From: Candidatus Neomarinimicrobiota bacterium | Lineage (GTDB): Bacteria > Fidelibacterota > UBA2242 > B5-G15 | Direction of reading: 5' to 3' | NCBI GenBank assembly: GCA_017656425.1 | Contig: JACDNV010000001.1 | Location: 186,001 to 250,000 of the forward strand | Length of the DNA stretch: 64,000 nt | Part shown: piece by piece, positions 1 through 64,000 of the stretch | Layout of the letters: every line of letters starts with the position of its first letter | How positions within the stretch are numbered: position 1 is the first letter of the stretch | Position numbers and translations under genes: made by a program | Notes under the pieces: model-generated | Databases searched by the model: none | What the model was told of the DNA's origin: nothing | What the model saw: only the letters and a program-made list of their open reading frames with translations

Positions 1-747
1 AAAATTTGGAATCCACAAACCTATCACAAGAGCTGTCCACGGTAATACAGGATGATCAGATGGTAAAATCATATGCAATTTATCCGAGTTTGCCTCAAAA
101 AAATTACCGAATCCACCCACAGTTTTTAGACCAAAAATTAACGTTATCAATCCACCAATTATAAGGCTTGATCCCAGAAACAAATCTGCCCACGCAACTG
201 CTTTTAAACCACCCCAAAAAGTATATATTGCTGCCACAATACCAACGAGCCACACTGCTCTGGTTAGAGTTATTTCTATTCCCAGAAACTTACTTCCTGC
301 AAACAATGTCTTTATTGTTAACGCTCCAGAATACAAGACTGAAGACACTAATACAAATACATAGATAATAACAGTGTAAGTTGCCATCAAATCTCTTGAG
401 GTTTTTGAATAACGGTATTCAAGAAATTCAGGATAGGTATATATTCCTGTTCGTAAAAAAGTTGGCAAGAAAAAAATAGCAATTATAACCATTGTAATTG
501 CCGCCATCCACTCATAGCTAGCAATTGCCAGTCCAGCCTCACCTGCACCCTGACCGGACATACCCACAAACTGCTCTGTAGATATATTAGCCGCAATCAT
601 AGATAACCCGATCAGTGGCCATATTAATCCTCTACCTGCTAAAAAGTATTCTTCCTCTGTCTTTTCTTTCCTACTTTTATACATACTATAAGCAACAACA
701 ACCAGGAAGAATAAAATGAAAATTAATGCATCAATAGCCGTAAACAT
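1..747 (-). CDS. Sodium/solute symporter (SSS family), C-terminus cut off by left window edge
   Basis: The reverse strand encodes 249 codons from ATG at 747 and stays open to the window edge, so only the N-terminal part is present. The product begins with a membrane segment (residues about 5-22), then a KTEEEYFLAGR-like stretch and the sequence ANISTEQFVGMSGQGAGEAG, which is typical of SGLT-type members of the SSS family in TM1 and TM2. At least six hydrophobic segments are visible. It should be a Na+-coupled inner-membrane transporter for a sugar or related solute. It begins 12 bp after the LacI-type regulator, so it is probably the last gene of a galT-lacI-symporter operon. Substrate is inferred from context (galactose, rhamnose or an oligosaccharide) and is not shown by sequence. 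Confidence 0.85.
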   Translation of the reverse strand, partial: MFTAIDALIFILFFLVVVAYSMYKSRKEKTEEEYFLAGRGLIWPLIGLSMIAANISTEQFVGMSGQGAGEAGLAIASYEWMAAITMVIIAIFFLPTFLRTGIYTYPEFLEYRYSKTSRDLMATYTVIIYVFVLVSSVLYSGALTIKTLFAGSKFLGIEITLTRAVWLVGIVAAIYTFWGGLKAVAWADLFLGSSLIIGGLITLIFGLKTVGGFGNFFEANSDKLHMILPSDHPVLPWTALVIGLWIPNF

Positions 748-759
748 ATATATCCTCGT

Positions 760-1770
760 TTAAGTTGTATCTCTGATTATTAGATGAGTCTTTAGTGTAA
801 TCACTTTGGATTCAGCCCTATATGTCCCTTCATTAATCATTCTAATTAAAACTTCGGCAGCTGTTTTTCCCAGATTATAAGCGGGTTGATCTACAGTTGT
901 CAAAGCAGGTTCGATCATTGCTGAAATAGGGTTATTGGAAAATCCAACAAAAGCTATATCACCAGGTATTCTATAACCCAATTTCTTCGCCTCCATGATG
1001 GCACCAATCGCTACAGGATCATTAACAGCAAATATCGCATCCAAATCAGGTACATTATTTATTAGAGTTATAAATCCACTTGCACCGTCGGTTTCATGCA
1101 TACCACCATAAACAACCATCTTATCATCTACACTAATATTATAAGCTCTCATTGCTTCTCTATAGCCTTCAGCTCTTTTCTTTGATATAGATAAGAATTT
1201 TGGTCCTGCCAAATGACATATTCTTTTATAACCTGATTTTATCAAATATTCTACCGCTTTATATGCGGCTTCAAAATCATCGACAGCTACTTTTGGAACA
1301 CTAACATCATCTATAACCCTATCAAAAAAGACAAAAGGAATTCCACTTTTAATAAGCATTTCGAAAGGCTTCCTATCCCTTGTTGTTTCAGAAATTGAAA
1401 TCAACAACCCTGCTACCCTGGTTTCAACAAGAACATTTATATTTATCTCTTCTCTTCTATAATCCTCATTAGATTTAGTCACAATAATTGCAAAACCCTC
1501 ACGATATGCAACTTCTTCAATACCACTAATCGCAGCAGAAAAAAAACGATGCTCTATCTCAGGCACTATAACCCCGATCAAATGGGTTCTTTTCATCTGT
1601 AGGCTTCTGGCAATTATATTCGGTTTATACTGTAGTTTATTTGCAAGTTCTTTTACCTTTCTTTTTGTCTCATCACTTATATAGGGATGATCTCTCAATG
1701 CTCGTGATACAGTCGATGGAGAAACCCCTAATTCTTTCGCTATATCCTTAATCGTTACTATCTTCTTCAT
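760..1770 (-). CDS. LacI-family transcriptional regulator, candidate master regulator of the pectin/rhamnose locus
   Basis: 336 residues, the usual LacI-family length. Residues 4-50 form the helix-turn-helix and hinge helix (VTIKDIAKELGVSPSTVSRA, then KPNIIARSLQ); the rest is a periplasmic-binding-protein-like sugar-sensing domain (LIGVIVPEIEHRFFSAAISG, the FVFFDR motif, and TTVDQP near the C-terminus). It lies 64 bp after galT and 12 bp before the symporter, all on the minus strand. It is the only LacI-family gene in the window, and five LacI-type palindromes sit at the promoters of the five surrounding units. I infer that it represses them and its own operon until a sugar ligand, probably rhamnose- or galactose-derived, is bound. 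The ligand cannot be read from the sequence. Confidence 0.93.
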   Translation of the reverse strand: MKKIVTIKDIAKELGVSPSTVSRALRDHPYISDETKRKVKELANKLQYKPNIIARSLQMKRTHLIGVIVPEIEHRFFSAAISGIEEVAYREGFAIIVTKSNEDYRREEININVLVETRVAGLLISISETTRDRKPFEMLIKSGIPFVFFDRVIDDVSVPKVAVDDFEAAYKAVEYLIKSGYKRICHLAGPKFLSISKKRAEGYREAMRAYNISVDDKMVVYGGMHETDGASGFITLINNVPDLDAIFAVNDPVAIGAIMEAKKLGYRIPGDIAFVGFSNNPISAMIEPALTTVDQPAYNLGKTAAEVLIRMINEGTYRAESKVITLKTHLIIRDTT

Positions 1771-1834
1771 TTCTTATTAACAAATTTCACATAAATATTA
1801 AATATATTAAATAAAACTATTAAATCAAAAATTA

Positions 1835-2881
1835 TTATTTTTCCTTATAATGTTTAGTTGATAAACTTTTTAATCTTTTTGTGCTCTCTTCAGCCGTCAG
1901 ATCTCTCTGTGGCTCACTTAGCATTTCATATCCCACCATAAATTTTTTAATTGTTGCAGATCGAAGTAGTGGAGGATAAAAATGCATATGAAAATGCCAT
2001 TCTGGATATTCCATTGAATCAGTTGGACAATTATGCATACCTGCAGAATAGGGAAAAGGTATATTAAATAGATTGTCGTATTTTATAGTTATCAATTTTA
2101 ATATCTCGGCAAAATGTAAGATCTCTTTATTATTAAATTCACCTATGCTGGGAATATGTCTTTTTGAAACAATCATAACCTCATATGGCCAGATAGCCCA
2201 AAAGGGTACAAGAACCACAAAACTATCATTTTCAACAACTATCCTTTGATCCAATTTCAACTCAGTCTCCAAATAATCACATAGTAAGCATCTCTTTTTG
2301 CCGTGGAAATATCCCCTTTGTCTCACAAGCTCTTTATAGGGTTCTACCGGTATTGAAGACTGTGCCCAAATCTGACCATGTGGGTGAGGATTACTACATC
2401 CCATAATCTCACCCTTATTCTCAAATATAGTTATATATTTTATTTCGGGGATTTCAGCTATTTCTTCATACTGTTTTTTCCATTCTTCCACCAAATTTAT
2501 CAAATACTTTGAGTCAAGTTCAGGTAATGTTTTATTATGGAAATGAGAGAAACATACTACTCGGCACAAACCAATTTCACCTTTCGCAAACAATACTTCA
2601 CTATGGCTAAATGAATCGATTCTTTTTTTATTCATTAATAGAGCGGGGAAGTCATTATCAAAAACAAACACACCTTTATAATCCGGATTGATTCTCCCGC
2701 CAGCTCTTTTATTTCCTGGACAGAGGTAACAATCCGGATCATATTCAGGAAGTTCTTCAGGAGGTGGTTGTTCTACCCTACCTACCCATGGTCTTTGTAG
2801 TCTGTGAGGAGATACGAGCACCCAATCTCCCGTTAATAGATTTAATCTTCTATGTGCCGATTGAAAAAACTCCATACTCAT
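1835..2881 (-). CDS. galT: Galactose-1-phosphate uridylyltransferase
   Basis: A HIT-superfamily nucleotidyl transferase of the Leloir pathway: it exchanges UDP between UDP-glucose and galactose-1-phosphate in the cytoplasm. The N-terminal RRLNLLTGDWVLVSPHR, paired zinc-site cysteines in CYLCPGN, the active-site HPHGQ motif and the C-terminal WHFHMHFYPP are all present. I place the start at ATG 2881 (348 residues) because an upstream in-frame TTG at 2902 falls inside the predicted operator and transcription start. A second ATG lies at 2875; neither has a strong Shine-Dalgarno. It heads the galT-lacI-symporter operon. No galK or galE is visible, so galactose released by the GH2 enzyme would need a kinase from elsewhere. 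Confidence 0.93.
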   Translation of the reverse strand: MSMEFFQSAHRRLNLLTGDWVLVSPHRLQRPWVGRVEQPPPEELPEYDPDCYLCPGNKRAGGRINPDYKGVFVFDNDFPALLMNKKRIDSFSHSEVLFAKGEIGLCRVVCFSHFHNKTLPELDSKYLINLVEEWKKQYEEIAEIPEIKYITIFENKGEIMGCSNPHPHGQIWAQSSIPVEPYKELVRQRGYFHGKKRCLLCDYLETELKLDQRIVVENDSFVVLVPFWAIWPYEVMIVSKRHIPSIGEFNNKEILHFAEILKLITIKYDNLFNIPFPYSAGMHNCPTDSMEYPEWHFHMHFYPPLLRSATIKKFMVGYEMLSEPQRDLTAEESTKRLKSLSTKHYKEK

Positions 2882-2899
2882 CTTAAATGACTCAGTGAA

Positions 2900-2939
2900 C
2901 AAACGTTTGCAATTTATCCCTTCCGTAATATAAATGCAA
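2900..2939 (-). promoter_or_regulatory. galT operon promoter with LacI-type operator
   Basis: On the minus strand: -35 TTGCAT (2939-2934), a 17-bp spacer, -10 TAAATT (2916-2911), then the perfect palindrome CAAACGTTTG (2909-2900) covering the expected transcription start. The same order, including an identical -10, occurs at 14544-14582. Position and symmetry suit repression by a LacI-family protein. The binding protein is inferred. Confidence 0.72.
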
Positions 2940-3041
2940 TTATTTTATATGTGATTAAACGGTTTTGATCCCGTTTTATCCTATGTATCGATAACCATTT
3001 CCGTCCCGATAAATCTCCCCCCGATTATCCAGTGTGTTATG

Positions 3042-4625
3042 CTATCTCTTTATTTCTAAAACAATTACCGACTTAGAAGGAACGTCAACAACCACAGTAT
3101 TATTTTTTACTTTAAAATCTCTGAATACCGTTGGTTTAACATTATCAGGGTTATCAAAAGTATTATGAGAATTCATTTCCTTTGCAGTCAAAACTTTCCC
3201 GCTTACCTCTTTAACAGATTTAACTCCTCTCAGCTCTATCAAAAGCTCTTTTTTGTTTTTTGGATCTAAATTACATAATGTTATATGTATTAAACCATTA
3301 TCATCTTTCGATGCCGAAGAATTCAGCGATGGTATTGATTTCCCATCATAGGTGTATTCTTCGCAACTTAATTCATTTAATAGCAATGTAGCATCCTGAT
3401 GTACCTTATACATATCAAAAACATGGTAAGTGGGGGTGAGAATCATCTTATCCCCTTTTGTTAAAAATAGAGCCTGTAGTACATTTACAAGTTGTGCAAT
3501 ATTAGCCATTTTCACTCGTTCACAGTGATTATTAAAAATGTCTAAGTTTATCCCTGCTACAATTGCATCTCTGATTGTATTTTGTTGATATAGAAAGCTT
3601 GGATTTGTACCAGGTTCGACATTGTACCATGTTCCCCATTCATCTACCATCAAACCGATTCTTCTATCAGGATCATATCTATCCATTATTGCTGAATGAC
3701 GTTTGATTATATCATCCATTCTCAGCGTTCTCTCCAGAATTCCAAACCAGTGATATTCAGTAAAATCAGTTGCTGACCCTTTATTTGACCAGCTTTCAAA
3801 AACTGTATAATAATGTAGTGAAACTGCTTGGATAGACTTTCGTGCTCTACCATCTCTCATTATGGTTTCCATCCAGTGGTAATTAGAAGAGTTTGGACCA
3901 CATGCTATTCTAGTTATACCAACGCCATAGTCTCTGACGTATGTGGCGAATCTTTTCAGTAGGTCCACATAGTATTCGGCTGTCATATTTCCGCCGCATC
4001 CCCAATTTTCATTTCCAATACCCCAAAATTTAACATTCCATGGTTTTTCTCTCCCATTTTTTCTTCTAAGATTTGCCATGGGGCTATTGCCATCAAAATT
4101 TACATACTCAACCCAATCGGCAAGCTCCTTTACAGTACCACTACCCACATTGCCACTTATATATGCATCGCAACCGACTTCTTCACAAAAATTCAAAAAC
4201 TCATGGGTTCCAAAATGATTGTCTTCAATAACCTCTCCCCAGAAAATATTTATCATTGGTGGCCTTAACTCTCTAGGGCCGATACCATCCATCCAATGAT
4301 AGGTATCAGCAAAACACCCTCCAGGCCATCGTATCACAGGTGCTTTTATTTTTTTCAAAGCCTCTATAATATCCTTCCTTACTCCACCAATATTTGGAAC
4401 ATTACTACTCTCTCCTACCCATAGACCATCATAAATACATCTCCCCAGATGCTCAGCGAAATGTCCATAAATGTACCTGCTAATTTTGCCCTTTTCGATA
4501 TCAACATTTACAATCAGCTTATTGGGATAATCCTTAGAATAAATAAGGATTGTATTAAATACTAAAATTAAACTTACGATAATAATTTTTTGCAAAATGA
4601 TTTTCACTTCATTTTTTAAAGCCAT
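3042..4625 (-). CDS. Alpha-L-arabinofuranosidase, GH51, exported
   Basis: 527 residues, a normal GH51 length. An N-terminal hydrophobic segment (about residues 10-30) is a probable signal peptide. The (beta/alpha)8 catalytic domain shows the family signatures [32 protein letters not shown], the acid/base Glu206 in GIGNENWG and the nucleophile Glu329 in MVDEWGTW. A beta-sandwich domain follows. It should release terminal arabinofuranose from arabinan or arabinogalactan side chains of pectin, in the periplasm. The ATG has a strong AGGAGG site, and the gene lies 24 bp after the GH106 gene as the last member of the minus-strand hydrolase operon. Confidence 0.92.
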
Positions 4626-4649
4626 AGTATCCTCCTATTCTTTTTATTC

Positions 4650-7517
4650 TCATGGTTTAATTTCTTCTGCTGGAAATATCCTCACAGGACCTAAAAGTCC
4701 TGATTCGACAGGTTTCCAATGTTTTGCCGTAAATAGCCTATCTTGCCCCATATTCTCTCTTCTTCGTGGTGGGAAATTAATATTATAAAACTTTTTCCAA
4801 ATTATCCCGTTCCTATCAAGATATGCTATACCATTTGCCATCAAATTGGTTACTTCAATTTCAAGAAGATTATTCTCCTTTAACATTTTAGAATCTATTA
4901 AAATTTCAAATGGTGGCATTATTAACGTAGCTACCTCATTACCATTTATAAACACCCTTGCAGTTTCTTTCACTTTTCCCAGGCTAAGAACAAGATATTT
5001 TTGTTTAATAGCTGGCTTTTTAAATCTGATTTGATATTTTGCAACACCTGAAAAGGAAGCCCATAGTGTATCCGGAAGGAGATGCCAAGATTTTAGTTCT
5101 TCTAACTCCAGCCTTTCAGGAAATACAGGGTTACCTTCTATCGGAGTTAATAACCATTTACCTCTTATTTCAATAGTATCGTCTTTACTTTTAGTAAAAA
5201 ATTTATAATCTCTAACATTCACTTTTCTATTATAAGTTCTTATTATAACTGATTCTCCAGGATTCAAGGATAAAAATACTTCATCCATACCATTATGTTT
5301 CTTTTTCAAGCTGCCAAATCTTCCACTCATCGGATTAAATAAAACTACGGATCTACCACCATAGGCTATAGGTATAAAATCCTCTTCCTTTTTTTCTTCA
5401 TTATTAACAATGAAGTATATAAAGCCACCCCGTATTTTTTTTCTAATAAAAGATAAACCAAATTTATGTAAAGCTTCTGATTTATAATCAAGCAATCTTA
5501 GAACTGAATCCGCAGGAACTGAACTAATTACTACACGCCCTTTCCCTGAATTATACATCTTATAACCAGCAAAATCAGTAAGTTCCGCTTCTATTTCATT
5601 TTTAATTTTCTCAAATTCTATGGTTTTGCTTTTATAGTTATCAAATCCTGATACTTTTTCTGGCAAACTTTTATTAAAGATTACCGTACAGCCTTCATTC
5701 GCCAGGCTTAAAATTTTTTTAAAAGTATTAAAATTAATATACTTACAATAAGGAACTATAATCGCCTTATAATTGCAACCCTTTGTTTTAATTTCTCCTC
5801 TACTCTCCTTGGCTTTTTGTAATAGTCTATCAGAAATATAATCGAAAGTATAACCATTTTTATATAATGATTCAGAGACATTATAAAAATCCGAACCTTC
5901 ATAATCTTTTATCTCACCAGAAAAATGTACCAATAAACCTCTTGACATTTTTGACCAAAAATCATGAATAGGATAATATACAAGCACATCTGATGAGGGT
6001 TTTCCGATCTGTAAAAAAGACTGCACCCTAGTAACATATTCATTCAACTTATTAAAATGAGTCCAGAAAGGATTGGATGGAGAGAAATTTACAGATGCAT
6101 AAAATAGCCATCCCGGCCATTCTTCTTCGAGAGGTGAATAAGTAGTCCCATGGTAAAATATGTGATTTATTCCTCCAAGAAAAAATAAATCGACACATTT
6201 TTTAACATCACCAAGAGTAGTTAAAAAATGTTCATTAAGCCATGTTGCAGCCTCAGCTGAAGTTAATTTTTTACCAGTAATGTTAGATGCCGAGGAGGCA
6301 AATTTAAATCTAAATATCTCATTACCCTCCGTTTCAGGTATATCACTATTTGCATAAAGATCTATTATATTCGCTGGAGAGCCATGTGCCTGGTTTCTTA
6401 CAATGGATTTTTTTGAATGAGCCCACATTTTCCAGTTCAATGTAAACTCATCCAACAATAAATCAGAGATAGTTTCTCGATAGTCACAAAGTATTCTTTC
6501 TTTTTCTTCTGTAGTATCTTTGCCGAAAAATATATTTAAACACTTTTCGAGTTTATAACCTCTTCTATTTTTGAACTCTTTTAAAAAATTCCTTGTCCAG
6601 TTTGATTCACCAACCGCATCATCAACTTCATAAGAATCATTAAAAAATGCTCTTACATAAGGTTTTTTAACACTTTTTAAAGCTTCATTGAATTTAGAAA
6701 GATAATTGTACAGTGCATTTTTATTAAAATGATCAATAACAAATCCTTCACCCCCTGGTGCAGCTCTTTCAACCATTTTACCATGCCATCCGAGAAATAG
6801 AGCATAAATTGACCAATCACCTTCCGGTACTTTCCATTTTAACACACCATCTATATCAACACTATCAGTTAAATCTATATAGTTAGTATCAAATAATGCC
6901 ACAATAGAAACAATTGGCAGACTTACTGGGAAACGTACCTGCTCAAGAGATAGTTCCTGTAAATTTTCATTCATTGAAATTGGTCTTTTGATATCCTTTA
7001 TATCCTTTATATCCAATCGCTTATATATCGCTCTAATAAGGGGGCTTTGTATATATTTTATAGTATCCAAAAAAGTTGTACCCCCACGGGCTTTATACAT
7101 TTTCAAAGCAATATACCTTGCTGCATCATCTTCTCCAACCCACGGTCCGCCAAATGGCCAGCCCGTACCAGTCGCCATATCCAATCCAAGATTGTACTTT
7201 TTCGCTAGCTTTAGCGTAAATTTAAAAATTTCGATCCATTCATTTGATAAATAAGGTATAAATTTCTCTTCATATCCATGGACGCCATAGATAGGAGTAA
7301 GCTCAAGACCTCCTAAACCGACTTCGGCATACATTTTCATCAATTTTTCCAGATTTTCTCTGTCAACAGCACTACCCATCCACCACCACCGTGACCATGG
7401 TTTTGTTTCTTTTTTAACCTCAGGCCATCTTACGATGTAATATTTCTCACAAAAATAAAGCCAAATTGTCAATAACGACAACAGTGTAAAAATTATAACT
7501 AAGACTTTCTTTTTCAT
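4650..7517 (-). CDS. Alpha-L-rhamnosidase, GH106
   Basis: 955 residues. An N-terminal hydrophobic stretch (residues 3-22) is a signal peptide or anchor. The sequence then follows the GH106 pattern: KPWSRWWWMGSAVDRENL near residue 40, a GLGGLELTPIYG stretch, DMATGTGWPFGGPWV, AFFNDSYEVDD, and the C-terminal galactose-binding-like fold (VARVFINGNEVATL-like, GLLGPVRI). GH106 enzymes remove alpha-linked rhamnose from rhamnogalacturonans. It lies 23 bp after the six-hairpin gene and 24 bp before GH51, within one operon. A 9-nt unit repeated three times (about 6990-7016) encodes Asp-Ile-Lys triplets and keeps the frame. The family call is by motif recognition only. Confidence 0.87.
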   Translation of the reverse strand: MKKKVLVIIFTLLSLLTIWLYFCEKYYIVRWPEVKKETKPWSRWWWMGSAVDRENLEKLMKMYAEVGLGGLELTPIYGVHGYEEKFIPYLSNEWIEIFKFTLKLAKKYNLGLDMATGTGWPFGGPWVGEDDAARYIALKMYKARGGTTFLDTIKYIQSPLIRAIYKRLDIKDIKDIKRPISMNENLQELSLEQVRFPVSLPIVSIVALFDTNYIDLTDSVDIDGVLKWKVPEGDWSIYALFLGWHGKMVERAAPGGEGFVIDHFNKNALYNYLSKFNEALKSVKKPYVRAFFNDSYEVDDAVGESNWTRNFLKEFKNRRGYKLEKCLNIFFGKDTTEEKERILCDYRETISDLLLDEFTLNWKMWAHSKKSIVRNQAHGSPANIIDLYANSDIPETEGNEIFRFKFASSASNITGKKLTSAEAATWLNEHFLTTLGDVKKCVDLFFLGGINHIFYHGTTYSPLEEEWPGWLFYASVNFSPSNPFWTHFNKLNEYVTRVQSFLQIGKPSSDVLVYYPIHDFWSKMSRGLLVHFSGEIKDYEGSDFYNVSESLYKNGYTFDYISDRLLQKAKESRGEIKTKGCNYKAIIVPYCKYINFNTFKKILSLANEGCTVIFNKSLPEKVSGFDNYKSKTIEFEKIKNEIEAELTDFAGYKMYNSGKGRVVISSVPADSVLRLLDYKSEALHKFGLSFIRKKIRGGFIYFIVNNEEKKEEDFIPIAYGGRSVVLFNPMSGRFGSLKKKHNGMDEVFLSLNPGESVIIRTYNRKVNVRDYKFFTKSKDDTIEIRGKWLLTPIEGNPVFPERLELEELKSWHLLPDTLWASFSGVAKYQIRFKKPAIKQKYLVLSLGKVKETARVFINGNEVATLIMPPFEILIDSKMLKENNLLEIEVTNLMANGIAYLDRNGIIWKKFYNINFPPRRRENMGQDRLFTAKHWKPVESGLLGPVRIFPAEEIKP

Positions 7518-7540
7518 TTTTTCTCCAAAAATTGAACCTA

Positions 7541-9652
7541 TTATGGAAACCTTTTAAATCCTTCACATTTTACATCCCAGTCACCGTCATCGGGGAAACC
7601 TGGTGCCGAAGTATCTGGAGCACCATCCCATCCACCAGCCATCATAGCAATAGCAGTCAATAGACCTCCATTCCCAGGCAAATAAATAGGTAACCTATTT
7701 TCTTGATAATTGTGTCCATTTACTAAGTATCTATTTTTTGGAGTATTCATTAAAAGAGCTTTAATAGCAAGCTCTTTCTCTCCTAACCTTGCAGCTGTCA
7801 TAGCAATCAATGGATAATCCCAGCCCCATGTCGTCACCCAGTTCCAATTTTCAAAAACCTTTTTCAAAGTTTTTCCCATGAGTTTTTCATCAATTCCTTC
7901 TCCAGGCAACATGCCTAAAGCACCAAGAACTGTTGGATGATCCCTTGTATGCCATGGATCGTCTAAAGTAGGCTCTTCCGTCTCCACATTTTGGTAATAT
8001 TTGTCTTTATAAACTGGATATGGAGACAATTTTTCTAAAACATTAACCCATTTATCAGGTACCTTCATTCCTAATCTTTTCTTCCATTCTATTGCTACCT
8101 TTAGCCCATATCTCCAATAAGCAAGTTCAAATGTCGGATTAATTGTTTCCTCCGGTTTATATACTTCCTGAGCTGGAATCAAAGGCGGGCCTAAAATATA
8201 CTCATCTCTATTCGAATCATACCTGGCATAAGAGGCTAAAAAATCAGCCGTCTGGAAAACTAAGTCTTTATATTTTTCCAAAATCCTCTTCTCTTTATAA
8301 TACCTATACAATAATTCTGAATAATAAATTATATGCGGTTGTTGCCAAATGAGGAAAACACCCACACTTGAAGGGCTTTCTCTACCACATGATCCAACCA
8401 TCTTGGGCCATCTGACACCTTCATACCCCTGCCTGATTGCTTTTTTTCTGGCTTCCGGTAATATTTTGAAGTACCAATCTAAGCTCCTCTCCAAGAGTTC
8501 TGGTCTCCCCCAAAGGACAAAATGAACAGCATGCCACCAATGCATTTCAAGGTGAAATTTGCCAAACCAGCTGGTACAGGTTAACCCTGTCTCCTGGGGA
8601 GGAAGGTTACCCGAACACTGGATTGCCGTCAAATATTGAGATAATATCACCCTTCTTTCAAGTTCTTTTGCTTCAGGAGACTTACAGTTTGCAAAATCTA
8701 TGAAGGCTCCTTTATTCCAGTAATTTCTCCACCACGATGAGATTTCATTGAAAAATCTATCTGCCGATTTAATATTAAGTTCTTCTGGATACTCAGCAGA
8801 AAAATTAACCAGTAACTCAAATTTTTCCCCCTTTTCGGGAATCAATAAAAACTCATGCTTATCAATTCGTTCAAATATGCCTTTGTCAAACTTAATAAGA
8901 ACAAAATAGGTTATAGAATCCAATTCCCTTTTAAGCAGGATTCTATCTTTCAATTCTTTTAAAATTACAGTAGAATGCTTTTCAGGACTGTCCCAATCGC
9001 AACCGGTTTTGCCCCATTTTAAAGAGGCGTAGGGAAATGAAAACAAAATACAAGGGGGATTTTTTTCAATCAAATCGCCTTTCATTTCAGTAACAATAAT
9101 ATCCTTGCTTGGAGATACACCAGTTTTTACAAAAACTCTTTCACCATTTAATTTATAATTACTTTCTATTATACCACTCCATAAATTCAACTTCTGATGG
9201 ATATTGGTTACCTCCCCTCTCTTTATCTCTACTACACCATTACGAAAGTGGCATAGTCCAATCCTACCAAGATGGAATCTATGGGGATTCGCTCTGAGCC
9301 ATGCACCCGCTTCTGTTTTCTGTTTGGAAGCATAGCTTACTTTCCTCCCGTCAACATCAAAGTATTCAAAAGTATCCTCCAGCTCATAACCTCCTTTTAA
9401 TTTATTCCAGCCCCAGTTGGAAAATGTACCTAGTGGTATACCCTTTGAATAATAATCAAAAAATGTCTGAAATCCTGTTACATCAACAGTAAAAGCAAAA
9501 TTACCATTGCCCACTGTCAAAGGACTAAGGCTATCTATTCTTGTAATTATAGGGTTATTCCTACTTACAACCTCATAACGATTTATTTTCTCCTCTCCGC
9601 AATAATTGAGTAGCAAAAAGACTAAAATAGAATAAATACATCTGTTACGCAT
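7541..9652 (-). CDS. Unclassified six-hairpin (alpha/alpha)6 glycosidase-like exported protein
   Basis: I chose ATG 9652 because it has an AGGA site and starts directly with an export signal (RNRCIYSILVFLLLNYC, possibly a weak lipobox). It then overlaps the preceding 63-residue gene by 8 bp, a sign of translational coupling. The product of about 703 residues has an N-terminal beta-sandwich-like half containing LTVGNGNFAFTVDVTGFQTF and a helical half with MHWWHAVHFVLWGRPELLERSL, WPKMVGSCGRESP and the C-terminal LPGNGGLLTAIAMMAGGWDG. This layout resembles the GH65/GH95-like six-hairpin superfamily, but I cannot assign a GH family. Its place between a permease and GH106 suggests a periplasmic exo-acting hydrolase on a pectin oligosaccharide. 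Confidence 0.75.
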   Translation of the reverse strand: MRNRCIYSILVFLLLNYCGEEKINRYEVVSRNNPIITRIDSLSPLTVGNGNFAFTVDVTGFQTFFDYYSKGIPLGTFSNWGWNKLKGGYELEDTFEYFDVDGRKVSYASKQKTEAGAWLRANPHRFHLGRIGLCHFRNGVVEIKRGEVTNIHQKLNLWSGIIESNYKLNGERVFVKTGVSPSKDIIVTEMKGDLIEKNPPCILFSFPYASLKWGKTGCDWDSPEKHSTVILKELKDRILLKRELDSITYFVLIKFDKGIFERIDKHEFLLIPEKGEKFELLVNFSAEYPEELNIKSADRFFNEISSWWRNYWNKGAFIDFANCKSPEAKELERRVILSQYLTAIQCSGNLPPQETGLTCTSWFGKFHLEMHWWHAVHFVLWGRPELLERSLDWYFKILPEARKKAIRQGYEGVRWPKMVGSCGRESPSSVGVFLIWQQPHIIYYSELLYRYYKEKRILEKYKDLVFQTADFLASYARYDSNRDEYILGPPLIPAQEVYKPEETINPTFELAYWRYGLKVAIEWKKRLGMKVPDKWVNVLEKLSPYPVYKDKYYQNVETEEPTLDDPWHTRDHPTVLGALGMLPGEGIDEKLMGKTLKKVFENWNWVTTWGWDYPLIAMTAARLGEKELAIKALLMNTPKNRYLVNGHNYQENRLPIYLPGNGGLLTAIAMMAGGWDGAPDTSAPGFPDDGDWDVKCEGFKRFP

Positions 9653-9836
9653 TTTCCTGGACTCCGTTTGTCTTCTCCTTATTAATCCAGAAAGGTGATG
9701 TAGCAAACCATAGAATAGTGCCTATTATCATTAGATTCTTATTAACTTCAAGAGAAATGATACCTGCAAAAACGAAAAAAGAGGGAATGACCGTTAAAAT
9801 AAGCCCTGCAAATGATAAAATTTTTAATACTAACAT
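9645..9836 (-). CDS. Small two-helix membrane protein coupled to the permease
   Basis: 63 residues with two hydrophobic segments (about residues 3-27 and 33-49) and a short charged tail (NKEKTNGVQENA). It starts 3 bp after the NCS1-type permease stop and overlaps the next gene by 8 bp, so it is almost certainly translated as part of the operon. No family is recognised. The tight placement suggests a small accessory subunit or stabiliser of the permease, an inference from position only. Confidence 0.65.
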   Translation of the reverse strand: MLVLKILSFAGLILTVIPSFFVFAGIISLEVNKNLMIIGTILWFATSPFWINKEKTNGVQENA

Positions 9837-9839
9837 AAT

Positions 9840-11243
9840 TTATACCCCTTTCATCAAATACTTTTTTTGGGATAGCTTGCTCCCTAATATATAAATCAAC
9901 GAAGCAATAAACCATCCTGGTAACCCTAAAAAGTAAACCTCTAATCCATAATATTTATTTAAAAGCATACAAATGCCCAATGTAATGAGCCACGCTAATA
10001 AAGCTGCCCAGTTCAAATCCCTGTTAAAAAACTCAGCATAGCTTTGTTTTAACTTCAATCTTGGAATAACATATACATCCATAAATATTACCGCACCCAT
10101 CGGCATCAATAACAGTCCATATATCGCTACAAAATCCAGCAACTTCATCATCAATGCAGGAAAACATGCAGCAAGTGTCGTAAATAAACCAACAACAAGA
10201 GTAACTCGCCAGGTTTTCCACTTAGGTCTTATCGATTGAATGGCAAGCCCGGCACGATAAAGAGTAGGATTAGAGGTAGTTAATCCCGCAATAACTACAC
10301 ATATAGCTCCAGTTACACCAGCTGCACGAAATGCAATCTGCCCTGGAGCAAATTCCATACTGAAATTTGACTCAACAAGATATAAGGCATATAAAATTCC
10401 CGACGCAATCCACGCAATAAAATGACCTATAAACATCCCAACAGCTGATGAAAATCCTTGATACCATCTTTTAGCATACCTTAGGATTGATAAATCTGCC
10501 ATTCCTATATGCATTGCCATATTACAGAACCAGGCAAAAAACATAACATGCCACATAGTAAATTTGCTCTGTCCTGGCATCAATCTACCAGTCCAGATAG
10601 TGGATTTAGCAACACCCCAAAAACTATCAACTGACTTGACTCCCAATTCAGGTAGAACACCAATAGCAGCAGCTATAAATACCAGAATCATCCATGGAGC
10701 CGCTATATTAGCAAATTTTGAAACATAATTATATCCGTACATTGCTATAAAAGTTGTAGCCATTCCGACAATTATTACAGTTACCACCCAACCAGCTGTC
10801 GTTGGCAACCAGTCATTCAGAGATGGCATTTTCAAATGAAATGGTATACCAATCGCTGTTGCAGACACAGAAATCATAGCACCAGCAAGAAAACAGAACA
10901 TCAAAGCATTGACAAAATTGTAAATTCGCACGACCTTTGTGCCAGCGATTTTCTCAAGCATATAATAAAGAGTCAATCTAAACCGTGTGGCAATCGGTGC
11001 TGTTAAGAAAGCCCAACTTAAAACCGCTAGTAAATTACCAAGAAACAAACCAAGAAATAAATCCCCGGCTGTAACACCATGAGCGACAAATAACGGTCCA
11101 ATTACAAATTCTGTTCCCGCAGTATGCTCCCCTGCATACATTCCCAGAAAACTTTTCCACCCTTTTAATGATTTTTCTGGAACAGGCTCTCTTTCAAATT
11201 CATCAATAGAGTCTAATGTTTGCACAATTCCCTTCTTTGCCAT
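9840..11243 (-). CDS. NCS1-like cation symporter / purine-cytosine-permease-type transporter
   Basis: I place the start at ATG 11243 (about 467 residues), which has a GGGAGAT site and clears the upstream GH2 stop; an upstream in-frame start would lie inside GH2. About twelve membrane segments are visible. The N-terminal cytoplasmic part (KKGIVQTLDSIDEFEREPVP) followed by GWKSFLGMYAGEHTAGTEFVIGPLF fits the NCS1 superfamily, normally nucleobase or allantoin transporters. Here it sits between a beta-galactosidase and an uncharacterised glycosidase, so the substrate is more likely a sugar or oligosaccharide. That reassignment is inference. It is followed at 3 bp by a small membrane protein. Confidence 0.8.
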   Translation of the reverse strand: MAKKGIVQTLDSIDEFEREPVPEKSLKGWKSFLGMYAGEHTAGTEFVIGPLFVAHGVTAGDLFLGLFLGNLLAVLSWAFLTAPIATRFRLTLYYMLEKIAGTKVVRIYNFVNALMFCFLAGAMISVSATAIGIPFHLKMPSLNDWLPTTAGWVVTVIIVGMATTFIAMYGYNYVSKFANIAAPWMILVFIAAAIGVLPELGVKSVDSFWGVAKSTIWTGRLMPGQSKFTMWHVMFFAWFCNMAMHIGMADLSILRYAKRWYQGFSSAVGMFIGHFIAWIASGILYALYLVESNFSMEFAPGQIAFRAAGVTGAICVVIAGLTTSNPTLYRAGLAIQSIRPKWKTWRVTLVVGLFTTLAACFPALMMKLLDFVAIYGLLLMPMGAVIFMDVYVIPRLKLKQSYAEFFNRDLNWAALLAWLITLGICMLLNKYYGLEVYFLGLPGWFIASLIYILGSKLSQKKYLMKGV

Positions 11244-11274
11244 ATTAATTATCTCCCATTCTTTTCTATCACAC

Positions 11275-14097
11275 TTATAGCCATCCAAAATAAAAATACA
11301 ATTTATGCTTAAAAGTACCATTTAACTTGTTAAGATATCCCATGGGTCCCGTTGTCATTGCCCTTGCATTTATCTTCATTGACATTTTTGTCCCAATTGG
11401 AGGTATTGCATCCATTATTGATATATCTCCAGATGGCAATTCTGGTGACGGCTCTATCCCTGGCAAACCATAAAAATCGAACAACCTGTAATATAATCCA
11501 CTATCACCACTTACTATGTAAAACTTCCCCTCCACACTATTAAACTCCATCCACACAACATCTTTGAAATATCCCTTAAACTCTGGATATATCCATGGAC
11601 TCTCTCCCGTCGTTGTATTATTGTAACCATTCTCCCATACATCAAACCGAACACCATCTACCCTGTTCTTCCACACTCTATACGGTCCACATCCTAACCA
11701 CTTTACACTCAACATATGACTCTCAGGGAATTCGAAACTTATACCACTGAAATTATACTCCCCATCCAACCTGTAACTGTAATCCAATTCCAACCATCCA
11801 CTATCATATATTTTCCACCTCACGTAATTTATTTCACCGCTAAACCTGAAATCTACAACCCCATCCCCTTTATCTATTTTTACCTCTTCCAACTTCCCAG
11901 TTGTAGGAAATATCTCTCCACCACTGAAGCTCAGTCGCCTTCTATATCTTTTATTATATACATACACTATCTTACCTGTATTCTTACATAAACCAACCTC
12001 TATATCTCCTCCCTTCATTACTACAATACTATCTCTATCATCTATCTCTATACCCTTACTATCATCTCTCTTAACTATCTTATCCACATAATAACCTCCA
12101 TTTTTTAACATCATATCCCAGTCCATAACTACCATACCAAACCTATCTATCGCATACACCTTTATTCCCTCACCTTTCTTCAATTTATCCTTAGGTATTT
12201 CAATAACCAGCTCTCCCTTTCCCTTTGGCTTTATGTCAGGACCTTTTACATCTTTCCTCCATATCACATCATGACCCGATATCCTCTCCCATGGATATCT
12301 ATAACATACTACCTTCACTTTAAACATTAAATCATTCAAATTCGTGAAATCATATCTATTTTCTAGACTTAATATTAATCTATTACTCTTTATTCTCTTA
12401 TCCAGCACTACAACGGGACTGAATATATCTCTTATTGCATAGAAACTTCCTTCCTTTTCCCTATGTGGTCCTAATACTCCATCAGGCGCATTTACTCCAT
12501 TAACATCTATCATACCTCTTAAATCTGTCCTGACAACACCTTCATCCAATAACGCCCATAAAAATCCTCCAGCAGATAACTCCTCCCTGTACATCAACTC
12601 CCAATAATCTCTTAAACCCGCTCCACCTCCTCCATCATTCTGACTATGTAAAAATTCTGTTGTCATATATATCAAACTGTCACTCTTTAGTATCCTTTTT
12701 ACACTCTCATAACTCTCATAGTGATTCGTCTCTATACCACTGAAAGCATGCCCAGGCCTATGATGAGGATGTATAATAGGACGTCTCGAAGGATCCCATT
12801 TATGGAAATCATCATCAAGCTCAGGATTTGTTCCACCCTCATTACCATTACTCCAGAATATCACGCTCGGATGATTTACATCTCTTATGACCATCTCTTT
12901 GACTAATTCCTCACCTACCTCAGTATCATATGCATTATGCCACCCAGCAAGCTCATCTATTACGTATAAACCCAAAGAATCACAAAGATCAAGGAACGAA
13001 ACATCAGGGGGATAATGGGAACATCTAACAGCATTCATATTCATCTCTTTTATCAACTTCACGTCCATCAAATCAATCTCAGGATTCAGACTCCTTCCCG
13101 TTTCTGGCCAGATACAGTGCCTATTTATTCCCTTAAACTTTATCTTTCTACCATTAATATAAATTCCATCCCCTTGTCTAACCTCTATACTCCTGAAACC
13201 AAACCTCTCTACTAATCTATGTAACACTTTCCCTTTTTTATCTCTTAAACTCAACCTGAATCTATACAAATTGGGATATTCACTACTCCACAATTTAGGA
13301 TTCTCCACACTCCCTTTTAGTATTACCAGGCTATCTCCCTTCCCTACCTCACCTTCCATAATGCATACTACATTACCAGCTCCATCTATTATCTCCCCAA
13401 TTAGCTCCCTTTCTCCTTCTACATTTCCTATATATACATAACCATCAAATCTCCCATCCATCTCCGCAACTATTGCTACCCTGTCTATATTTTCCCTTGG
13501 TTTACTTTCTATGTATACCGGTCTATATATTCCACCAAATATCCAGCAATCAGCATACCTCTCCGCAAGATTAACACTTCTGTTATCTGACATCTTCCAT
13601 ACATGTACCTCTAACTCATTTTCAGCTCCATATATTAGCTTATCACTTATATCATACCTGAATCGATAAAATGCTCCTCTATGCCTCTTACCAGCTACCT
13701 TTCCATTTATCTTTACCTCACAATCAGTCATTACCCCTTCAAAAACTATAAAATTTTGCCTATCTTGCAAACTATCGGATACATAAAACCTGTATCTGTA
13801 TATTCCCTCTTCATTGCTGTATTTGTAATCCCTTCCATAAGTGTAATAATCCCTACCATAGTTATAATTGCCATAACCCTCCTGCTCCCAGCAGGATGGA
13901 ACCCTTATCTTACCCCAATAACCGCTATTCCTGCCACCTGTACAGTAAAAATCCCAAATCACATCACTGCGATTATCAACGCCAGATAAATATTGACGAA
14001 GAGTTTTTGATCCATCCCCCACTAAATTTGAGTAAATAGATAAAACCATTATAACAAAAGAAAAAACATAAATACAATCCTTATTTTTTTTCTTCAT
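11275..14097 (-). CDS. Beta-galactosidase-type glycoside hydrolase, GH2
   Basis: 940 residues with a signal peptide (about 1-27), a jelly-roll sugar-binding domain (WEQEGYGNYNYGRDYY), an Ig-like domain and the TIM barrel: FKGINRH, MNAVRCSHYP, acid/base Glu in SNGNEGG, nucleophile Glu in TTEFLHSQ. C-terminal domains with a WLGCGPYRVWKNR-like region match the beta-galactosidase small-chain pattern. It should trim beta-linked galactose from galactan side chains. It is the first gene of the minus-strand hydrolase operon. The middle of the gene is strikingly C-poor on the coding strand (12001-12060 has no C against 20 G), while both ends have ordinary composition, so the gene looks mosaic. Confidence 0.9.
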   Translation of the reverse strand: MKKKNKDCIYVFSFVIMVLSIYSNLVGDGSKTLRQYLSGVDNRSDVIWDFYCTGGRNSGYWGKIRVPSCWEQEGYGNYNYGRDYYTYGRDYKYSNEEGIYRYRFYVSDSLQDRQNFIVFEGVMTDCEVKINGKVAGKRHRGAFYRFRYDISDKLIYGAENELEVHVWKMSDNRSVNLAERYADCWIFGGIYRPVYIESKPRENIDRVAIVAEMDGRFDGYVYIGNVEGERELIGEIIDGAGNVVCIMEGEVGKGDSLVILKGSVENPKLWSSEYPNLYRFRLSLRDKKGKVLHRLVERFGFRSIEVRQGDGIYINGRKIKFKGINRHCIWPETGRSLNPEIDLMDVKLIKEMNMNAVRCSHYPPDVSFLDLCDSLGLYVIDELAGWHNAYDTEVGEELVKEMVIRDVNHPSVIFWSNGNEGGTNPELDDDFHKWDPSRRPIIHPHHRPGHAFSGIETNHYESYESVKRILKSDSLIYMTTEFLHSQNDGGGGAGLRDYWELMYREELSAGGFLWALLDEGVVRTDLRGMIDVNGVNAPDGVLGPHREKEGSFYAIRDIFSPVVVLDKRIKSNRLILSLENRYDFTNLNDLMFKVKVVCYRYPWERISGHDVIWRKDVKGPDIKPKGKGELVIEIPKDKLKKGEGIKVYAIDRFGMVVMDWDMMLKNGGYYVDKIVKRDDSKGIEIDDRDSIVVMKGGDIEVGLCKNTGKIVYVYNKRYRRRLSFSGGEIFPTTGKLEEVKIDKGDGVVDFRFSGEINYVRWKIYDSGWLELDYSYRLDGEYNFSGISFEFPESHMLSVKWLGCGPYRVWKNRVDGVRFDVWENGYNNTTTGESPWIYPEFKGYFKDVVWMEFNSVEGKFYIVSGDSGLYYRLFDFYGLPGIEPSPELPSGDISIMDAIPPIGTKMSMKINARAMTTGPMGYLNKLNGTFKHKLYFYFGWL

Positions 14098-14113
14098 TCA
14101 ATTCTCCTTTCTA

Positions 14114-14311
14114 CTAAACGGATAAAAACGAAATAGCTTTATTCCATAACCTCACAAATTTATTTTTATCTATCAAATATTCATTTCTTAATAAGAATTG
14201 TAGTTCTTGTATTTGATTCTCATTTATAGAACTATAAGGTAGAATATTTGCTTTCATATATCGTAGGGATAAAAACTTTGCAAAAAGAAAAATGATAAAA
14301 ACAACAATCAT
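14114..14311 (-). CDS. Possible small leader ORF of unknown function
   Basis: 65 codons between the predicted GH2-operon promoter and GH2. The translation has a hydrophobic start (IVVFIIFLFAKFLSL) and a polar tail, with no recognisable family and no clear Shine-Dalgarno. It could be a leader peptide, a decayed fragment or chance. It lies within a probable 275-nt 5' untranslated region. Confidence 0.25.
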   Translation of the reverse strand: MIVVFIIFLFAKFLSLRYMKANILPYSSINENQIQELQFLLRNEYLIDKNKFVRLWNKAISFLSV

Positions 14312-14367
14312 TTAGTATACTTTTGATATCTCGAAATTTCCAATATTTATAATATTAAAGAAACTTG

Positions 14368-14407
14368 AAAACGTTACCATATTCGCAATATATCTCTAAG
14401 GCCTCAA
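14368..14407 (-). promoter_or_regulatory. GH2 operon promoter with LacI-type operator
   Basis: On the minus strand: TTGAGG (14407-14402), 17 bp, GAATAT (14384-14379) preceded by TG, then an AAACGTT core (14375-14369; wider site 14377-14368). The -10 is weak, but the order and spacing copy those at galT and the rhamnose operon. This supports a GH2 transcript beginning near 14372. Confidence 0.5.
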
Positions 14408-14543
14408 AAAATCAATAAATTTTTGCACTTATCCATAGAGATAAAATCAAATGTATATAAAATTTTCATAAAAAATTGTTCCTGATTATAAAATATTTCC
14501 ATATAAGACTTACATATAATGAAAAACTATCCTCAATATTAAA

Positions 14544-14582
14544 TTGACAACCTCCGAGAATAAATTTAAATTAAAACGTTTG
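14544..14582 (+). promoter_or_regulatory. Rhamnose operon promoter with LacI-type operator
   Basis: TTGACA (14544-14549), 17-bp spacer, TAAATT (14567-14572), then AAAACGTTTG (14573-14582) overlapping the expected start site. It is 9 of 10 identical to the galT and TonB-receptor sites. The downstream gene has a GAGGTGA ribosome site. The 14312-14622 stretch between the divergent operons thus holds two promoters and two operators about 205 bp apart, and otherwise nothing recognisable. Confidence 0.7.
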
Positions 14583-14622
14583 TATTTTTGACCGAATAAC
14601 TTAAAAAATGAGGTGAGTCTAA

Positions 14623-16893
14623 ATGGTAAAGGAAATATTAGTAAAACCTGATTTCTCTCCTAAACACTTGAACTTTAACCCTATCCCCTGTTTTCAGTAT
14701 CAAGGACATCTGAAAGATGAACTCGGGAAAAGGCTCGATAAAGAAAAAATAGTTCTAATGTTCAAAACAATGCTGTTAATTCGCTATTTCGAAGAGATGA
14801 TTGTAGAATTAAAAACCGGTAAATTTACTCCTATGGAAAATTTCAAATTTGTTGGAGCTACACATCTATCAATTGGTCAGGAAGCAGTGGCAACAGGAGT
14901 CATGGCAAAAATAAAAAAGGATGATTATATAACAAGTACCCATAGAGGACATGGACATGCAATAGCAAAAGGATTATGGGCACTTTTTCAAATGAATGAG
15001 GAAGAATTGTGTCAATTTTTGAACATAAAATATTCAAATCAATCAAAGAAAGAACTGTTGGAACAAGCAATAGATTTGCACCTATTAAAAACTGTTGGAG
15101 AGCTGTTTGGAAAAGAAATTGGGTATTGCCATGGGAGAGGTGGAGGTATGCACATTGCCGATTTTAATGTCGGACATTTGGGTGCTAATGCTATCGTAGG
15201 TGGGAGTTTTGCAATCGCTACGGGAGCTGCACTTGCTGAGTATAAATTAAAACGAGGTAGAGTAGTCGTATGCTTTATTGGTGATGGAGCACTGCACAAT
15301 GGTATATCCCTTGAAGCAATGAATTTCGCTGCTCAAAAACAATTTGGTCAGGGGCTACCTATTATTTACGCAATTGAAAATAATCAGTACGCCATGACAG
15401 GACAAACAGTTGGTGAAGTCACAGGAGTGGATTATCTTGCCAGGAGAGGAGCTGGTATATCCACAAATAATATGAGTGCTGAAGTGGTAAACGGAATGAA
15501 TATATTTGCTGTCTACGATGCCATTGATAGAGCCGTTGAAAAAGTAAATAATAATAATGGTCCTATTCTGTTGGAATTTATCACATATAGATACAAGGGA
15601 CATTCATTGAGTGATAGCTGTACAAAATACCGATCCCCAGAAGAAGAAAAACAATGGTTAGAATTAGATCCAATTAATACATTAAAAAAAGAGTTAATAG
15701 AAAATGACATCCTGAATGAAAAAGAGATAGAAACAATCCAGTCTGAAACAAAAAATAAAATATATGATGCTGCAACTAAAGCGGCTAAAAGTGACTACCC
15801 GGATCCAAAGACTATTTACGAGGGGCTAATGACCGAAACCGTAGAAACAAAAGTTCATGACGAATATAAAAAAGTATCAGTAATTAAAGAATGGTCACAT
15901 TACAGAAGAGATAGCCATGGTAGGATAATGTACAGGCATGCGGTGCGCGAAGCACTTGCAGAGGAAATGTTAAGGGATAATAGGGTCATTCTATATGGAG
16001 AAGACGTAGCTGATTACGGAGGAGCTTTCCAAGCAACCGCCGGTCTTTTTGAAACATTTGGTAGAGAGAGAGTATTTAATGCACCCATATCCGAGGCAGC
16101 AATTGTTGGTACTGCCTGTGGAGCTGCAATGGCAGGACTAAGACCTGTTGCCGAAATAATGTATATAGATTTTATCTTGCTCGCTATGGATCAATTAGGT
16201 AATCAGGTAGCAAAAACAAGATATATGTTTGGTGGTAAGGCTGAAATTCCAATGGTATTAAGGACAACAATAGGAGGTGGCAAAGGATATGCAGGACAGC
16301 ATTCCCAGAGCCTCGAAGCTGTTGTAACTCACTTCCCTGGATTAAAGGTTGTCGCCCCTTCAACAGCTTATGATGTAAAAGGACTATTGAAAATGGCTAT
16401 AAGAGATAATAATCCAGTTGTTTTTATTGAACACCAGCTCCTATATTCGGAAAAAGATGTCGTACCTGAAGACGAATATCTCCTACCTATAGGAGAAGCC
16501 ACAATAAGAAAGGATGGGAAAGATTTAACAATTATAAGTTATTCTTATATGATGCTAAATTCTATTAAAGCAGCAAACCAGCTTGAAGAAGAAGGTATAT
16601 CAGCTGAGGTAATTGATTTAAGAACTCTTATACCACTGGATGTGAATGCCATAGTAAATTCAGTAAAAAAAACAGGTAGAGCAATGGTTGTTTGCCAGGC
16701 ACCAGAAGTTGGGTGCTTTGGTGAACACGTACTATATGAAATTCAGAGTAATGCATTTGATTATTTAAAAGCACCTTTAAAAGTAGTAGGAGCACGTAAT
16801 GTACCACCACCGATGGCACCAACACTTGAATACGATAATATACCGAGCGTTGAAAGAATAGTTGAAGAAGCCAGAAAATTGGTAAATAGATAA
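14623..16893 (+). CDS. Fused alpha/beta E1 subunit of a 2-oxoacid dehydrogenase
   Basis: 756 residues. Residues about 45-370 are an E1-alpha domain with THRGHGH, GRGGGMHIAD and the thiamine-diphosphate motif starting GDG at 220 and ending ENN. Residues about 435-756 are an E1-beta domain (REALAEEML, GEDVADYGG, APISEAAIVG). In most bacteria these are two genes; fusion is known in some FCB bacteria. It should decarboxylate a 2-oxo acid (pyruvate, branched-chain or acetoin-type) and pass the acyl group to lipoyl-E2. It is the first gene of the rhamnose operon, 5 bp before rhaEW, so a role in burning the lactaldehyde/lactate arm via pyruvate is plausible but inferred. No E3 is visible nearby. Confidence 0.88.
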   Translation: MVKEILVKPDFSPKHLNFNPIPCFQYQGHLKDELGKRLDKEKIVLMFKTMLLIRYFEEMIVELKTGKFTPMENFKFVGATHLSIGQEAVATGVMAKIKKDDYITSTHRGHGHAIAKGLWALFQMNEEELCQFLNIKYSNQSKKELLEQAIDLHLLKTVGELFGKEIGYCHGRGGGMHIADFNVGHLGANAIVGGSFAIATGAALAEYKLKRGRVVVCFIGDGALHNGISLEAMNFAAQKQFGQGLPIIYAIENNQYAMTGQTVGEVTGVDYLARRGAGISTNNMSAEVVNGMNIFAVYDAIDRAVEKVNNNNGPILLEFITYRYKGHSLSDSCTKYRSPEEEKQWLELDPINTLKKELIENDILNEKEIETIQSETKNKIYDAATKAAKSDYPDPKTIYEGLMTETVETKVHDEYKKVSVIKEWSHYRRDSHGRIMYRHAVREALAEEMLRDNRVILYGEDVADYGGAFQATAGLFETFGRERVFNAPISEAAIVGTACGAAMAGLRPVAEIMYIDFILLAMDQLGNQVAKTRYMFGGKAEIPMVLRTTIGGGKGYAGQHSQSLEAVVTHFPGLKVVAPSTAYDVKGLLKMAIRDNNPVVFIEHQLLYSEKDVVPEDEYLLPIGEATIRKDGKDLTIISYSYMMLNSIKAANQLEEEGISAEVIDLRTLIPLDVNAIVNSVKKTGRAMVVCQAPEVGCFGEHVLYEIQSNAFDYLKAPLKVVGARNVPPPMAPTLEYDNIPSVERIVEEARKLVNR

Positions 16894-16898
16894 ATATA

Positions 16899-18908
16899 AT
16901 GAGTATAGATAAACTGATTGAACTATCAAGATATTTTGGTAAAACTACCGACTTCGTCATCGCAGGTGGTGGTAACACCTCTTATAAAAATGGCAAAACA
17001 ATTTATATCAAGGCAAGTGGAAAGAGTCTACAGGAAGCCAAAAAAGAAGACTTTATCGCGATCGATCGGAAAGCTGTTAGAAAAATTTTAACAAAAAAAT
17101 ACCCCACTGATCCTTTGGAAAGAGAAAATGAGATCAAGATAGATCTCCTAAATGCAAGACTAGATTATAAACCAATATCTATTGGTCCTAGACCATCAGT
17201 AGAAACAATCCTACACGAAATAATTCCATATAAATATATTATTCACACCCATCCACATATAGTCAATGCACTTACGTGCAGTATAAATGGTAAAAAAATA
17301 GCTGATAATATTCTGGAAATGGATTATATCTGGTTAGATTATACAAATCCAGGATATGAAACAGCTACAAGACTACTAAATGAAATCAAAAAATATTCTC
17401 CAGGAGAACTTCCTAAAATTGTATTAATACAAAACCATGGTCTCATAGTTTCAAGTAATACAGATGATGAAATTATCAACATGACATCCAGCTTAATAAA
17501 TACCATTAGAAATTTTATAGAAAAAACTGGCAAAAAATTCTTCAAAGAAGTATTCAAAAAAGACAAACTATCGCTCGAAGAAAAACACAATATTTTAATG
17601 GTTGTATCCCCCACTTTAAGAGGTCTTTTATACGATGGAGAAAAAAAGATAATTACTTTTGATGACTCCGATATTATTCGATTGCTTACAAATTCTCCAG
17701 AGGGTAATAAAATTTCTCAAAAAGGGTCTTTTACACCGGATCATATTGTCTATTGCAATGAAAAACCTCTATGGATAGAAATCCCGGAAAAATATGATGA
17801 TACAAAGATTATCGAAAATACAAAAAAGTCCTTAAACAATTATATTAAGACCAATAACAAAATCCCAAAGATTGTACTTATACAAAATGTTGGTCTGCTA
17901 TCTGTAGGAACAAGCATAAAAGAGTCGATTATAGCCAGAACAGTCTATGAGGATTTTTTAAAAATTTTAAACAATTCAGAAGCCTTTGGTGGACCAAGAT
18001 TCTTACCAAAAGAAAATGTTGAATTTATAGAAAAGTGGGAAGCTGAATCATACAGAAGAAAAATATCAATTACAAGCGAAGACAAAAGGCTAAAAAATAG
18101 AGTCGCCGTTGTAACAGGTGCAGGACAGGGCATTGGAAAAGGAATTGCCCTCGGTCTCGCTAAGGAAGGGGCATATGTTGTTATTGCTGATATAAAAGAA
18201 GATAAAGCAAAAGAAGTTTCTGATCAGATAAACAATTCTTATGGTGATAACCATTCAGACTATTTAAAAGTAGATGTGACAAATACCAAGCAAATAAAGG
18301 AATTATTCAAAAAAACAGTAAAAATATATGGAGGAATTGATATCCTTGTAAGCAACGCAGGAATATTAATATCAGGCCCGACTGAAAAGTTATCGGACGA
18401 GCAACTTGATATAATGACCGAAGTTAATTATAAAGCTTTCTTTAAGCTCGTAAGAGAATGTGCTCCGATAATGAGAAGGCAGACATCATACAACAATAAA
18501 TATTTTTCCGATATAATACTTATCAATTCTAAATCAGGACTCGTTGGCAGTGCTGCCAACGCACTATACGCGGGTAGTAAATTCGGAGGAATTGGATTCG
18601 TCCAATCCTTTGCTCTTGAATTTGTTAAATACAATATAAAAGTCAATGCTATATGTCCAGGAAATTATTTTGAAGGACCATTATGGTCTGATCCAGAAAA
18701 TGGCCTTTTCGTACAATACCTGAGAGCAGGAAAAGTACCCGGTGCAAAAACCGTTGAAGATGTAAGAAAATACTACGAGGCAAAATGTCCAATGAATAGA
18801 GGCGTTCAGCTGGAAGATATAAATAAAGCAATTATTTATGCAATAGAACAAGAATTCGAAACCGGGCAGGCAATTCCTGTCACTGGTGGGCAGGTAATGT
18901 TAAAATAA
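16899..18908 (+). CDS. rhaEW: Bifunctional rhamnulose-1-phosphate aldolase / lactaldehyde dehydrogenase (RhaEW type)
   Basis: 669 residues in two domains. Residues 1 to about 390 are a class II aldolase: GGGNTSYK phosphate loop, PSVET with Glu102 as likely acid, zinc ligands in HTHPH (His116, His118) and QNHG. From about residue 401 there is a short-chain dehydrogenase with TGAGQGIGKG and the YAGSK active-site pair. Fusions of this kind split L-rhamnulose-1-phosphate into DHAP and L-lactaldehyde and oxidise the latter to L-lactate with NAD. It is preceded by E1 and followed by a zinc dehydrogenase at 10 bp. Assignment is strong because rhaB, rhaA and rhaM are in the same operon. Confidence 0.93.
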   Translation: MSIDKLIELSRYFGKTTDFVIAGGGNTSYKNGKTIYIKASGKSLQEAKKEDFIAIDRKAVRKILTKKYPTDPLERENEIKIDLLNARLDYKPISIGPRPSVETILHEIIPYKYIIHTHPHIVNALTCSINGKKIADNILEMDYIWLDYTNPGYETATRLLNEIKKYSPGELPKIVLIQNHGLIVSSNTDDEIINMTSSLINTIRNFIEKTGKKFFKEVFKKDKLSLEEKHNILMVVSPTLRGLLYDGEKKIITFDDSDIIRLLTNSPEGNKISQKGSFTPDHIVYCNEKPLWIEIPEKYDDTKIIENTKKSLNNYIKTNNKIPKIVLIQNVGLLSVGTSIKESIIARTVYEDFLKILNNSEAFGGPRFLPKENVEFIEKWEAESYRRKISITSEDKRLKNRVAVVTGAGQGIGKGIALGLAKEGAYVVIADIKEDKAKEVSDQINNSYGDNHSDYLKVDVTNTKQIKELFKKTVKIYGGIDILVSNAGILISGPTEKLSDEQLDIMTEVNYKAFFKLVRECAPIMRRQTSYNNKYFSDIILINSKSGLVGSAANALYAGSKFGGIGFVQSFALEFVKYNIKVNAICPGNYFEGPLWSDPENGLFVQYLRAGKVPGAKTVEDVRKYYEAKCPMNRGVQLEDINKAIIYAIEQEFETGQAIPVTGGQVMLK

Positions 18909-18918
18909 GTAGCAATTT

Positions 18919-20217
18919 ATGGAATACACAGAAACATATGCTGTAAGAATATATGGTGAAAGAGATTTAAGATTAGAAAAGTTTAACCTACCCCCGATAA
19001 AACCAAATGAAATATTATTTGAAATATACACAAATAGTATTTGTTTTTCTTCCTATAAAGCAGCTCAGCAGGGGGCAAAACATAAAAGAATTCCAAAAAA
19101 CATTGATAAAGAACCAACAATAATTGGCCATGAATTTTGTGGAATAATTCTTAAAGTTGGTGAAGAGTATAAGGGTAAATGGTTCCCGGGTCAAAAATGT
19201 ACGATACAACCAGCAATTAATTATAAAAAAGGGCCGGTAGGTATTTTAAGTGCACCTGGATACAGCTATAAATACATCGGTGGGAATGCCACAAAAGTTA
19301 TAATTCCTGAAGATGTACTAATTATGGACTGTCTTTTGGAATACAATGGCGATTCCTTTTACAAAGCCTCATTGGCAGAACCGCTATCATGTATCATAGG
19401 TGCTGTAAATTCACATTATCATATAGAAGTTGGTAAATATAAACACATACCAGGAATACGGATAGGTGGTACCACAGTAATTCTTGGTGGTGCTGGTCCT
19501 ATGGGATTACTGGCAACCAGCTACTTTATAAACACCAATTCAAAACCTGGCTTGCTTATAATTGCTGACATTAATGATGAAAGACTGAAAAGAGCTAAGG
19601 AATTATTTTCACCAAAGGTTGCGCTTAAAAAGGGAGTCAGATTAGAGTTCATAAATTCATTAAAAATAAACATTGTAGAATATCTATCTGCCAAAACCAA
19701 TGGGAAAATGGCTGACGATGTTTTTGTCATGGTACCAAATAGAAAAGTTGTAGAAACAGGACAGGAATTGATGGGATTCGAAGGTACGCTCAATTTCTTT
19801 GCCGGGCCTGCCGATAAAAACTTCACAGCTCAGTTTAACTTTTACGATGTTCATTATAATTATCATAAAATCGTAGGATCAAGTGGCGGTAATGTTGATG
19901 ATCTCAGGGAAGCATTAAAGTTAATTTCAAATAATATTATTGACCCATCATTTATGGTAAGCCATATCGGTGGACTGGATTCAGTGATTGATACTGTACT
20001 GAATCTACCTTCTATTCCCGGAGCTAAAAAACTTATCTACACTCAAAAAAGTTTCCCTTTAACAGCTATTAATAAGATTGAACAATTAAAAGATAATGGC
20101 TACATCAATGGTGAATCAATTAATTTGTTAGTTCAAATATTACAAAACAACAATTATCTCTGGTCAGCTGAAGCCGAGGAATTTATTTTAAAATATGCGG
20201 AACCAATAAGATTATAA
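18919..20217 (+). CDS. Zinc-type alcohol dehydrogenase (medium-chain, sorbose-1-phosphate-reductase-like)
   Basis: 432 residues. A GroES-like N-terminal domain carries a Cys in SICFSSYK and the GHEF motif as catalytic zinc ligands; the four-cysteine structural zinc loop is absent. A Rossmann domain begins at TTVILGGAGPMGLLATSYF. Overall it resembles the MDR subgroup that includes L-sorbose-1-phosphate reductase. In a rhamnose operon the likely jobs are reduction of lactaldehyde to 1,2-propanediol or oxidation of a rhamnose-derived sugar. Neither can be decided from sequence. Confidence 0.8.
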   Translation: MEYTETYAVRIYGERDLRLEKFNLPPIKPNEILFEIYTNSICFSSYKAAQQGAKHKRIPKNIDKEPTIIGHEFCGIILKVGEEYKGKWFPGQKCTIQPAINYKKGPVGILSAPGYSYKYIGGNATKVIIPEDVLIMDCLLEYNGDSFYKASLAEPLSCIIGAVNSHYHIEVGKYKHIPGIRIGGTTVILGGAGPMGLLATSYFINTNSKPGLLIIADINDERLKRAKELFSPKVALKKGVRLEFINSLKINIVEYLSAKTNGKMADDVFVMVPNRKVVETGQELMGFEGTLNFFAGPADKNFTAQFNFYDVHYNYHKIVGSSGGNVDDLREALKLISNNIIDPSFMVSHIGGLDSVIDTVLNLPSIPGAKKLIYTQKSFPLTAINKIEQLKDNGYINGESINLLVQILQNNNYLWSAEAEEFILKYAEPIRL

Positions 20218-20234
20218 AGTATTAAAAGTGAAAC

Positions 20235-21437
20235 ATGAAAATTGACAAAGTCACAATCGACAATCTCGAAAAATTGTACTTAACAATAGGGGTAAATAAT
20301 ATCCCTGGTATAATTGTCTATGCCCCAAACACTTATCACTACACTCTTCTCAATCTAAACAACCTAGAAAAATATTTCTTTAAACTCCACGAAGAGAATA
20401 ATCTTCAGGTAGCTGAAATTTCCGAGGATGTATTTGGAATTAGCCCAGTAATTAATTATCATAAAAATCCAGGTCCTGCGAGGAAAATTGCCGATAGAAT
20501 TATGAAACTGGCAGATAAATTAAAAATTCATATAATTTCAATCGGAACTGGAGCCGATATTTATTCTCTCATGCAACTATCAGGCGGATATTATGATGTG
20601 CCAAAAGAGAAAAAAGATAAAGTGATGCAGATTTTTAAAAACCTTATAGATATTGCTGAATACATGGGTATTCTAAATATAAATGGTCACCGAGTAGCTA
20701 CAATATTCCCCGAACGATTTAAAAGTATAAAAATTTCTCAACTCTCAGATGAATTGGGATTCGATGTGAAACTTGGCGGAATTGACCCAGATACAGAAAT
20801 AACTGGAGCCGAAGCAAAAAACCTCGAACTTGCCATAACGCTGCAAAATTATTCCCCGCATGTATCAAGCACAGTTGAACTAATGTATCAGGCAGGTATG
20901 GAACCCTGTACCATCGGACAGATGAATCGATTTCTCAGGATAATGCAGGCAAACTCATCCAAAAATGTCGTCGCTCATATGGACACAGGACATGTAATCC
21001 CTTATGGTAAAGATAAAAAACAGGAAGATTACAACCTTCTATCCTATGCCAATATAACCTTCCCGAGATGGACAGTACATTTTAACGCCCTTTACAAAAA
21101 TGAGCACAGAATGCCTACCTATGAAAACGTAAAAAAGGACTTAGATTCTATCAAGGAAAAACCAGACCCAGTATTAAGTCCTCACCCAGAAATGTATTGT
21201 GATGTATATGAGTGGCTTGGAAGAGTTGTCAGAAATTGCAGAGTTATACAGGTCTCACCAGAGCCAAAACCAAACAATCTTAAAAAACTCTCTAAAGAAG
21301 TTGGTGAATGCTGGGATATTTTAAAGGAAAAATTTTCTGATACACACATACCATATCCAGACATTGAAGGGATTTTAATACCTAAATCATTTTATGAAGA
21401 TAATAGGAGAAGCAATGAAAGAAAACAACCGCAATGA
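20235..21437 (+). CDS. Uncharacterised 400-residue protein, possible xylose-isomerase-like TIM barrel
   Basis: I do not recognise the family. The protein is soluble, without a signal peptide. A VVAHMDTGHVIPYG stretch near residue 250 resembles the metal-binding DTGH motif of sugar isomerase/epimerase-type TIM barrels, and LSPHPEMYCD could supply further ligands. It lies between the zinc dehydrogenase (17 bp) and the E2 gene, which it overlaps by 23 bp, so it is co-translated with rhamnose enzymes. It may act on a rhamnose-pathway sugar or sugar phosphate; an actual reaction cannot be named. Confidence 0.6.
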   Translation: MKIDKVTIDNLEKLYLTIGVNNIPGIIVYAPNTYHYTLLNLNNLEKYFFKLHEENNLQVAEISEDVFGISPVINYHKNPGPARKIADRIMKLADKLKIHIISIGTGADIYSLMQLSGGYYDVPKEKKDKVMQIFKNLIDIAEYMGILNINGHRVATIFPERFKSIKISQLSDELGFDVKLGGIDPDTEITGAEAKNLELAITLQNYSPHVSSTVELMYQAGMEPCTIGQMNRFLRIMQANSSKNVVAHMDTGHVIPYGKDKKQEDYNLLSYANITFPRWTVHFNALYKNEHRMPTYENVKKDLDSIKEKPDPVLSPHPEMYCDVYEWLGRVVRNCRVIQVSPEPKPNNLKKLSKEVGECWDILKEKFSDTHIPYPDIEGILIPKSFYEDNRRSNERKQPQ

Positions 21438-22131
21438 CAATCAAAAATACGAAGAAACTCCACTCCAAGGAGTAAGGAAAGCAATTGCAACGGCTATGGT
21501 TAATAGTAAATCTCCCATTCCACACTTTTATCTAACTATCGAAACTGATATGGATAATATTATTTTTATACGAAAAAAACTCAACAATTCACAAAATGAT
21601 ATAAAAATCTCATATAATGATATTATTATTAAAATAGTTGCAAATTGCCTGAAAAAATTCCCATATATGCGAACACATTTAATTGATGGTACATTAAGAA
21701 CGTATAATTTCATCAATATAGGATTTGCGGTATCAACAGACTTTGGATTATTAGTACCGGTTATAAAGGATTGTGATAAAAAAAATATATTCCAGATAGC
21801 AAAAGAAACAAAAGAATTCGTAGAAAAGTCAAGAAATAAAAAGTTAAGAATACACGAGAGAGAAGGAGCAGTTTTTACCATATCGAATCTTGGAATGTAT
21901 GAAATTGAAAACTTTTCCGCTATAATTAACCCACCACAATCCTCAATATTATCTGTTGGAACAATCACGAAAAAACCAGTTGTCATCAATGATAAAATTG
22001 AAATAAAACACAGAATGAAATTAACTTTGTCCTGCGACCATCGAGTAATAGATGGTGCACAAGGTGCAACATTTTTAATGGATCTAAAAAGAAATATAGA
22101 AAACCCAGCGGAAGTAATAAAAATAAATTAG
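21415..22131 (+). CDS. 2-oxoacid dehydrogenase E2 acyltransferase, catalytic domain only
   Basis: 238 residues from ATG 21415, chosen for its GGAG site; the 23-bp overlap with the upstream gene suggests coupling. The whole length matches the E2 catalytic domain: PLQGVRKAIATAMV, IPHFYL, FTISNLGMY and the active-site DHRVIDG with His209. Standard E2 proteins are about 400-500 residues and begin with one or more lipoyl domains and a subunit-binding domain; both are missing here. A partner lipoyl protein must therefore be supplied in trans, or the complex works in another way. It pairs with the fused E1 five genes upstream. Confidence 0.87.
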   Translation: MKENNRNDNQKYEETPLQGVRKAIATAMVNSKSPIPHFYLTIETDMDNIIFIRKKLNNSQNDIKISYNDIIIKIVANCLKKFPYMRTHLIDGTLRTYNFINIGFAVSTDFGLLVPVIKDCDKKNIFQIAKETKEFVEKSRNKKLRIHEREGAVFTISNLGMYEIENFSAIINPPQSSILSVGTITKKPVVINDKIEIKHRMKLTLSCDHRVIDGAQGATFLMDLKRNIENPAEVIKIN

Positions 22132-22145
22132 TGAGGAATGCTTAT

Positions 22146-23621
22146 ATGAAATATCTTTTAGCAATTGACCTCGGAGCCGAAAGTGGAAGGGCATTTCTGG
22201 GAAAACTCGAGAATGAAAAAGTTGAGTTCAAAGAAATCCACCGATTCCAGAATAGGACTTACAGAATAAGAGATGGTCTCCACTGGAATATTTACAATCT
22301 TTATGACGAAATTTTAAATGCAATTCAAATATGTTATGAAAAAGAAAAAATAATTCCTGATTCTGTTGGAATTGATACCTGGGGCGTAGATTATGGCTTG
22401 ATCAACAAAGCCGGGTACCTAATTGGATTACCATACTCGTATAGAGACCCACGGACTAATAATATAGTGGAAGACTTATCAAAAATAATTCCAAAACAAA
22501 AACTGTACGAACATACTGGCATACAGATAATGCAACTTAATACAATTTTCCAGCTGTATGCAGAAAAGAAAAACCACCCTGAGCTATTTAATGAAGTTGA
22601 AAAATTACTTTTTATACCGGACTTACTGTATTACTTTTTAACAGGAGAAAAAATTACAGAATTTTCCTTTGCTACTACATCTCAGTTATTCAACCCTCGC
22701 AAATTTAACTGGGAGGAAGAAATATTCAAAACCGTTGACATTCCAGTTGAAATAATGAATAAGGTAATAGATTCAGGCTCAATAATTGGCGAAATACCAT
22801 CGTCTCTTTTAATAGACAAAACCATTGACAAAAAAATATTAGCTGTGGCAGTAGCAACTCATGATACAGGCTCAGCCATTGCTGCCATACCTGGGAAAGG
22901 TAATGACTGGGCATACATAAGTTCCGGCACCTGGTCTCTTGTTGGAATAGAAAGTAAAACTCCGATAATTAATGAACTCTCATATAAATACAATTTCACA
23001 AATGAGGGAGGAGTAGAGAGAACATACCGATTCCTTAAAAACGTAGTTGGTCTATGGCTACTTCAGGAGTGTAAGAGAAAATGGAAACAATACTCATATC
23101 CTGAACTTGTGGAAATGGCAAAAAACGCATCCTTCCTTGTCTCGTTTATAGATCCTGATGCTTCCGATTTCTTCAATCCAGAAGACATGCCAGAGGCTAT
23201 AGTATCATTCTGTAGGAAAACAGGACAAACCATCCCCTCTTCATACGGTGATATAGTACAGATAATTTTACAATCACTGGCTCTTAAATATAGATTTGTA
23301 ATCGATAGTATAGAGAAAATCACAGGGGTAAAAATTGAAAAAATATATATAACTGGTGGAGGAATTAATAATACCCTATTAAATCAATATGTGGCGAACG
23401 CCACAGGCAGAGAGATAATTATAACAACTTCCGAAGGAAGTTCTCTTGGAAATATAATGGTCCAGGCAATGGCGCTTGGAGAAGTAAAGTTCTTATCTGA
23501 GATAAGGAAAATCATCAAAAATTCAATTGAAATGAAAATATATGAACCAAAAAATGCTTCTCAATGGCAAGAAGCGTACATAAAATTTGAAAAATTGCTC
23601 AGGGAGTACCACAATGAATAA
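22146..23621 (+). CDS. rhaB: L-rhamnulokinase
   Basis: About 491 residues of the FGGY sugar kinase family. LLAIDLGAESGRAFLG forms the first phosphate loop, GIDTWGVDYGL and YRDPRT are typical of rhamnulokinases, and ATHDTGSAIAAIP with ISSGTWSLVG marks the second half. It phosphorylates L-rhamnulose to the 1-phosphate. I chose ATG 22146 because GAGG lies 9 bp upstream; an earlier in-frame GTG at 22131 sits at the E2 stop. It overlaps rhaA by 8 bp. Confidence 0.94.
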   Translation: MKYLLAIDLGAESGRAFLGKLENEKVEFKEIHRFQNRTYRIRDGLHWNIYNLYDEILNAIQICYEKEKIIPDSVGIDTWGVDYGLINKAGYLIGLPYSYRDPRTNNIVEDLSKIIPKQKLYEHTGIQIMQLNTIFQLYAEKKNHPELFNEVEKLLFIPDLLYYFLTGEKITEFSFATTSQLFNPRKFNWEEEIFKTVDIPVEIMNKVIDSGSIIGEIPSSLLIDKTIDKKILAVAVATHDTGSAIAAIPGKGNDWAYISSGTWSLVGIESKTPIINELSYKYNFTNEGGVERTYRFLKNVVGLWLLQECKRKWKQYSYPELVEMAKNASFLVSFIDPDASDFFNPEDMPEAIVSFCRKTGQTIPSSYGDIVQIILQSLALKYRFVIDSIEKITGVKIEKIYITGGGINNTLLNQYVANATGREIIITTSEGSSLGNIMVQAMALGEVKFLSEIRKIIKNSIEMKIYEPKNASQWQEAYIKFEKLLREYHNE

Positions 23622-24873
23622 CATTGAAAAGAGTTATGAATTAGCAAAAGAACAATACAGCGCAATAGGAATAGACGCTGAAAAAGCAATAAAAACATTA
23701 AATGAAGTATCCATTTCAATTCACTGCTGGCAAGCTGATGATGTCACAGGATTCGAAAAGGAACATTTTTCATCCGGGGGTGGCATAATGGCAACAGGAA
23801 ACTACCCGGGAAAAGCAAGAAATATTGACGAGTTAAGAAAAGATATAGAAAAAGTTTTAGAAATGGTTCCAGGAAAACATAAACTTAACTTACATGCCAT
23901 GTATGGCGATTATAGTAATGGCTTTCCTGGGAGAGACAAAATTGAAACAAAACATTTTGAATCTTGGATAGAATGGGCAAAAAATCTTGATATTGGACTT
24001 GACTTCAACTCTACTTTTTTCTCACACCCTTATGCCGATGATGGATACACATTAAGTCATACTGACAGAAATATCCGTGAATACTGGATAGAACATGCAA
24101 AAAGATGTAGATCGATAAGTAATTATATAGGAGAAAAATTAAAGAAAAAATGTATTCATAATCTCTGGATTCCCGATGGTTCAAAGGATATCACATTCGA
24201 AAGATTTCGGCATAGAGAACTGCTTAAAGAATCTCTCGATGAGATATTTAAAGAAAAATTCTCTTCTAACAATATGGCGGATTCCGTAGAAAGCAAACTT
24301 TTCGGGATAGGGTCCGAAGCATATGTAGTAGGTTCACATGAATTTTATCTATCTTACGCATTAAAGAATAATTTAATTCTATGTATAGATAACGGACATT
24401 TTCATCCAACAGAATCGTGTGCCGATAAAGTATCAGCACTATTTGTCTTTTTTGATGAATTATTATTCCACCTTACACGAGGAATTCGGTGGGACAGTGA
24501 CCATATTGTAATTCTGAATGATGAGGTGAAAGATATACTAAATGAAATTGTACTCGCTGGTAAATTGAATAAATCTCATCTGGCCCTTGATTTTTTTGAT
24601 GCTTCTATAAACAGGATTGGAGCTTACGTAATTGGTATAAGAGCCTTACAAAAAGCTATACTTTCTGCTTTATTATTACCAGTTGAAAGATTACGTGAAT
24701 ACGAAAGAGATAAAAAATACTTCCAGCGGTTAGCCCTTTTTGAGGAAACAAAAACAAAACCATTTGGATCAGTCTGGAATTACTACTGCTATATTCATGA
24801 TGTACCTGTTGGCGAAGATTATATAAAAGAAATTGAGAAATATGAGAATGAAGTACTGAGTAAAAGAGATTAG
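23614..24873 (+). CDS. rhaA: L-rhamnose isomerase
   Basis: About 419 residues from ATG 23614 (AGGGAG site, 8-bp overlap with rhaB). Diagnostic stretches include ISIHCWQADDVTGFE, LNLHAMYGD, WIPDGSKD and the metal-binding IDNGHFHPTE, all typical of the RhaA TIM barrel. It converts L-rhamnose to L-rhamnulose. Together with rhaM, rhaB and rhaEW it gives the complete phosphorylated rhamnose pathway in one operon. Confidence 0.95.
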   Translation: MNNIEKSYELAKEQYSAIGIDAEKAIKTLNEVSISIHCWQADDVTGFEKEHFSSGGGIMATGNYPGKARNIDELRKDIEKVLEMVPGKHKLNLHAMYGDYSNGFPGRDKIETKHFESWIEWAKNLDIGLDFNSTFFSHPYADDGYTLSHTDRNIREYWIEHAKRCRSISNYIGEKLKKKCIHNLWIPDGSKDITFERFRHRELLKESLDEIFKEKFSSNNMADSVESKLFGIGSEAYVVGSHEFYLSYALKNNLILCIDNGHFHPTESCADKVSALFVFFDELLFHLTRGIRWDSDHIVILNDEVKDILNEIVLAGKLNKSHLALDFFDASINRIGAYVIGIRALQKAILSALLLPVERLREYERDKKYFQRLALFEETKTKPFGSVWNYYCYIHDVPVGEDYIKEIEKYENEVLSKRD

Positions 24874-24900
24874 TTCTTTAAAAACAACAAGGAGGCAAAA

Positions 24901-27018
24901 ATGTCAAAGCAAAATCAATCAAAAAGGATCATAGTTTTATGTACAATAATATTTCTAATAGTATCGATATTATTCGGTAATGCAGAGACAGTAAAATATC
25001 GACTAAAAATTGATAAAAACGGTTATCCTATAATTACCATTGCAAATCCTTATGGTAAAAATGTCATTATCAAGGCAATATCCAAAGAAGAAGGAAGTAT
25101 TGGGTTTTCTCAAAACGGTATAATAACATGGATAAAAGGTAAACCAGAAATAGAAAAATTGGATGACAAAACCAGCTACAGGTGGGTACTTGAAAACAAT
25201 AAAGTATTTAACATGAAGGTAATCCCAAAAATAAATGAGATCATTTTTCAATTTAAATTGTTAGAAAACAAAAACCCAGAAAGAACCAAATGGTATTTAA
25301 ATTTTGCTGCTTACAATAAAGAATATTTTACAGGTGTGATGGAAAGAGTAGTAGATGGTCATCAGAAACTTTCTTGGGCTGATGGAATAAAAACGGCACT
25401 AAATTTACATGGGGAAAAAGTCGAGGTTAAATTGAAACCCACTGTTTCTGCCTATGCTCCCTTTTTTATTTCATCAAGATACTATGGATTCTTTGCCATG
25501 ACCACTTGGCCAGGAAATATTGATTTCTGTAATGAAAATATGAAAATGGTAAAAATGGATTTTGAAGGACCTGAATTGAACTTTAAAATTTACATAGGAG
25601 ATCCCCTTAGCGTAGTTAAAAGGCATGCTCTGGAAACGGGACCCTCTTTTGTCCCACCGAAATGGGCATTCGGACCATGGAGATGGAGAGATGAACACAA
25701 AAACTTACCAAAATATTATGATAGTACTGAAGCTAAGACACCATATAACACACAATTGGTGGAAGACATTTTGATGATGGAAGCTCTTGATATTCCGTTA
25801 ACTGCCTACTGGGTTGATAGACCGTGGGCAAAAGGTCCCAGAGGTTTTGACGACTATGAATGGGACACTGAGAGATTTCCGAAACCACAAGAAATGATCA
25901 AATGGCTGGAAAATAAAAATATAAAATTTATGCTCTGGATAGGCCCATTTGTCATGGGGGAAATGGCTGAATACGCTGAAAAAATGGGTTACCATCTGGA
26001 AAGTAAACCCAGAACAAAAGCCAAACAGGTACTAATAGATTTTACTAATCCAGACGCACGCAAGTGGTGGGGTGAAAATGGTCCTGCAAAAATGGCTAAA
26101 ATGGGAGTAAAAGGCTTTAAACTCGATAGGGCTGATGGTGAGAAACTAATGGATAATCTTGACTTAAAAACATATGATGGAAGAACATATAGAGAAAACT
26201 ACAACGACTATCCAGTTCAATATGTAAGAGCAACCCACGAAGCCGTCCAGGACGTATTAGGTAACGATTTTATCCTTTTCCCTCGTGCTCAATTTACCGG
26301 TAGTGCAAGACATGGTGGTTTGTGGGCGGGTGATACAAATGGAAAGCCTGAAGGACTTCGTTCCGTAATAATAGGAGTCCAAAGATGTGCGGTAATGGGT
26401 TATCCTATATGGGGATCAGATACTGGAGGATACTGGGGTGAATTCTCAAGGGAAACATGCATGAGATGGCTCGGGTTTAGTTGCTTTAGTCCAATTATGG
26501 AAGTTGGCCCTACATACAATAAGGGATTATGGGATAGCCCTGATGAACCACATTATGACACAGAATTACTTGCTACATGGAGATTATACTCAAAAATAAG
26601 AATGAAATTAATCGATTACATTCACAATCTTGCAAAAGAAGCATCAGAAACAGGAACACCAATTGTCAGACCACTTTTTTTGATTTATCCCGAACAGAAA
26701 GAAGCATGGAAAGACTGGCAGACTTATTTATTTGGCCCAGATATTCTCGTTTCAATCATATGGGAGACAGGGAAAGAAAAACATAGACTGTACTTGCCAA
26801 AAGGTGAAGAATGGATTGATGCGTGGGATACATCAAAAGTATATAATGGAGGCAAGTATATTGAGGTTGAATCACCAGTATATAAAATTCCAATTTTTAT
26901 AAGAAAGGGCTCAAAAATTGACCTAGGAGACCTAAATGCTCTCTATAAAGAATCTCTTAAAATTGTTTCAAATAAACCTGAACTAACAGAACTTGAAAAA
27001 AAAGAGGGATGGAGATAA
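24901..27018 (+). CDS. GH31 alpha-glycosidase, exported
   Basis: 705 residues with a signal peptide (about residues 9-30, ending near NAETV), an N-terminal beta domain and a GH31 barrel. YWVDRPWAKG, the nucleophile Asp409 in FKLDRADGE and the acid/base Asp478 in WAGDTNG are visible, followed by the proximal beta domain (PIVRPLFLIYP). GH31 covers alpha-glucosidases, alpha-xylosidases and alpha-galactosidases; which is not clear. It is 27 bp after rhaA and joined end to end with GH105, so it likely trims the same rhamnose-containing glycan. Confidence 0.87.
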   Translation: MSKQNQSKRIIVLCTIIFLIVSILFGNAETVKYRLKIDKNGYPIITIANPYGKNVIIKAISKEEGSIGFSQNGIITWIKGKPEIEKLDDKTSYRWVLENNKVFNMKVIPKINEIIFQFKLLENKNPERTKWYLNFAAYNKEYFTGVMERVVDGHQKLSWADGIKTALNLHGEKVEVKLKPTVSAYAPFFISSRYYGFFAMTTWPGNIDFCNENMKMVKMDFEGPELNFKIYIGDPLSVVKRHALETGPSFVPPKWAFGPWRWRDEHKNLPKYYDSTEAKTPYNTQLVEDILMMEALDIPLTAYWVDRPWAKGPRGFDDYEWDTERFPKPQEMIKWLENKNIKFMLWIGPFVMGEMAEYAEKMGYHLESKPRTKAKQVLIDFTNPDARKWWGENGPAKMAKMGVKGFKLDRADGEKLMDNLDLKTYDGRTYRENYNDYPVQYVRATHEAVQDVLGNDFILFPRAQFTGSARHGGLWAGDTNGKPEGLRSVIIGVQRCAVMGYPIWGSDTGGYWGEFSRETCMRWLGFSCFSPIMEVGPTYNKGLWDSPDEPHYDTELLATWRLYSKIRMKLIDYIHNLAKEASETGTPIVRPLFLIYPEQKEAWKDWQTYLFGPDILVSIIWETGKEKHRLYLPKGEEWIDAWDTSKVYNGGKYIEVESPVYKIPIFIRKGSKIDLGDLNALYKESLKIVSNKPELTELEKKEGWR

Positions 27019-28341
27019 ATGAAAAAAGTAAAAGTAATAATCAATTTAATTTTAATTTCTGGACTACTCCTGTATAAACCTATCTTAGCACAGAGAATTG
27101 TTAATGAAAGAATAATAAGAAAGGTAGCAGATAGGATTTTAGATGAAACTTCTTATGAATTCATTAATACGAAAACTGGAGAAAAATATAAATCACTAAA
27201 AAATGTCAAAATAACACCAGAAGTAAAAGTCGAAAGTAAATATAACGATTGGCACTACACCAATGGAGTATTGCATATAGCGATGATAGAATTATCGAAA
27301 ACATTAAATGAAAAAAAGTACAAGGAATTCGTGGAAAAAAACTTTGAATTTGTTTTTAAAAATGTCAAATACTTCGATCCTTTGTACAAAAAAACTCTAA
27401 GAGAAGATGGCGATAAATGGTTAAAAGTAAGGTCAATAAACTGGCATATGTTTTTTAGAATGATCAGACTCGATGATTACGGTACTATGGCTGCAAGTCT
27501 ACTGGAAGTACCAGATTGCATGAATAACAAAAACTACAGGGTATATATTCAAAAAGCCATTGATCATCTAATGAATGTAGAAACAAGACTCGATGATAGG
27601 ACCATTTCAAGACTATGGCCACATGAGAAGACAATCTGGGCTGATGACCTGTATATGAGTGTTTCACTTTTAGCAAGAGCCGGCTATTATTTAGATAATA
27701 ATAAATACTTCGATGAAGCGATAAATCAGGTTATAAGCTTCGACAATTATCTCTGGGATGATGTAAAAAAATTGTATTATCACTGCTATTACACGGATAC
27801 AAAGACTAACGGCGTAGCTCATTGGGCACGTGCCAATGGATGGATAATGATGGCAATTACCGATTTATTAACCTACCTGCCAGAAAATAATCCTCAGAGG
27901 GACAAAGTGATTCGAATTTTCAATAAACAGGCTGAGGGAATAGCAAGATATCAAAGCGAAACTGGATTGTGGCATCAGCTATTGGATAAAGAAGACTCAT
28001 ATCTTGAAACATCAGCATCGTGTATGTTCATATTCTGCTTAGCACGTGGAGTAAATAAAGGCTGGTTAATAGAGGATTTTGCTTATGTAGCTGAAATGGG
28101 ATGGAGAGGTGTATTATCAAAAGTCGACGAAGATGGCAATATACATGACATTTGTGTAGGAACGGGAATCATGCCTTCACTTGTATTTTACTATAAAAGG
28201 CCAACACAGGTAAATATACCAATGGGCGAGGGTCCATTCTTAAGAGCCGGCGCAGAAATATTAAAAATGAAAAGATATAGACCCGAGCCCGCAAGAACTA
28301 AATATGACAAAATAATAAAAGAAGCAGGAGTTGCAAAATGA
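27019..28341 (+). CDS. Unsaturated uronyl hydrolase, GH105, exported
   Basis: 440 residues with a signal peptide (about 1-24). The (alpha/alpha)6 barrel pattern includes YNDWHYTNGVLH, IWADDLYMSVSLLAR with the catalytic Asp region, HWARANGWIMMAI and a C-terminal GTGIMPSLVFYY. GH105 enzymes remove the unsaturated uronate left at the non-reducing end after lyase cleavage of rhamnogalacturonan (or ulvan), giving free rhamnose downstream. It starts on the base after the GH31 stop and overlaps rhaM by 4 bp. Confidence 0.88.
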   Translation: MKKVKVIINLILISGLLLYKPILAQRIVNERIIRKVADRILDETSYEFINTKTGEKYKSLKNVKITPEVKVESKYNDWHYTNGVLHIAMIELSKTLNEKKYKEFVEKNFEFVFKNVKYFDPLYKKTLREDGDKWLKVRSINWHMFFRMIRLDDYGTMAASLLEVPDCMNNKNYRVYIQKAIDHLMNVETRLDDRTISRLWPHEKTIWADDLYMSVSLLARAGYYLDNNKYFDEAINQVISFDNYLWDDVKKLYYHCYYTDTKTNGVAHWARANGWIMMAITDLLTYLPENNPQRDKVIRIFNKQAEGIARYQSETGLWHQLLDKEDSYLETSASCMFIFCLARGVNKGWLIEDFAYVAEMGWRGVLSKVDEDGNIHDICVGTGIMPSLVFYYKRPTQVNIPMGEGPFLRAGAEILKMKRYRPEPARTKYDKIIKEAGVAK

Positions 28342-28652
28342 AACGATACGCATTCAAAATGAAATTAAAACCAGGCTGCAAAGATGAATACAAAAAAAGA
28401 CATGATAATATCTGGCCTGAAATTCTTGAATTGCTAAAGCAACAGGGTATCAATGATTTTGCAATTTTCTACGATAAAGAGACAGATTGTCTATTCGCTT
28501 ATCAAAAAATATCAGGGGATAAAGATTCTCAGAGTCTTGGTAATTTCGAAGCTATGAGAAAATGGTGGGACTATATGTCAGACATTATGGAAACAAACGA
28601 GGACAGCTCCCCTGTTTCCATACCTCTTGAAGAAGTATTCTACATGGAATAA
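28338..28652 (+). CDS. rhaM: L-rhamnose mutarotase
   Basis: 104 residues, the typical RhaM length. The N-terminal RYAFKMKLKPGCKDEYKKRH with the conserved His followed by IWPEI, the NDFAIFYD stretch and a WWDYM motif fit the family. It interconverts alpha and beta anomers of L-rhamnose to feed RhaA. Overlaps GH105 by 4 bp. Confidence 0.93.
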   Translation: MKRYAFKMKLKPGCKDEYKKRHDNIWPEILELLKQQGINDFAIFYDKETDCLFAYQKISGDKDSQSLGNFEAMRKWWDYMSDIMETNEDSSPVSIPLEEVFYME

Positions 28653-28676
28653 TTATTAAATTAGAGGAAAGCAATT

Positions 28677-29927
28677 ATGAATAAGTTAAAATTTTACCTA
28701 TTAATCTTTTTGTTTTTTCATTTTCTATTTAGTCAAATACCTACTCTTGAAACCGGTTCCCAGAAGCCAATGCCCAAGGAATGGATAGATAAAGACACAG
28801 GTCACAGAGTAATACGTATTACAGAACTTGATGGAAATTATCGAAGTTTTTATTTCCATAATAATCCATTTATCCCACCCAAAGACAACCAGGGATACAA
28901 AATGGTCATCACTGGTTCTCGAGATATTGACAAAGAGACCGATAATATGTACAGAAGAAGGTTAATCCAGTATTTTATAGTAGATTTAAATACCTTTGAA
29001 ATAGAACCTCTTAATGAAAAACCACAGCCAATTTTTGGTGAGATTGTTGGTAAAAAAGGAAGGAACGTTTTCTATCAGAAAAGAGATAGTATATTTGCAA
29101 TTAATATTGATACAAAAGAAAAAGAGTTGATTTTTGTATTCCCTGATTCTATTCGTGGGTCAATTTCAACTATCAACGCTGATGAAACATTGCTTGCAGG
29201 TACATATAGCGATCCCCGGAAATATGAAATATTAAGGCAAAACCCCCGCAAGGGCGATTATTTTACCAGAATATTCGAAGCAAAAATTCCACACACACTA
29301 TTTGTAATAGATATAAAAACTGGAAAATTAAGAAAGATCCTCACTGAAAAAGCCTGGATTAATCATGTTCAATTTTCACCAACAGATCCAAATTTAATAA
29401 TGTTTTGTCACGAAGGTCCTTGGCATCTTCTTGACAGAATATGGCTTATTGATATTCGAGAAGGAAAACCCAAACTAATGCATAAAAGGACAGTAGAAAT
29501 GGAAATAGCCGGCCATGAATTCTTTGGACCCGACGGAGGATGGATCTGGTACGACCTTCAAATACCAAGAGGAAAAACTTTCTATGTAGCTGGCGTCAAT
29601 ATAAAAACCGGGGAAAGAATCAAATATCGGTTAAAAAGAGATGAATGGTCCGTGCATTATACAATTTCTCCTGATAAAAAACTTTTTGCTGGGGATGGTG
29701 GCGCTCCTAATATGGTAGCACGAGCAAAAAATGGAAAATGGATATACTTATTCTATCCCAGAGGTAACAAATTTAAATCAGAAAAATTAGTCAACATGAA
29801 ACGCCACAATTATGATCTTGAACCGAACGTTCATTTCACACCGGATATGAAATATATTATTTTCCGCGCTAATTTTGAGGGCAAATCACAGGTGTATGCG
29901 GTAGAAATAAAAAAATACAAACAATAA
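28677..29927 (+). CDS. Oligogalacturonate-lyase-like beta-propeller, PL22-type, exported
   Basis: 416 residues with a signal peptide (about 1-19). KDTGHRVIRIT and YRSFYFHNNPF near the N-terminus, repeated propeller blades, HVQFSPTDPNLIMFCHEGPW and the C-terminal RHNYDLEPNVHFTPD match oligogalacturonate lyases, including the conserved His residues. Family members split short (unsaturated) galacturonides. The signal peptide is notable since many PL22 enzymes are cytoplasmic. Last gene of the rhamnose operon. Confidence 0.8.
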   Translation: MNKLKFYLLIFLFFHFLFSQIPTLETGSQKPMPKEWIDKDTGHRVIRITELDGNYRSFYFHNNPFIPPKDNQGYKMVITGSRDIDKETDNMYRRRLIQYFIVDLNTFEIEPLNEKPQPIFGEIVGKKGRNVFYQKRDSIFAINIDTKEKELIFVFPDSIRGSISTINADETLLAGTYSDPRKYEILRQNPRKGDYFTRIFEAKIPHTLFVIDIKTGKLRKILTEKAWINHVQFSPTDPNLIMFCHEGPWHLLDRIWLIDIREGKPKLMHKRTVEMEIAGHEFFGPDGGWIWYDLQIPRGKTFYVAGVNIKTGERIKYRLKRDEWSVHYTISPDKKLFAGDGGAPNMVARAKNGKWIYLFYPRGNKFKSEKLVNMKRHNYDLEPNVHFTPDMKYIIFRANFEGKSQVYAVEIKKYKQ

Positions 29928-30296
29928 ATTACTCTCTAACCAACATATTATACTTAGTAAACAATACTTTTGATATTCATAATTATTGCATAAACCTTAT
30001 ACCACAAACTATCATTATTCACATTTCTTACACCACTTTTTAGAAGTTGCAATTATTTATAGTAAACCCACAGAAGCAACGAACAAACTCAACAAGTCGA
30101 TAAAAATCCAGCAACTGTATGTAAATGAGAAAATAACAATCGGAAAGATATAAATATCCAGGTATTAGAAGTTAGTTACATGCAATATCCATACGAATAA
30201 CAACCGTTATCTTTCAGTTATTATATAAACCTATGATTTTTTGATCTTTCACAAGGAGTTCTATAAAAGTGTTTAAAAAAACAGTTCAAACTCCAA
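29928..30296. other. Convergent intergenic region, no gene seen
   Basis: 369 bp of AT-rich sequence between the PL22-like gene and the convergent DUF4450 gene. Both transcription units should end here, but I see no GC-rich hairpin with a T-run on either strand, no ORF with support and no repeat. Confidence 0.6.
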
Positions 30297-33200
30297 TCAA
30301 TACACAAGAGTCAATGACAAAAGTCCTATTACCACCTCATTTGCAACAGCTTTTATATATATGCCTTTAACTTTTTCATCAGTCACAATTGGTGCATCTA
30401 TAACCATAGATGCACCACCATCAATCAGCCTTGTCCTATTTTTCATTAGGACATCGTAATAGGAAGCTGTTACTTTTCCTGTTTTTAAATAAATTCTTAG
30501 TGGATGGGGATACCTAACATCAAAAGCAAAACCATCATTGTAGTAATCCTGTTCTATGGGCCACCAGGTTTCAGGATTTTTTAATTCAATTTTTTCTTCT
30601 TTATCATTTTCATACACTATTCCAACTTCTCCATTCACAATTCTTGATTGCATATGATTGGTACTACCAGCCATGAGAAGGTAGATATGTTTTGCCTTTA
30701 CACCTACAGGAATGTACACTGAATCAGGATAATTATCCCATTTACTTACAAAAACGACATTATCTTTTGATGAATCTCCAACTGAAAGGAATCTTATACC
30801 ATTATCCAATTCAATAACACCATCCTTCCCCGCCATTTTTCTCAATCCCGAATCATTGATTTCAGGATAAAAGGAATAAGAACACCAGTCACCAATACCT
30901 TGCACCGGTATCTGTAAGGTTGGGCAATCAGGACGTGGAAAATAATACTGCTTTTTAAAAATATTGTTCAGCTTATCATTATAATATTTATTGAGATTGA
31001 TTAAATGAACCCTCCCTCTTTTCTTTAATGAAATACTCCAATCTATAACAATATCCTCTACTTTAAAATCCTCCATCTTGAATATCAATTTATTTCTACC
31101 AGTTATTAGATATCTATCAGGAACAAAAATCGTATCACTCACTTCACAAGGTGCAAGTTTCAAATGCTTGTAACTACGTTTTTTTGTACCGATGAACATA
31201 AATTCACCACCTATTTCCTGATTTGAATTATTCTTTATTAAAACCTTTAGATTACCTCCGGAAATTTTTTTATAAATAAATTCTGTCGGACTTACGACCT
31301 CTATGTCTATTGGTTCCCACCATTCCATATTTCCCTGCTTCAACAAAACAAACACTGTTTTCCATCCTGTGTTATTAAACTTTACTTTAATCTTCCTTTT
31401 TCTCAAATCAACATAGGAAGTTGAATTCATTGGATCATAAAAATCTATAACCTCCGCCTCATTTGCTTTTATAAACAGTGTATCTATCACAGATATTGTT
31501 TTTTCATAAATCGGTTTACTAATAGCTTTCCCTAACCATTTAATTTTAATATCATACTCCTTCTGATAACCATCATTAATTTCAATAAATGGATTACACA
31601 CTTTATTTAAAATTTTATATTCCTTACTTGCTCCGTTTATAAAAACAGACTCTATATTTTCCCTGTCAGCTTTCACCAGAAGTCTTAATGCAAAATTAGT
31701 ATTAAAATTCTGTTTTATTTTTATCCGGGTAAAATCTTCGCCCTTTTCATAGGCATAAGATACGCTCGGATGAAAAATAGAAGCAGATTGCCACTCTGCT
31801 GGGAATCCAGGTATTATCGTCAAAGTATCAATTAAAGCATCAGGCACTACCCCAAATAAACCTTCAACAAGTGTTCTTGCAGTTATACCGACCGGATCTG
31901 CAAAGTCACGATATAGTTCACCCCGGAATGCATCATAAAATGATAATAGCTGAAAATTCCCAGGGCTACTACCAAGATATCCGCTCTCCAAAATAGCACT
32001 TTTAAAAAGCCTGAAAGCTTCATCGAACCGGTAAGCCTTCCAGTAAGCAAGAGCAGTATGTACATTCTCAGCCATCGCTACATTATTAACCGACCAGGTA
32101 TAGGGCATCCAATTGGTTGTCGAAAGAAGGTAATATTCACAGCTATCTTCCAATCCGATAGCACTTAATAGAATATGGGGGATTTCATGATCCACGTACC
32201 TCGTATTAAGATAATTTTGAAACATATCACCGATTCCTGTTTCTATCGAATGATATACAGTCCACAAACCTGCCGAAGGATGGATTAATTTTTCCCCGAG
32301 ATAGTCTTTATATTCTGCATAATGACCCATATTTTTTATCCATAAAATTTTGTTCACAGCTTTCTTTATTTTCTCAGCCTCTTTCTCATATTCCCCATAA
32401 TCTTTTCCAATTCTTTTTGCTATTATCGAGGCAATTCTATTTGCTTTATAATTCATTGCAGATGAATGAGTAACACCGCCGCCACTGTAATATATCGCGT
32501 CGCTTGCCCAGAAACTAGCATAGGAGTCATAAAGCCCGTCTTTGTCCCAGTCAAAACACCTTTTCTCCCATTCAAGATGCCTTTCAATTATAGGCCACAT
32601 CTCCTTAATAAACTCCCAATCACCGGTCCATTGAAAATGATAAAATAGTTGATCCATAAATATCTGATTCATATCGTAATGGCTTGGTTTCGAAATCCTC
32701 CCTGGATATCGGCTTATATAACCTTTTGTAAACACTGCTGAACCTGGTATTTCTTTTTGTCTTGCAAAATTCTTTTCGGGATCAGGCATTGATGGACCTG
32801 AATCTGGTTCTATATATTGTGATTTAGCATAATTTTTAAAATGAATTCTCCCTCTATCATGCCATCCAAGGAAATCACCTGCATAGGCACCTCTCCAGCC
32901 ATTATACCTCATCCTCCAGGCTACAGCACCATGTAGATATGATGGATATTCCCATATTGCATCGCCTGCAAAAAGAAGTGTCCAATCAAGATTATTGATA
33001 TAGGGGTCAAGAGTAACTATAGAAAATCTTGAGGATATCTCTTTTATTTTCGCAGTAGCTTTTTTATACTTATTTTCGACATTTACCACAGAAATTTCCG
33101 GTTTAGATATTAAGTAGAAAAGCGTGTTGCATTCATTAACACTAGTAATACTTACGACTACAGGATATAACTTTTTCTCTGTATTAGCCAGGATCAATGG

Positions 33201-33896
33201 CGATTCCAGCCCCGTACAATCTGATATCTTTATCACTGAACCATTTGGTACGATAGAGGTTGATACTAATTTTCTTTGCCTATCATTTCTTAAGTATGTT
33301 CTGAAGAGGTTTCCCTCAATTTCAAACTCATTATTTTTACAATATTCCGGCAACATATAGAATACAGATTCTGGCTCTGCTCCAATGTCACCACTTCTTG
33401 GGAATCTCTTCAACGAAGCACCTCCGTATGCTAAAACCAGCTTAATATTACTTATCTCAACAGGCAATACTTTTATGAGACATCCTTCAGATTCAGCAAG
33501 AGCAAGTACTTCTATTTTAATCAGTGCATTACCTATTATTGAATCTTTTATTTCATATTCCATCAAACCAGGTTTATAGAAAGCCTTTATCGTATCAAAT
33601 TCCGTAAACCATTTTGAAACATCCCCCACTATTAAACCAAGTTTTATATTTCCTCCCATTCCGGGCATATATAAGGCAAACTCAGGGAGGTCACCCGCTT
33701 CTACTCTAAAGGCTGTATTTGTCCCGTATAAAGCTCTATTAAATTTTTTACTCCCATTCGTAATAAAAATACATTTTTTGCCCGGTGAATATCTCAATTC
33801 TCTTTTTACTCCATGCCAGTATTCATCTTTTCCATACAATATTAGTCCAAATAATAAGTACATAAATATGAGGTTAAATAGTAATGCTTTTCTCAT
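30297..33896 (-). CDS. DUF4450-type exported glycosidase-like protein
   Basis: About 1199 residues from ATG 33896; an in-frame GTG at 33905 abuts its own ribosome site and is less likely. After a signal peptide (about 1-25) comes YWHGVKRELRY, FNRALYGTNTAFRVEAGDLP and YMPGMGGNIKLGLI, which I recognise as the DUF4450 N-terminal pattern. The middle (WRGAYAGDFLGWHDRG, DMNQIFMDQLFYHFQWTGDW, FADPVGITARTLVEGLFGV) looks like an (alpha/alpha)6 toroid, then beta domains follow. The activity is unproven; DUF4450 genes are associated with pectin degradation loci. Last gene of the minus-strand lyase cluster. Confidence 0.72.
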   Translation of the reverse strand: MRKALLFNLIFMYLLFGLILYGKDEYWHGVKRELRYSPGKKCIFITNGSKKFNRALYGTNTAFRVEAGDLPEFALYMPGMGGNIKLGLIVGDVSKWFTEFDTIKAFYKPGLMEYEIKDSIIGNALIKIEVLALAESEGCLIKVLPVEISNIKLVLAYGGASLKRFPRSGDIGAEPESVFYMLPEYCKNNEFEIEGNLFRTYLRNDRQRKLVSTSIVPNGSVIKISDCTGLESPLILANTEKKLYPVVVSITSVNECNTLFYLISKPEISVVNVENKYKKATAKIKEISSRFSIVTLDPYINNLDWTLLFAGDAIWEYPSYLHGAVAWRMRYNGWRGAYAGDFLGWHDRGRIHFKNYAKSQYIEPDSGPSMPDPEKNFARQKEIPGSAVFTKGYISRYPGRISKPSHYDMNQIFMDQLFYHFQWTGDWEFIKEMWPIIERHLEWEKRCFDWDKDGLYDSYASFWASDAIYYSGGGVTHSSAMNYKANRIASIIAKRIGKDYGEYEKEAEKIKKAVNKILWIKNMGHYAEYKDYLGEKLIHPSAGLWTVYHSIETGIGDMFQNYLNTRYVDHEIPHILLSAIGLEDSCEYYLLSTTNWMPYTWSVNNVAMAENVHTALAYWKAYRFDEAFRLFKSAILESGYLGSSPGNFQLLSFYDAFRGELYRDFADPVGITARTLVEGLFGVVPDALIDTLTIIPGFPAEWQSASIFHPSVSYAYEKGEDFTRIKIKQNFNTNFALRLLVKADRENIESVFINGASKEYKILNKVCNPFIEINDGYQKEYDIKIKWLGKAISKPIYEKTISVIDTLFIKANEAEVIDFYDPMNSTSYVDLRKRKIKVKFNNTGWKTVFVLLKQGNMEWWEPIDIEVVSPTEFIYKKISGGNLKVLIKNNSNQEIGGEFMFIGTKKRSYKHLKLAPCEVSDTIFVPDRYLITGRNKLIFKMEDFKVEDIVIDWSISLKKRGRVHLINLNKYYNDKLNNIFKKQYYFPRPDCPTLQIPVQGIGDWCSYSFYPEINDSGLRKMAGKDGVIELDNGIRFLSVGDSSKDNVVFVSKWDNYPDSVYIPVGVKAKHIYLLMAGSTNHMQSRIVNGEVGIVYENDKEEKIELKNPETWWPIEQDYYNDGFAFDVRYPHPLRIYLKTGKVTASYYDVLMKNRTRLIDGGASMVIDAPIVTDEKVKGIYIKAVANEVVIGLLSLTLVY

Positions 33897-33904
33897 ATAT
33901 GGCA

Positions 33905-36130
33905 CTACCTTCTTTTATTAAGATTTCCGAAACTATGATCGTATTGAACATTCCGAATCCATTCATCCGGTATGTAATCATGACCGACTATTTCCTCTAC
34001 CAATTGAAGACTCCTTATGTATAATTCAGAAATCAGATAAATTGGATTTCCCAGAGAAGGAGGTCTATTCAACTCACCGAGTAGAGTATCATAACAGCTA
34101 AACTTAAAATTATCATCATATAAAAATAATTTGTCTTTATGTATTTTTATTGAATCATATGCCTGCGCAATAAATTTAATTTGCTCTGGATCGGTGGTTC
34201 TCATTGAATTTAAACAACGAAGATACCTGAATCTCCAGTAACTTTCGTCAATGTACTTTCGGCAAATAGCAAACTCTCTAAACCAATCAAATCTTGTTTT
34301 TATTTCTTTATAATAATCATCTCTGATAAATGGTTTTGCAATTCTAAGATAATCATACATTTTCTTTATTAATTTTAATGCCTTATTTTTTTCCTGCACA
34401 ACCAGATTAATATTCTCAATAGTAGGTAATAGATACTTGGAAAATTCCGGTAAATAATATCTATTCGTATACATTATTACTACTTCTTTTCTATTAATAC
34501 TGTTCGAAAAATCTGAATTTGTCTCCGTTCCAAATCCTAATGGTGAAAATGTTAAGTTTATTGCCTCTTCGGATAATTTCAATGCTTCAATTATGAATTT
34601 ACCTCCTCTCTCTCCGTAAATATCTGTAGCCCATTTACGCCACAAATCATTTAAGTCTGAATCTATATCCCATGTCAATTCCTTCCACACATACACATTT
34701 ATACTATTTAAAATATCATCAAACAGAGAATAATTTCTTTGACGCGTAGCTCCTGGGTGAATATAAACGCCTCCTTCCGCTGAAACTCTCTTAAGGCTCT
34801 CTTTCATAGTCCACTTTATATAATTCACCATTGAAGTAGGAAAATAAAATCTACCCTGTGTTTGTCCAGTCATTTGATATTCCGCTATCTGAATATGATT
34901 CTTAGCTTTTCCTAAAAGTTCAGAGAATCTTGCATTTGGCTGACAATCAGAATGATAAATTTTAGTCTGGATGATAATTTCCCTCGGGAGCTCCTCAAAA
35001 ACTCTTCCCCACAGCTCATAACCCTCTCCACCAAAATGTCCATACCCAGGAGCATGAACCCACTCTCCTCTCAACCAGTGAGGTACGCCTGAAGACCATG
35101 TTCGGACTATCAACTTTTTCCCCAGAGAAGATAAAACATCATAATAATTTTTTACAGCAACATATAATTCATTTCTAAATTCATTTAACCCATTCTCTTT
35201 ACACCTCTCACACTGGCAGTATAGACCATATGAATCCCAGAAGCTTACGATTAAGCCATCAGCATCAGTTTTCTCTATATATTCTTTGATATAATTTTTA
35301 ACAACAACCCACGTCATAGAATCTGATGGACAGATAGTTCCTTTTTCAAATGACCTTTCTTTTGATTTACCTTCAACAGAAGGATATAATTTTATTGTCG
35401 CCTCATAAAGTGGTAGTGACCACCTTTTAAAATCACACCCATATGAGAAAGGCGCAATATATTCTACATCACACTCATGCAGAATATTTGCAAACTCTTT
35501 ACTCTTTTTTTCTTTTTCTATCGAAGAGTTAACTAAACTATTTTTTACGTCCTCTTCAAGCGAGTTAAAAATCTCTGGCATTGTATTTTTAAAAGTAACA
35601 GTTGCTCCAGGACCACCTACAACCATGTTCACCTTCATATATGCAATAAATTCGGGAACCGACATCCTTCCATGAAAAACTGCTATCCTGGTTTTAAATT
35701 CTGGATTTCTTACAAACTTATCTCTATTAATCCACTTTTCCATATCACCTGCTGCATATAATAAACTCCTCGGTCTTTTTCCACATACAAGAATTCCTCT
35801 ATTTTTTCTTAAGGTAACATAACCATCATATTTCAATTTTTTCTTTATATGTTTTATATATCTCCCATATTGAAAACCATCGTTACTAGTAGTTATTAAT
35901 AAAATATCGCCACGGTGTATATTCCTGTATTCTGGAATACAAAAAATAGAATCAGAATGTATTCCCAATTTTTTAGCAAGTATTTTCGCAGCAAATTTTG
36001 AAGCATCGCTAGTATCGATTAATATAATTCTTTTATAGTTATATCTTTCCACATTATTATAACAGCATATTAATAAACCAAGAAAAACAAAAAGTCCTGC
36101 GGAAAAATTTTTAAAAAATTTTTTCCTCAT
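33905..36130 (-). CDS. Putative alpha-glucuronidase-like (GH67/GH20-fold) lipoprotein
   Basis: 741 residues. The N-terminus GLFVFLGLLICCYNN looks like a lipobox. Residues about 35-135 resemble the small alpha/beta domain that precedes GH67 and GH20 barrels (GDILLITTSNDGFQYGRYI, GILVCGKRPRSLLYAAGD). The middle shows a CQCERCK cluster, LIVRTWSSG, TKIYHSDCQPNARF and YQMTGQTQGRFYFP, as in GH67-like proteins that carry a CxCxxC motif. It probably removes a uronic acid from a side chain. Its stop overlaps the next gene's upstream region at 33905, and the upstream gap to PL11 is 31 bp. Substrate is inferred. Confidence 0.65.
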   Translation of the reverse strand: MRKKFFKNFSAGLFVFLGLLICCYNNVERYNYKRIILIDTSDASKFAAKILAKKLGIHSDSIFCIPEYRNIHRGDILLITTSNDGFQYGRYIKHIKKKLKYDGYVTLRKNRGILVCGKRPRSLLYAAGDMEKWINRDKFVRNPEFKTRIAVFHGRMSVPEFIAYMKVNMVVGGPGATVTFKNTMPEIFNSLEEDVKNSLVNSSIEKEKKSKEFANILHECDVEYIAPFSYGCDFKRWSLPLYEATIKLYPSVEGKSKERSFEKGTICPSDSMTWVVVKNYIKEYIEKTDADGLIVSFWDSYGLYCQCERCKENGLNEFRNELYVAVKNYYDVLSSLGKKLIVRTWSSGVPHWLRGEWVHAPGYGHFGGEGYELWGRVFEELPREIIIQTKIYHSDCQPNARFSELLGKAKNHIQIAEYQMTGQTQGRFYFPTSMVNYIKWTMKESLKRVSAEGGVYIHPGATRQRNYSLFDDILNSINVYVWKELTWDIDSDLNDLWRKWATDIYGERGGKFIIEALKLSEEAINLTFSPLGFGTETNSDFSNSINRKEVVIMYTNRYYLPEFSKYLLPTIENINLVVQEKNKALKLIKKMYDYLRIAKPFIRDDYYKEIKTRFDWFREFAICRKYIDESYWRFRYLRCLNSMRTTDPEQIKFIAQAYDSIKIHKDKLFLYDDNFKFSCYDTLLGELNRPPSLGNPIYLISELYIRSLQLVEEIVGHDYIPDEWIRNVQYDHSFGNLNKRR

Positions 36131-36161
36131 GGTTTTATTCCCATATTTTTACAAACTTAAT

Positions 36162-38354
36162 CTATCTAATTAAAACAATTTTTTCAGAAACTTTATATAC
36201 TCCATCTCTTAGAACCACGAAATATACTCCCGATGGAACATTTGCGCCAACTTTATCCTTTCCATCCCATCGCAAGGTATATTGACCAGGAGCAAATCTG
36301 CTGTTAGAAAGAGTTATAACCTCTCTTCCATTAATATCATATATTTGCAATTTAATCTTAGATTCTTTCGAAATTACAAAATTTATAAATGTCGAAGAAT
36401 TAAACGGGTTTGGGTAACTTGGCAGAAGTTTATGACCAAGGGGTAAAAACAGATTATTATCTGCCTTTTCATCTATACTGTTCGAAGAGGGATAGACAAT
36501 ATTTGGGAGTGGTGGTTCATTCATTCCTTCGCCCAGGTAAAATCCAGGGTGAGGTGGCTGATTATAACCTACATTTTGAGATGCTACAGCAATCCTGTAA
36601 ACCGGATCATGCATCAGAGTATAGATACTATGCTCTGTAGGTATGGTTGTCGTATATACCCTGAGGGTACTATTATCTCCCTTTCTAAAAATGACCTCTT
36701 CCCTCCAGTCTCCTATTATATCTGCGCTTAAGCAGGGAGTCGCTTTTGTACCATTATTAGATGCACAACCATAAGCGTGGAGTAAGGGTTTGTAGGATGG
36801 ATATTCCTGAGAAACAACTAAATTATCTAGCAATTCCGTCTTTAAATCACCATCCCAATATATAACAAAATTTATAGCACCTGGAGATTTCCCTATATTT
36901 TCACCTTTACATGTAAACAATGGACATCCATTTGACGCCCAGAGCTCAAAACCTCTGTAATCTGGACGTATATCTCCGGCGCATCCCCTCCCTACGTCAG
37001 CATCAATCCTATATTGAAAAATCAAATCCCCGGTTGCTGCATCTCGTAGTGTTACTCCATTGCCACCAGACTCGTGAGGCATGAATATCTCCAATCCAGG
37101 TCTGTCGGGGTCCATATCACTTACATGCAATGCGTCGCCATGACCTAAACCTGTGGAATATAAACCTTCACCATTATCATCAATTACACATGCACCATAT
37201 ACTATCTCATCTTTTCCATCATTATCAACATCTGCTGCTGTCGTCCAGTGTGCTCCCTGACCGATATATTCCACATTCTTAAACTCTGAAATATTTCCAT
37301 TTGCATCCAATTTAATATACGCTTCAAAAATCCACGCCAATTCCAGTTCCCCATTCGAAAAATTCCATGCCGCCACCATATTCTTTACTCCGAAACCTGT
37401 TCTCGGTCCGTAATATCCTCTACAGGTAATCAAACTTGGATGCACTCCATCAAGATAGGCAACTGTCATAAGAAATCTATCACACCTATTGCCATAATCA
37501 TCACCCCAATCCTTAACATTTCCACGGGCTGGTTCATAATCAACGGAGGTGATTGCCTCTCCTGTTTCTCCATCGAAAATTGTCAAATACTCAGGCCCGT
37601 TCAGCACATATCCAGAACTATTCCTGTAATCTGCATCCGGATCCCCAATCACATTCCCCTGTCCATCAACAGCACCATCAGAAGTCCTAACTGCAAGCTC
37701 TGCTTTCCCATCACTATCCAAATCATAAACTATAAACGGTGTGTAATGAGCACCTGAACGTATATTCTTCCCCAGATCAATCCTCCAGAGATGTGTCCCA
37801 TCCATATCATACGCATCAATTATAGTATTTCCAGTGTAACCTCTTTTCGAATTATCTTTGGAATTACTTGGATCCCATTTTAAAACTATTTCATATTCCC
37901 CATCACCATCGAGATCACCTACACTAGCATCATTAGCATTATAGGTATAGCTTACTCCGTCAGGCGTTTTACCACCTTCCGGTATATTCAACGGAATCTC
38001 ATAGTATATTTTATTCCATATTTGAGCAATAACTTCTTCATTCTGCTCAATACCATCTATAACAGTTCTTATTTTATAGACGTTTTGAGTGGTTCCAGTA
38101 GAATCAAAATAATTTGTCTTTTCTAAATTCTTAGCGAGTAACGAACCATCACGATAGAGATTGAATTTTATATTTTGCGGATCAGTACCAAACTTCCTCC
38201 AGCTCAAAAACATATACTCATTTAAATTTTCATCAGTAACTTTAACTGCAATGAATCCCCTATCAAGACACTCCATAATACGAGCTTTTGAGAAAACAAC
38301 GGCACTAAGAACTATTAACACGAATAAAATCATACACACCATCCTTCTCAACAT
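36162..38354 (-). CDS. Rhamnogalacturonan lyase PL11 with type IX sorting domain
   Basis: 730 residues with signal peptide (about 1-23) and a near-perfect AGGAGGTGAT ribosome site. ECLDRGFIAVK, LSWRKFGTDP and the repeated Asp-rich calcium loops of an eight-bladed propeller (GDLDGDGEYEIVLKWDPSN, DLDSDGKAELAVRTSDG, DVDNDGKDEIVYG, SADIIGDWREEVIFR) are those of PL11 enzymes such as YesW. It cuts the rhamnose-galacturonate backbone of RG-I at the cell surface. The last 85 or so residues (PSYPNPFNSSTFINF to the Lys/Arg end) form a type A Por secretion sorting domain. Confidence 0.94.
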   Translation of the reverse strand: MLRRMVCMILFVLIVLSAVVFSKARIMECLDRGFIAVKVTDENLNEYMFLSWRKFGTDPQNIKFNLYRDGSLLAKNLEKTNYFDSTGTTQNVYKIRTVIDGIEQNEEVIAQIWNKIYYEIPLNIPEGGKTPDGVSYTYNANDASVGDLDGDGEYEIVLKWDPSNSKDNSKRGYTGNTIIDAYDMDGTHLWRIDLGKNIRSGAHYTPFIVYDLDSDGKAELAVRTSDGAVDGQGNVIGDPDADYRNSSGYVLNGPEYLTIFDGETGEAITSVDYEPARGNVKDWGDDYGNRCDRFLMTVAYLDGVHPSLITCRGYYGPRTGFGVKNMVAAWNFSNGELELAWIFEAYIKLDANGNISEFKNVEYIGQGAHWTTAADVDNDGKDEIVYGACVIDDNGEGLYSTGLGHGDALHVSDMDPDRPGLEIFMPHESGGNGVTLRDAATGDLIFQYRIDADVGRGCAGDIRPDYRGFELWASNGCPLFTCKGENIGKSPGAINFVIYWDGDLKTELLDNLVVSQEYPSYKPLLHAYGCASNNGTKATPCLSADIIGDWREEVIFRKGDNSTLRVYTTTIPTEHSIYTLMHDPVYRIAVASQNVGYNQPPHPGFYLGEGMNEPPLPNIVYPSSNSIDEKADNNLFLPLGHKLLPSYPNPFNSSTFINFVISKESKIKLQIYDINGREVITLSNSRFAPGQYTLRWDGKDKVGANVPSGVYFVVLRDGVYKVSEKIVLIR

Positions 38355-38383
38355 CTATCACCTCCTCTGTATATATTAATATA

Positions 38384-40945
38384 TCACTTTATCAAAACGA
38401 ATTTCCTCATAATCTTTTCTTCCCCATTACTGAGAACATAAATATAAATACCTGAGGATAGACCTGAGGCATTAAGACTTACATTATATGTTCCCGCTGG
38501 TTTTTCTTCATCCACTAACCCTAAAACCTCATGACCCAATAGATCATACACTGTTAGACGTACATAACTTTTATATGGCACCTCATACTTAATTAAGGTA
38601 TAACTATTAAAAGGATTGGGATAATTTTGATACAACCTTAGACCTTTTAAAATAGTTGCATCTTTTTCAGATATTTCATTTAGTTCCAACACTTCTATAG
38701 CATTTATACGCCAAACATGTCCTTCACCTTTATGATGTATAAAAAACAGTTCCAATTGGCCATCATTTACATCAATACTAAATGACGTATCCTGAAAGCT
38801 ACCACCAGGGCTATAAAGACTATCAAGTACTTTTATTCCTTCTGCATAAATATCCATCGGACCATTAGGTGCATTAGATAAATAATCACCTGCTATGACC
38901 CTAATTTTATACGATCCATTACCTACATCGAGAAAAAATCTCATGGATGAGTAAGAAAACACAAAATCCCTTCTAAGATTATCAGGAGATCCTCTATCTC
39001 TTTGGTCTAAACCAATTATATTTTCAAATCCATAACCAAGCCCCGGAGTATATTGAACTGTCTTATCGACCCTTACAAATCCTTCCTCCACTGGACCTGG
39101 TCCAAAATCAATCTTTTTCGGTACATCTTTAGGGGGAATTTTAAATTTAGCAGATATATTTATGGTCCTAGTTATTTTTATGGATAGTGGATTATCTATA
39201 CTTTCGATATCACCACTCCATCTATCGAATACAAAACCTGAATCAGGGATGGCATAGATGCTTACTACCTGCCCTGAATCATAAATTGAAACCAAAGAAT
39301 CTAACATAATCCCGGAGGGATCAAATTCAACTCTTCCCGATCCATCAATATTACATCTCAAAAAATATTGCCCTTCACCTATCGTGGAATCCTCGGAAGT
39401 ATTTGAAAAATCACTTTTACCACAGGTATTATATGAGGCTATACGAAAACTGTACTTTGTATTACACGTCAAATTCGTTATTGAGAAGGATTCCAGATTA
39501 CAAAGAGGGATTACTAATTCAGAATAACTCTGCCAACCATCATCAGAATACTGCAAAATAAATCCTCTCTCGTTATAAGAATTATCATCCCAAGTCAAAT
39601 CTATTCTATCACTTGAGTATGCCTTTGCTGATAAATTACCAGGGATACCCGGTTCTATTGTATCTGGAGGTATCTCTTCAAATGGCTGATTTACAAGACT
39701 ATTCAGGTATTCTTCCAGGTTTGTGTAACCGTCAAAATCATTATCACCATTTCTATCTTCAGGGTTATCCGGATCCAAGCCATTAGCTTTTTCCCATTCA
39801 TCAGGCATACCATCATGATCAGAATCATCAAGTGGCTCGCCACCTTCCAAATCCGGAAAACCACCCACTTCGCTTTGCCTTTTTATAATGTGACCGGTAT
39901 TATTTTTCACATCATTGACCACTCTTTCATCAACAGCATCCCTTAACTTCGAAGAACCAGCATATTGAAGAACCAATTCGTATGCTTCTTCTGCTGTATG
40001 AGTCGTAACTGGTGGAACCGGGAACTCATCATCCACCAATATCGGCGTACCTTTCACACCAAGCGAATTATCCTGAGTAACATCTGGGTAGCCATAGACA
40101 AAATTACCATTGACATAGAGTTCCTTAGTATTATATTCCGAATATACAATTGTATTTCTTTGATCAGGTTTTTCAGATTGCGTAGATGGTCCATATTTAA
40201 AATAGTTGTTTATTATATTCACCTTACCTGTAGGACTGCAATATGTACTCATTTCTCCCCAGTTATAAATCACATTATTTCTATAATCGGTTATATCGTT
40301 TTCATAGGTATAGGCAAATTTTGGATTTCGAGTTTTATTGTGATATATCAGATTATGATGATAACTACTATTTCCACCCCACAGACCACCACATGAATGG
40401 CCCATATAATCAAGTCCTTCGCCTATCATACACCATTGAACTGTAACATTTTCATTTCCATACATTGACGCACATTCATCAGCACCCCAACTTATCGAAC
40501 AGTGATCAATAATTATATTTTTACAATCATTTATATCAAGGGCATCCGATTTTATACTATTTATATCACCCAGTCGAAATCTTAAATATCTAATTATTAT
40601 GTTGTTTCCTTTGATAATCGTTGGGTATCCTCTTATACAAATACCATTACCAGGTGCTGTTTGACCTGCAATAGTAATGTTATTACCAGTAATTTTCAGT
40701 GTAGACTTTAAATCAATATACCCTGAAACCTTAAAGACAATGGTCACATTACTCCTTTTCACCCCCTCTCTCAGAGAACCAGATCCTGAATCATTTAGAT
40801 TAGTTACTTCGTAAACATCACCAAATCTTCCACCGGTAGTATAAGCACCAAATCCTTCTGCGCCCGGAAATGCAGGTATTTGAGAAAATAGAATAACAGA
40901 ACCTATAAGATAAACTGTTATATATACTAATACGCTCCTCATCAT
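38384..40945 (-). CDS. Multidomain pectate lyase PL1 with FN3, carbohydrate-binding and type IX sorting domains
   Basis: 853 residues. Signal peptide (1-22), then a PL1 right-handed beta-helix beginning AFPGAEGFGAYTTGGR with IIIRYLRFRLGD and CSISWGADE (residues about 24-350). An Asp-rich calcium segment (DSDHDGMPDEWEK) follows, then fibronectin III (about 445-530), a repeat with GFVFDRWSGD, a beta-sandwich beginning IDFGPGPVEEGFVRVD like the N-terminal domain of rhamnogalacturonan acetylesterases, and a YPNPFN sorting domain. It likely cuts homogalacturonan next to RG-I at the cell surface. It begins a block that follows a terminator. Confidence 0.9.
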   Translation of the reverse strand: MMRSVLVYITVYLIGSVILFSQIPAFPGAEGFGAYTTGGRFGDVYEVTNLNDSGSGSLREGVKRSNVTIVFKVSGYIDLKSTLKITGNNITIAGQTAPGNGICIRGYPTIIKGNNIIIRYLRFRLGDINSIKSDALDINDCKNIIIDHCSISWGADECASMYGNENVTVQWCMIGEGLDYMGHSCGGLWGGNSSYHHNLIYHNKTRNPKFAYTYENDITDYRNNVIYNWGEMSTYCSPTGKVNIINNYFKYGPSTQSEKPDQRNTIVYSEYNTKELYVNGNFVYGYPDVTQDNSLGVKGTPILVDDEFPVPPVTTHTAEEAYELVLQYAGSSKLRDAVDERVVNDVKNNTGHIIKRQSEVGGFPDLEGGEPLDDSDHDGMPDEWEKANGLDPDNPEDRNGDNDFDGYTNLEEYLNSLVNQPFEEIPPDTIEPGIPGNLSAKAYSSDRIDLTWDDNSYNERGFILQYSDDGWQSYSELVIPLCNLESFSITNLTCNTKYSFRIASYNTCGKSDFSNTSEDSTIGEGQYFLRCNIDGSGRVEFDPSGIMLDSLVSIYDSGQVVSIYAIPDSGFVFDRWSGDIESIDNPLSIKITRTINISAKFKIPPKDVPKKIDFGPGPVEEGFVRVDKTVQYTPGLGYGFENIIGLDQRDRGSPDNLRRDFVFSYSSMRFFLDVGNGSYKIRVIAGDYLSNAPNGPMDIYAEGIKVLDSLYSPGGSFQDTSFSIDVNDGQLELFFIHHKGEGHVWRINAIEVLELNEISEKDATILKGLRLYQNYPNPFNSYTLIKYEVPYKSYVRLTVYDLLGHEVLGLVDEEKPAGTYNVSLNASGLSSGIYIYVLSNGEEKIMRKFVLIK

Positions 40946-40990
40946 CTTCTATCTTTTTTTATATTTATAAAATCGCAGTACACTAAATGG

Positions 40991-41024
40991 CAAAAAAGAG
41001 GGGGAGGATATTCTCTCTCCCCCC
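40991..41024 (-). terminator. Strong intrinsic terminator inside the surface-complex/lyase cluster
   Basis: On the minus strand an 8-bp stem (GGGGGAG pairing with CTCCCCC plus one G-U pair, 8-nt loop) is followed within two bases by TTTTTT. It stands 37 bp after the 41061 stop and 46 bp before the PL1 start. It would end or attenuate the transcript of the uptake complex before the lyases. Confidence 0.85.
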
Positions 41025-41060
41025 ATCACTATTAAAGAACAAAAAAGAAAAAATAGTACA

Positions 41061-42065
41061 TTATTTCAATAGAACCATCTTTTTCATCTCGCTAAAATTA
41101 CCAGATTTCAACTCATAGAAGTAAAGCCCGGTAGGCAATTTTCTTCCATCGAATTTAATCATGTGTTCGCCTGCACTTAATTCTCCCTCAATCAGTGTTG
41201 AAACAAGTTGCCCCATCATATTGTAAACCTTTAATGTTGTATATCCCTTTTCCTTGAGTTCAAATTCTATTGTCGTTACCGGGTTGAATGGATTTGGATA
41301 ATTCTGCTCAAGTCTGTATGTAGCTGCTTTTAATTCTCTACCTCTATCTATACTGGTTTTAGGTTTTGTTTCAAAAACTAATATTGGCAACCTTCCTTCG
41401 GGATCCTCTCTTGAAAATATTGAGATATCACCATCCTGATCCTTATGCTCGAGAATCATAAATGTCAACAGACCATTTCCATCAACATTATTAATAAAAT
41501 TATCAAGCGCTGCACTTGTATCAGTATAGAAGTAATCGATTCCATTAACGTATCCGCTATGTTCTGGATCCGGCTGGTGAATTTCAGTACAATCCCTTGG
41601 AACCAGCGCAAAAGTTATCCTCCGGGATTTTGCAGGATCAAAATTCACCCTTGCTAATGGTGGCGGATCCAAATGAATTATACCAGGAGCATTGACAAAG
41701 CATGTTGTTTCTTCATCCCAATTATCCAATGCATCATCAGTTAAAATATAGACAAGGAGCGAACAGTTATTAACACCTTTATACATTGAGGTATACAAAC
41801 CAATCTGCACATTCTCAAGATTATAGCTTTCCTTATAATCGGAAACATCAAATCTAATATAAGGGACTTTACATCTTGTATCCGGGAGATATCTTCCTAA
41901 TAATGCAGTTTCTGTACCGTGTGTACTATCGGGTGAAAATCTCGCTGCCTGATCGTCATTTGAAATATAAGTATCCGCTACTGGCCCTATCATTTCCTGT
42001 GCCTGTAAGAAACAAAAAAGAGTTAATACACTAATAATCAATGTCAATGATAACAACCTTTTCAT
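41061..42065 (-). CDS. DNRLRE/CBM96-like secreted carbohydrate-binding protein with type IX sorting domain
   Basis: 334 residues from ATG 42065 with AGGAGG six bases upstream. After a signal peptide (to about residue 23) comes VADTYISNDDQ, a GRYLPDTRCKVPYIRFDVSDY stretch with the odd LYTSM strand, and NWDEETTCFVNAPG, the usual signature of DNRLRE domains, some of which are classed as CBM96. The last 80 residues (EQNYPNPFNPVTTIEFEL) are a type A sorting domain. It is probably a surface glycan-binding protein that works with the TonB receptor. Last gene before the terminator. Confidence 0.82.
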   Translation of the reverse strand: MKRLLSLTLIISVLTLFCFLQAQEMIGPVADTYISNDDQAARFSPDSTHGTETALLGRYLPDTRCKVPYIRFDVSDYKESYNLENVQIGLYTSMYKGVNNCSLLVYILTDDALDNWDEETTCFVNAPGIIHLDPPPLARVNFDPAKSRRITFALVPRDCTEIHQPDPEHSGYVNGIDYFYTDTSAALDNFINNVDGNGLLTFMILEHKDQDGDISIFSREDPEGRLPILVFETKPKTSIDRGRELKAATYRLEQNYPNPFNPVTTIEFELKEKGYTTLKVYNMMGQLVSTLIEGELSAGEHMIKFDGRKLPTGLYFYELKSGNFSEMKKMVLLK

Positions 42066-42107
42066 CACTTACCTCCTATGTTTTTTCATTTTTAACATAT
42101 AAAATCC

Positions 42108-43169
42108 TTACAACGAAATTTTTATTGAAAACCTATTTATAGTATTAAAAATCTTTAATGGTGTATAGGAATAGGATATTTCCATGGTTCTACCACCAAC
42201 CTGTGGGGAAATACTGAATCCTGCAGAAAATCCCTCTTCATCTTTATTTGTGACATACCCACACATAGCAGAAAACACATTCATATAACTAAATTTTAAG
42301 CCTATATGTAATCTTTCGGTATAATTGTTTGGATGGGTAAATTCAATAGATGCAAATAGGCTTCCTTTTTTAGGATCAATATTAAAAAAATCAAAAAGGT
42401 TCATTCCACATCCTACTGCAAATGTCATTGGCAATTGGGTCGTTATTTCTTCATATTTTATGCTTGAGGCAAAATTCCTGATATACATACCGAATCTGAA
42501 GCTTTTAAAACCTGGATAGAATTTTACTCCCATATCATAGGCAAACACAGACTCACTATTTTTGTGGTCAACATCACTAAGCGTAGTATCACCGTCTACA
42601 ACCTCTATATAGGAAAAACGAGACTGTCCAAGATTTTGTCCTACATATTTAATGGTAGCTCCCATCAAAAATTTAGCTGAAATTTTCCTTGAATAAGAGA
42701 CTCCATATGAGTAAGATGATACATTATTTAATTTCCCAAATTCTCTATATCCTTTAACATCAGCAGGTGAGACTGCCAAGCCAGTCCATACTATTTCCCC
42801 ATAATTAACATTTACAAGATGTAAACCAAGAGCGCCAAAATTACCAAGATTAAACGCAATTGCTGCCGTGGTATATTTTATATCAGCAACATACTGTACA
42901 CCAGAAAGCAACAAGGACATTCTTGAAGTCATCTCCCCTAAACCAGAAGGATTGTAAAATATACTTTCGCACCCGGTCCCAATAGATGTATAAGCTTCTC
43001 CCATTGCAACGGCATTCGGTATTACACCAACCTGTAAGAAGGTCATAGAAGCCTGACCCACTTTTTTCATTCCTACACCCTCAAATTCATACCAATAAGG
43101 GAATACACTATCCAAGAAAAAAATATTAGTTAAAATAATAAATAAAAATACGCTTATTAATTTTTTCAT
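42108..43169 (-). CDS. PorV/PorQ-family outer membrane barrel protein
   Basis: 353 residues, signal peptide 1-24. The segment VGQASMTFLQVGVIPNAVAMGEAYTSIG followed by FYNPSGLGEM is the hallmark of the PorV/PorQ (UPF0164) family, FadL-type barrels that shuttle type IX substrates at the outer membrane. It lies 13 bp after the gene for a sorting-domain protein and in one operon with the TonB receptor, so it may be a dedicated shuttle or a fixed part of the uptake complex. Confidence 0.85.
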   Translation of the reverse strand: MKKLISVFLFIILTNIFFLDSVFPYWYEFEGVGMKKVGQASMTFLQVGVIPNAVAMGEAYTSIGTGCESIFYNPSGLGEMTSRMSLLLSGVQYVADIKYTTAAIAFNLGNFGALGLHLVNVNYGEIVWTGLAVSPADVKGYREFGKLNNVSSYSYGVSYSRKISAKFLMGATIKYVGQNLGQSRFSYIEVVDGDTTLSDVDHKNSESVFAYDMGVKFYPGFKSFRFGMYIRNFASSIKYEEITTQLPMTFAVGCGMNLFDFFNIDPKKGSLFASIEFTHPNNYTERLHIGLKFSYMNVFSAMCGYVTNKDEEGFSAGFSISPQVGGRTMEISYSYTPLKIFNTINRFSIKISL

Positions 43170-43182
43170 AATTAACCCCCTC

Positions 43183-45393
43183 CTATCGAACTACAATCAA
43201 TTTTTGGTATGCTACTTTACCATCAGGTGTTTGAAATACGACTATATATATACCACTTGCTATTGCTTGCTGATTTTCTGTTAACATATCCCATATCTCA
43301 AATCCCGATGAAACTGGATCAGGTTTATGCTCAATTACTTTTACTAAATCCAGATTTTCAGTATATATTCTTATTGTACATTCCTCAGGTAAGTTAAAAA
43401 ACATTATTCTCCTAGGATCATCAAGATTTGGTAGCCCATAGTTATTCCAGAGAGGATCTCTAATATTGTATGGATTTGGTACAATGCGGATATCACTTAA
43501 TTTCTTACCAACTGGACGCTTTGATTCTACAGGATTATAGGTTGTGCTGAATAGTCTTCCTCCCCATATTACCTTACCTCTATTCGCCGGATAAGCGTAG
43601 GGATCATTTTCATCTATTCTTACCCCAGCCTGTACATAATAGTAATAGGTGGCTCCAAAAACTACCGTTGTATCTACCCAGTGATGTTCTTCTGCTTTGT
43701 CCTCAGGACCCGATCTATAAACTTCTTCAAAAAACACTGTATCTCGATATCCTACACTCCGCATTATTCTATACCCTGCGAAATTTGGCAAATTTTCAGC
43801 TTGCTGATTACTCCAGCTTATTTCAACTCCACGACCAGTACCCAGGATGTACTGATTTGTGGGAGGAGGTGCCATAGGTACTTGCCAGTTATGCTCAAAA
43901 TTCCATTTTGCCCTGGATACAGTCTTATGTATCGAGTCTATCACAGTGCTATACCATCTATCTTTTATTTTATCCATCTCTGTTGCATCGATCGGAAACG
44001 CAAAATTAGTTGGGAAATAACCAGTCCTTGGATCAGGCAAATTTGGCGGGTCCTGTAAAGTTCCGTTCAACCATTTCTCGCCGATTTCCTTTGCCTTTTT
44101 TAAACTGAGAGACGCGAAGCCAACGGCATAAACAATATGAATGGTATCACCTGGGTGCCATTTTTCATATGGTCCGATAGACACCCATCTTCTATTCCAA
44201 ATATGGTTTTTATCAAATCCATTCCCAAGGCATGAATAATCAGGATTACCCATTTCATCATTATTCTTTCTGTGATATGTACCAGAGATTCTATCATCAA
44301 CCAATTGATCTTTCCATACATAGCCAGCTATAATACCATAAGATCCTCCTGGTTGTCCCTGTTGATAACCTGGCAAATCTCCCACGGCTTCGTAATGAAC
44401 CCTCTCATGATTATAATAGGCTGTTACTGTTGGCTGTTTAGGATCATCCACGTCAAGTTGAGGATCGCTATACGGTTTCTCTGAAACATGTAAAAATGCT
44501 ATAAATTCCATATCAGGTTGCGATAATCTACCATCCTGGCTATATACGGGATGTGCCATTTGATCTCCTGGTCTCTCGGGATCATCAGCGCTATATTCAT
44601 AAAAAATTCTAAGAGTATCGCCCGGGCGTGAGCCATAATAATGAGCCCAATGATGTGCAGCAGGCCCCTGTCCACTGGGCAATTCTGGATTTCTACCCTG
44701 AGCTCTGAAAATATTAAAAGCTGCATCATTCATTTGCAAATATACAGTATCTAAGGTAACACCAGTTTTATTCACTATTTTATAATCACAAATAACATAA
44801 TTATCATGAAATTGCTGACTCCACGCAAACAGTTTGCGATGAACTTCAATACCCCAGTAATTTCTTGTAGACACACTAATTACTTGATCGCTTGTCCCAA
44901 CCATTTTTGTGGGATCAACAACTGCCCAATGTTCTTTTATTTGTCTATTTTCATTATTAACGTAATTATCTGGTAAGTCCCATCTGATATAATTTGTCAT
45001 TGGCTGAATTACAACCTCAGCAGTATCCCAGCTCGAACCATAACATGATAATGTATAATAAGGCCATACATCCCAGGTGGTATCTGAAACATTATCAACT
45101 GTAGTTACATTGGGTCCATAAAAATTCCTCATAGCAATAGTTGTTGGCCCCGTAGAGTTTCCATAATTATTATTAAAACCTATACAATTGTAATCTGCAG
45201 GAAACCAGCCTGCTGTATAATTAGGAGACTTCTGCCATGTAGGACCGTGATCCCACACTCCAATACCTACCCTATTAACCTTCATTATTGCCAGCTTATC
45301 ATCACCAAAAAGATTTATACCAACAAAAAATGTGGTAGTAAATACAATCACATAGCAGAAAAATCTTTTTTGAGCCTTTAATAGATTTCCCAT
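43183..45393 (-). CDS. Large secreted surface protein with FN3-like region and type IX sorting domain, possible SusD substitute
   Basis: 736 residues, signal-like hydrophobic stretch at about 12-30. No enzyme family is recognised. The N-terminal 480 residues contain GVWDHGPTWQKSPNYTAGW, a beta-rich body and DAAFNIFRAQGRNPE. A fibronectin III-like part follows (VEISWSNQQAENLPNFAGYR), then a C-terminal sorting-type domain (IVPNPYNIRDP to ASGIYIVVFQTPDGKVAYQK). It is 27 bp after the TonB receptor, where SusD sits in Bacteroidetes loci, but it shows no SusD-like TPR helices and no lipobox. I infer it is the surface glycan-capturing partner of the receptor. Confidence 0.75.
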   Translation of the reverse strand: MGNLLKAQKRFFCYVIVFTTTFFVGINLFGDDKLAIMKVNRVGIGVWDHGPTWQKSPNYTAGWFPADYNCIGFNNNYGNSTGPTTIAMRNFYGPNVTTVDNVSDTTWDVWPYYTLSCYGSSWDTAEVVIQPMTNYIRWDLPDNYVNNENRQIKEHWAVVDPTKMVGTSDQVISVSTRNYWGIEVHRKLFAWSQQFHDNYVICDYKIVNKTGVTLDTVYLQMNDAAFNIFRAQGRNPELPSGQGPAAHHWAHYYGSRPGDTLRIFYEYSADDPERPGDQMAHPVYSQDGRLSQPDMEFIAFLHVSEKPYSDPQLDVDDPKQPTVTAYYNHERVHYEAVGDLPGYQQGQPGGSYGIIAGYVWKDQLVDDRISGTYHRKNNDEMGNPDYSCLGNGFDKNHIWNRRWVSIGPYEKWHPGDTIHIVYAVGFASLSLKKAKEIGEKWLNGTLQDPPNLPDPRTGYFPTNFAFPIDATEMDKIKDRWYSTVIDSIHKTVSRAKWNFEHNWQVPMAPPPTNQYILGTGRGVEISWSNQQAENLPNFAGYRIMRSVGYRDTVFFEEVYRSGPEDKAEEHHWVDTTVVFGATYYYYVQAGVRIDENDPYAYPANRGKVIWGGRLFSTTYNPVESKRPVGKKLSDIRIVPNPYNIRDPLWNNYGLPNLDDPRRIMFFNLPEECTIRIYTENLDLVKVIEHKPDPVSSGFEIWDMLTENQQAIASGIYIVVFQTPDGKVAYQKLIVVR

Positions 45394-45420
45394 GTATTTA
45401 ACCTCCTAAAAATTTTGTTG

Positions 45421-48400
45421 TTAGAAATTAATCTCTAAACCAAACCATATTTGACGAGGATATCCATATAAAAACATCTTATTATCTGGATCGTTTATAT
45501 AAGGTTTATCATCACTTCTTAATTCACCAACCTTATCATTTCCGGGAATATAATAACCAGGATTTTGCTCTCTCAGGTTATCATATATCGGATCATCATA
45601 CATAGGAAGCCTTAAGGATGCAAGATATTTTTCTCTATCTTCCCTATTCCTAAAACACCATCCTTCATTCATCCAGCTATGTTTAATATTAAAAAGGTTT
45701 TGAATATCCGAAAATAGGCTGACTTTAATTCTCCCAAAATTAATTCTTTTTGATATCCTCATATCAAAATTTAGATAATCTGGCCATCTTAAATTATTCG
45801 TATAATTTCTTATGTTAGCAGGATTCCACGTGAAAGTACCTCCTCTTACCCATCTACTTGTTATACCAATCAACCAGCCACCAATCGGATATATGCCCCC
45901 AAATCCGGGACCTATTGTTTCAGGTACATGAAAAGTCACATTACCAGTGACCATTGGTCTCGTTGATGGTCTTATTTCCTCTGCTTCATAATATCCATAT
46001 TGTTCATTCCATACTTCGTCATCAGAAATTACTGATCTTCCCACATATCCATATTTTTCTATCATATATCTGTAATTAAGCCAACCTGTTATATATTTAC
46101 CAACCTGCTTGGTAATGCTTGCCTCAAAACCTTGTATATCTTCATATCTATTATTTGTTCTCACACCATATCTCACTGTTCCGTCTGTCCTTTGATAGGT
46201 TATACTCCCTGGTTCGCCAGAAACATCCTTATAATATGTACTTAGATTAATTAGATACATATCAAGTAGATTATAAGTAATACCCAGCTCATATTGAATT
46301 GTTCTTGGTGGTTCCAGATTTGGATTTCCTATATCTCTTAATCCTACATCTCTAAAGCTCATCATATACAGATACATATCATTATATGCCGGATTTGAGC
46401 GAAAATGACCATAATTGAAATAAAACTTCGATCTTTCAGTAACAGGAAAAGAAATTCCTAATCTTGGGCTTATAGCATAATGATTTTTAGTTTTTTCAAA
46501 TAGGGTACCACCTGTTGTATCATTTATAGTATTCCACCTTCTCCAGATTACGGAGATGCCTGCAAGCTGATCAGCAACCAGCTGAGAAATATTACCTCTT
46601 TCAGTACCTGTACTAAAGGCAGCCACATTGAAAGGATCGCCCGTTGGCCACACTTCATCTCCTGTATTATAATAATCAAACCTTACACCAATAGTAGCAA
46701 CCATACCTTCAATAGTAATCTGGTCTTGCACGTAGGCACCAGCTACCCATGGCTGTCTATGGAAATACAACTCCCTTTCATTTATTACATACATTTTATT
46801 GTTTAAATCGAAATAGTTTACTTCAAAACCTGCTTTGATTAGGTGAGCTAATGTTACCTGACTGGAAAAATCATATCTCAGGCTATATTGGCTTGCATAT
46901 GAATCATCAAAGTAATTCGCTGATTTACCACTAAATCTTCTTCCCAGACCGTATACAGACGATAATCCATTGTCTTCCCAATATTTCGAAGAATCCTCCG
47001 GATCATAAACCAGGTACTTCTGCATACCCCATCTTGGTTCAATCATTCTTCCATAAGGTTTTTCATCTAAGTATATGGGACCAAAATTTATTTTATATGA
47101 TTTGTCTCTTAATTCCCATAGTTTTTCACCCATATAGTATTTTGAGGTTGAATACTGTAATGTCAAATCCCAATAGGTTCTAGAGCTAATCATATGATTT
47201 AATTTTAATCCTGCAACATATATTGTCTGATTTTTTGGATGAAAGAATGTAGGATGCCAGTAGTAAGTTTCTCCTACTCCTCTTAGATCTCCAACATTAT
47301 TTTCGTCCATTAAACCACCACGACCATATAAAGTAGGAGTTGCTAAGGCGATATTTTGTATTTGTGCTACTCCTTTTCTAAGTCGGTACAAGAGAGTCAA
47401 ATTCAGAGTAGTTTTTCTAGTTAAATAGGATTTTAAGGTTAGCATTGTGGTAGACTTCCAATCAGAAGGTCTCTCTTGACATACAGTCGGCTGTATAAAA
47501 TAAGTATTATTTGTCTGATGCGATAAATAAAAAGTCGCATCTCCGAGAAATTTACCAATCAGTGGCACCGGTCCACCAAAACCAAAATCTATATTGTAAT
47601 CGGAGTGCGTACCTTCCTTTTCATGGGCATGCTCCTCAATTGCCTTTTTCTTCTTTTCCCACTCTGGATCCTGTGTTGTCCATTCAGGATATAATTCTTC
47701 GAGCTTATCCCAATCTGGAACTACCATATGATTCCAACATGCCCATAGATATAAATCCATTGGAGTTGCCTCTTTCTGATAGTCAAGATAGAACAATGTA
47801 GCTAATGTTTTCCATCCTGTGAAAGCGTCATGCTGTTGAGCCAAATATTCTGCTTCACCAGTATCACCATTGGTATACATTAACCACCCATTCTTAGTAC
47901 CCTCAAAACCAACTATAGGATCCAAATAAGGCTTCAGGGCGTAATTACCTATATCGTATATCGATTTACCAAATCTTTTCATCCGTGGCAAATTAGCCGA
48001 GATTGACAATCTACCATGATATGCATCTCTATAACCTGTTTTTGTGGTTACATTTATAAGTCCTGATCTAAAATTTCCATATTCTGCACCAAATCCACCA
48101 GTTACAACCGATATTTGTTCAATTGCACTTAATGGTATTATAGGCTCAGCTTTACCCATTCTAAAATCAACAACAAGAAGACCATTTACCATAGAGCCTG
48201 TCTGTTCTGCAGACCCTCCTCTAATCTCCAGATACCTTGCATTAGTTACTCCAGGCAATTTGTCTAAAAAGTTTTCAACCGTACGTACTCCAGATATCTC
48301 CAGGATTTGTTCAGAGGATACCACCTGTTGAGTGACAGACACTTCTTTATGTAGAATATCTCTTTCAGCAGTTACGACAACTTCTTCCCCCTTAATAACT

Positions 48401-48735
48401 TCCTGTTCCATTTCAAAATTGACCGTCGTAATCTGATCGACGGAAACAACAACCCCCTCTTTGGTAATCTTCTTATAACCAATCATCGAAGCCTGCACAG
48501 AGTACACTCCTGGTGGCACATTTAGAATAACATACCTACCATCCTCATCAGTCGCAGCACCAAGATATGTGCCCAGTATGATTATATTAGCTCCAGGCAA
48601 AGGCTCTCCTGTATCCTTCTTTATAACCCTACCTGTAATTTTACCAGTAACAGCAGCATATAACATATCGATACATGATAGACTTACTATAAAAAAAATG
48701 ATAACATTAAAACTAATGATAAGGATTTTTTTCAT
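45421..48735 (-). CDS. TonB-dependent outer membrane receptor, SusC-like
   Basis: 1104 residues. Signal peptide (1-27); carboxypeptidase-regulatory-like domain at about 33-110 (GKITGRVIKKDTGEPLPGAN, GYKKITKEG); plug domain at about 120-235 (SGVRTVENFLDKLPGV, GGFGAEYGNFRSGLINVTTK); then a large barrel ending in a terminal Phe (WFGLEINF), the outer-membrane insertion signal. It should import oligosaccharides from the surface lyases. It is the first gene of an operon with the partner, PorV-like and DNRLRE genes, under a strong promoter with a LacI-type operator. No SusD gene follows. Confidence 0.92.
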   Translation of the reverse strand: MKKILIISFNVIIFFIVSLSCIDMLYAAVTGKITGRVIKKDTGEPLPGANIIILGTYLGAATDEDGRYVILNVPPGVYSVQASMIGYKKITKEGVVVSVDQITTVNFEMEQEVIKGEEVVVTAERDILHKEVSVTQQVVSSEQILEISGVRTVENFLDKLPGVTNARYLEIRGGSAEQTGSMVNGLLVVDFRMGKAEPIIPLSAIEQISVVTGGFGAEYGNFRSGLINVTTKTGYRDAYHGRLSISANLPRMKRFGKSIYDIGNYALKPYLDPIVGFEGTKNGWLMYTNGDTGEAEYLAQQHDAFTGWKTLATLFYLDYQKEATPMDLYLWACWNHMVVPDWDKLEELYPEWTTQDPEWEKKKKAIEEHAHEKEGTHSDYNIDFGFGGPVPLIGKFLGDATFYLSHQTNNTYFIQPTVCQERPSDWKSTTMLTLKSYLTRKTTLNLTLLYRLRKGVAQIQNIALATPTLYGRGGLMDENNVGDLRGVGETYYWHPTFFHPKNQTIYVAGLKLNHMISSRTYWDLTLQYSTSKYYMGEKLWELRDKSYKINFGPIYLDEKPYGRMIEPRWGMQKYLVYDPEDSSKYWEDNGLSSVYGLGRRFSGKSANYFDDSYASQYSLRYDFSSQVTLAHLIKAGFEVNYFDLNNKMYVINERELYFHRQPWVAGAYVQDQITIEGMVATIGVRFDYYNTGDEVWPTGDPFNVAAFSTGTERGNISQLVADQLAGISVIWRRWNTINDTTGGTLFEKTKNHYAISPRLGISFPVTERSKFYFNYGHFRSNPAYNDMYLYMMSFRDVGLRDIGNPNLEPPRTIQYELGITYNLLDMYLINLSTYYKDVSGEPGSITYQRTDGTVRYGVRTNNRYEDIQGFEASITKQVGKYITGWLNYRYMIEKYGYVGRSVISDDEVWNEQYGYYEAEEIRPSTRPMVTGNVTFHVPETIGPGFGGIYPIGGWLIGITSRWVRGGTFTWNPANIRNYTNNLRWPDYLNFDMRISKRINFGRIKVSLFSDIQNLFNIKHSWMNEGWCFRNREDREKYLASLRLPMYDDPIYDNLREQNPGYYIPGNDKVGELRSDDKPYINDPDNKMFLYGYPRQIWFGLEINF

Positions 48736-48770
48736 AATCCCCTCTGTTTAAAATTACACCCTCGTTCTAA

Positions 48771-48823
48771 CAAACGTTTGCTCATCACAAATAGATATTA
48801 AAAAAATAAAAACCTCGTGTCAA
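48771..48823 (-). promoter_or_regulatory. TonB-receptor operon promoter with LacI-type operator
   Basis: On the minus strand: TTGACA (48823-48818), 17 bp, TAATAT (48800-48795), then the perfect palindrome CAAACGTTTG (48780-48771), identical to the galT site. Expected transcription start is near 48788. The best sigma70-type promoter in the window. Confidence 0.8.
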
Positions 48824-48872
48824 TACCTTTTTAACTACCTGCAAAAAAATATTCCATCTACTAAAATAGTTA

Positions 48873-48938
48873 TTATAGCCATCCAAAATGAAAATACGAT
48901 TTATTCTTAAAAGTCATTATCATCTCATTGGGATATCA
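48873..48938 (-). pseudogene. Vestigial 3' end of a GH2-like gene
   Basis: The 41 bp at 48874-48914 match 11276-11316, the 3' end of the GH2 gene, at 38 of 41 positions. In the same frame the minus strand reads YPNEMIMTFKNKSYFHFGWL and stop, against a GH2 end of the form YLNKLNG-TFKHKLYFYFGWL; an in-frame stop (48938-48936) lies just before it. It is therefore a decayed remnant of a gene, not a coding gene. It sits between the divergent TonB-receptor and sulfatase promoters. Confidence 0.75.
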
Positions 48939-49009
48939 CATAAGGACTCTTGTCTTATTACACGTATTTACCTCAAAGTGATATTGCAAAAATTAGCTAA
49001 TCTCTTAAT

Positions 49010-49044
49010 AAAACGCTTGCATAAAATAAAAATTTTATTATAAT
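49010..49044 (+). promoter_or_regulatory. Sulfatase promoter with operator-like site
   Basis: AAAACGCTTG (49010-49019; 8 of 10 matches to CAAACGTTTG) overlaps the -35 TTGCAT (49017-49022); a 16-bp spacer leads to a perfect TATAAT (49039-49044). The 48736-49122 gap thus contains two divergent promoters, two operators and the GH2 remnant. Confidence 0.65.
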
Positions 49045-49122
49045 TAACAGCGATATAAGGAACTATTTATTGACAGGCAATTATAAATTTCTTAAAATTT
49101 CTAGTTATTGAACAGTTTCTAA

Positions 49123-50496
49123 ATGCATCGAAGAGATTTTATTAAAAACATTACAACATCAATCTTATCTATACCGCTTTTTAACCTATTATCATGTGGA
49201 ATTAGGGAAATTATTCATAAACTTCCCAATATTCTAATAATTATCTCTGATGATACCGGCTGGAACGATGTTGGTTTTCATAATCCAGAGGTTATAACCC
49301 CAAATCTTAATAAATTAGCGAAAGAAGGTATTGAACTTACCAATTTTTATGTTCATCCATTATGCTCACCAACCAGAGCTGCTCTTCTTACCGGAATACA
49401 CCCTAGCAGATTCGGAATTCTTGGACCCATAGCTGGTAAAGATAAAACTGCTCTTCCCAGAAATGTCATTAATCTACCCGCTTTTTTAAAAAATATCGGA
49501 TATAATACAGCCCTTATCGGTAAATGGCATTTAGGTCTTTCACTATCTGCAGGACCTAAACAGTATGGTTTTGATTATACTTACGGATACCTCCATGGTC
49601 AGATTGATCCGTATACCCATATGTATAAATTTGGTGACAAAACCTGGCATAGAAATGACAAATTTATTGATGAAAAAGGACATGTAACTGACCTATTAAC
49701 AGAGGATGCTACAAGATATATAGAAGAATCCTCAGGGAAGGGAAAACCGTTTTTCCTTTATCTTGCATATAATCTACCTCATTACCCTCTAAACGAAGAA
49801 AAAAAATGGCTGGACTACTATAATGAAGAGACAAATTATTCCAGAAAGCAATTCCTGTCCGCAATGACTCACCTTGATCATTCTATAGGACAGGTCGTCA
49901 ATTGTATTCAAAAAAACAAATTGCTAGAAGACACTATAATCATATTTTTAAGTGATAATGGTGGGCAAAAAGGCTGGACTCCTTCACCTCTCGAGTACAA
50001 TGGTAGATATAAAGCAGCTGATCGATTAGGTGATAATTCTCCTTACAGAGGATGGAAAGGAGAACTCTATGAAGGAGGCATTAAGGTACCGTCTCTTTTA
50101 TACTGGAAGGGAAAATTTGAAAAAGGGAAAAATAGTCAACTAATAATAGTTGAAGACATTTTCCCAACGGTTGCAGCTATTTTAAATGAAAATATTAATA
50201 ATGAAAAAACAATAGAAGGCATCGATATAACACCATCCTTTAAAGGACATGAGCTACCAGAAAGGACACTTTACTGGAGAACTAAAAGACAAATCGCTGT
50301 AAGAAAAGGTCGCTGGAAATTGATAAAAAATCTCAAACCAAATGAATCAACACCTGAGTACGAATTATTTAATCTGCACGATGACCCTTATGAACAAAAT
50401 AACTTATTTGATAAAGAAAAATCTATTGCAGAGGATTTAATTCTGGAAATGCAACAGCAAATAATCAAAGATCCGCCATATCTAAGGAATTTATAA
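49123..50496 (+). CDS. Sulfatase (S1, formylglycine type), exported
   Basis: 457 residues. The N-terminus has a twin-arginine-like RRDFIK and a possible lipobox LLSCG. Metal ligands in ISDDTGWND, the CSPTRAALLTG motif with Cys81 to be converted to formylglycine, GKWHLG and FLSDNGG are all present, so it should be catalytically complete. Cys-type enzymes need FGE or a radical-SAM maturase; none is seen in the window. It shares the divergent region with the TonB-receptor operon, so it likely removes sulfate from the imported glycan. RG-I is not normally sulfated, which leaves room for a marine or algal substrate. Confidence 0.92.
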   Translation: MHRRDFIKNITTSILSIPLFNLLSCGIREIIHKLPNILIIISDDTGWNDVGFHNPEVITPNLNKLAKEGIELTNFYVHPLCSPTRAALLTGIHPSRFGILGPIAGKDKTALPRNVINLPAFLKNIGYNTALIGKWHLGLSLSAGPKQYGFDYTYGYLHGQIDPYTHMYKFGDKTWHRNDKFIDEKGHVTDLLTEDATRYIEESSGKGKPFFLYLAYNLPHYPLNEEKKWLDYYNEETNYSRKQFLSAMTHLDHSIGQVVNCIQKNKLLEDTIIIFLSDNGGQKGWTPSPLEYNGRYKAADRLGDNSPYRGWKGELYEGGIKVPSLLYWKGKFEKGKNSQLIIVEDIFPTVAAILNENINNEKTIEGIDITPSFKGHELPERTLYWRTKRQIAVRKGRWKLIKNLKPNESTPEYELFNLHDDPYEQNNLFDKEKSIAEDLILEMQQQIIKDPPYLRNL

Positions 50497-50527
50497 AATA
50501 TTTATAGAAATAGATTGGAGATAAACC

Positions 50528-50944
50528 ATGACTTATGGAGAAAGTATCCAATTACAGACAAAAGGATTCAGTCACATTATAAATATCACACCTCAGGTTC
50601 AGTCAATTGTAGAAAAATCAATTATAAAAAATGGTATAGCTTGCATATCATCAATTGGTTCCACAGCAAGCATTACTACTATTGAATATGAGCCTGCTCT
50701 TGTAGAAGATATGAGAGAACTTCTCGAAAAGATTGCACCATCTTCCATGCGAACACGACACTCCCAGACTTGGGGTGATGATAATGGTTTTTCCCATCTC
50801 AGGGCATCACTTATGGGACCATCCGTAACAATTCCATTCGAAAATAAGAGACTTATATTGGGCACATGGCAACAAATTGTAGTAATTGATCATGATAACA
50901 GACCAAGAAATAGAGAGATTTATGTACAGCTTGTAGGGGAATAA
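50528..50944 (+). CDS. yjbQ: YjbQ/UPF0047 family protein
   Basis: 138 residues, standard length for the family. TKGFSHIINITPQVQSIVEKS at the start, then CISSIGSTASITTIEYEP, the HLRASLMGPS motif and LGTWQQIVVIDHDNRPRNRE near the end. YjbQ is reported to have secondary thiamine-phosphate synthase activity; the physiological role is not settled. It is 31 bp after the sulfatase and 9 bp from the convergent tyrA, so its link to the glycan locus is probably only positional. Confidence 0.92.
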   Translation: MTYGESIQLQTKGFSHIINITPQVQSIVEKSIIKNGIACISSIGSTASITTIEYEPALVEDMRELLEKIAPSSMRTRHSQTWGDDNGFSHLRASLMGPSVTIPFENKRLILGTWQQIVVIDHDNRPRNREIYVQLVGE

Positions 50945-50953
50945 AAACTAACT

Positions 50954-51733
50954 TTATTTTTGACCAATATTTTTTCTCAATCTATTTACAAATCGCTTCA
51001 TTTCATCATAATCTCTTGCACGTATTATGTGTGTTAGGTATGACAGCTGAGAATTTATTCTCTCAATTTGTTTTAAGGTATTTGGATTAAATAACACTTC
51101 CGCAATCAAATAGTCATCCTCAGATAGAAGCCCCCTCGCTATATCTAAATGTTTCTTAAATGTCGTTCCTGGTGCCTCCTGCTCCTTCATACATGCTGCG
51201 AAAACGAGTGTAGAGGCAAATGGCGTACCAAGTGAGTATGCAGTTATTTCATCATGTTCTTTAAAGGTGTATTCATAAATATTTAGTCCCAGGCTTTTAT
51301 AAAATTGTCTAAAGAATTCTTTACCTTCCTCATCTGATTCTTTAATTATGATAGCATTTTCATTCTGAAGTTCGTGAATGTTTGCAAAAGTAGGACCAAA
51401 CATTGGATGAGTGGATACAAATCTTCTATTAGCTTTTTTATAAAATCTTTGTACGTCAAACTTCACAGTTGTTATATCGGATAGAATACAATCTTCCCTG
51501 ATAAAAGGCAACACATTCTCAAAAGCACTGATTGTATGTTGCAGATTAACAGCATTAATTACAAGATCAGGATCAAATTTCTTTACCTCTTCCAGACTTT
51601 TGAATCTTTCAGCATTGAAAAGATACTTCATTTTTCTGATATCAACATCGTATGCTGCTACATCATAATCATGACAAAACTCTTCTACAAGCCAAGCCCC
51701 CATCCTTCCAATACCCATTATAAATATTTTCAT
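50954..51733 (-). CDS. tyrA: Prephenate dehydrogenase
   Basis: 259 residues, shorter than fused forms. Rossmann loop GIGRMGAWLVEEF at the N-terminus, SDITTVKFDV, and the diagnostic STHPMFGPT followed by an all-helical C-terminal domain. It oxidises prephenate to 4-hydroxyphenylpyruvate for tyrosine. There is no fused chorismate mutase and no ACT domain. It is the last gene of the shikimate operon, 12 bp after aroC. Confidence 0.9.
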   Translation of the reverse strand: MKIFIMGIGRMGAWLVEEFCHDYDVAAYDVDIRKMKYLFNAERFKSLEEVKKFDPDLVINAVNLQHTISAFENVLPFIREDCILSDITTVKFDVQRFYKKANRRFVSTHPMFGPTFANIHELQNENAIIIKESDEEGKEFFRQFYKSLGLNIYEYTFKEHDEITAYSLGTPFASTLVFAACMKEQEAPGTTFKKHLDIARGLLSEDDYLIAEVLFNPNTLKQIERINSQLSYLTHIIRARDYDEMKRFVNRLRKNIGQK

Positions 51734-51745
51734 AATTGCTCCTCT

Positions 51746-52735
51746 TTAAAAAATTCTTTTGACCCTTTGTTCAATTAACATTAAATCAGCAAAAACAATT
51801 GCAGAGGCAGCCTCAAGAATTACTGGCATCCTCAATGCTATACAGGCATCATGCCTTCCTTTAACTTTTATTTTTTCCTTTTTACCAGTTATTAAATTTG
51901 TGGTATCTTGCGATTTAGAAATGCTTGAGGTGGGTTTGACAGCAACTCTAAAGACCACTGGATTCCCATTTGTAATACCACCATTTATCCCACCTGCATT
52001 ATTCGTTGCGGTTTTACCATTAATATCCTCAATAATATCATTATGTTCACTGCCTCGCATTCCTGCCGATCTGAAACCGGCTCCGAATTCTATTCCTTTT
52101 ATACCTGGGATGCTAAAAACAATGTGACTTATCAGGGATTCTACAGAATCAAAAAAAGGCTCTCCCAAACCAATAGGCACATCATCTATCCTACATTCCA
52201 CTACACCACCTACAGAGTCACCTTCTTCAACAACATTTTTAATCGCATTTTCTATATTTTTATTACCACCGACTTCTATAATCTCTGTACTATATTTTAC
52301 TGGATAGGTCACTTTTTTAGCAATTACTCCAGCTACCACAAGTCCAGCAGTCAATCGTCCTGAAAAATGTCCACCTCCTCTATAATCATTGTACCCACCA
52401 TATTTCTTAAAAGCTACGAAATCGGCATGACCTGGTCTTGGAAGGTATCTTAACTTATCGTAATCCTGAGACCTAATATTTTTATTCTCAAGAATAATTG
52501 TAATCGGTGCGCCAGTGGTCTTATTATTAAATACACCAGACAGGATTATGGGTCTATCTTCTTCCTTTCTTGGTGTTGTTCCTATTCCTCCTCCTCGACG
52601 TCTCGATAGGTCGATAATAAAATCACTCTCATTTAATTCAATTCCTGCCGGACATCCGTCAATAACAATGCCAACTGATTTTCCATGGGATTCACCAAAA
52701 ATATTTACCCTAAAAATTCTCCCAAAACTATTCAT
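51746..52735 (-). CDS. aroC: Chorismate synthase
   Basis: 329 residues, slightly shorter than the usual 350-390. FGRIFRVNIFGESHGKSVG at the start, SRRRGGGIGTTPRKEEDR, PGHADF, YRGGGHFSGRLTAG, and GRHDACIALRMPVILEA near the end are family signatures. It makes chorismate from EPSP with reduced FMN. Overlaps aroA by 4 bp. Confidence 0.95.
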   Translation of the reverse strand: MNSFGRIFRVNIFGESHGKSVGIVIDGCPAGIELNESDFIIDLSRRRGGGIGTTPRKEEDRPIILSGVFNNKTTGAPITIILENKNIRSQDYDKLRYLPRPGHADFVAFKKYGGYNDYRGGGHFSGRLTAGLVVAGVIAKKVTYPVKYSTEIIEVGGNKNIENAIKNVVEEGDSVGGVVECRIDDVPIGLGEPFFDSVESLISHIVFSIPGIKGIEFGAGFRSAGMRGSEHNDIIEDINGKTATNNAGGINGGITNGNPVVFRVAVKPTSSISKSQDTTNLITGKKEKIKVKGRHDACIALRMPVILEAASAIVFADLMLIEQRVKRIF

Positions 52736-53988
52736 TTTATTTTTGCTCCCAGACTTTTTAAATCATCGAAAAAATTCGGATATGATTTCTCAACTGCCTC
52801 TGAGTTTTCAATTTCAACTCCTTTTACAGAAACCAATCCTGCTACCGCACATGCCATCGCTATCCTATGATCATCGTGGGAAAAAACTCTCCCACCCTCT
52901 ACATTACCTCCCTTAATCTTCATAACATCATCTATTATCTCAATAGCAATACCGACTTTAGCAAACTCATTTTTAAGCGCAGTAGCTCTATTCGACTCTT
53001 TGTATACAAGCCTACTAACTCCTTTTATTTCAGATACTCCATTACATGCAGAGGCAAGTGCAACAAGTGGTGGGAAAAGGTCAGGGCATTCAGTTGCATC
53101 AAACTCAAAAGGTAATAAATTATTTTTCTTTATTTTTACTTTGCCCTCGTTAGTATCAACATCTGCACCAGCTTTTTTTAATACATCAATGATGGCTCTA
53201 TCTGCCTGATATGAATTCATATTTATATTTTCCACCTCAACATATCCAGCCAATGCACCAGCAACAAGAATAAACGAAGCTCCGCTCCAGTCTCCCTCAA
53301 CATTATACCTGTCTCCTCTGTATTTTTGCCCACCTTTAATTATAAATCTTTCATAATTATAATTATCGACAAACACGCCAAAATCACTTAAAACTTCAAG
53401 AGTCATGCCGATGTAAGGTTTGCTCTTTAAATTTTCAACATATATAAAAGAATCCTTCTCTATAAGAGGCAGTGCAAATAGAAGCCCCGTTAAAAATTGC
53501 GAACTAATAGAGCCATCAACGTATACCTCACCACCCTTTAGAGGTCCCTTTATCTTTATAGGCGGTTTACCATTATTATCAATGAAACTTACACCGAGTT
53601 CTTCGAAGCTTTTTCGCATGAAATCCACTGGTCTATTTAATAGCGTACCCTTCCCAGTTACTGTAATCTCCTTATCAGTTAGAGCTACAACTGGAGAAAA
53701 CAACCTGAGGCACAGTCCACTTTCATAGCAATTCAAAACTTCATCTCCAACATTTAACTTTCCATCAGTTCCTTTTACAAATACCAGTTCACTTTCAACA
53801 TTGACCGATGCACCAAGTTTTTTGGCTATTTCAATTGCGGCAAGTCCATCTTTACAAAATGAAGGATTGGAAATGATCGATTCACCTCCTGCTAAAGTCG
53901 ATGCGGCTACAGCCCTTATCATCATGCTTTTTGAAGGTGGAGCCTTTATCCTACCTCTTACTTCTGATGGCGAAATTAATCTCTTCAT
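52732..53988 (-). CDS. aroA: 3-phosphoshikimate 1-carboxyvinyltransferase (EPSP synthase)
   Basis: 418 residues. KAPPSKSMMIRAVAASTLAGG, the DEVLNCYESGLCLRLFSPV region, SSQFLTGLLFALP, and the C-terminal SHDDHRIAMACAVAGL match EPSP synthase. It joins PEP to shikimate-3-phosphate. The start overlaps the aroE-aroK fusion by 38 bp. Confidence 0.95.
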   Translation of the reverse strand: MKRLISPSEVRGRIKAPPSKSMMIRAVAASTLAGGESIISNPSFCKDGLAAIEIAKKLGASVNVESELVFVKGTDGKLNVGDEVLNCYESGLCLRLFSPVVALTDKEITVTGKGTLLNRPVDFMRKSFEELGVSFIDNNGKPPIKIKGPLKGGEVYVDGSISSQFLTGLLFALPLIEKDSFIYVENLKSKPYIGMTLEVLSDFGVFVDNYNYERFIIKGGQKYRGDRYNVEGDWSGASFILVAGALAGYVEVENINMNSYQADRAIIDVLKKAGADVDTNEGKVKIKKNNLLPFEFDATECPDLFPPLVALASACNGVSEIKGVSRLVYKESNRATALKNEFAKVGIAIEIIDDVMKIKGGNVEGGRVFSHDDHRIAMACAVAGLVSVKGVEIENSEAVEKSYPNFFDDLKSLGAKIK

Positions 53989-55252
53989 ACAATCTATCCA
54001 CTACACTATCAATACTCTTATTTTCATTTAAAATTACAAGGTCAGCTACATCAAAATAATATTCTAATCTGCTTTTGAAAAGCTCATGTGCTTTTTTATA
54101 TTGATCCTTAACGTTTAAAAGTGGTCTCGTATCACCTCTAACCCTTTTTAATGACTCATCGATTGAATTAACAATCCAGATATTAAAGCATTTATCCTTC
54201 AATAGTTTCCTATTTTTCTCCCTGACTATAATACCACCTCCACATGAGATAATCTTTCTCTTACCCAAATTCTCACTGATTGCGTTACTTTCATATTCCC
54301 TGAATTTATTTTCCCCTTCAATCTGAAAGATATCTTTTATCATTTTCCCCGTTTTTTCCTCGATAAAGTCATCAAGATCGACAAATTCCCAGCCCAGTCT
54401 CTTCGATAGCAACCTCCCTACTGCGCTCTTCCCGGTTGCCATAAATCCAATTATACATATGGTATTTATTTCCTTTTTTAAATTCATTATCCCATTTATA
54501 ATTTTGTCATCAAGCTCTGGTTTTATCCCAACAAACTTTTCAAAAGCAGGAATTGATTGTCCAATCAGCCAGTAAAAACTATTCATCACGACACATTTCT
54601 TACTGTTATCCAATTCCTGGAATATAGAGTTTTTATAATTAACATCCATCAAAAGCTTATTTTTATCAACCCACTCTTTTTTAATAAGATTTATTTTTTG
54701 TGGTAGAGCTGAGATTACAATATCAGAGTTCCTGACTACCCATTCAAGGTTTTCCAGCGGAGACCATGAGCAACCCAATTTTATTGCAAATTCAGCAGCC
54801 TTTTTTTCAGTCCTATTTAACAATATTACCTCGGCACCCATACTTTTAAGAACATAGGCACATGTTCTGCCAGCACCGCCAAGTCCAATAATCGCTACTT
54901 TTTTCTCCTTGATATCAATACCGTATCTATTAAAAACAAATTTAACTCCATCTATATCGGTATTGTATCCATATAATTTACCATCTTTTTTAATTACAGT
55001 ATTTACAGAATTCAGAAATCGTGCGTCATCATTTATATCATCAATAATTGAAATTATACTCTCTTTAAAAGGTGATGTAACATTTATACCATTAAGTAAT
55101 AAAAGATCAAACAACAATTTAACTTCAATAACATCATCTACAGCTATTCTGGTATAGTACCCCTTAATATCATAAATTTTAAAATATGTACCCATTATGT
55201 CAGGGCTTTTACTATGAATTATAGGATTGCCTATTACACCAAAATATTTCAT
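53951..55252 (-). CDS. aroEK: Fused shikimate dehydrogenase - shikimate kinase
   Basis: 433 residues. Residues 1 to about 260 are AroE: GVIGNPIIHSKSPDIM, NVTSPFKE with the catalytic Lys, NTDIDG and the NADP fold GLGGAGRTCAYVL. From about residue 265 comes AroK: GFMATGKSAVGRLLSKRLGW P-loop, DLDDFIEEKTG, GGGIIVR and RPLL. One polypeptide thus carries two consecutive steps (dehydroshikimate to shikimate to shikimate-3-phosphate). Such fusions exist but in this order are not the common arrangement. Confidence 0.92.
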   Translation of the reverse strand: MKYFGVIGNPIIHSKSPDIMGTYFKIYDIKGYYTRIAVDDVIEVKLLFDLLLLNGINVTSPFKESIISIIDDINDDARFLNSVNTVIKKDGKLYGYNTDIDGVKFVFNRYGIDIKEKKVAIIGLGGAGRTCAYVLKSMGAEVILLNRTEKKAAEFAIKLGCSWSPLENLEWVVRNSDIVISALPQKINLIKKEWVDKNKLLMDVNYKNSIFQELDNSKKCVVMNSFYWLIGQSIPAFEKFVGIKPELDDKIINGIMNLKKEINTICIIGFMATGKSAVGRLLSKRLGWEFVDLDDFIEEKTGKMIKDIFQIEGENKFREYESNAISENLGKRKIISCGGGIIVREKNRKLLKDKCFNIWIVNSIDESLKRVRGDTRPLLNVKDQYKKAHELFKSRLEYYFDVADLVILNENKSIDSVVDRLYEEINFAIRSKR

Positions 55253-55884
55253 AAATATTTCTTTAAACTTATCATCATCTCTTCATAGGTCTGGTAATCT
55301 ATCTGACCATCAGCAGTTGTTAAATTAACTGCATAAGAAGTATACATAAAAGGAGCCCCAAGAAATGGAGCAGCTATTCTAGTTATTTTCCCGATTTCAC
55401 CCATTCCGAAGGCTATTAATTTCTTAGATTCAACCTCATATAACGATAATATCCTTGAGACATCTTCAGTCTCATTTACTTTTGTTACTACCTTTACAAG
55501 ATCTGCTCCTTTTTTCAAGGCATGCCTTATAATATTTACTAGTTCTCTTCTTGTGTTTGTATAGCTAAAATTATGATATGATAATATCAAGTTTGTATTA
55601 TGAGCTTTTGTATACTCCTTAAAAATATCTATCAATTTTCCATCTTCAAAAATATCCAGATCAATATATCTTACTGAAGCAATCATTGCATCAATAAAAT
55701 AATCTTCCTTATTGCGAACATTATACCCTCTGTAAGTAACGATTAAATTTTTATATCTTGAAATAATATTCGAGTATTCGGATTTATCATTAATGAGATC
55801 CAACCTCAATTCAATAAGATAGCCTTTTCTAACCAAGGCACCAATTATTTTTGCATCAAGAAATGGCAAACTGACGCAAATCAT
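55249..55884 (-). CDS. aroD: 3-dehydroquinate dehydratase, type I
   Basis: 211 residues. IELRLDLI at the N-terminus, LIVTYRG, the catalytic His in LILSYHNF, and Schiff-base Lys in GADLVKVVTKV followed by AFGMGEIGKITRIAAPFLG indicate the type I TIM-barrel enzyme. It dehydrates dehydroquinate. Overlaps aroB by 29 bp and aroEK by 4 bp. Confidence 0.93.
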   Translation of the reverse strand: MICVSLPFLDAKIIGALVRKGYLIELRLDLINDKSEYSNIISRYKNLIVTYRGYNVRNKEDYFIDAMIASVRYIDLDIFEDGKLIDIFKEYTKAHNTNLILSYHNFSYTNTRRELVNIIRHALKKGADLVKVVTKVNETEDVSRILSLYEVESKKLIAFGMGEIGKITRIAAPFLGAPFMYTSYAVNLTTADGQIDYQTYEEMMISLKKYL

Positions 55885-56908
55885 TCAAGACTCTTTTTAG
55901 TTCATGAAAGCTTATTTTTTTTATTTTACTTCTGCCAATTTCTTCTAACAGAACAAGATTTATAAAATCTGTTTCTTTCTTCTTATCTTTTTTTATATTA
56001 TCGATAATAAGGTCAATATCAAACTCAGCCTCCACTGGCAGGTCAAATTTTTTTATCATTTCAATTACTTCAAATGTATCACCTTTACTAAATCCGAGAA
56101 GCAACTCTGAAATCTCCGTCTCAATTTTCATGCCTATGCTTATCGCTTTTCCATGACTTATACCTGTTATTCTTTCAAGTGCATGCCCTATTGTATGTCC
56201 AAAATTCAACTTACGACGTTCGTATGATTCTTTCTCATCACGGGAAACAATATCAGCCTTTATTCTGACACACCTTTCGACAATATGTGAAATCACATCC
56301 TGATTAAGGTTCTTTGCTTTTTCACAATTTAACCTTAAATAATCAAATAAATCTCTATCAGCAATTAAAGCGTATTTTATAATTTCAGCAAACCCGTTAA
56401 TTAGCTCCTCTCGAGGCAGTGTATTCAACATCTCTATATCACAAATAACAAATTCTGGCTGATTTATAGTCCCAACTATATTTTTATATCCCCGAAAATT
56501 GACACCGTTCTTGCCGCCAACGCTGGCATCTACCTGTCCTAGAAGAGTGGTCGAAACAAAACCAAATTTCAAACCCCTCATATACGTCGAAGCAACAAAA
56601 CCAACCACATCAGTTGTAATACCTCCCCCAATTCCAACAATAAACCATGATCGGTCTATCCCCTTTTCGAGTAAATCATGGTAAATTGGTATTATTCCAT
56701 TTATAGATTTATTATCCTCCTTCGGTTCAAATAAGATAACCTCTTTTCCAATGTTTTTGTCAATTATATCTTTATAAATATTATAAACATTGGCATCCAC
56801 AATCAGAATTGTATCCTCAGGAATATACTCTTTTAAATTTCTGATACTCTCCCCAACTAATAATAATGATGTTTTTGCTTTCGTCTTTACATTTACTTTT
56901 TTTATCAT
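55856..56908 (-). CDS. aroB: 3-dehydroquinate synthase
   Basis: 350 residues. GIGGGITTDVVGFVASTYMR NAD-binding loop, TTLLGQVDASVGGKNGVNF, INGFAEIIKYALI and zinc ligands in LNFGHTIGHALE are all seen. It converts DAHP to 3-dehydroquinate. Second gene of the operon, 16 bp after aroF. Confidence 0.95.
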   Translation of the reverse strand: MIKKVNVKTKAKTSLLLVGESIRNLKEYIPEDTILIVDANVYNIYKDIIDKNIGKEVILFEPKEDNKSINGIIPIYHDLLEKGIDRSWFIVGIGGGITTDVVGFVASTYMRGLKFGFVSTTLLGQVDASVGGKNGVNFRGYKNIVGTINQPEFVICDIEMLNTLPREELINGFAEIIKYALIADRDLFDYLRLNCEKAKNLNQDVISHIVERCVRIKADIVSRDEKESYERRKLNFGHTIGHALERITGISHGKAISIGMKIETEISELLLGFSKGDTFEVIEMIKKFDLPVEAEFDIDLIIDNIKKDKKKETDFINLVLLEEIGRSKIKKISFHELKRVLNDLRQFAIS

Positions 56909-56924
56909 ATTAACTCCGTATTAA

Positions 56925-57752
56925 TCAATTGGAATTACCTTTAATTTTATAAATACATCTATATAATATATTAATTTCTTTCATCAATTTTTTAAATTGC
57001 TCGGGATTTAACTGTTGGTCCTTATCACTCAAAGCCTCAGGTGGATTATAATGAACCTCTATCATTAGTCCATCAGCACCAGCAGCTATTGCAGCAAGGC
57101 TCATAGGCGATATGAGTTCTATTCTACCTGTTCCATGAGATGGATCAACAACAACAGGAAGATGAGATATGCTTTTGACCGCAGGTACAATACTCAAATC
57201 AAGAGTATTTCGTGTATAGTTTTCGAAAGTCCTTATGCCCCTTTCACATAAAATAACATTCGGATTTCCTTCTGACAATATGTACTCTGCGCAATTTAGC
57301 CACTCACTCATTGTGGAGTACATTCCTCGTTTCAATAACACCGGTTTATCAACTTTTCCAACTTCCTTCAAAAGCGAAAAATTCTGCATATTTCTTGCTC
57401 CGATCTGTAGAATATCAACATACTCACAAATCCAGTTCACATCTCTCGAATCAATAACTTCTGTAATAACAGGAATCCCAAACTCCCTTTTTGCTTTCTC
57501 TAAAAGTTTCAAACCCGTTAAACCTAGTCCCTGAAATGAATAGGGGCTTGTTCGAGGCTTAAATGCACCACCACGCAGAACATTTGCACCTGCTTCCTTC
57601 ACCGCCTCTGCGGTTTTCATCAGCTGGTATTCATTCTCGACAGAACATGGTCCGGCTATTACAAGAAGGTCCTGACCTATTCGTACACCATCAACTTCAA
57701 TTATCGTTTTTTCTTTTCCTGAGGACTTTAAAGCTAACTTTATATCCTTCAT
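56925..57752 (-). CDS. aroF: DAHP synthase, type I-beta, lacking the N-terminal regulatory domain
   Basis: 275 residues. [56 protein letters not shown] and DPSHGTGR are family motifs. The protein starts only about 30 residues before the core, so the ferredoxin-like regulatory domain present in many I-beta members is missing; it may be insensitive to Tyr/Phe feedback (inference from family knowledge). It commits PEP and erythrose-4-phosphate to the shikimate pathway and heads the operon. Confidence 0.93.
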
Positions 57753-57856
57753 TTCAATTCCCCACTTTTTAGGTTATAAATATAACAATTTCTATAATTT
57801 ATTTTAAATCTATGTTGGAAAAGAATGTTTTATTTAAGCTTTAATACATGTAAACA

Positions 57857-58216
57857 TTATTCCCTTTCCAAAACATATTTTCTTGCTTTCATCATTTTTC
57901 TTTCAACATAAATCTGAATTGCCTCTGCCAATCCAAGAATCTTAATCTTTTGAAAAAATAGTTTTTTCAAGTATTCTATCATTTCATCGAGTGTTTCAAA
58001 CTCCTCAGGATTAACACCATTAATAATATTCTCAAAAACATTCAATGCCAGAAGTTCATTTTTAAATAATGCTATATTCTGAAAAAATACATAGTTGGTT
58101 AATTTTCCTGCATTTTTCTCTTTTTTCGTCTCTTCAATTAATTGTTCAATATCATCTTCTAAATCTTCAAGTTCAACTTTTAATACTTTTAAATAACATT
58201 TCTTTACTTTTCTCAT
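57857..58216 (-). CDS. Small helical protein of unknown function
   Basis: 119 residues, charged and predicted mainly helical, with an acidic coiled-coil-like stretch near residues 15-35 (VELEDLEDDIEQLIEETKKE) and a basic C-terminus (VERKMMKARKYVLERE). A purine-rich GGAGGCAT sequence precedes the ATG. No signal peptide or membrane segment and no recognised family. It stands alone upstream of the shikimate operon, in the same direction. Confidence 0.6.
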   Translation of the reverse strand: MRKVKKCYLKVLKVELEDLEDDIEQLIEETKKEKNAGKLTNYVFFQNIALFKNELLALNVFENIINGVNPEEFETLDEMIEYLKKLFFQKIKILGLAEAIQIYVERKMMKARKYVLERE

Positions 58217-58359
58217 CTTAATGCCTCCATTTAACTTAATATATTCACCATATACTAAATTTTCAAGCCTTCTGTTACATTTTTATTTAGAGATAATAGA
58301 AAATTTTTTTATTTTATGAACGATAAATTATAGATTCGATATAGTCTGAAAGTAACTTA

Positions 58360-58387
58360 TTGAAAATTTAAAATTAAGATTTATAGT
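58360..58387 (+). promoter_or_regulatory. Possible promoter of the APC-EIIA gene
   Basis: TTGAAA (58360-58365), 16-bp spacer, TATAGT (58382-58387), about 75 bp before the start codon. No LacI-type palindrome is near. Confidence 0.35.
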
Positions 58388-58460
58388 TTCAGGATATACG
58401 GATCACTGACCAATTTATTAATATTACACGTAAACTCTGTTGTGATGTGGAGAACCTAAA

Positions 58461-60362
58461 ATGGCTTCTAGGAGAACTGAAAGAGAAAAGAGCGAGAATA
58501 CTGCTCTCCAAAAGGAGCTAAAAACAATAGACGTATTTTCAATCGCCGCAGGAGCGATGATATCCTCAGGGCTATTTATTTTACCATCTATACTTTATAA
58601 AGACCTTGGTTCTATAATGATTATGTGTTATTTCCTTGCTGGAATCGTATATATTCCATCAATATTTTCAAATATAGAGTTGGCGACCGCTATGCCAAAA
58701 GCTGGAGGAAGTTATTTTTTTATAGAAAGAAGTCTTGGTTCAATATTCGGAACAATTGGAGGTCTTTCAACCTGGCTATCACTGAGCTTTAAAAGTGCTT
58801 TTTCTTTTTTCGGAATTGGAGTATTTATTTCATTCTTGTTTCCTCAAATAGCAAATAATATTAAAATCATTGCTTTAATATCTTGTATTATTCTTACTCT
58901 CATCAATCTTTTTAAGATAAAAATTTCAAGTACTCTTCAAAATGTCTTGGTCTTCTCAATCATTTCTATTTTAACCATTTATTTGGCCATTGGAATAACT
59001 AAGATTAATCCTCAATACCTATTACATTCAAAAAGCTTTTCATTCGGTGCTCTAATATATGGGGTCGAATCTGTATTTATATCATATTTAGGACTTACAA
59101 AAGCAACAAGTATCTCAGAAGAAATTAAAAATCCCACAAAAACAATTAAAAATGGTATGCTATCATCTTTCTTTGTTATATGGGTATTATATACTTTGTC
59201 CATCATAGTAACAGTTGGTGTTCTTCAACCAGGTGAATTTGATAAAACACTTGTTCCTTTATCTACCTCCGCATTAAAAATAATGGGAGTCCCGGGAGAA
59301 GTTCTTCTCACCATTGCTGGTATATTAGCAGTACTAACAACTGGTAACGCTGGCATAATGGCAGCTGCTAGGTTTCCATTAGCTCTTTCAAGAGATAAAT
59401 TATTGCCGAGTTTTTTATCCTATGTCTCGCCAAAAACCCATATACCCACTCTTTCAGTTATCACAACAGGAATCATTATTGCTGTCAGTATTTATTTTCT
59501 TGATATAGAAAGTTTGGTCAAAGTTGCAGGGGCCTTTGTAATTTTAGAGTTCATCTTTGTAAATACTTCACTAATAGTGATGCGAGAAAGTAAAATTTTA
59601 AATTACAAACCATCCTTCGTGTCTCCTCTATATCCATGGTTACAAATTCTCGGTATTATTGCCTATATATTCATCTTATCTCAATTGGGTACAAAAATAA
59701 TTATAGGAATGGCATCCTTTATCGTTATAGCCATTTTATGGCATTTTATATATAAAAAAGAGTTTACAACCAGAAAATCTGCCATCATACATATCATAGA
59801 GAGAATAACCGATAAAGAGATAGCAGACCCATCCTTAACAAAAGAACTAACTGAAATTTTAAAAGAGCGTGATGAAATAATTGAAGACAGATTCGACAAA
59901 TTAATAAAAAATGCAATCATCATTGATATAAAGGAGAGTATTACCTTAGAAGAGTTTTTTAAAATAGCTTCTCAAAAGCTCGGCGATAAACTTGAGGTTG
60001 AGCCTGAATATATTTATCAAAAGTTGCTAAAAAGAGAGAAAGAAACCACAACAGAGATAAGACCTGGATTGGCTGTTCCGCATATTACAATAGAAGGTGA
60101 GAAAAAATTTGATATGCTTATTGCAAGATGTGAAGAGGGGATATTATTTACACGAGATTTGCCCCCTGTATATGCGGTATTCGTTCTAATTGGAACGAGA
60201 GATGAGCGCACTTTTCACCTGAAAGCTCTATCATCTATAGCACAGATTATTCAAAATCCTGACTTCGACAAACACTGGCTGAGAGCCATAAATGAAGAAA
60301 GTCTCAGATATTTAATACTCGCTGCCGATAGAATCAGGGATGTCTATAAATCAGGTAAATAA
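58461..60362 (+). CDS. APC-family amino acid permease fused to a PTS EIIA-2 domain
   Basis: 633 residues with a GGAGA ribosome site. Residues about 20-435 contain about twelve membrane helices of an APC transporter (VFSIAAGAMISSGLFILPS, AKAGGSYFFIERSLG-like, ATSISEEIKNPTKTI). After a polar linker, residues about 490-633 match a fructose/nitrogen-type EIIA domain, with LAVPH carrying His541 as the likely phosphorylation site. A permease whose gating is tied to PTS phosphorylation is an attractive reading but is inference. It ends 19 bp inside the convergent lipoprotein gene. Confidence 0.85.
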   Translation: MASRRTEREKSENTALQKELKTIDVFSIAAGAMISSGLFILPSILYKDLGSIMIMCYFLAGIVYIPSIFSNIELATAMPKAGGSYFFIERSLGSIFGTIGGLSTWLSLSFKSAFSFFGIGVFISFLFPQIANNIKIIALISCIILTLINLFKIKISSTLQNVLVFSIISILTIYLAIGITKINPQYLLHSKSFSFGALIYGVESVFISYLGLTKATSISEEIKNPTKTIKNGMLSSFFVIWVLYTLSIIVTVGVLQPGEFDKTLVPLSTSALKIMGVPGEVLLTIAGILAVLTTGNAGIMAAARFPLALSRDKLLPSFLSYVSPKTHIPTLSVITTGIIIAVSIYFLDIESLVKVAGAFVILEFIFVNTSLIVMRESKILNYKPSFVSPLYPWLQILGIIAYIFILSQLGTKIIIGMASFIVIAILWHFIYKKEFTTRKSAIIHIIERITDKEIADPSLTKELTEILKERDEIIEDRFDKLIKNAIIIDIKESITLEEFFKIASQKLGDKLEVEPEYIYQKLLKREKETTTEIRPGLAVPHITIEGEKKFDMLIARCEEGILFTRDLPPVYAVFVLIGTRDERTFHLKALSSIAQIIQNPDFDKHWLRAINEESLRYLILAADRIRDVYKSGK

Positions 60363-61300
60363 ATTGACTCTACACGTTCGATAAAGCTATTAACCTCAAT
60401 TAAATACCTATCATAAGCATCTTCATATGTTTCAAAAACATGTTCTCCTATTGTCCATGTTTCAGAATCATCGGGATCAGGCTCTATCGAAACCAGTGAA
60501 TCTATGTCGCTAAATTTTCCAAGATAATAAAAACAGTCTTCTATATCACCAGTCATAAAATAAGCTCTTGCTAAAATAACATAAATATCAATATAATTTA
60601 TTGACGTATCATGCTGAAAAACATATGTAGAATCCAACTGTAATAACTGCTCGCCCTGCTCAATAACAAAAACATAAATACTATCATAATAACCATAAAG
60701 AGCAGCCCCACAGATAGCATCTCTATGCGGGTTAAGCGAACCAAGTACCTTGATAAAATCCTGAAAAATAGTTGAATCTGTCTTATCAATAAAAAGCTTT
60801 GACCATCCAATACCTATATATGCATCAAGTGAGGTGCTGTCATATTCAAGATACTTATAGAAATAATTTAGCGAAGACTGATAGTCACCATTTTCAAAAT
60901 AATTCCAGGCAATTCCTAAATACTTAATGAAATTGAATACTGTATGAAATCCTATAGTATCTGTTAAAGTAAAATTTCCCCATAAATCAAAGGATGTTGC
61001 AAAACATCTGTATAATGTTGAATCTTTTAGATCTATCAGTTCAAACCTGTGAGATTGTCTATATTGATCTTCATTTAAAACTTCTCTTTTTGTATCTCCA
61101 CTCTGCCAATAGCAAACAACTGATGAACACGGCTCATCCGTCTCCCAGTATAAAACAGCACTGGTATCAGTCACTTCTAACACAGTCAAAGGCTCCAGTA
61201 TAACAGGAGGATCAGTATCTTCAATTATTTTTATAATCTCCCTTTCACAATTTACCAAAAACACAATAGTCAAAACCAGGATAATTGAAATCTTCTTCAT
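60344..61300 (-). CDS. FN3-TPR lipoprotein, paralogue A
   Basis: I use ATG 61300, which starts directly with a lipoprotein signal (MKKISIILVLTIVFLVNC). Residues about 30-125 form a fibronectin III-like domain (TDTSAVLYWETDEPCSSVV); the rest has TPR-like helices (YLGIAWNYFENGDYQSSLNYF, AYIGIGWSKLF). The 61588-62529 protein has the same layout and shared stretches (DTSAV, YWET, EP), so the two are paralogues. Function unknown; likely anchored to a membrane and involved in protein-protein contacts. Confidence 0.75.
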   Translation of the reverse strand: MKKISIILVLTIVFLVNCEREIIKIIEDTDPPVILEPLTVLEVTDTSAVLYWETDEPCSSVVCYWQSGDTKREVLNEDQYRQSHRFELIDLKDSTLYRCFATSFDLWGNFTLTDTIGFHTVFNFIKYLGIAWNYFENGDYQSSLNYFYKYLEYDSTSLDAYIGIGWSKLFIDKTDSTIFQDFIKVLGSLNPHRDAICGAALYGYYDSIYVFVIEQGEQLLQLDSTYVFQHDTSINYIDIYVILARAYFMTGDIEDCFYYLGKFSDIDSLVSIEPDPDDSETWTIGEHVFETYEDAYDRYLIEVNSFIERVESIYLPDL

Positions 61301-61391
61301 GCTATACCCTTTTGTTGATATAAACAATTGACATCTAAAATTATATTATATATATTAAAATTGATTGATGAAAATTTCACATAGGTAGTAA

Positions 61392-61601
61392 ATGGAAGAA
61401 GAAAAACAAAAAAACATTGACAAAGATAGAAGAGAATTTTTGAAGAGAATGGCATCATCTTCAATATTCGTCCCTCCAGTTATAAAAAGCTTTTCTCTTT
61501 TGCAAATAAGCACCTGGTGGTGGTGGACAGGACATCATCATCATCATAGATGGAGGACCAATGAACCTCCTCCACCTCCCCCACCTCCTACTCCTCAGTA
61601 A
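61392..61601 (+). CDS. Tiny Tat-signal-like protein with Trp, His and Pro runs
   Basis: 69 residues. The N-terminal DRREFLKRMASSSIFVPPVI resembles a twin-arginine signal and the small RREFLK / PPVIKSF peptides found widely in bacteria without known function. The C-terminal 30 residues contain four Trp, five His and eight Pro in unbroken runs, coded by GGT-, CAT- and CCT/CCA-type repeats. An AGG lies six bases before ATG. It is divergent from paralogue A and its end overlaps paralogue B by 14 bp. A secreted metal-binding or signalling peptide is possible; chance translation of simple repeats cannot be excluded, though the Tat-like start argues against it. Confidence 0.55.
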   Translation: MEEEKQKNIDKDRREFLKRMASSSIFVPPVIKSFSLLQISTWWWWTGHHHHHRWRTNEPPPPPPPPTPQ

Positions 61602-62529
61602 TCGGCATTTCAAGATACTTTTTTTTTAAATAATTTATAGCTGCAAGAAGTGTCTCTTCATAGCTTTTGTATTCTCTATCCTCAACTATCCATGTAGAAG
61701 GAATATCAGGCTGAATTCCATTTTCAGGCCACACCTGATCTATCAATGCCTTTACTCTGGTAAAATTCCCCTTCTTAAAATATGGTTCCAGCAATATAAC
61801 TCTGACCGTATTGGCATCTATTTTCTTACAGTATCTAAATTCCCAGTTAGGATAAAAATTCAGTACCTTTTCACCATAGAAAATTGAAGAATCAACATTA
61901 GCTTCAATTATATAAACAAGCGCTAATCCCGCCAAGCCAATTTTTAAATAATTGTTTAGCTCAACGCTCCTAATTAGAGAACTTTTTGCAGCAATCAATG
62001 AATCATTGTATATTCTGTGCCAACCGATCGAGGCGTGGCAGAATGGGTAAAAAGTGTTCTTATTAAATGCACCATAAAAATAAAATCTTGCAGAATCATA
62101 GTCGGCTTCTGTAAAAAATGACCATCCAACTCTTAAGAAACTGTGTATATTATGTAAAGTGTGAAAAGAGTCAATCTCAGTCTTGACAGGACCATTTTCA
62201 TAATAATCCCATATTTTCAACCTATAATAGTAAGTCATAAATGGTTCAAGTCCACCAATCTCAACTCTATGAATCTGACTATTTTCTTCTTCAATATATT
62301 CTCTGACATCACCACTATCAAACCAATATTCTATGACAGCGTTAGTTGGTTCGTTAGTTTCCCAATATATCACTGCGGAAGTATCTTTTACTTCAATTAC
62401 ATCAGGCTGGACTACTACAGCAGGATTCGTATCATCATATTTATAAATTATTTTTTCTGAACAAGAAATAAAGATCAATAAAAGCACTATGATAATAGAT
62501 ACTAAAAAGTTATTTCGAGATTTCCTCAT
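61588..62529 (-). CDS. FN3-TPR lipoprotein, paralogue B
   Basis: 313 residues. Lipoprotein-type signal (NFLVSIIIVLLLIFISC), FN3-like domain (DTSAVIYWETNEPTNAVIEYW, YYYRLKIWDYYENG), then TPR-like helices (LRVGWSFFTEADYDSARFYF, ASIGWHRIYND). It overlaps the upstream sorting-domain protein by 4 bp, so the two are co-expressed. Same domain order as paralogue A on the other side of the tiny Tat-type gene. Confidence 0.75.
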   Translation of the reverse strand: MRKSRNNFLVSIIIVLLLIFISCSEKIIYKYDDTNPAVVVQPDVIEVKDTSAVIYWETNEPTNAVIEYWFDSGDVREYIEEENSQIHRVEIGGLEPFMTYYYRLKIWDYYENGPVKTEIDSFHTLHNIHSFLRVGWSFFTEADYDSARFYFYGAFNKNTFYPFCHASIGWHRIYNDSLIAAKSSLIRSVELNNYLKIGLAGLALVYIIEANVDSSIFYGEKVLNFYPNWEFRYCKKIDANTVRVILLEPYFKKGNFTRVKALIDQVWPENGIQPDIPSTWIVEDREYKSYEETLLAAINYLKKKYLEMPITEE

Positions 62530-64000
62530 TTCACCAATACCACCTTTTTGTTATTATTATAAATTACCTTACCTTTATCTCTTATAAATATTTTAACTAT
62601 ATACATACCAGAAGAAAGTATCTTACCATTCAAATCCCTCCCATCCCAACATGCCACATGATAACCTATATTTTTTCTACCTAAATATTCACTATAAACC
62701 TCGCGCCCAAGCAAATCATACACTTTCAAACTTACATCTCCAGCTTGCCCCATTACATATCCTATCATCGTCCTGTTATTAAAAGGATTAGGAAACGGCT
62801 CATCTAACCTGAAATCTATCACTACCTCTATCTCATCATCTCCTCTGTATCCCCTATCATTCATAACCGCATATATCCCACTCCTATCAACAATCATCTC
62901 TCCATTATACCTGCTAATATATTCCCACTTTCCTCCACTAAACCTGTATACCGATAACCTCTCCTTATTACCTATTCCAGCCAAATCTATCCTCAACTTC
63001 CTCCCCGTATCTATCCCCTCAGGTCCAATATACACAGGACTATCTACTAACTCCATTCCCCTCGGTATATCTATCGCCATCTCTCCACGACTTATCAATA
63101 ACTCATTCACCGTTATTCCATCATCTATCCCAACTCGCATACCTAATCCATATAACTCAACCTCTTCCACAATCTCCTTACCTACCTCTAACCTTGCAAG
63201 CCCTATATCCATTGTCCCTTCATTACCACTTAAATCCTTCCCCAATACCTTTACATTGTGATTGCCATATCCTATATCTATATCACTATAATATACCCTC
63301 GGTGGATCATCTATACTCCTTACCTCCTTCTCCTCTCCATCTAACTCTATACCTATACTATCCAATGGCTCATCACTTACTATATACAAACTTATCCTAC
63401 CTCCAGATATACCTCTCTCGGCTATCACATACCTGAATGCAGGCGGACTATTATCTTCTACTACCTCACCTCTTAGCCTGTACCTCATCAGGCTATCTCT
63501 CATAACAAATCTATATCCATCACTATCTCGTAAATCCTCTATAAGTAGATTACCATCTTCATCAAGTAAGCTGAACTTAACATAACCAGGCAACATCCTT
63601 ATATGTGGCCATAATATATAATACTTTTTGCCCTTGTTTGAACTATTCACCGTTATCTCTATATTCCACTCCTTACTCTCTCCCTTCCCAAAACTACCCT
63701 TAAACTCATATGCCAAAGGTCTATCATCCGGACCCCTAAACTTCATATCTACAAAATTTCCCATTCTGTCTATCCCTTGAAAATCATAAGCATCCCAAGC
63801 ATCCAATCCATCTTTAGAACCTTTACATACTCCCACCAGATTCTCCATATCCCTTAACTTCCCATCCTCACTTATCACTCCTATCTTCAAAAACCAATCC
63901 CAATCATCATGATAACTCCCTCGCTTTAATCTGAATACCTCCGAATATCTACTCAATCTACGCTGTACCTCCGATACCTTACCCAATATCCGCCTGTTAG
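62526..64000 (-). CDS. C-terminal part of a large secreted protein with type IX sorting domain, N-terminus off right edge
   Basis: The frame is open from 62526 to the window edge; there is no ATG near the edge, so the true start lies beyond it. About 491 residues are visible: beta-rich repeats with DSPPAFRYVIAERGISGG-like and DDPPRVYYSDIDIGYGNHNV stretches typical of Ig-like surface domains, then EPFPNPFNNRTMIGYVM opening a type A sorting domain that ends in KVVLVK. The catalytic or binding part is not visible. The coding strand is unusually G-rich and C-poor (63001-63060: 24 G, 5 C), like the core of the GH2 gene at 11460-13960. Confidence 0.75.
   Translation of the reverse strand, partial: NRRILGKVSEVQRRLSRYSEVFRLKRGSYHDDWDWFLKIGVISEDGKLRDMENLVGVCKGSKDGLDAWDAYDFQGIDRMGNFVDMKFRGPDDRPLAYEFKGSFGKGESKEWNIEITVNSSNKGKKYYILWPHIRMLPGYVKFSLLDEDGNLLIEDLRDSDGYRFVMRDSLMRYRLRGEVVEDNSPPAFRYVIAERGISGGRISLYIVSDEPLDSIGIELDGEEKEVRSIDDPPRVYYSDIDIGYGNHNVKVLGKDLSGNEGTMDIGLARLEVGKEIVEEVELYGLGMRVGIDDGITVNELLISRGEMAIDIPRGMELVDSPVYIGPEGIDTGRKLRIDLAGIGNKERLSVYRFSGGKWEYISRYNGEMIVDRSGIYAVMNDRGYRGDDEIEVVIDFRLDEPFPNPFNNRTMIGYVMGQAGDVSLKVYDLLGREVYSEYLGRKNIGYHVACWDGRDLNGKILSSGMYIVKIFIRDKGKVIYNNNKKVVLVK

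Follow-up and report, generated by a model that had tools for sequence, protein, structure and literature searches.

In gut bacteria of the Bacteroidota, SusD is known as the lid of the SusC glycan importers. Surface proteins can also be held by barrels of the outer membrane: the tail of PorZ stays uncleaved on the barrel PorQ, and it has been suggested that cognate PorV-like barrels protect such tails (PMC10202324), while cognate PorP/SprF barrels keep type B substrates at the cell surface (PMC9143113). For B12 in Bacteroides, one paper describes BtuG, a non-SusD surface protein, in a stable complex with the TonB receptor BtuB (PMC10404256). Here we describe a conserved, co-inherited three-gene module in the glycan loci of SusD-poor FCB lineages, which comprises a TonB-dependent receptor (T), a predicted type IX-exported surface protein (X) and an outer-membrane barrel (V).

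The window, i.e., the whole stretch of DNA analysed, covers 64,000 nucleotides (positions 186001-250000 of contig C1) of a 2.8-Mb genome in 50 contigs that is 99.7% complete. The four open reading frames named in the original prediction were all confirmed in place on the minus strand. They encode T (45421-48735, 1104 aa), a receptor with CarboxypepD_reg, Plug and barrel domains that falls outside the SusC/RagA subfamily; X (43183-45393, 736 aa), with a beta-rich body, an FN3-like region and a C-terminal sorting domain; V (42108-43169, 353 aa), a PorV/PorQ-family barrel and the proposed anchor and loader of X; and a CBM96/DNRLRE protein (41061-42068, 335 aa; CBM96 and Por_Secre_tail by family scans) with a standard type IX tail, which is an accessory specific to this locus. 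The same strand continues with a PelZ-like pectate lyase (38384-40945) that carries FN3 and galactose-binding-like domains and a standard type IX tail, a rhamnogalacturonan lyase of family 11 (PL11; 36162-38354) with another standard type IX tail, a DUF4838-like protein (33905-36130; weak match) and a DUF4450 protein with a weak GH116-like region (30297-33905), all assigned by family scans. The spacing of 27 bp between T and X was likewise as predicted, and this gap holds a strong ribosome-binding site, AGGAGG. Given intergenic gaps after X of, in order, 13, 39, 115, 29, 31 and −1 bp, the eight genes probably form a single operon reaching 30297, with the DUF4838-like gene as a member and the DUF4450 gene as the last. 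A promoter and terminator scan gave hits not above shuffled sequence. The divergent sulfatase gene next to T (49123-50496, plus strand; family scan) is context only, and a fusion of an amino-acid permease with a PTS EIIA type 2 domain was noted elsewhere in the window (58461-60362).

The domain set of T in the Pfam scan, CarboxypepD_reg, Plug and TonB barrel, is common to other receptors and thus not decisive for SusC/RagA. On the SusC/RagA model TIGR04056, T scored 54 bits against a cut-off of 368, with a match covering residues 32-236 alone, and six other T proteins scored 58-76 bits. The canonical SusC of the same genome, on contig C19, was the positive control and scored 768 bits on TIGR04056 and 62.8 bits on the SusC signature TIGR04057; the latter was absent among the T matches listed, at E ≤ 1e-10 in one scan and E ≤ 0.1 in another. 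The TIGR04056 score, with its same-genome control, ruled out the SusC label for T, which by falling below the cut-off is taken to be a CarboxypepD_reg TonB receptor outside SusC/RagA. The earlier term ‘SusC-like receptor’ therefore stands in a broad sense but not in the sense of SusC itself. Sequence searches of T and V against solved structures gave no match.

X had no Pfam match, and hence none to the SusD families PF07980 and PF14322. The sole match to a solved structure by sequence was that of the X family profile to FN3 domains (3mpc, E = 1.7e-4), which supports, at the family level, the FN3-like region originally read from the sequence. The AlphaFold model of window X is beta-rich and moderately confident (pLDDT 75.6, pTM 0.78, 63-sequence alignment), and the model of a core relative from a Calditrichaeota MAG (locus L072) is also beta-rich (pLDDT 89.8, pTM 0.86). 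SusD was absent from the best 50 PDB fold matches of each model. Matches to the X body were weak, with a TM-score of at most 0.25; those other than FN3 were largely to sugar-active enzymes, with a likeness in the beta-sandwich (cellobiose, cellodextrin and laminaribiose phosphorylases, dextran dextrinase, a GH116 beta-glucosidase and an arabinanase), and a viral fold library yielded mostly FN3 and tail proteins. A pattern search found a lipobox in none of 76 X proteins, and the N-terminus of window X, in which a hydrophobic stretch is visible by eye and residues 2-27 form a helix in the AlphaFold model, is without a lipobox cysteine. The beta-rich models, the fold search, the lipobox pattern and the family scans together ruled out SusD as the identity of X. 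Structure prediction of the 43183-45393 product had been proposed as a check on the absence of SusD from the set, and that absence is upheld. T is no SusC and X is no SusD.

The likeness to SusC-SusD systems lies in the arrangement: a CarboxypepD_reg TonB channel with the gene of a surface protein at once after it, lyases and glycosidases in the locus, and many copies per genome, one per substrate. However, T fails the SusC/RagA model, X is unlike SusD in both sequence and fold and is not a lipoprotein, and the set includes a barrel of the PorV family. The only SusD found in the genome adjoins the canonical SusC on the other contig (C19; L059, positions 4995-9740), and the other loci of this genome that were read contained no close SusD relative. 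The genome's one SusD thus pairs with its own SusC, in keeping with the expectation that none elsewhere would be tied to this receptor. Across the phylum, 11 of 61 sampled genomes had a SusD match and 50 had none, while all 61 had an X match (E ≤ 0.001), some possibly to the tail only. X also matched at E ≤ 1e-30 in 58 of 248 sampled genomes of the phylum of Stygiobacter.

V scored 140.8 bits on NF033709 (PorV_fam; cut-off 90) and fell below the equivalog cut-offs of both PorQ (57.9 of 220 bits) and PorV (48.9 of 250 bits). By these scores, V is classed as a paralogue inside the PorV/PorQ family that is neither PorV nor PorQ proper. T-X-V or T-V loci account for 12 of the 13 above-cut-off PorV/PorQ-family genes of this genome, and this, along with the separate tail subtype of X, supports the dedicated PorV-like partner that had been proposed.

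X carries its own type IX tail subtype, distinct from the standard tail. The X-type sorting domain of the window, placed by tail profiles and trees at approximately 43183-43480 on the minus strand (FxNLPxxCTIRIYT...IASGIYIV...KLIVVR), is nearest to that of PorZ and unlike the standard type A tail. Matches of the C-terminus of window X were confined to the PorZ tail (E = 0.002) and, as a weak one, TIGR04183 (E = 0.03; 14.3 bits against a cut-off of 23), and among 63 X relatives, 39 match the PorZ model and 14 the generic type A tail model (E ≤ 0.01). The best PDB match of the X-tail profile is the PorZ C-terminus (5m11, residues 671-758), with a marginal E-value of 0.0074. Below the TIGR04183 cut-off and yet related, the X tail is best regarded as a homologous but divergent type. 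A maximum likelihood tree of 33 C-terminal domains of this genome (11 X tails and 22 tails from neighbouring proteins) placed all 11 X tails on one side of a branch (bootstrap 100, SH-aLRT 99), against 22 neighbour tails that include those of same-operon lyases and of three proteins directly after receptors without V. The X tail motif was present in 69 of 76 X proteins from other genomes versus 0 of 32 neighbouring tails, and a wider tree of 101 tails needed two label changes. As the X tails are homologous along with their genes, the distinct tail may simply mirror gene descent.

Of the type IX machinery, SprA and PorU are present in the genome. On contig C7 (142252-147332; L175, positions 1-3143), a second PorU-like protein, which carries a C-terminal sorting domain, is directly followed by a PorV-family barrel that scores below the cut-off. 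On contig C6, each of three further receptors has directly after it a protein whose tail is of the standard type A, and no V (L060, positions 266-5923; L061, 1283-6102; L062, 1044-6006), possibly another SusD-free receptor arrangement.

PorZ is a type IX protein whose tail is the nearest to that of X and is held by a PorV/PorQ-family barrel; however, PorZ-PorQ is a housekeeping pair for the attachment of cargo to LPS, whereas X and V are multicopy and lie beside receptors and sugar enzymes. Type B substrates share the clustering of the substrate gene with its own dedicated FadL-like barrel as a surface anchor (PMC9143113), but differ in tail type, in having a PorP/SprF rather than a PorV/PorQ barrel and in forming a unit without a receptor gene. 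BtuG is a surface lipoprotein for B12, unlike X, which is predicted to be type IX-exported, has no lipobox and lies in glycan loci.

Searches of this genome with each of the three proteins, followed by inspection of the loci, identified 11 T-X-V sets that are in order and on one strand (in one, at a contig end, T is partial) and a rearranged twelfth in which X is upstream of T-V. Other genomes were covered by a contig scan with a four-paralogue X alignment as query and mechanical ORFs as gene calls, which returned 76 loci. Their labels were Neomarinimicrobiota, KSB1, Calditrichota, Ignavibacteria/Melioribacteraceae, WOR-3/Stahlbacteria and others. As this search began from X only, T and V lie outside its ascertainment. 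Among the 69 complete X genes preceded by a gene on the same strand, 66 have T directly upstream, at a median gap of about 28 bp, and of the 74 followed by a same-strand gene, 61 have V within two genes downstream. Fifteen X genes had no V at +1 or +2; in ten of these, which mostly form the second unit of a tandem array, V lies upstream in the same locus, and the remaining 5 of the 76 had no V in view. Tandem T-X units that seemingly share one V were observed, for example, at L094, L096, L105 and L108. A survey of FCB genomes had been suggested with the original prediction, and these counts, which show wide recurrence, bear out its expectation that the set would recur. Only the core of three genes is conserved, so the four-gene set did not hold up as a unit, and the DNRLRE protein was rejected as a fourth core part, similar small CBM96-type proteins occurring in only some sets (C6, L068).

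An extra gene lies between X and V in 21 loci and often encodes a smaller, lipoprotein-like protein, and 43 loci have a gene of 380-490 aa right after V, mostly with a lipoprotein-like N-terminus. An IPT/TIG domain was present in 4 of 4 scanned post-V genes (three from other genomes and one from this genome's C5 locus); such lipoprotein-like genes of ∼400 aa after V are seen, for example, at L102 (12663-13880), L072 (12778-14019) and L050 (4391-5596). Among ten sets of this genome, pairwise distances of T, V, the X tail and the X body are correlated between genes (rho 0.42-0.72; p 0.0002-0.003 by permutation), with rho for T and X of 0.58 for the body and 0.72 for the tail, indicating that T, X and V duplicate and diverge together.

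The strict definition of a polysaccharide utilization locus calls for a susC/susD pair, which is absent here. Under the wide definition, a TonB receptor together with enzymes for one glycan, the locus qualifies, with PL11, PelZ-like and CBM96 proteins in the operon and GH51, GH106 and GH2 in the window. The latter belong to a large plant-cell-wall region (window positions 3042-27018) that encodes a GH51-type arabinofuranosidase, a GH106 rhamnosidase, GH2 and GH31 enzymes, an aldolase-dehydrogenase fusion of the rhamnulose-phosphate type and an FGGY sugar kinase. From the pectin/rhamnogalacturonan lyases of the operon and the sugar enzymes of the window, the predicted substrate of this set is pectin, most likely rhamnogalacturonan I. 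Other sets of the genome have other flanks: GH28 and a PelZ-like lyase with CBM96 (C6), GH13 and a TIG lipoprotein (C5), GH5, GH16, CBM6 and CBM9 (C4), GH2, GH43 and GH5 (C15), GH31 and a galactokinase (C1b), nucleoside hydrolases (C2a), and an ADP-ribosylglycohydrolase, a sugar/ureide permease and a ribokinase-like gene (C2b; the last two named in part from sequence only). No sugar enzyme adjoins set C1a. In other genomes, where flanks were read for X loci alone, they included GHL10, sodium:solute symporters, LacI regulators, periplasmic sugar-binding proteins, GH92, GH20 and CBM9. As annotated, different enzymes per set are the pattern of substrate-specific uptake systems.

We consider it about an even chance (roughly 0.5) that type IX secretion exports X to the surface, where V holds it and it partners T, probably as a lid that captures glycans. 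T would be the TonB-dependent outer-membrane channel of a SusD-free nutrient-uptake module. Sec would take X into the periplasm and the type IX translocon would carry it on to the surface, where its C-terminal domain would remain uncleaved and bound to V, as PorZ is on PorQ and type B substrates are on PorP/SprF, so that V would anchor X in the membrane beside T. X could then capture oligosaccharides freed by the operon lyases, here from pectin and most likely from rhamnogalacturonan I, and pass them to T, probably acting as its lid or gate. Tail retention on V, contact between T and X, glycan binding by X and lid movement are steps that we infer, and the capture and lid roles are suggested by genomic context and weak structural resemblance. 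The PorZ likeness of the tail, at E = 0.0074, is weak and could reflect ancestry without shared function. Points against this reading are the tandem T-X units that share one V, the X genes with no V in view, the lack of a sugar enzyme beside set C1a, the low TM-scores of the fold matches and the moderate confidence of the window X model. More tentatively, and at somewhat less than even odds, T-X-V may be a second, independent lidded glycan importer, a three-part complex in the outer membrane built from a non-SusC TonB receptor, a type IX non-lipoprotein lid and a dedicated PorV-family barrel that anchors the uncleaved tail, and serving as the main importer in mostly SusD-less FCB lineages.

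X could instead be a surface protein, exported by type IX and either glycan-binding or structural, that shares its regulation with T and is anchored by V but neither acts as a lid nor touches T; T would then import alone, like the carbohydrate TonB receptors of proteobacteria. The FN3-like domain and a body without clear lid precedent are consistent with this, nearby lipoproteins in related loci could be further surface binders, and T-X contact is a step that we infer. We nevertheless think it rather unlikely, since T is immediately upstream of X in nearly all loci (66 of 69) and the two diverge together more tightly than a loose functional link requires.

It is improbable that V is an extra PorV that helps to export all the type IX enzymes of the locus, X being one cargo among them, which PorU would process and attach as it does the enzymes. 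Several type IX enzymes besides X do occur in the loci, and PorV in general shuttles type A substrates (PMC10202324), but the enzyme tails are standard throughout and the separate tail is found in X only. Moreover, V is kept with T-X in set C1a, where no type IX enzyme adjoins, and the standard-tail receptor-enzyme pairs L060-L062 have no V. A surface signalling or adhesion system in place of an importer seems very improbable: FN3-like and beta-sandwich parts such as those of X are typical of surface and adhesive proteins, yet the twelve sets of this genome adjoin different degradation enzymes, some adjoin a sugar permease, sugar kinases or a nucleoside hydrolase, and symporters, periplasmic sugar-binding proteins and LacI regulators flank sets elsewhere, as expected of uptake of separate substrates.

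The literature search found no paper joining PorV, TonB receptors and Marinimicrobia, and none joining type IX secretion, Calditrichota and SusD. The Caldithrix genome paper does not mention the Sus or type IX terms searched, and the Melioribacter paper describes a SusCDE operon, with no mention of a T-X-V set in the passages searched. The combination was not found in the literature searched. The central idea of the original prediction is partly supported and holds in a modified version, in which the receptor is not a SusC, the core comprises three genes, and V likely anchors X as well as loading it.

For annotation, receptors of the T type should not carry the name SusC, and the X tail subtype is largely missed by current curated type IX models. 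The module offers a testable role for the expanded PorV/PorQ family, as membrane anchor of a receptor partner. It also provides a three-gene candidate for polysaccharide uptake in FCB lineages without SusD, with a predicted substrate for several of its copies.
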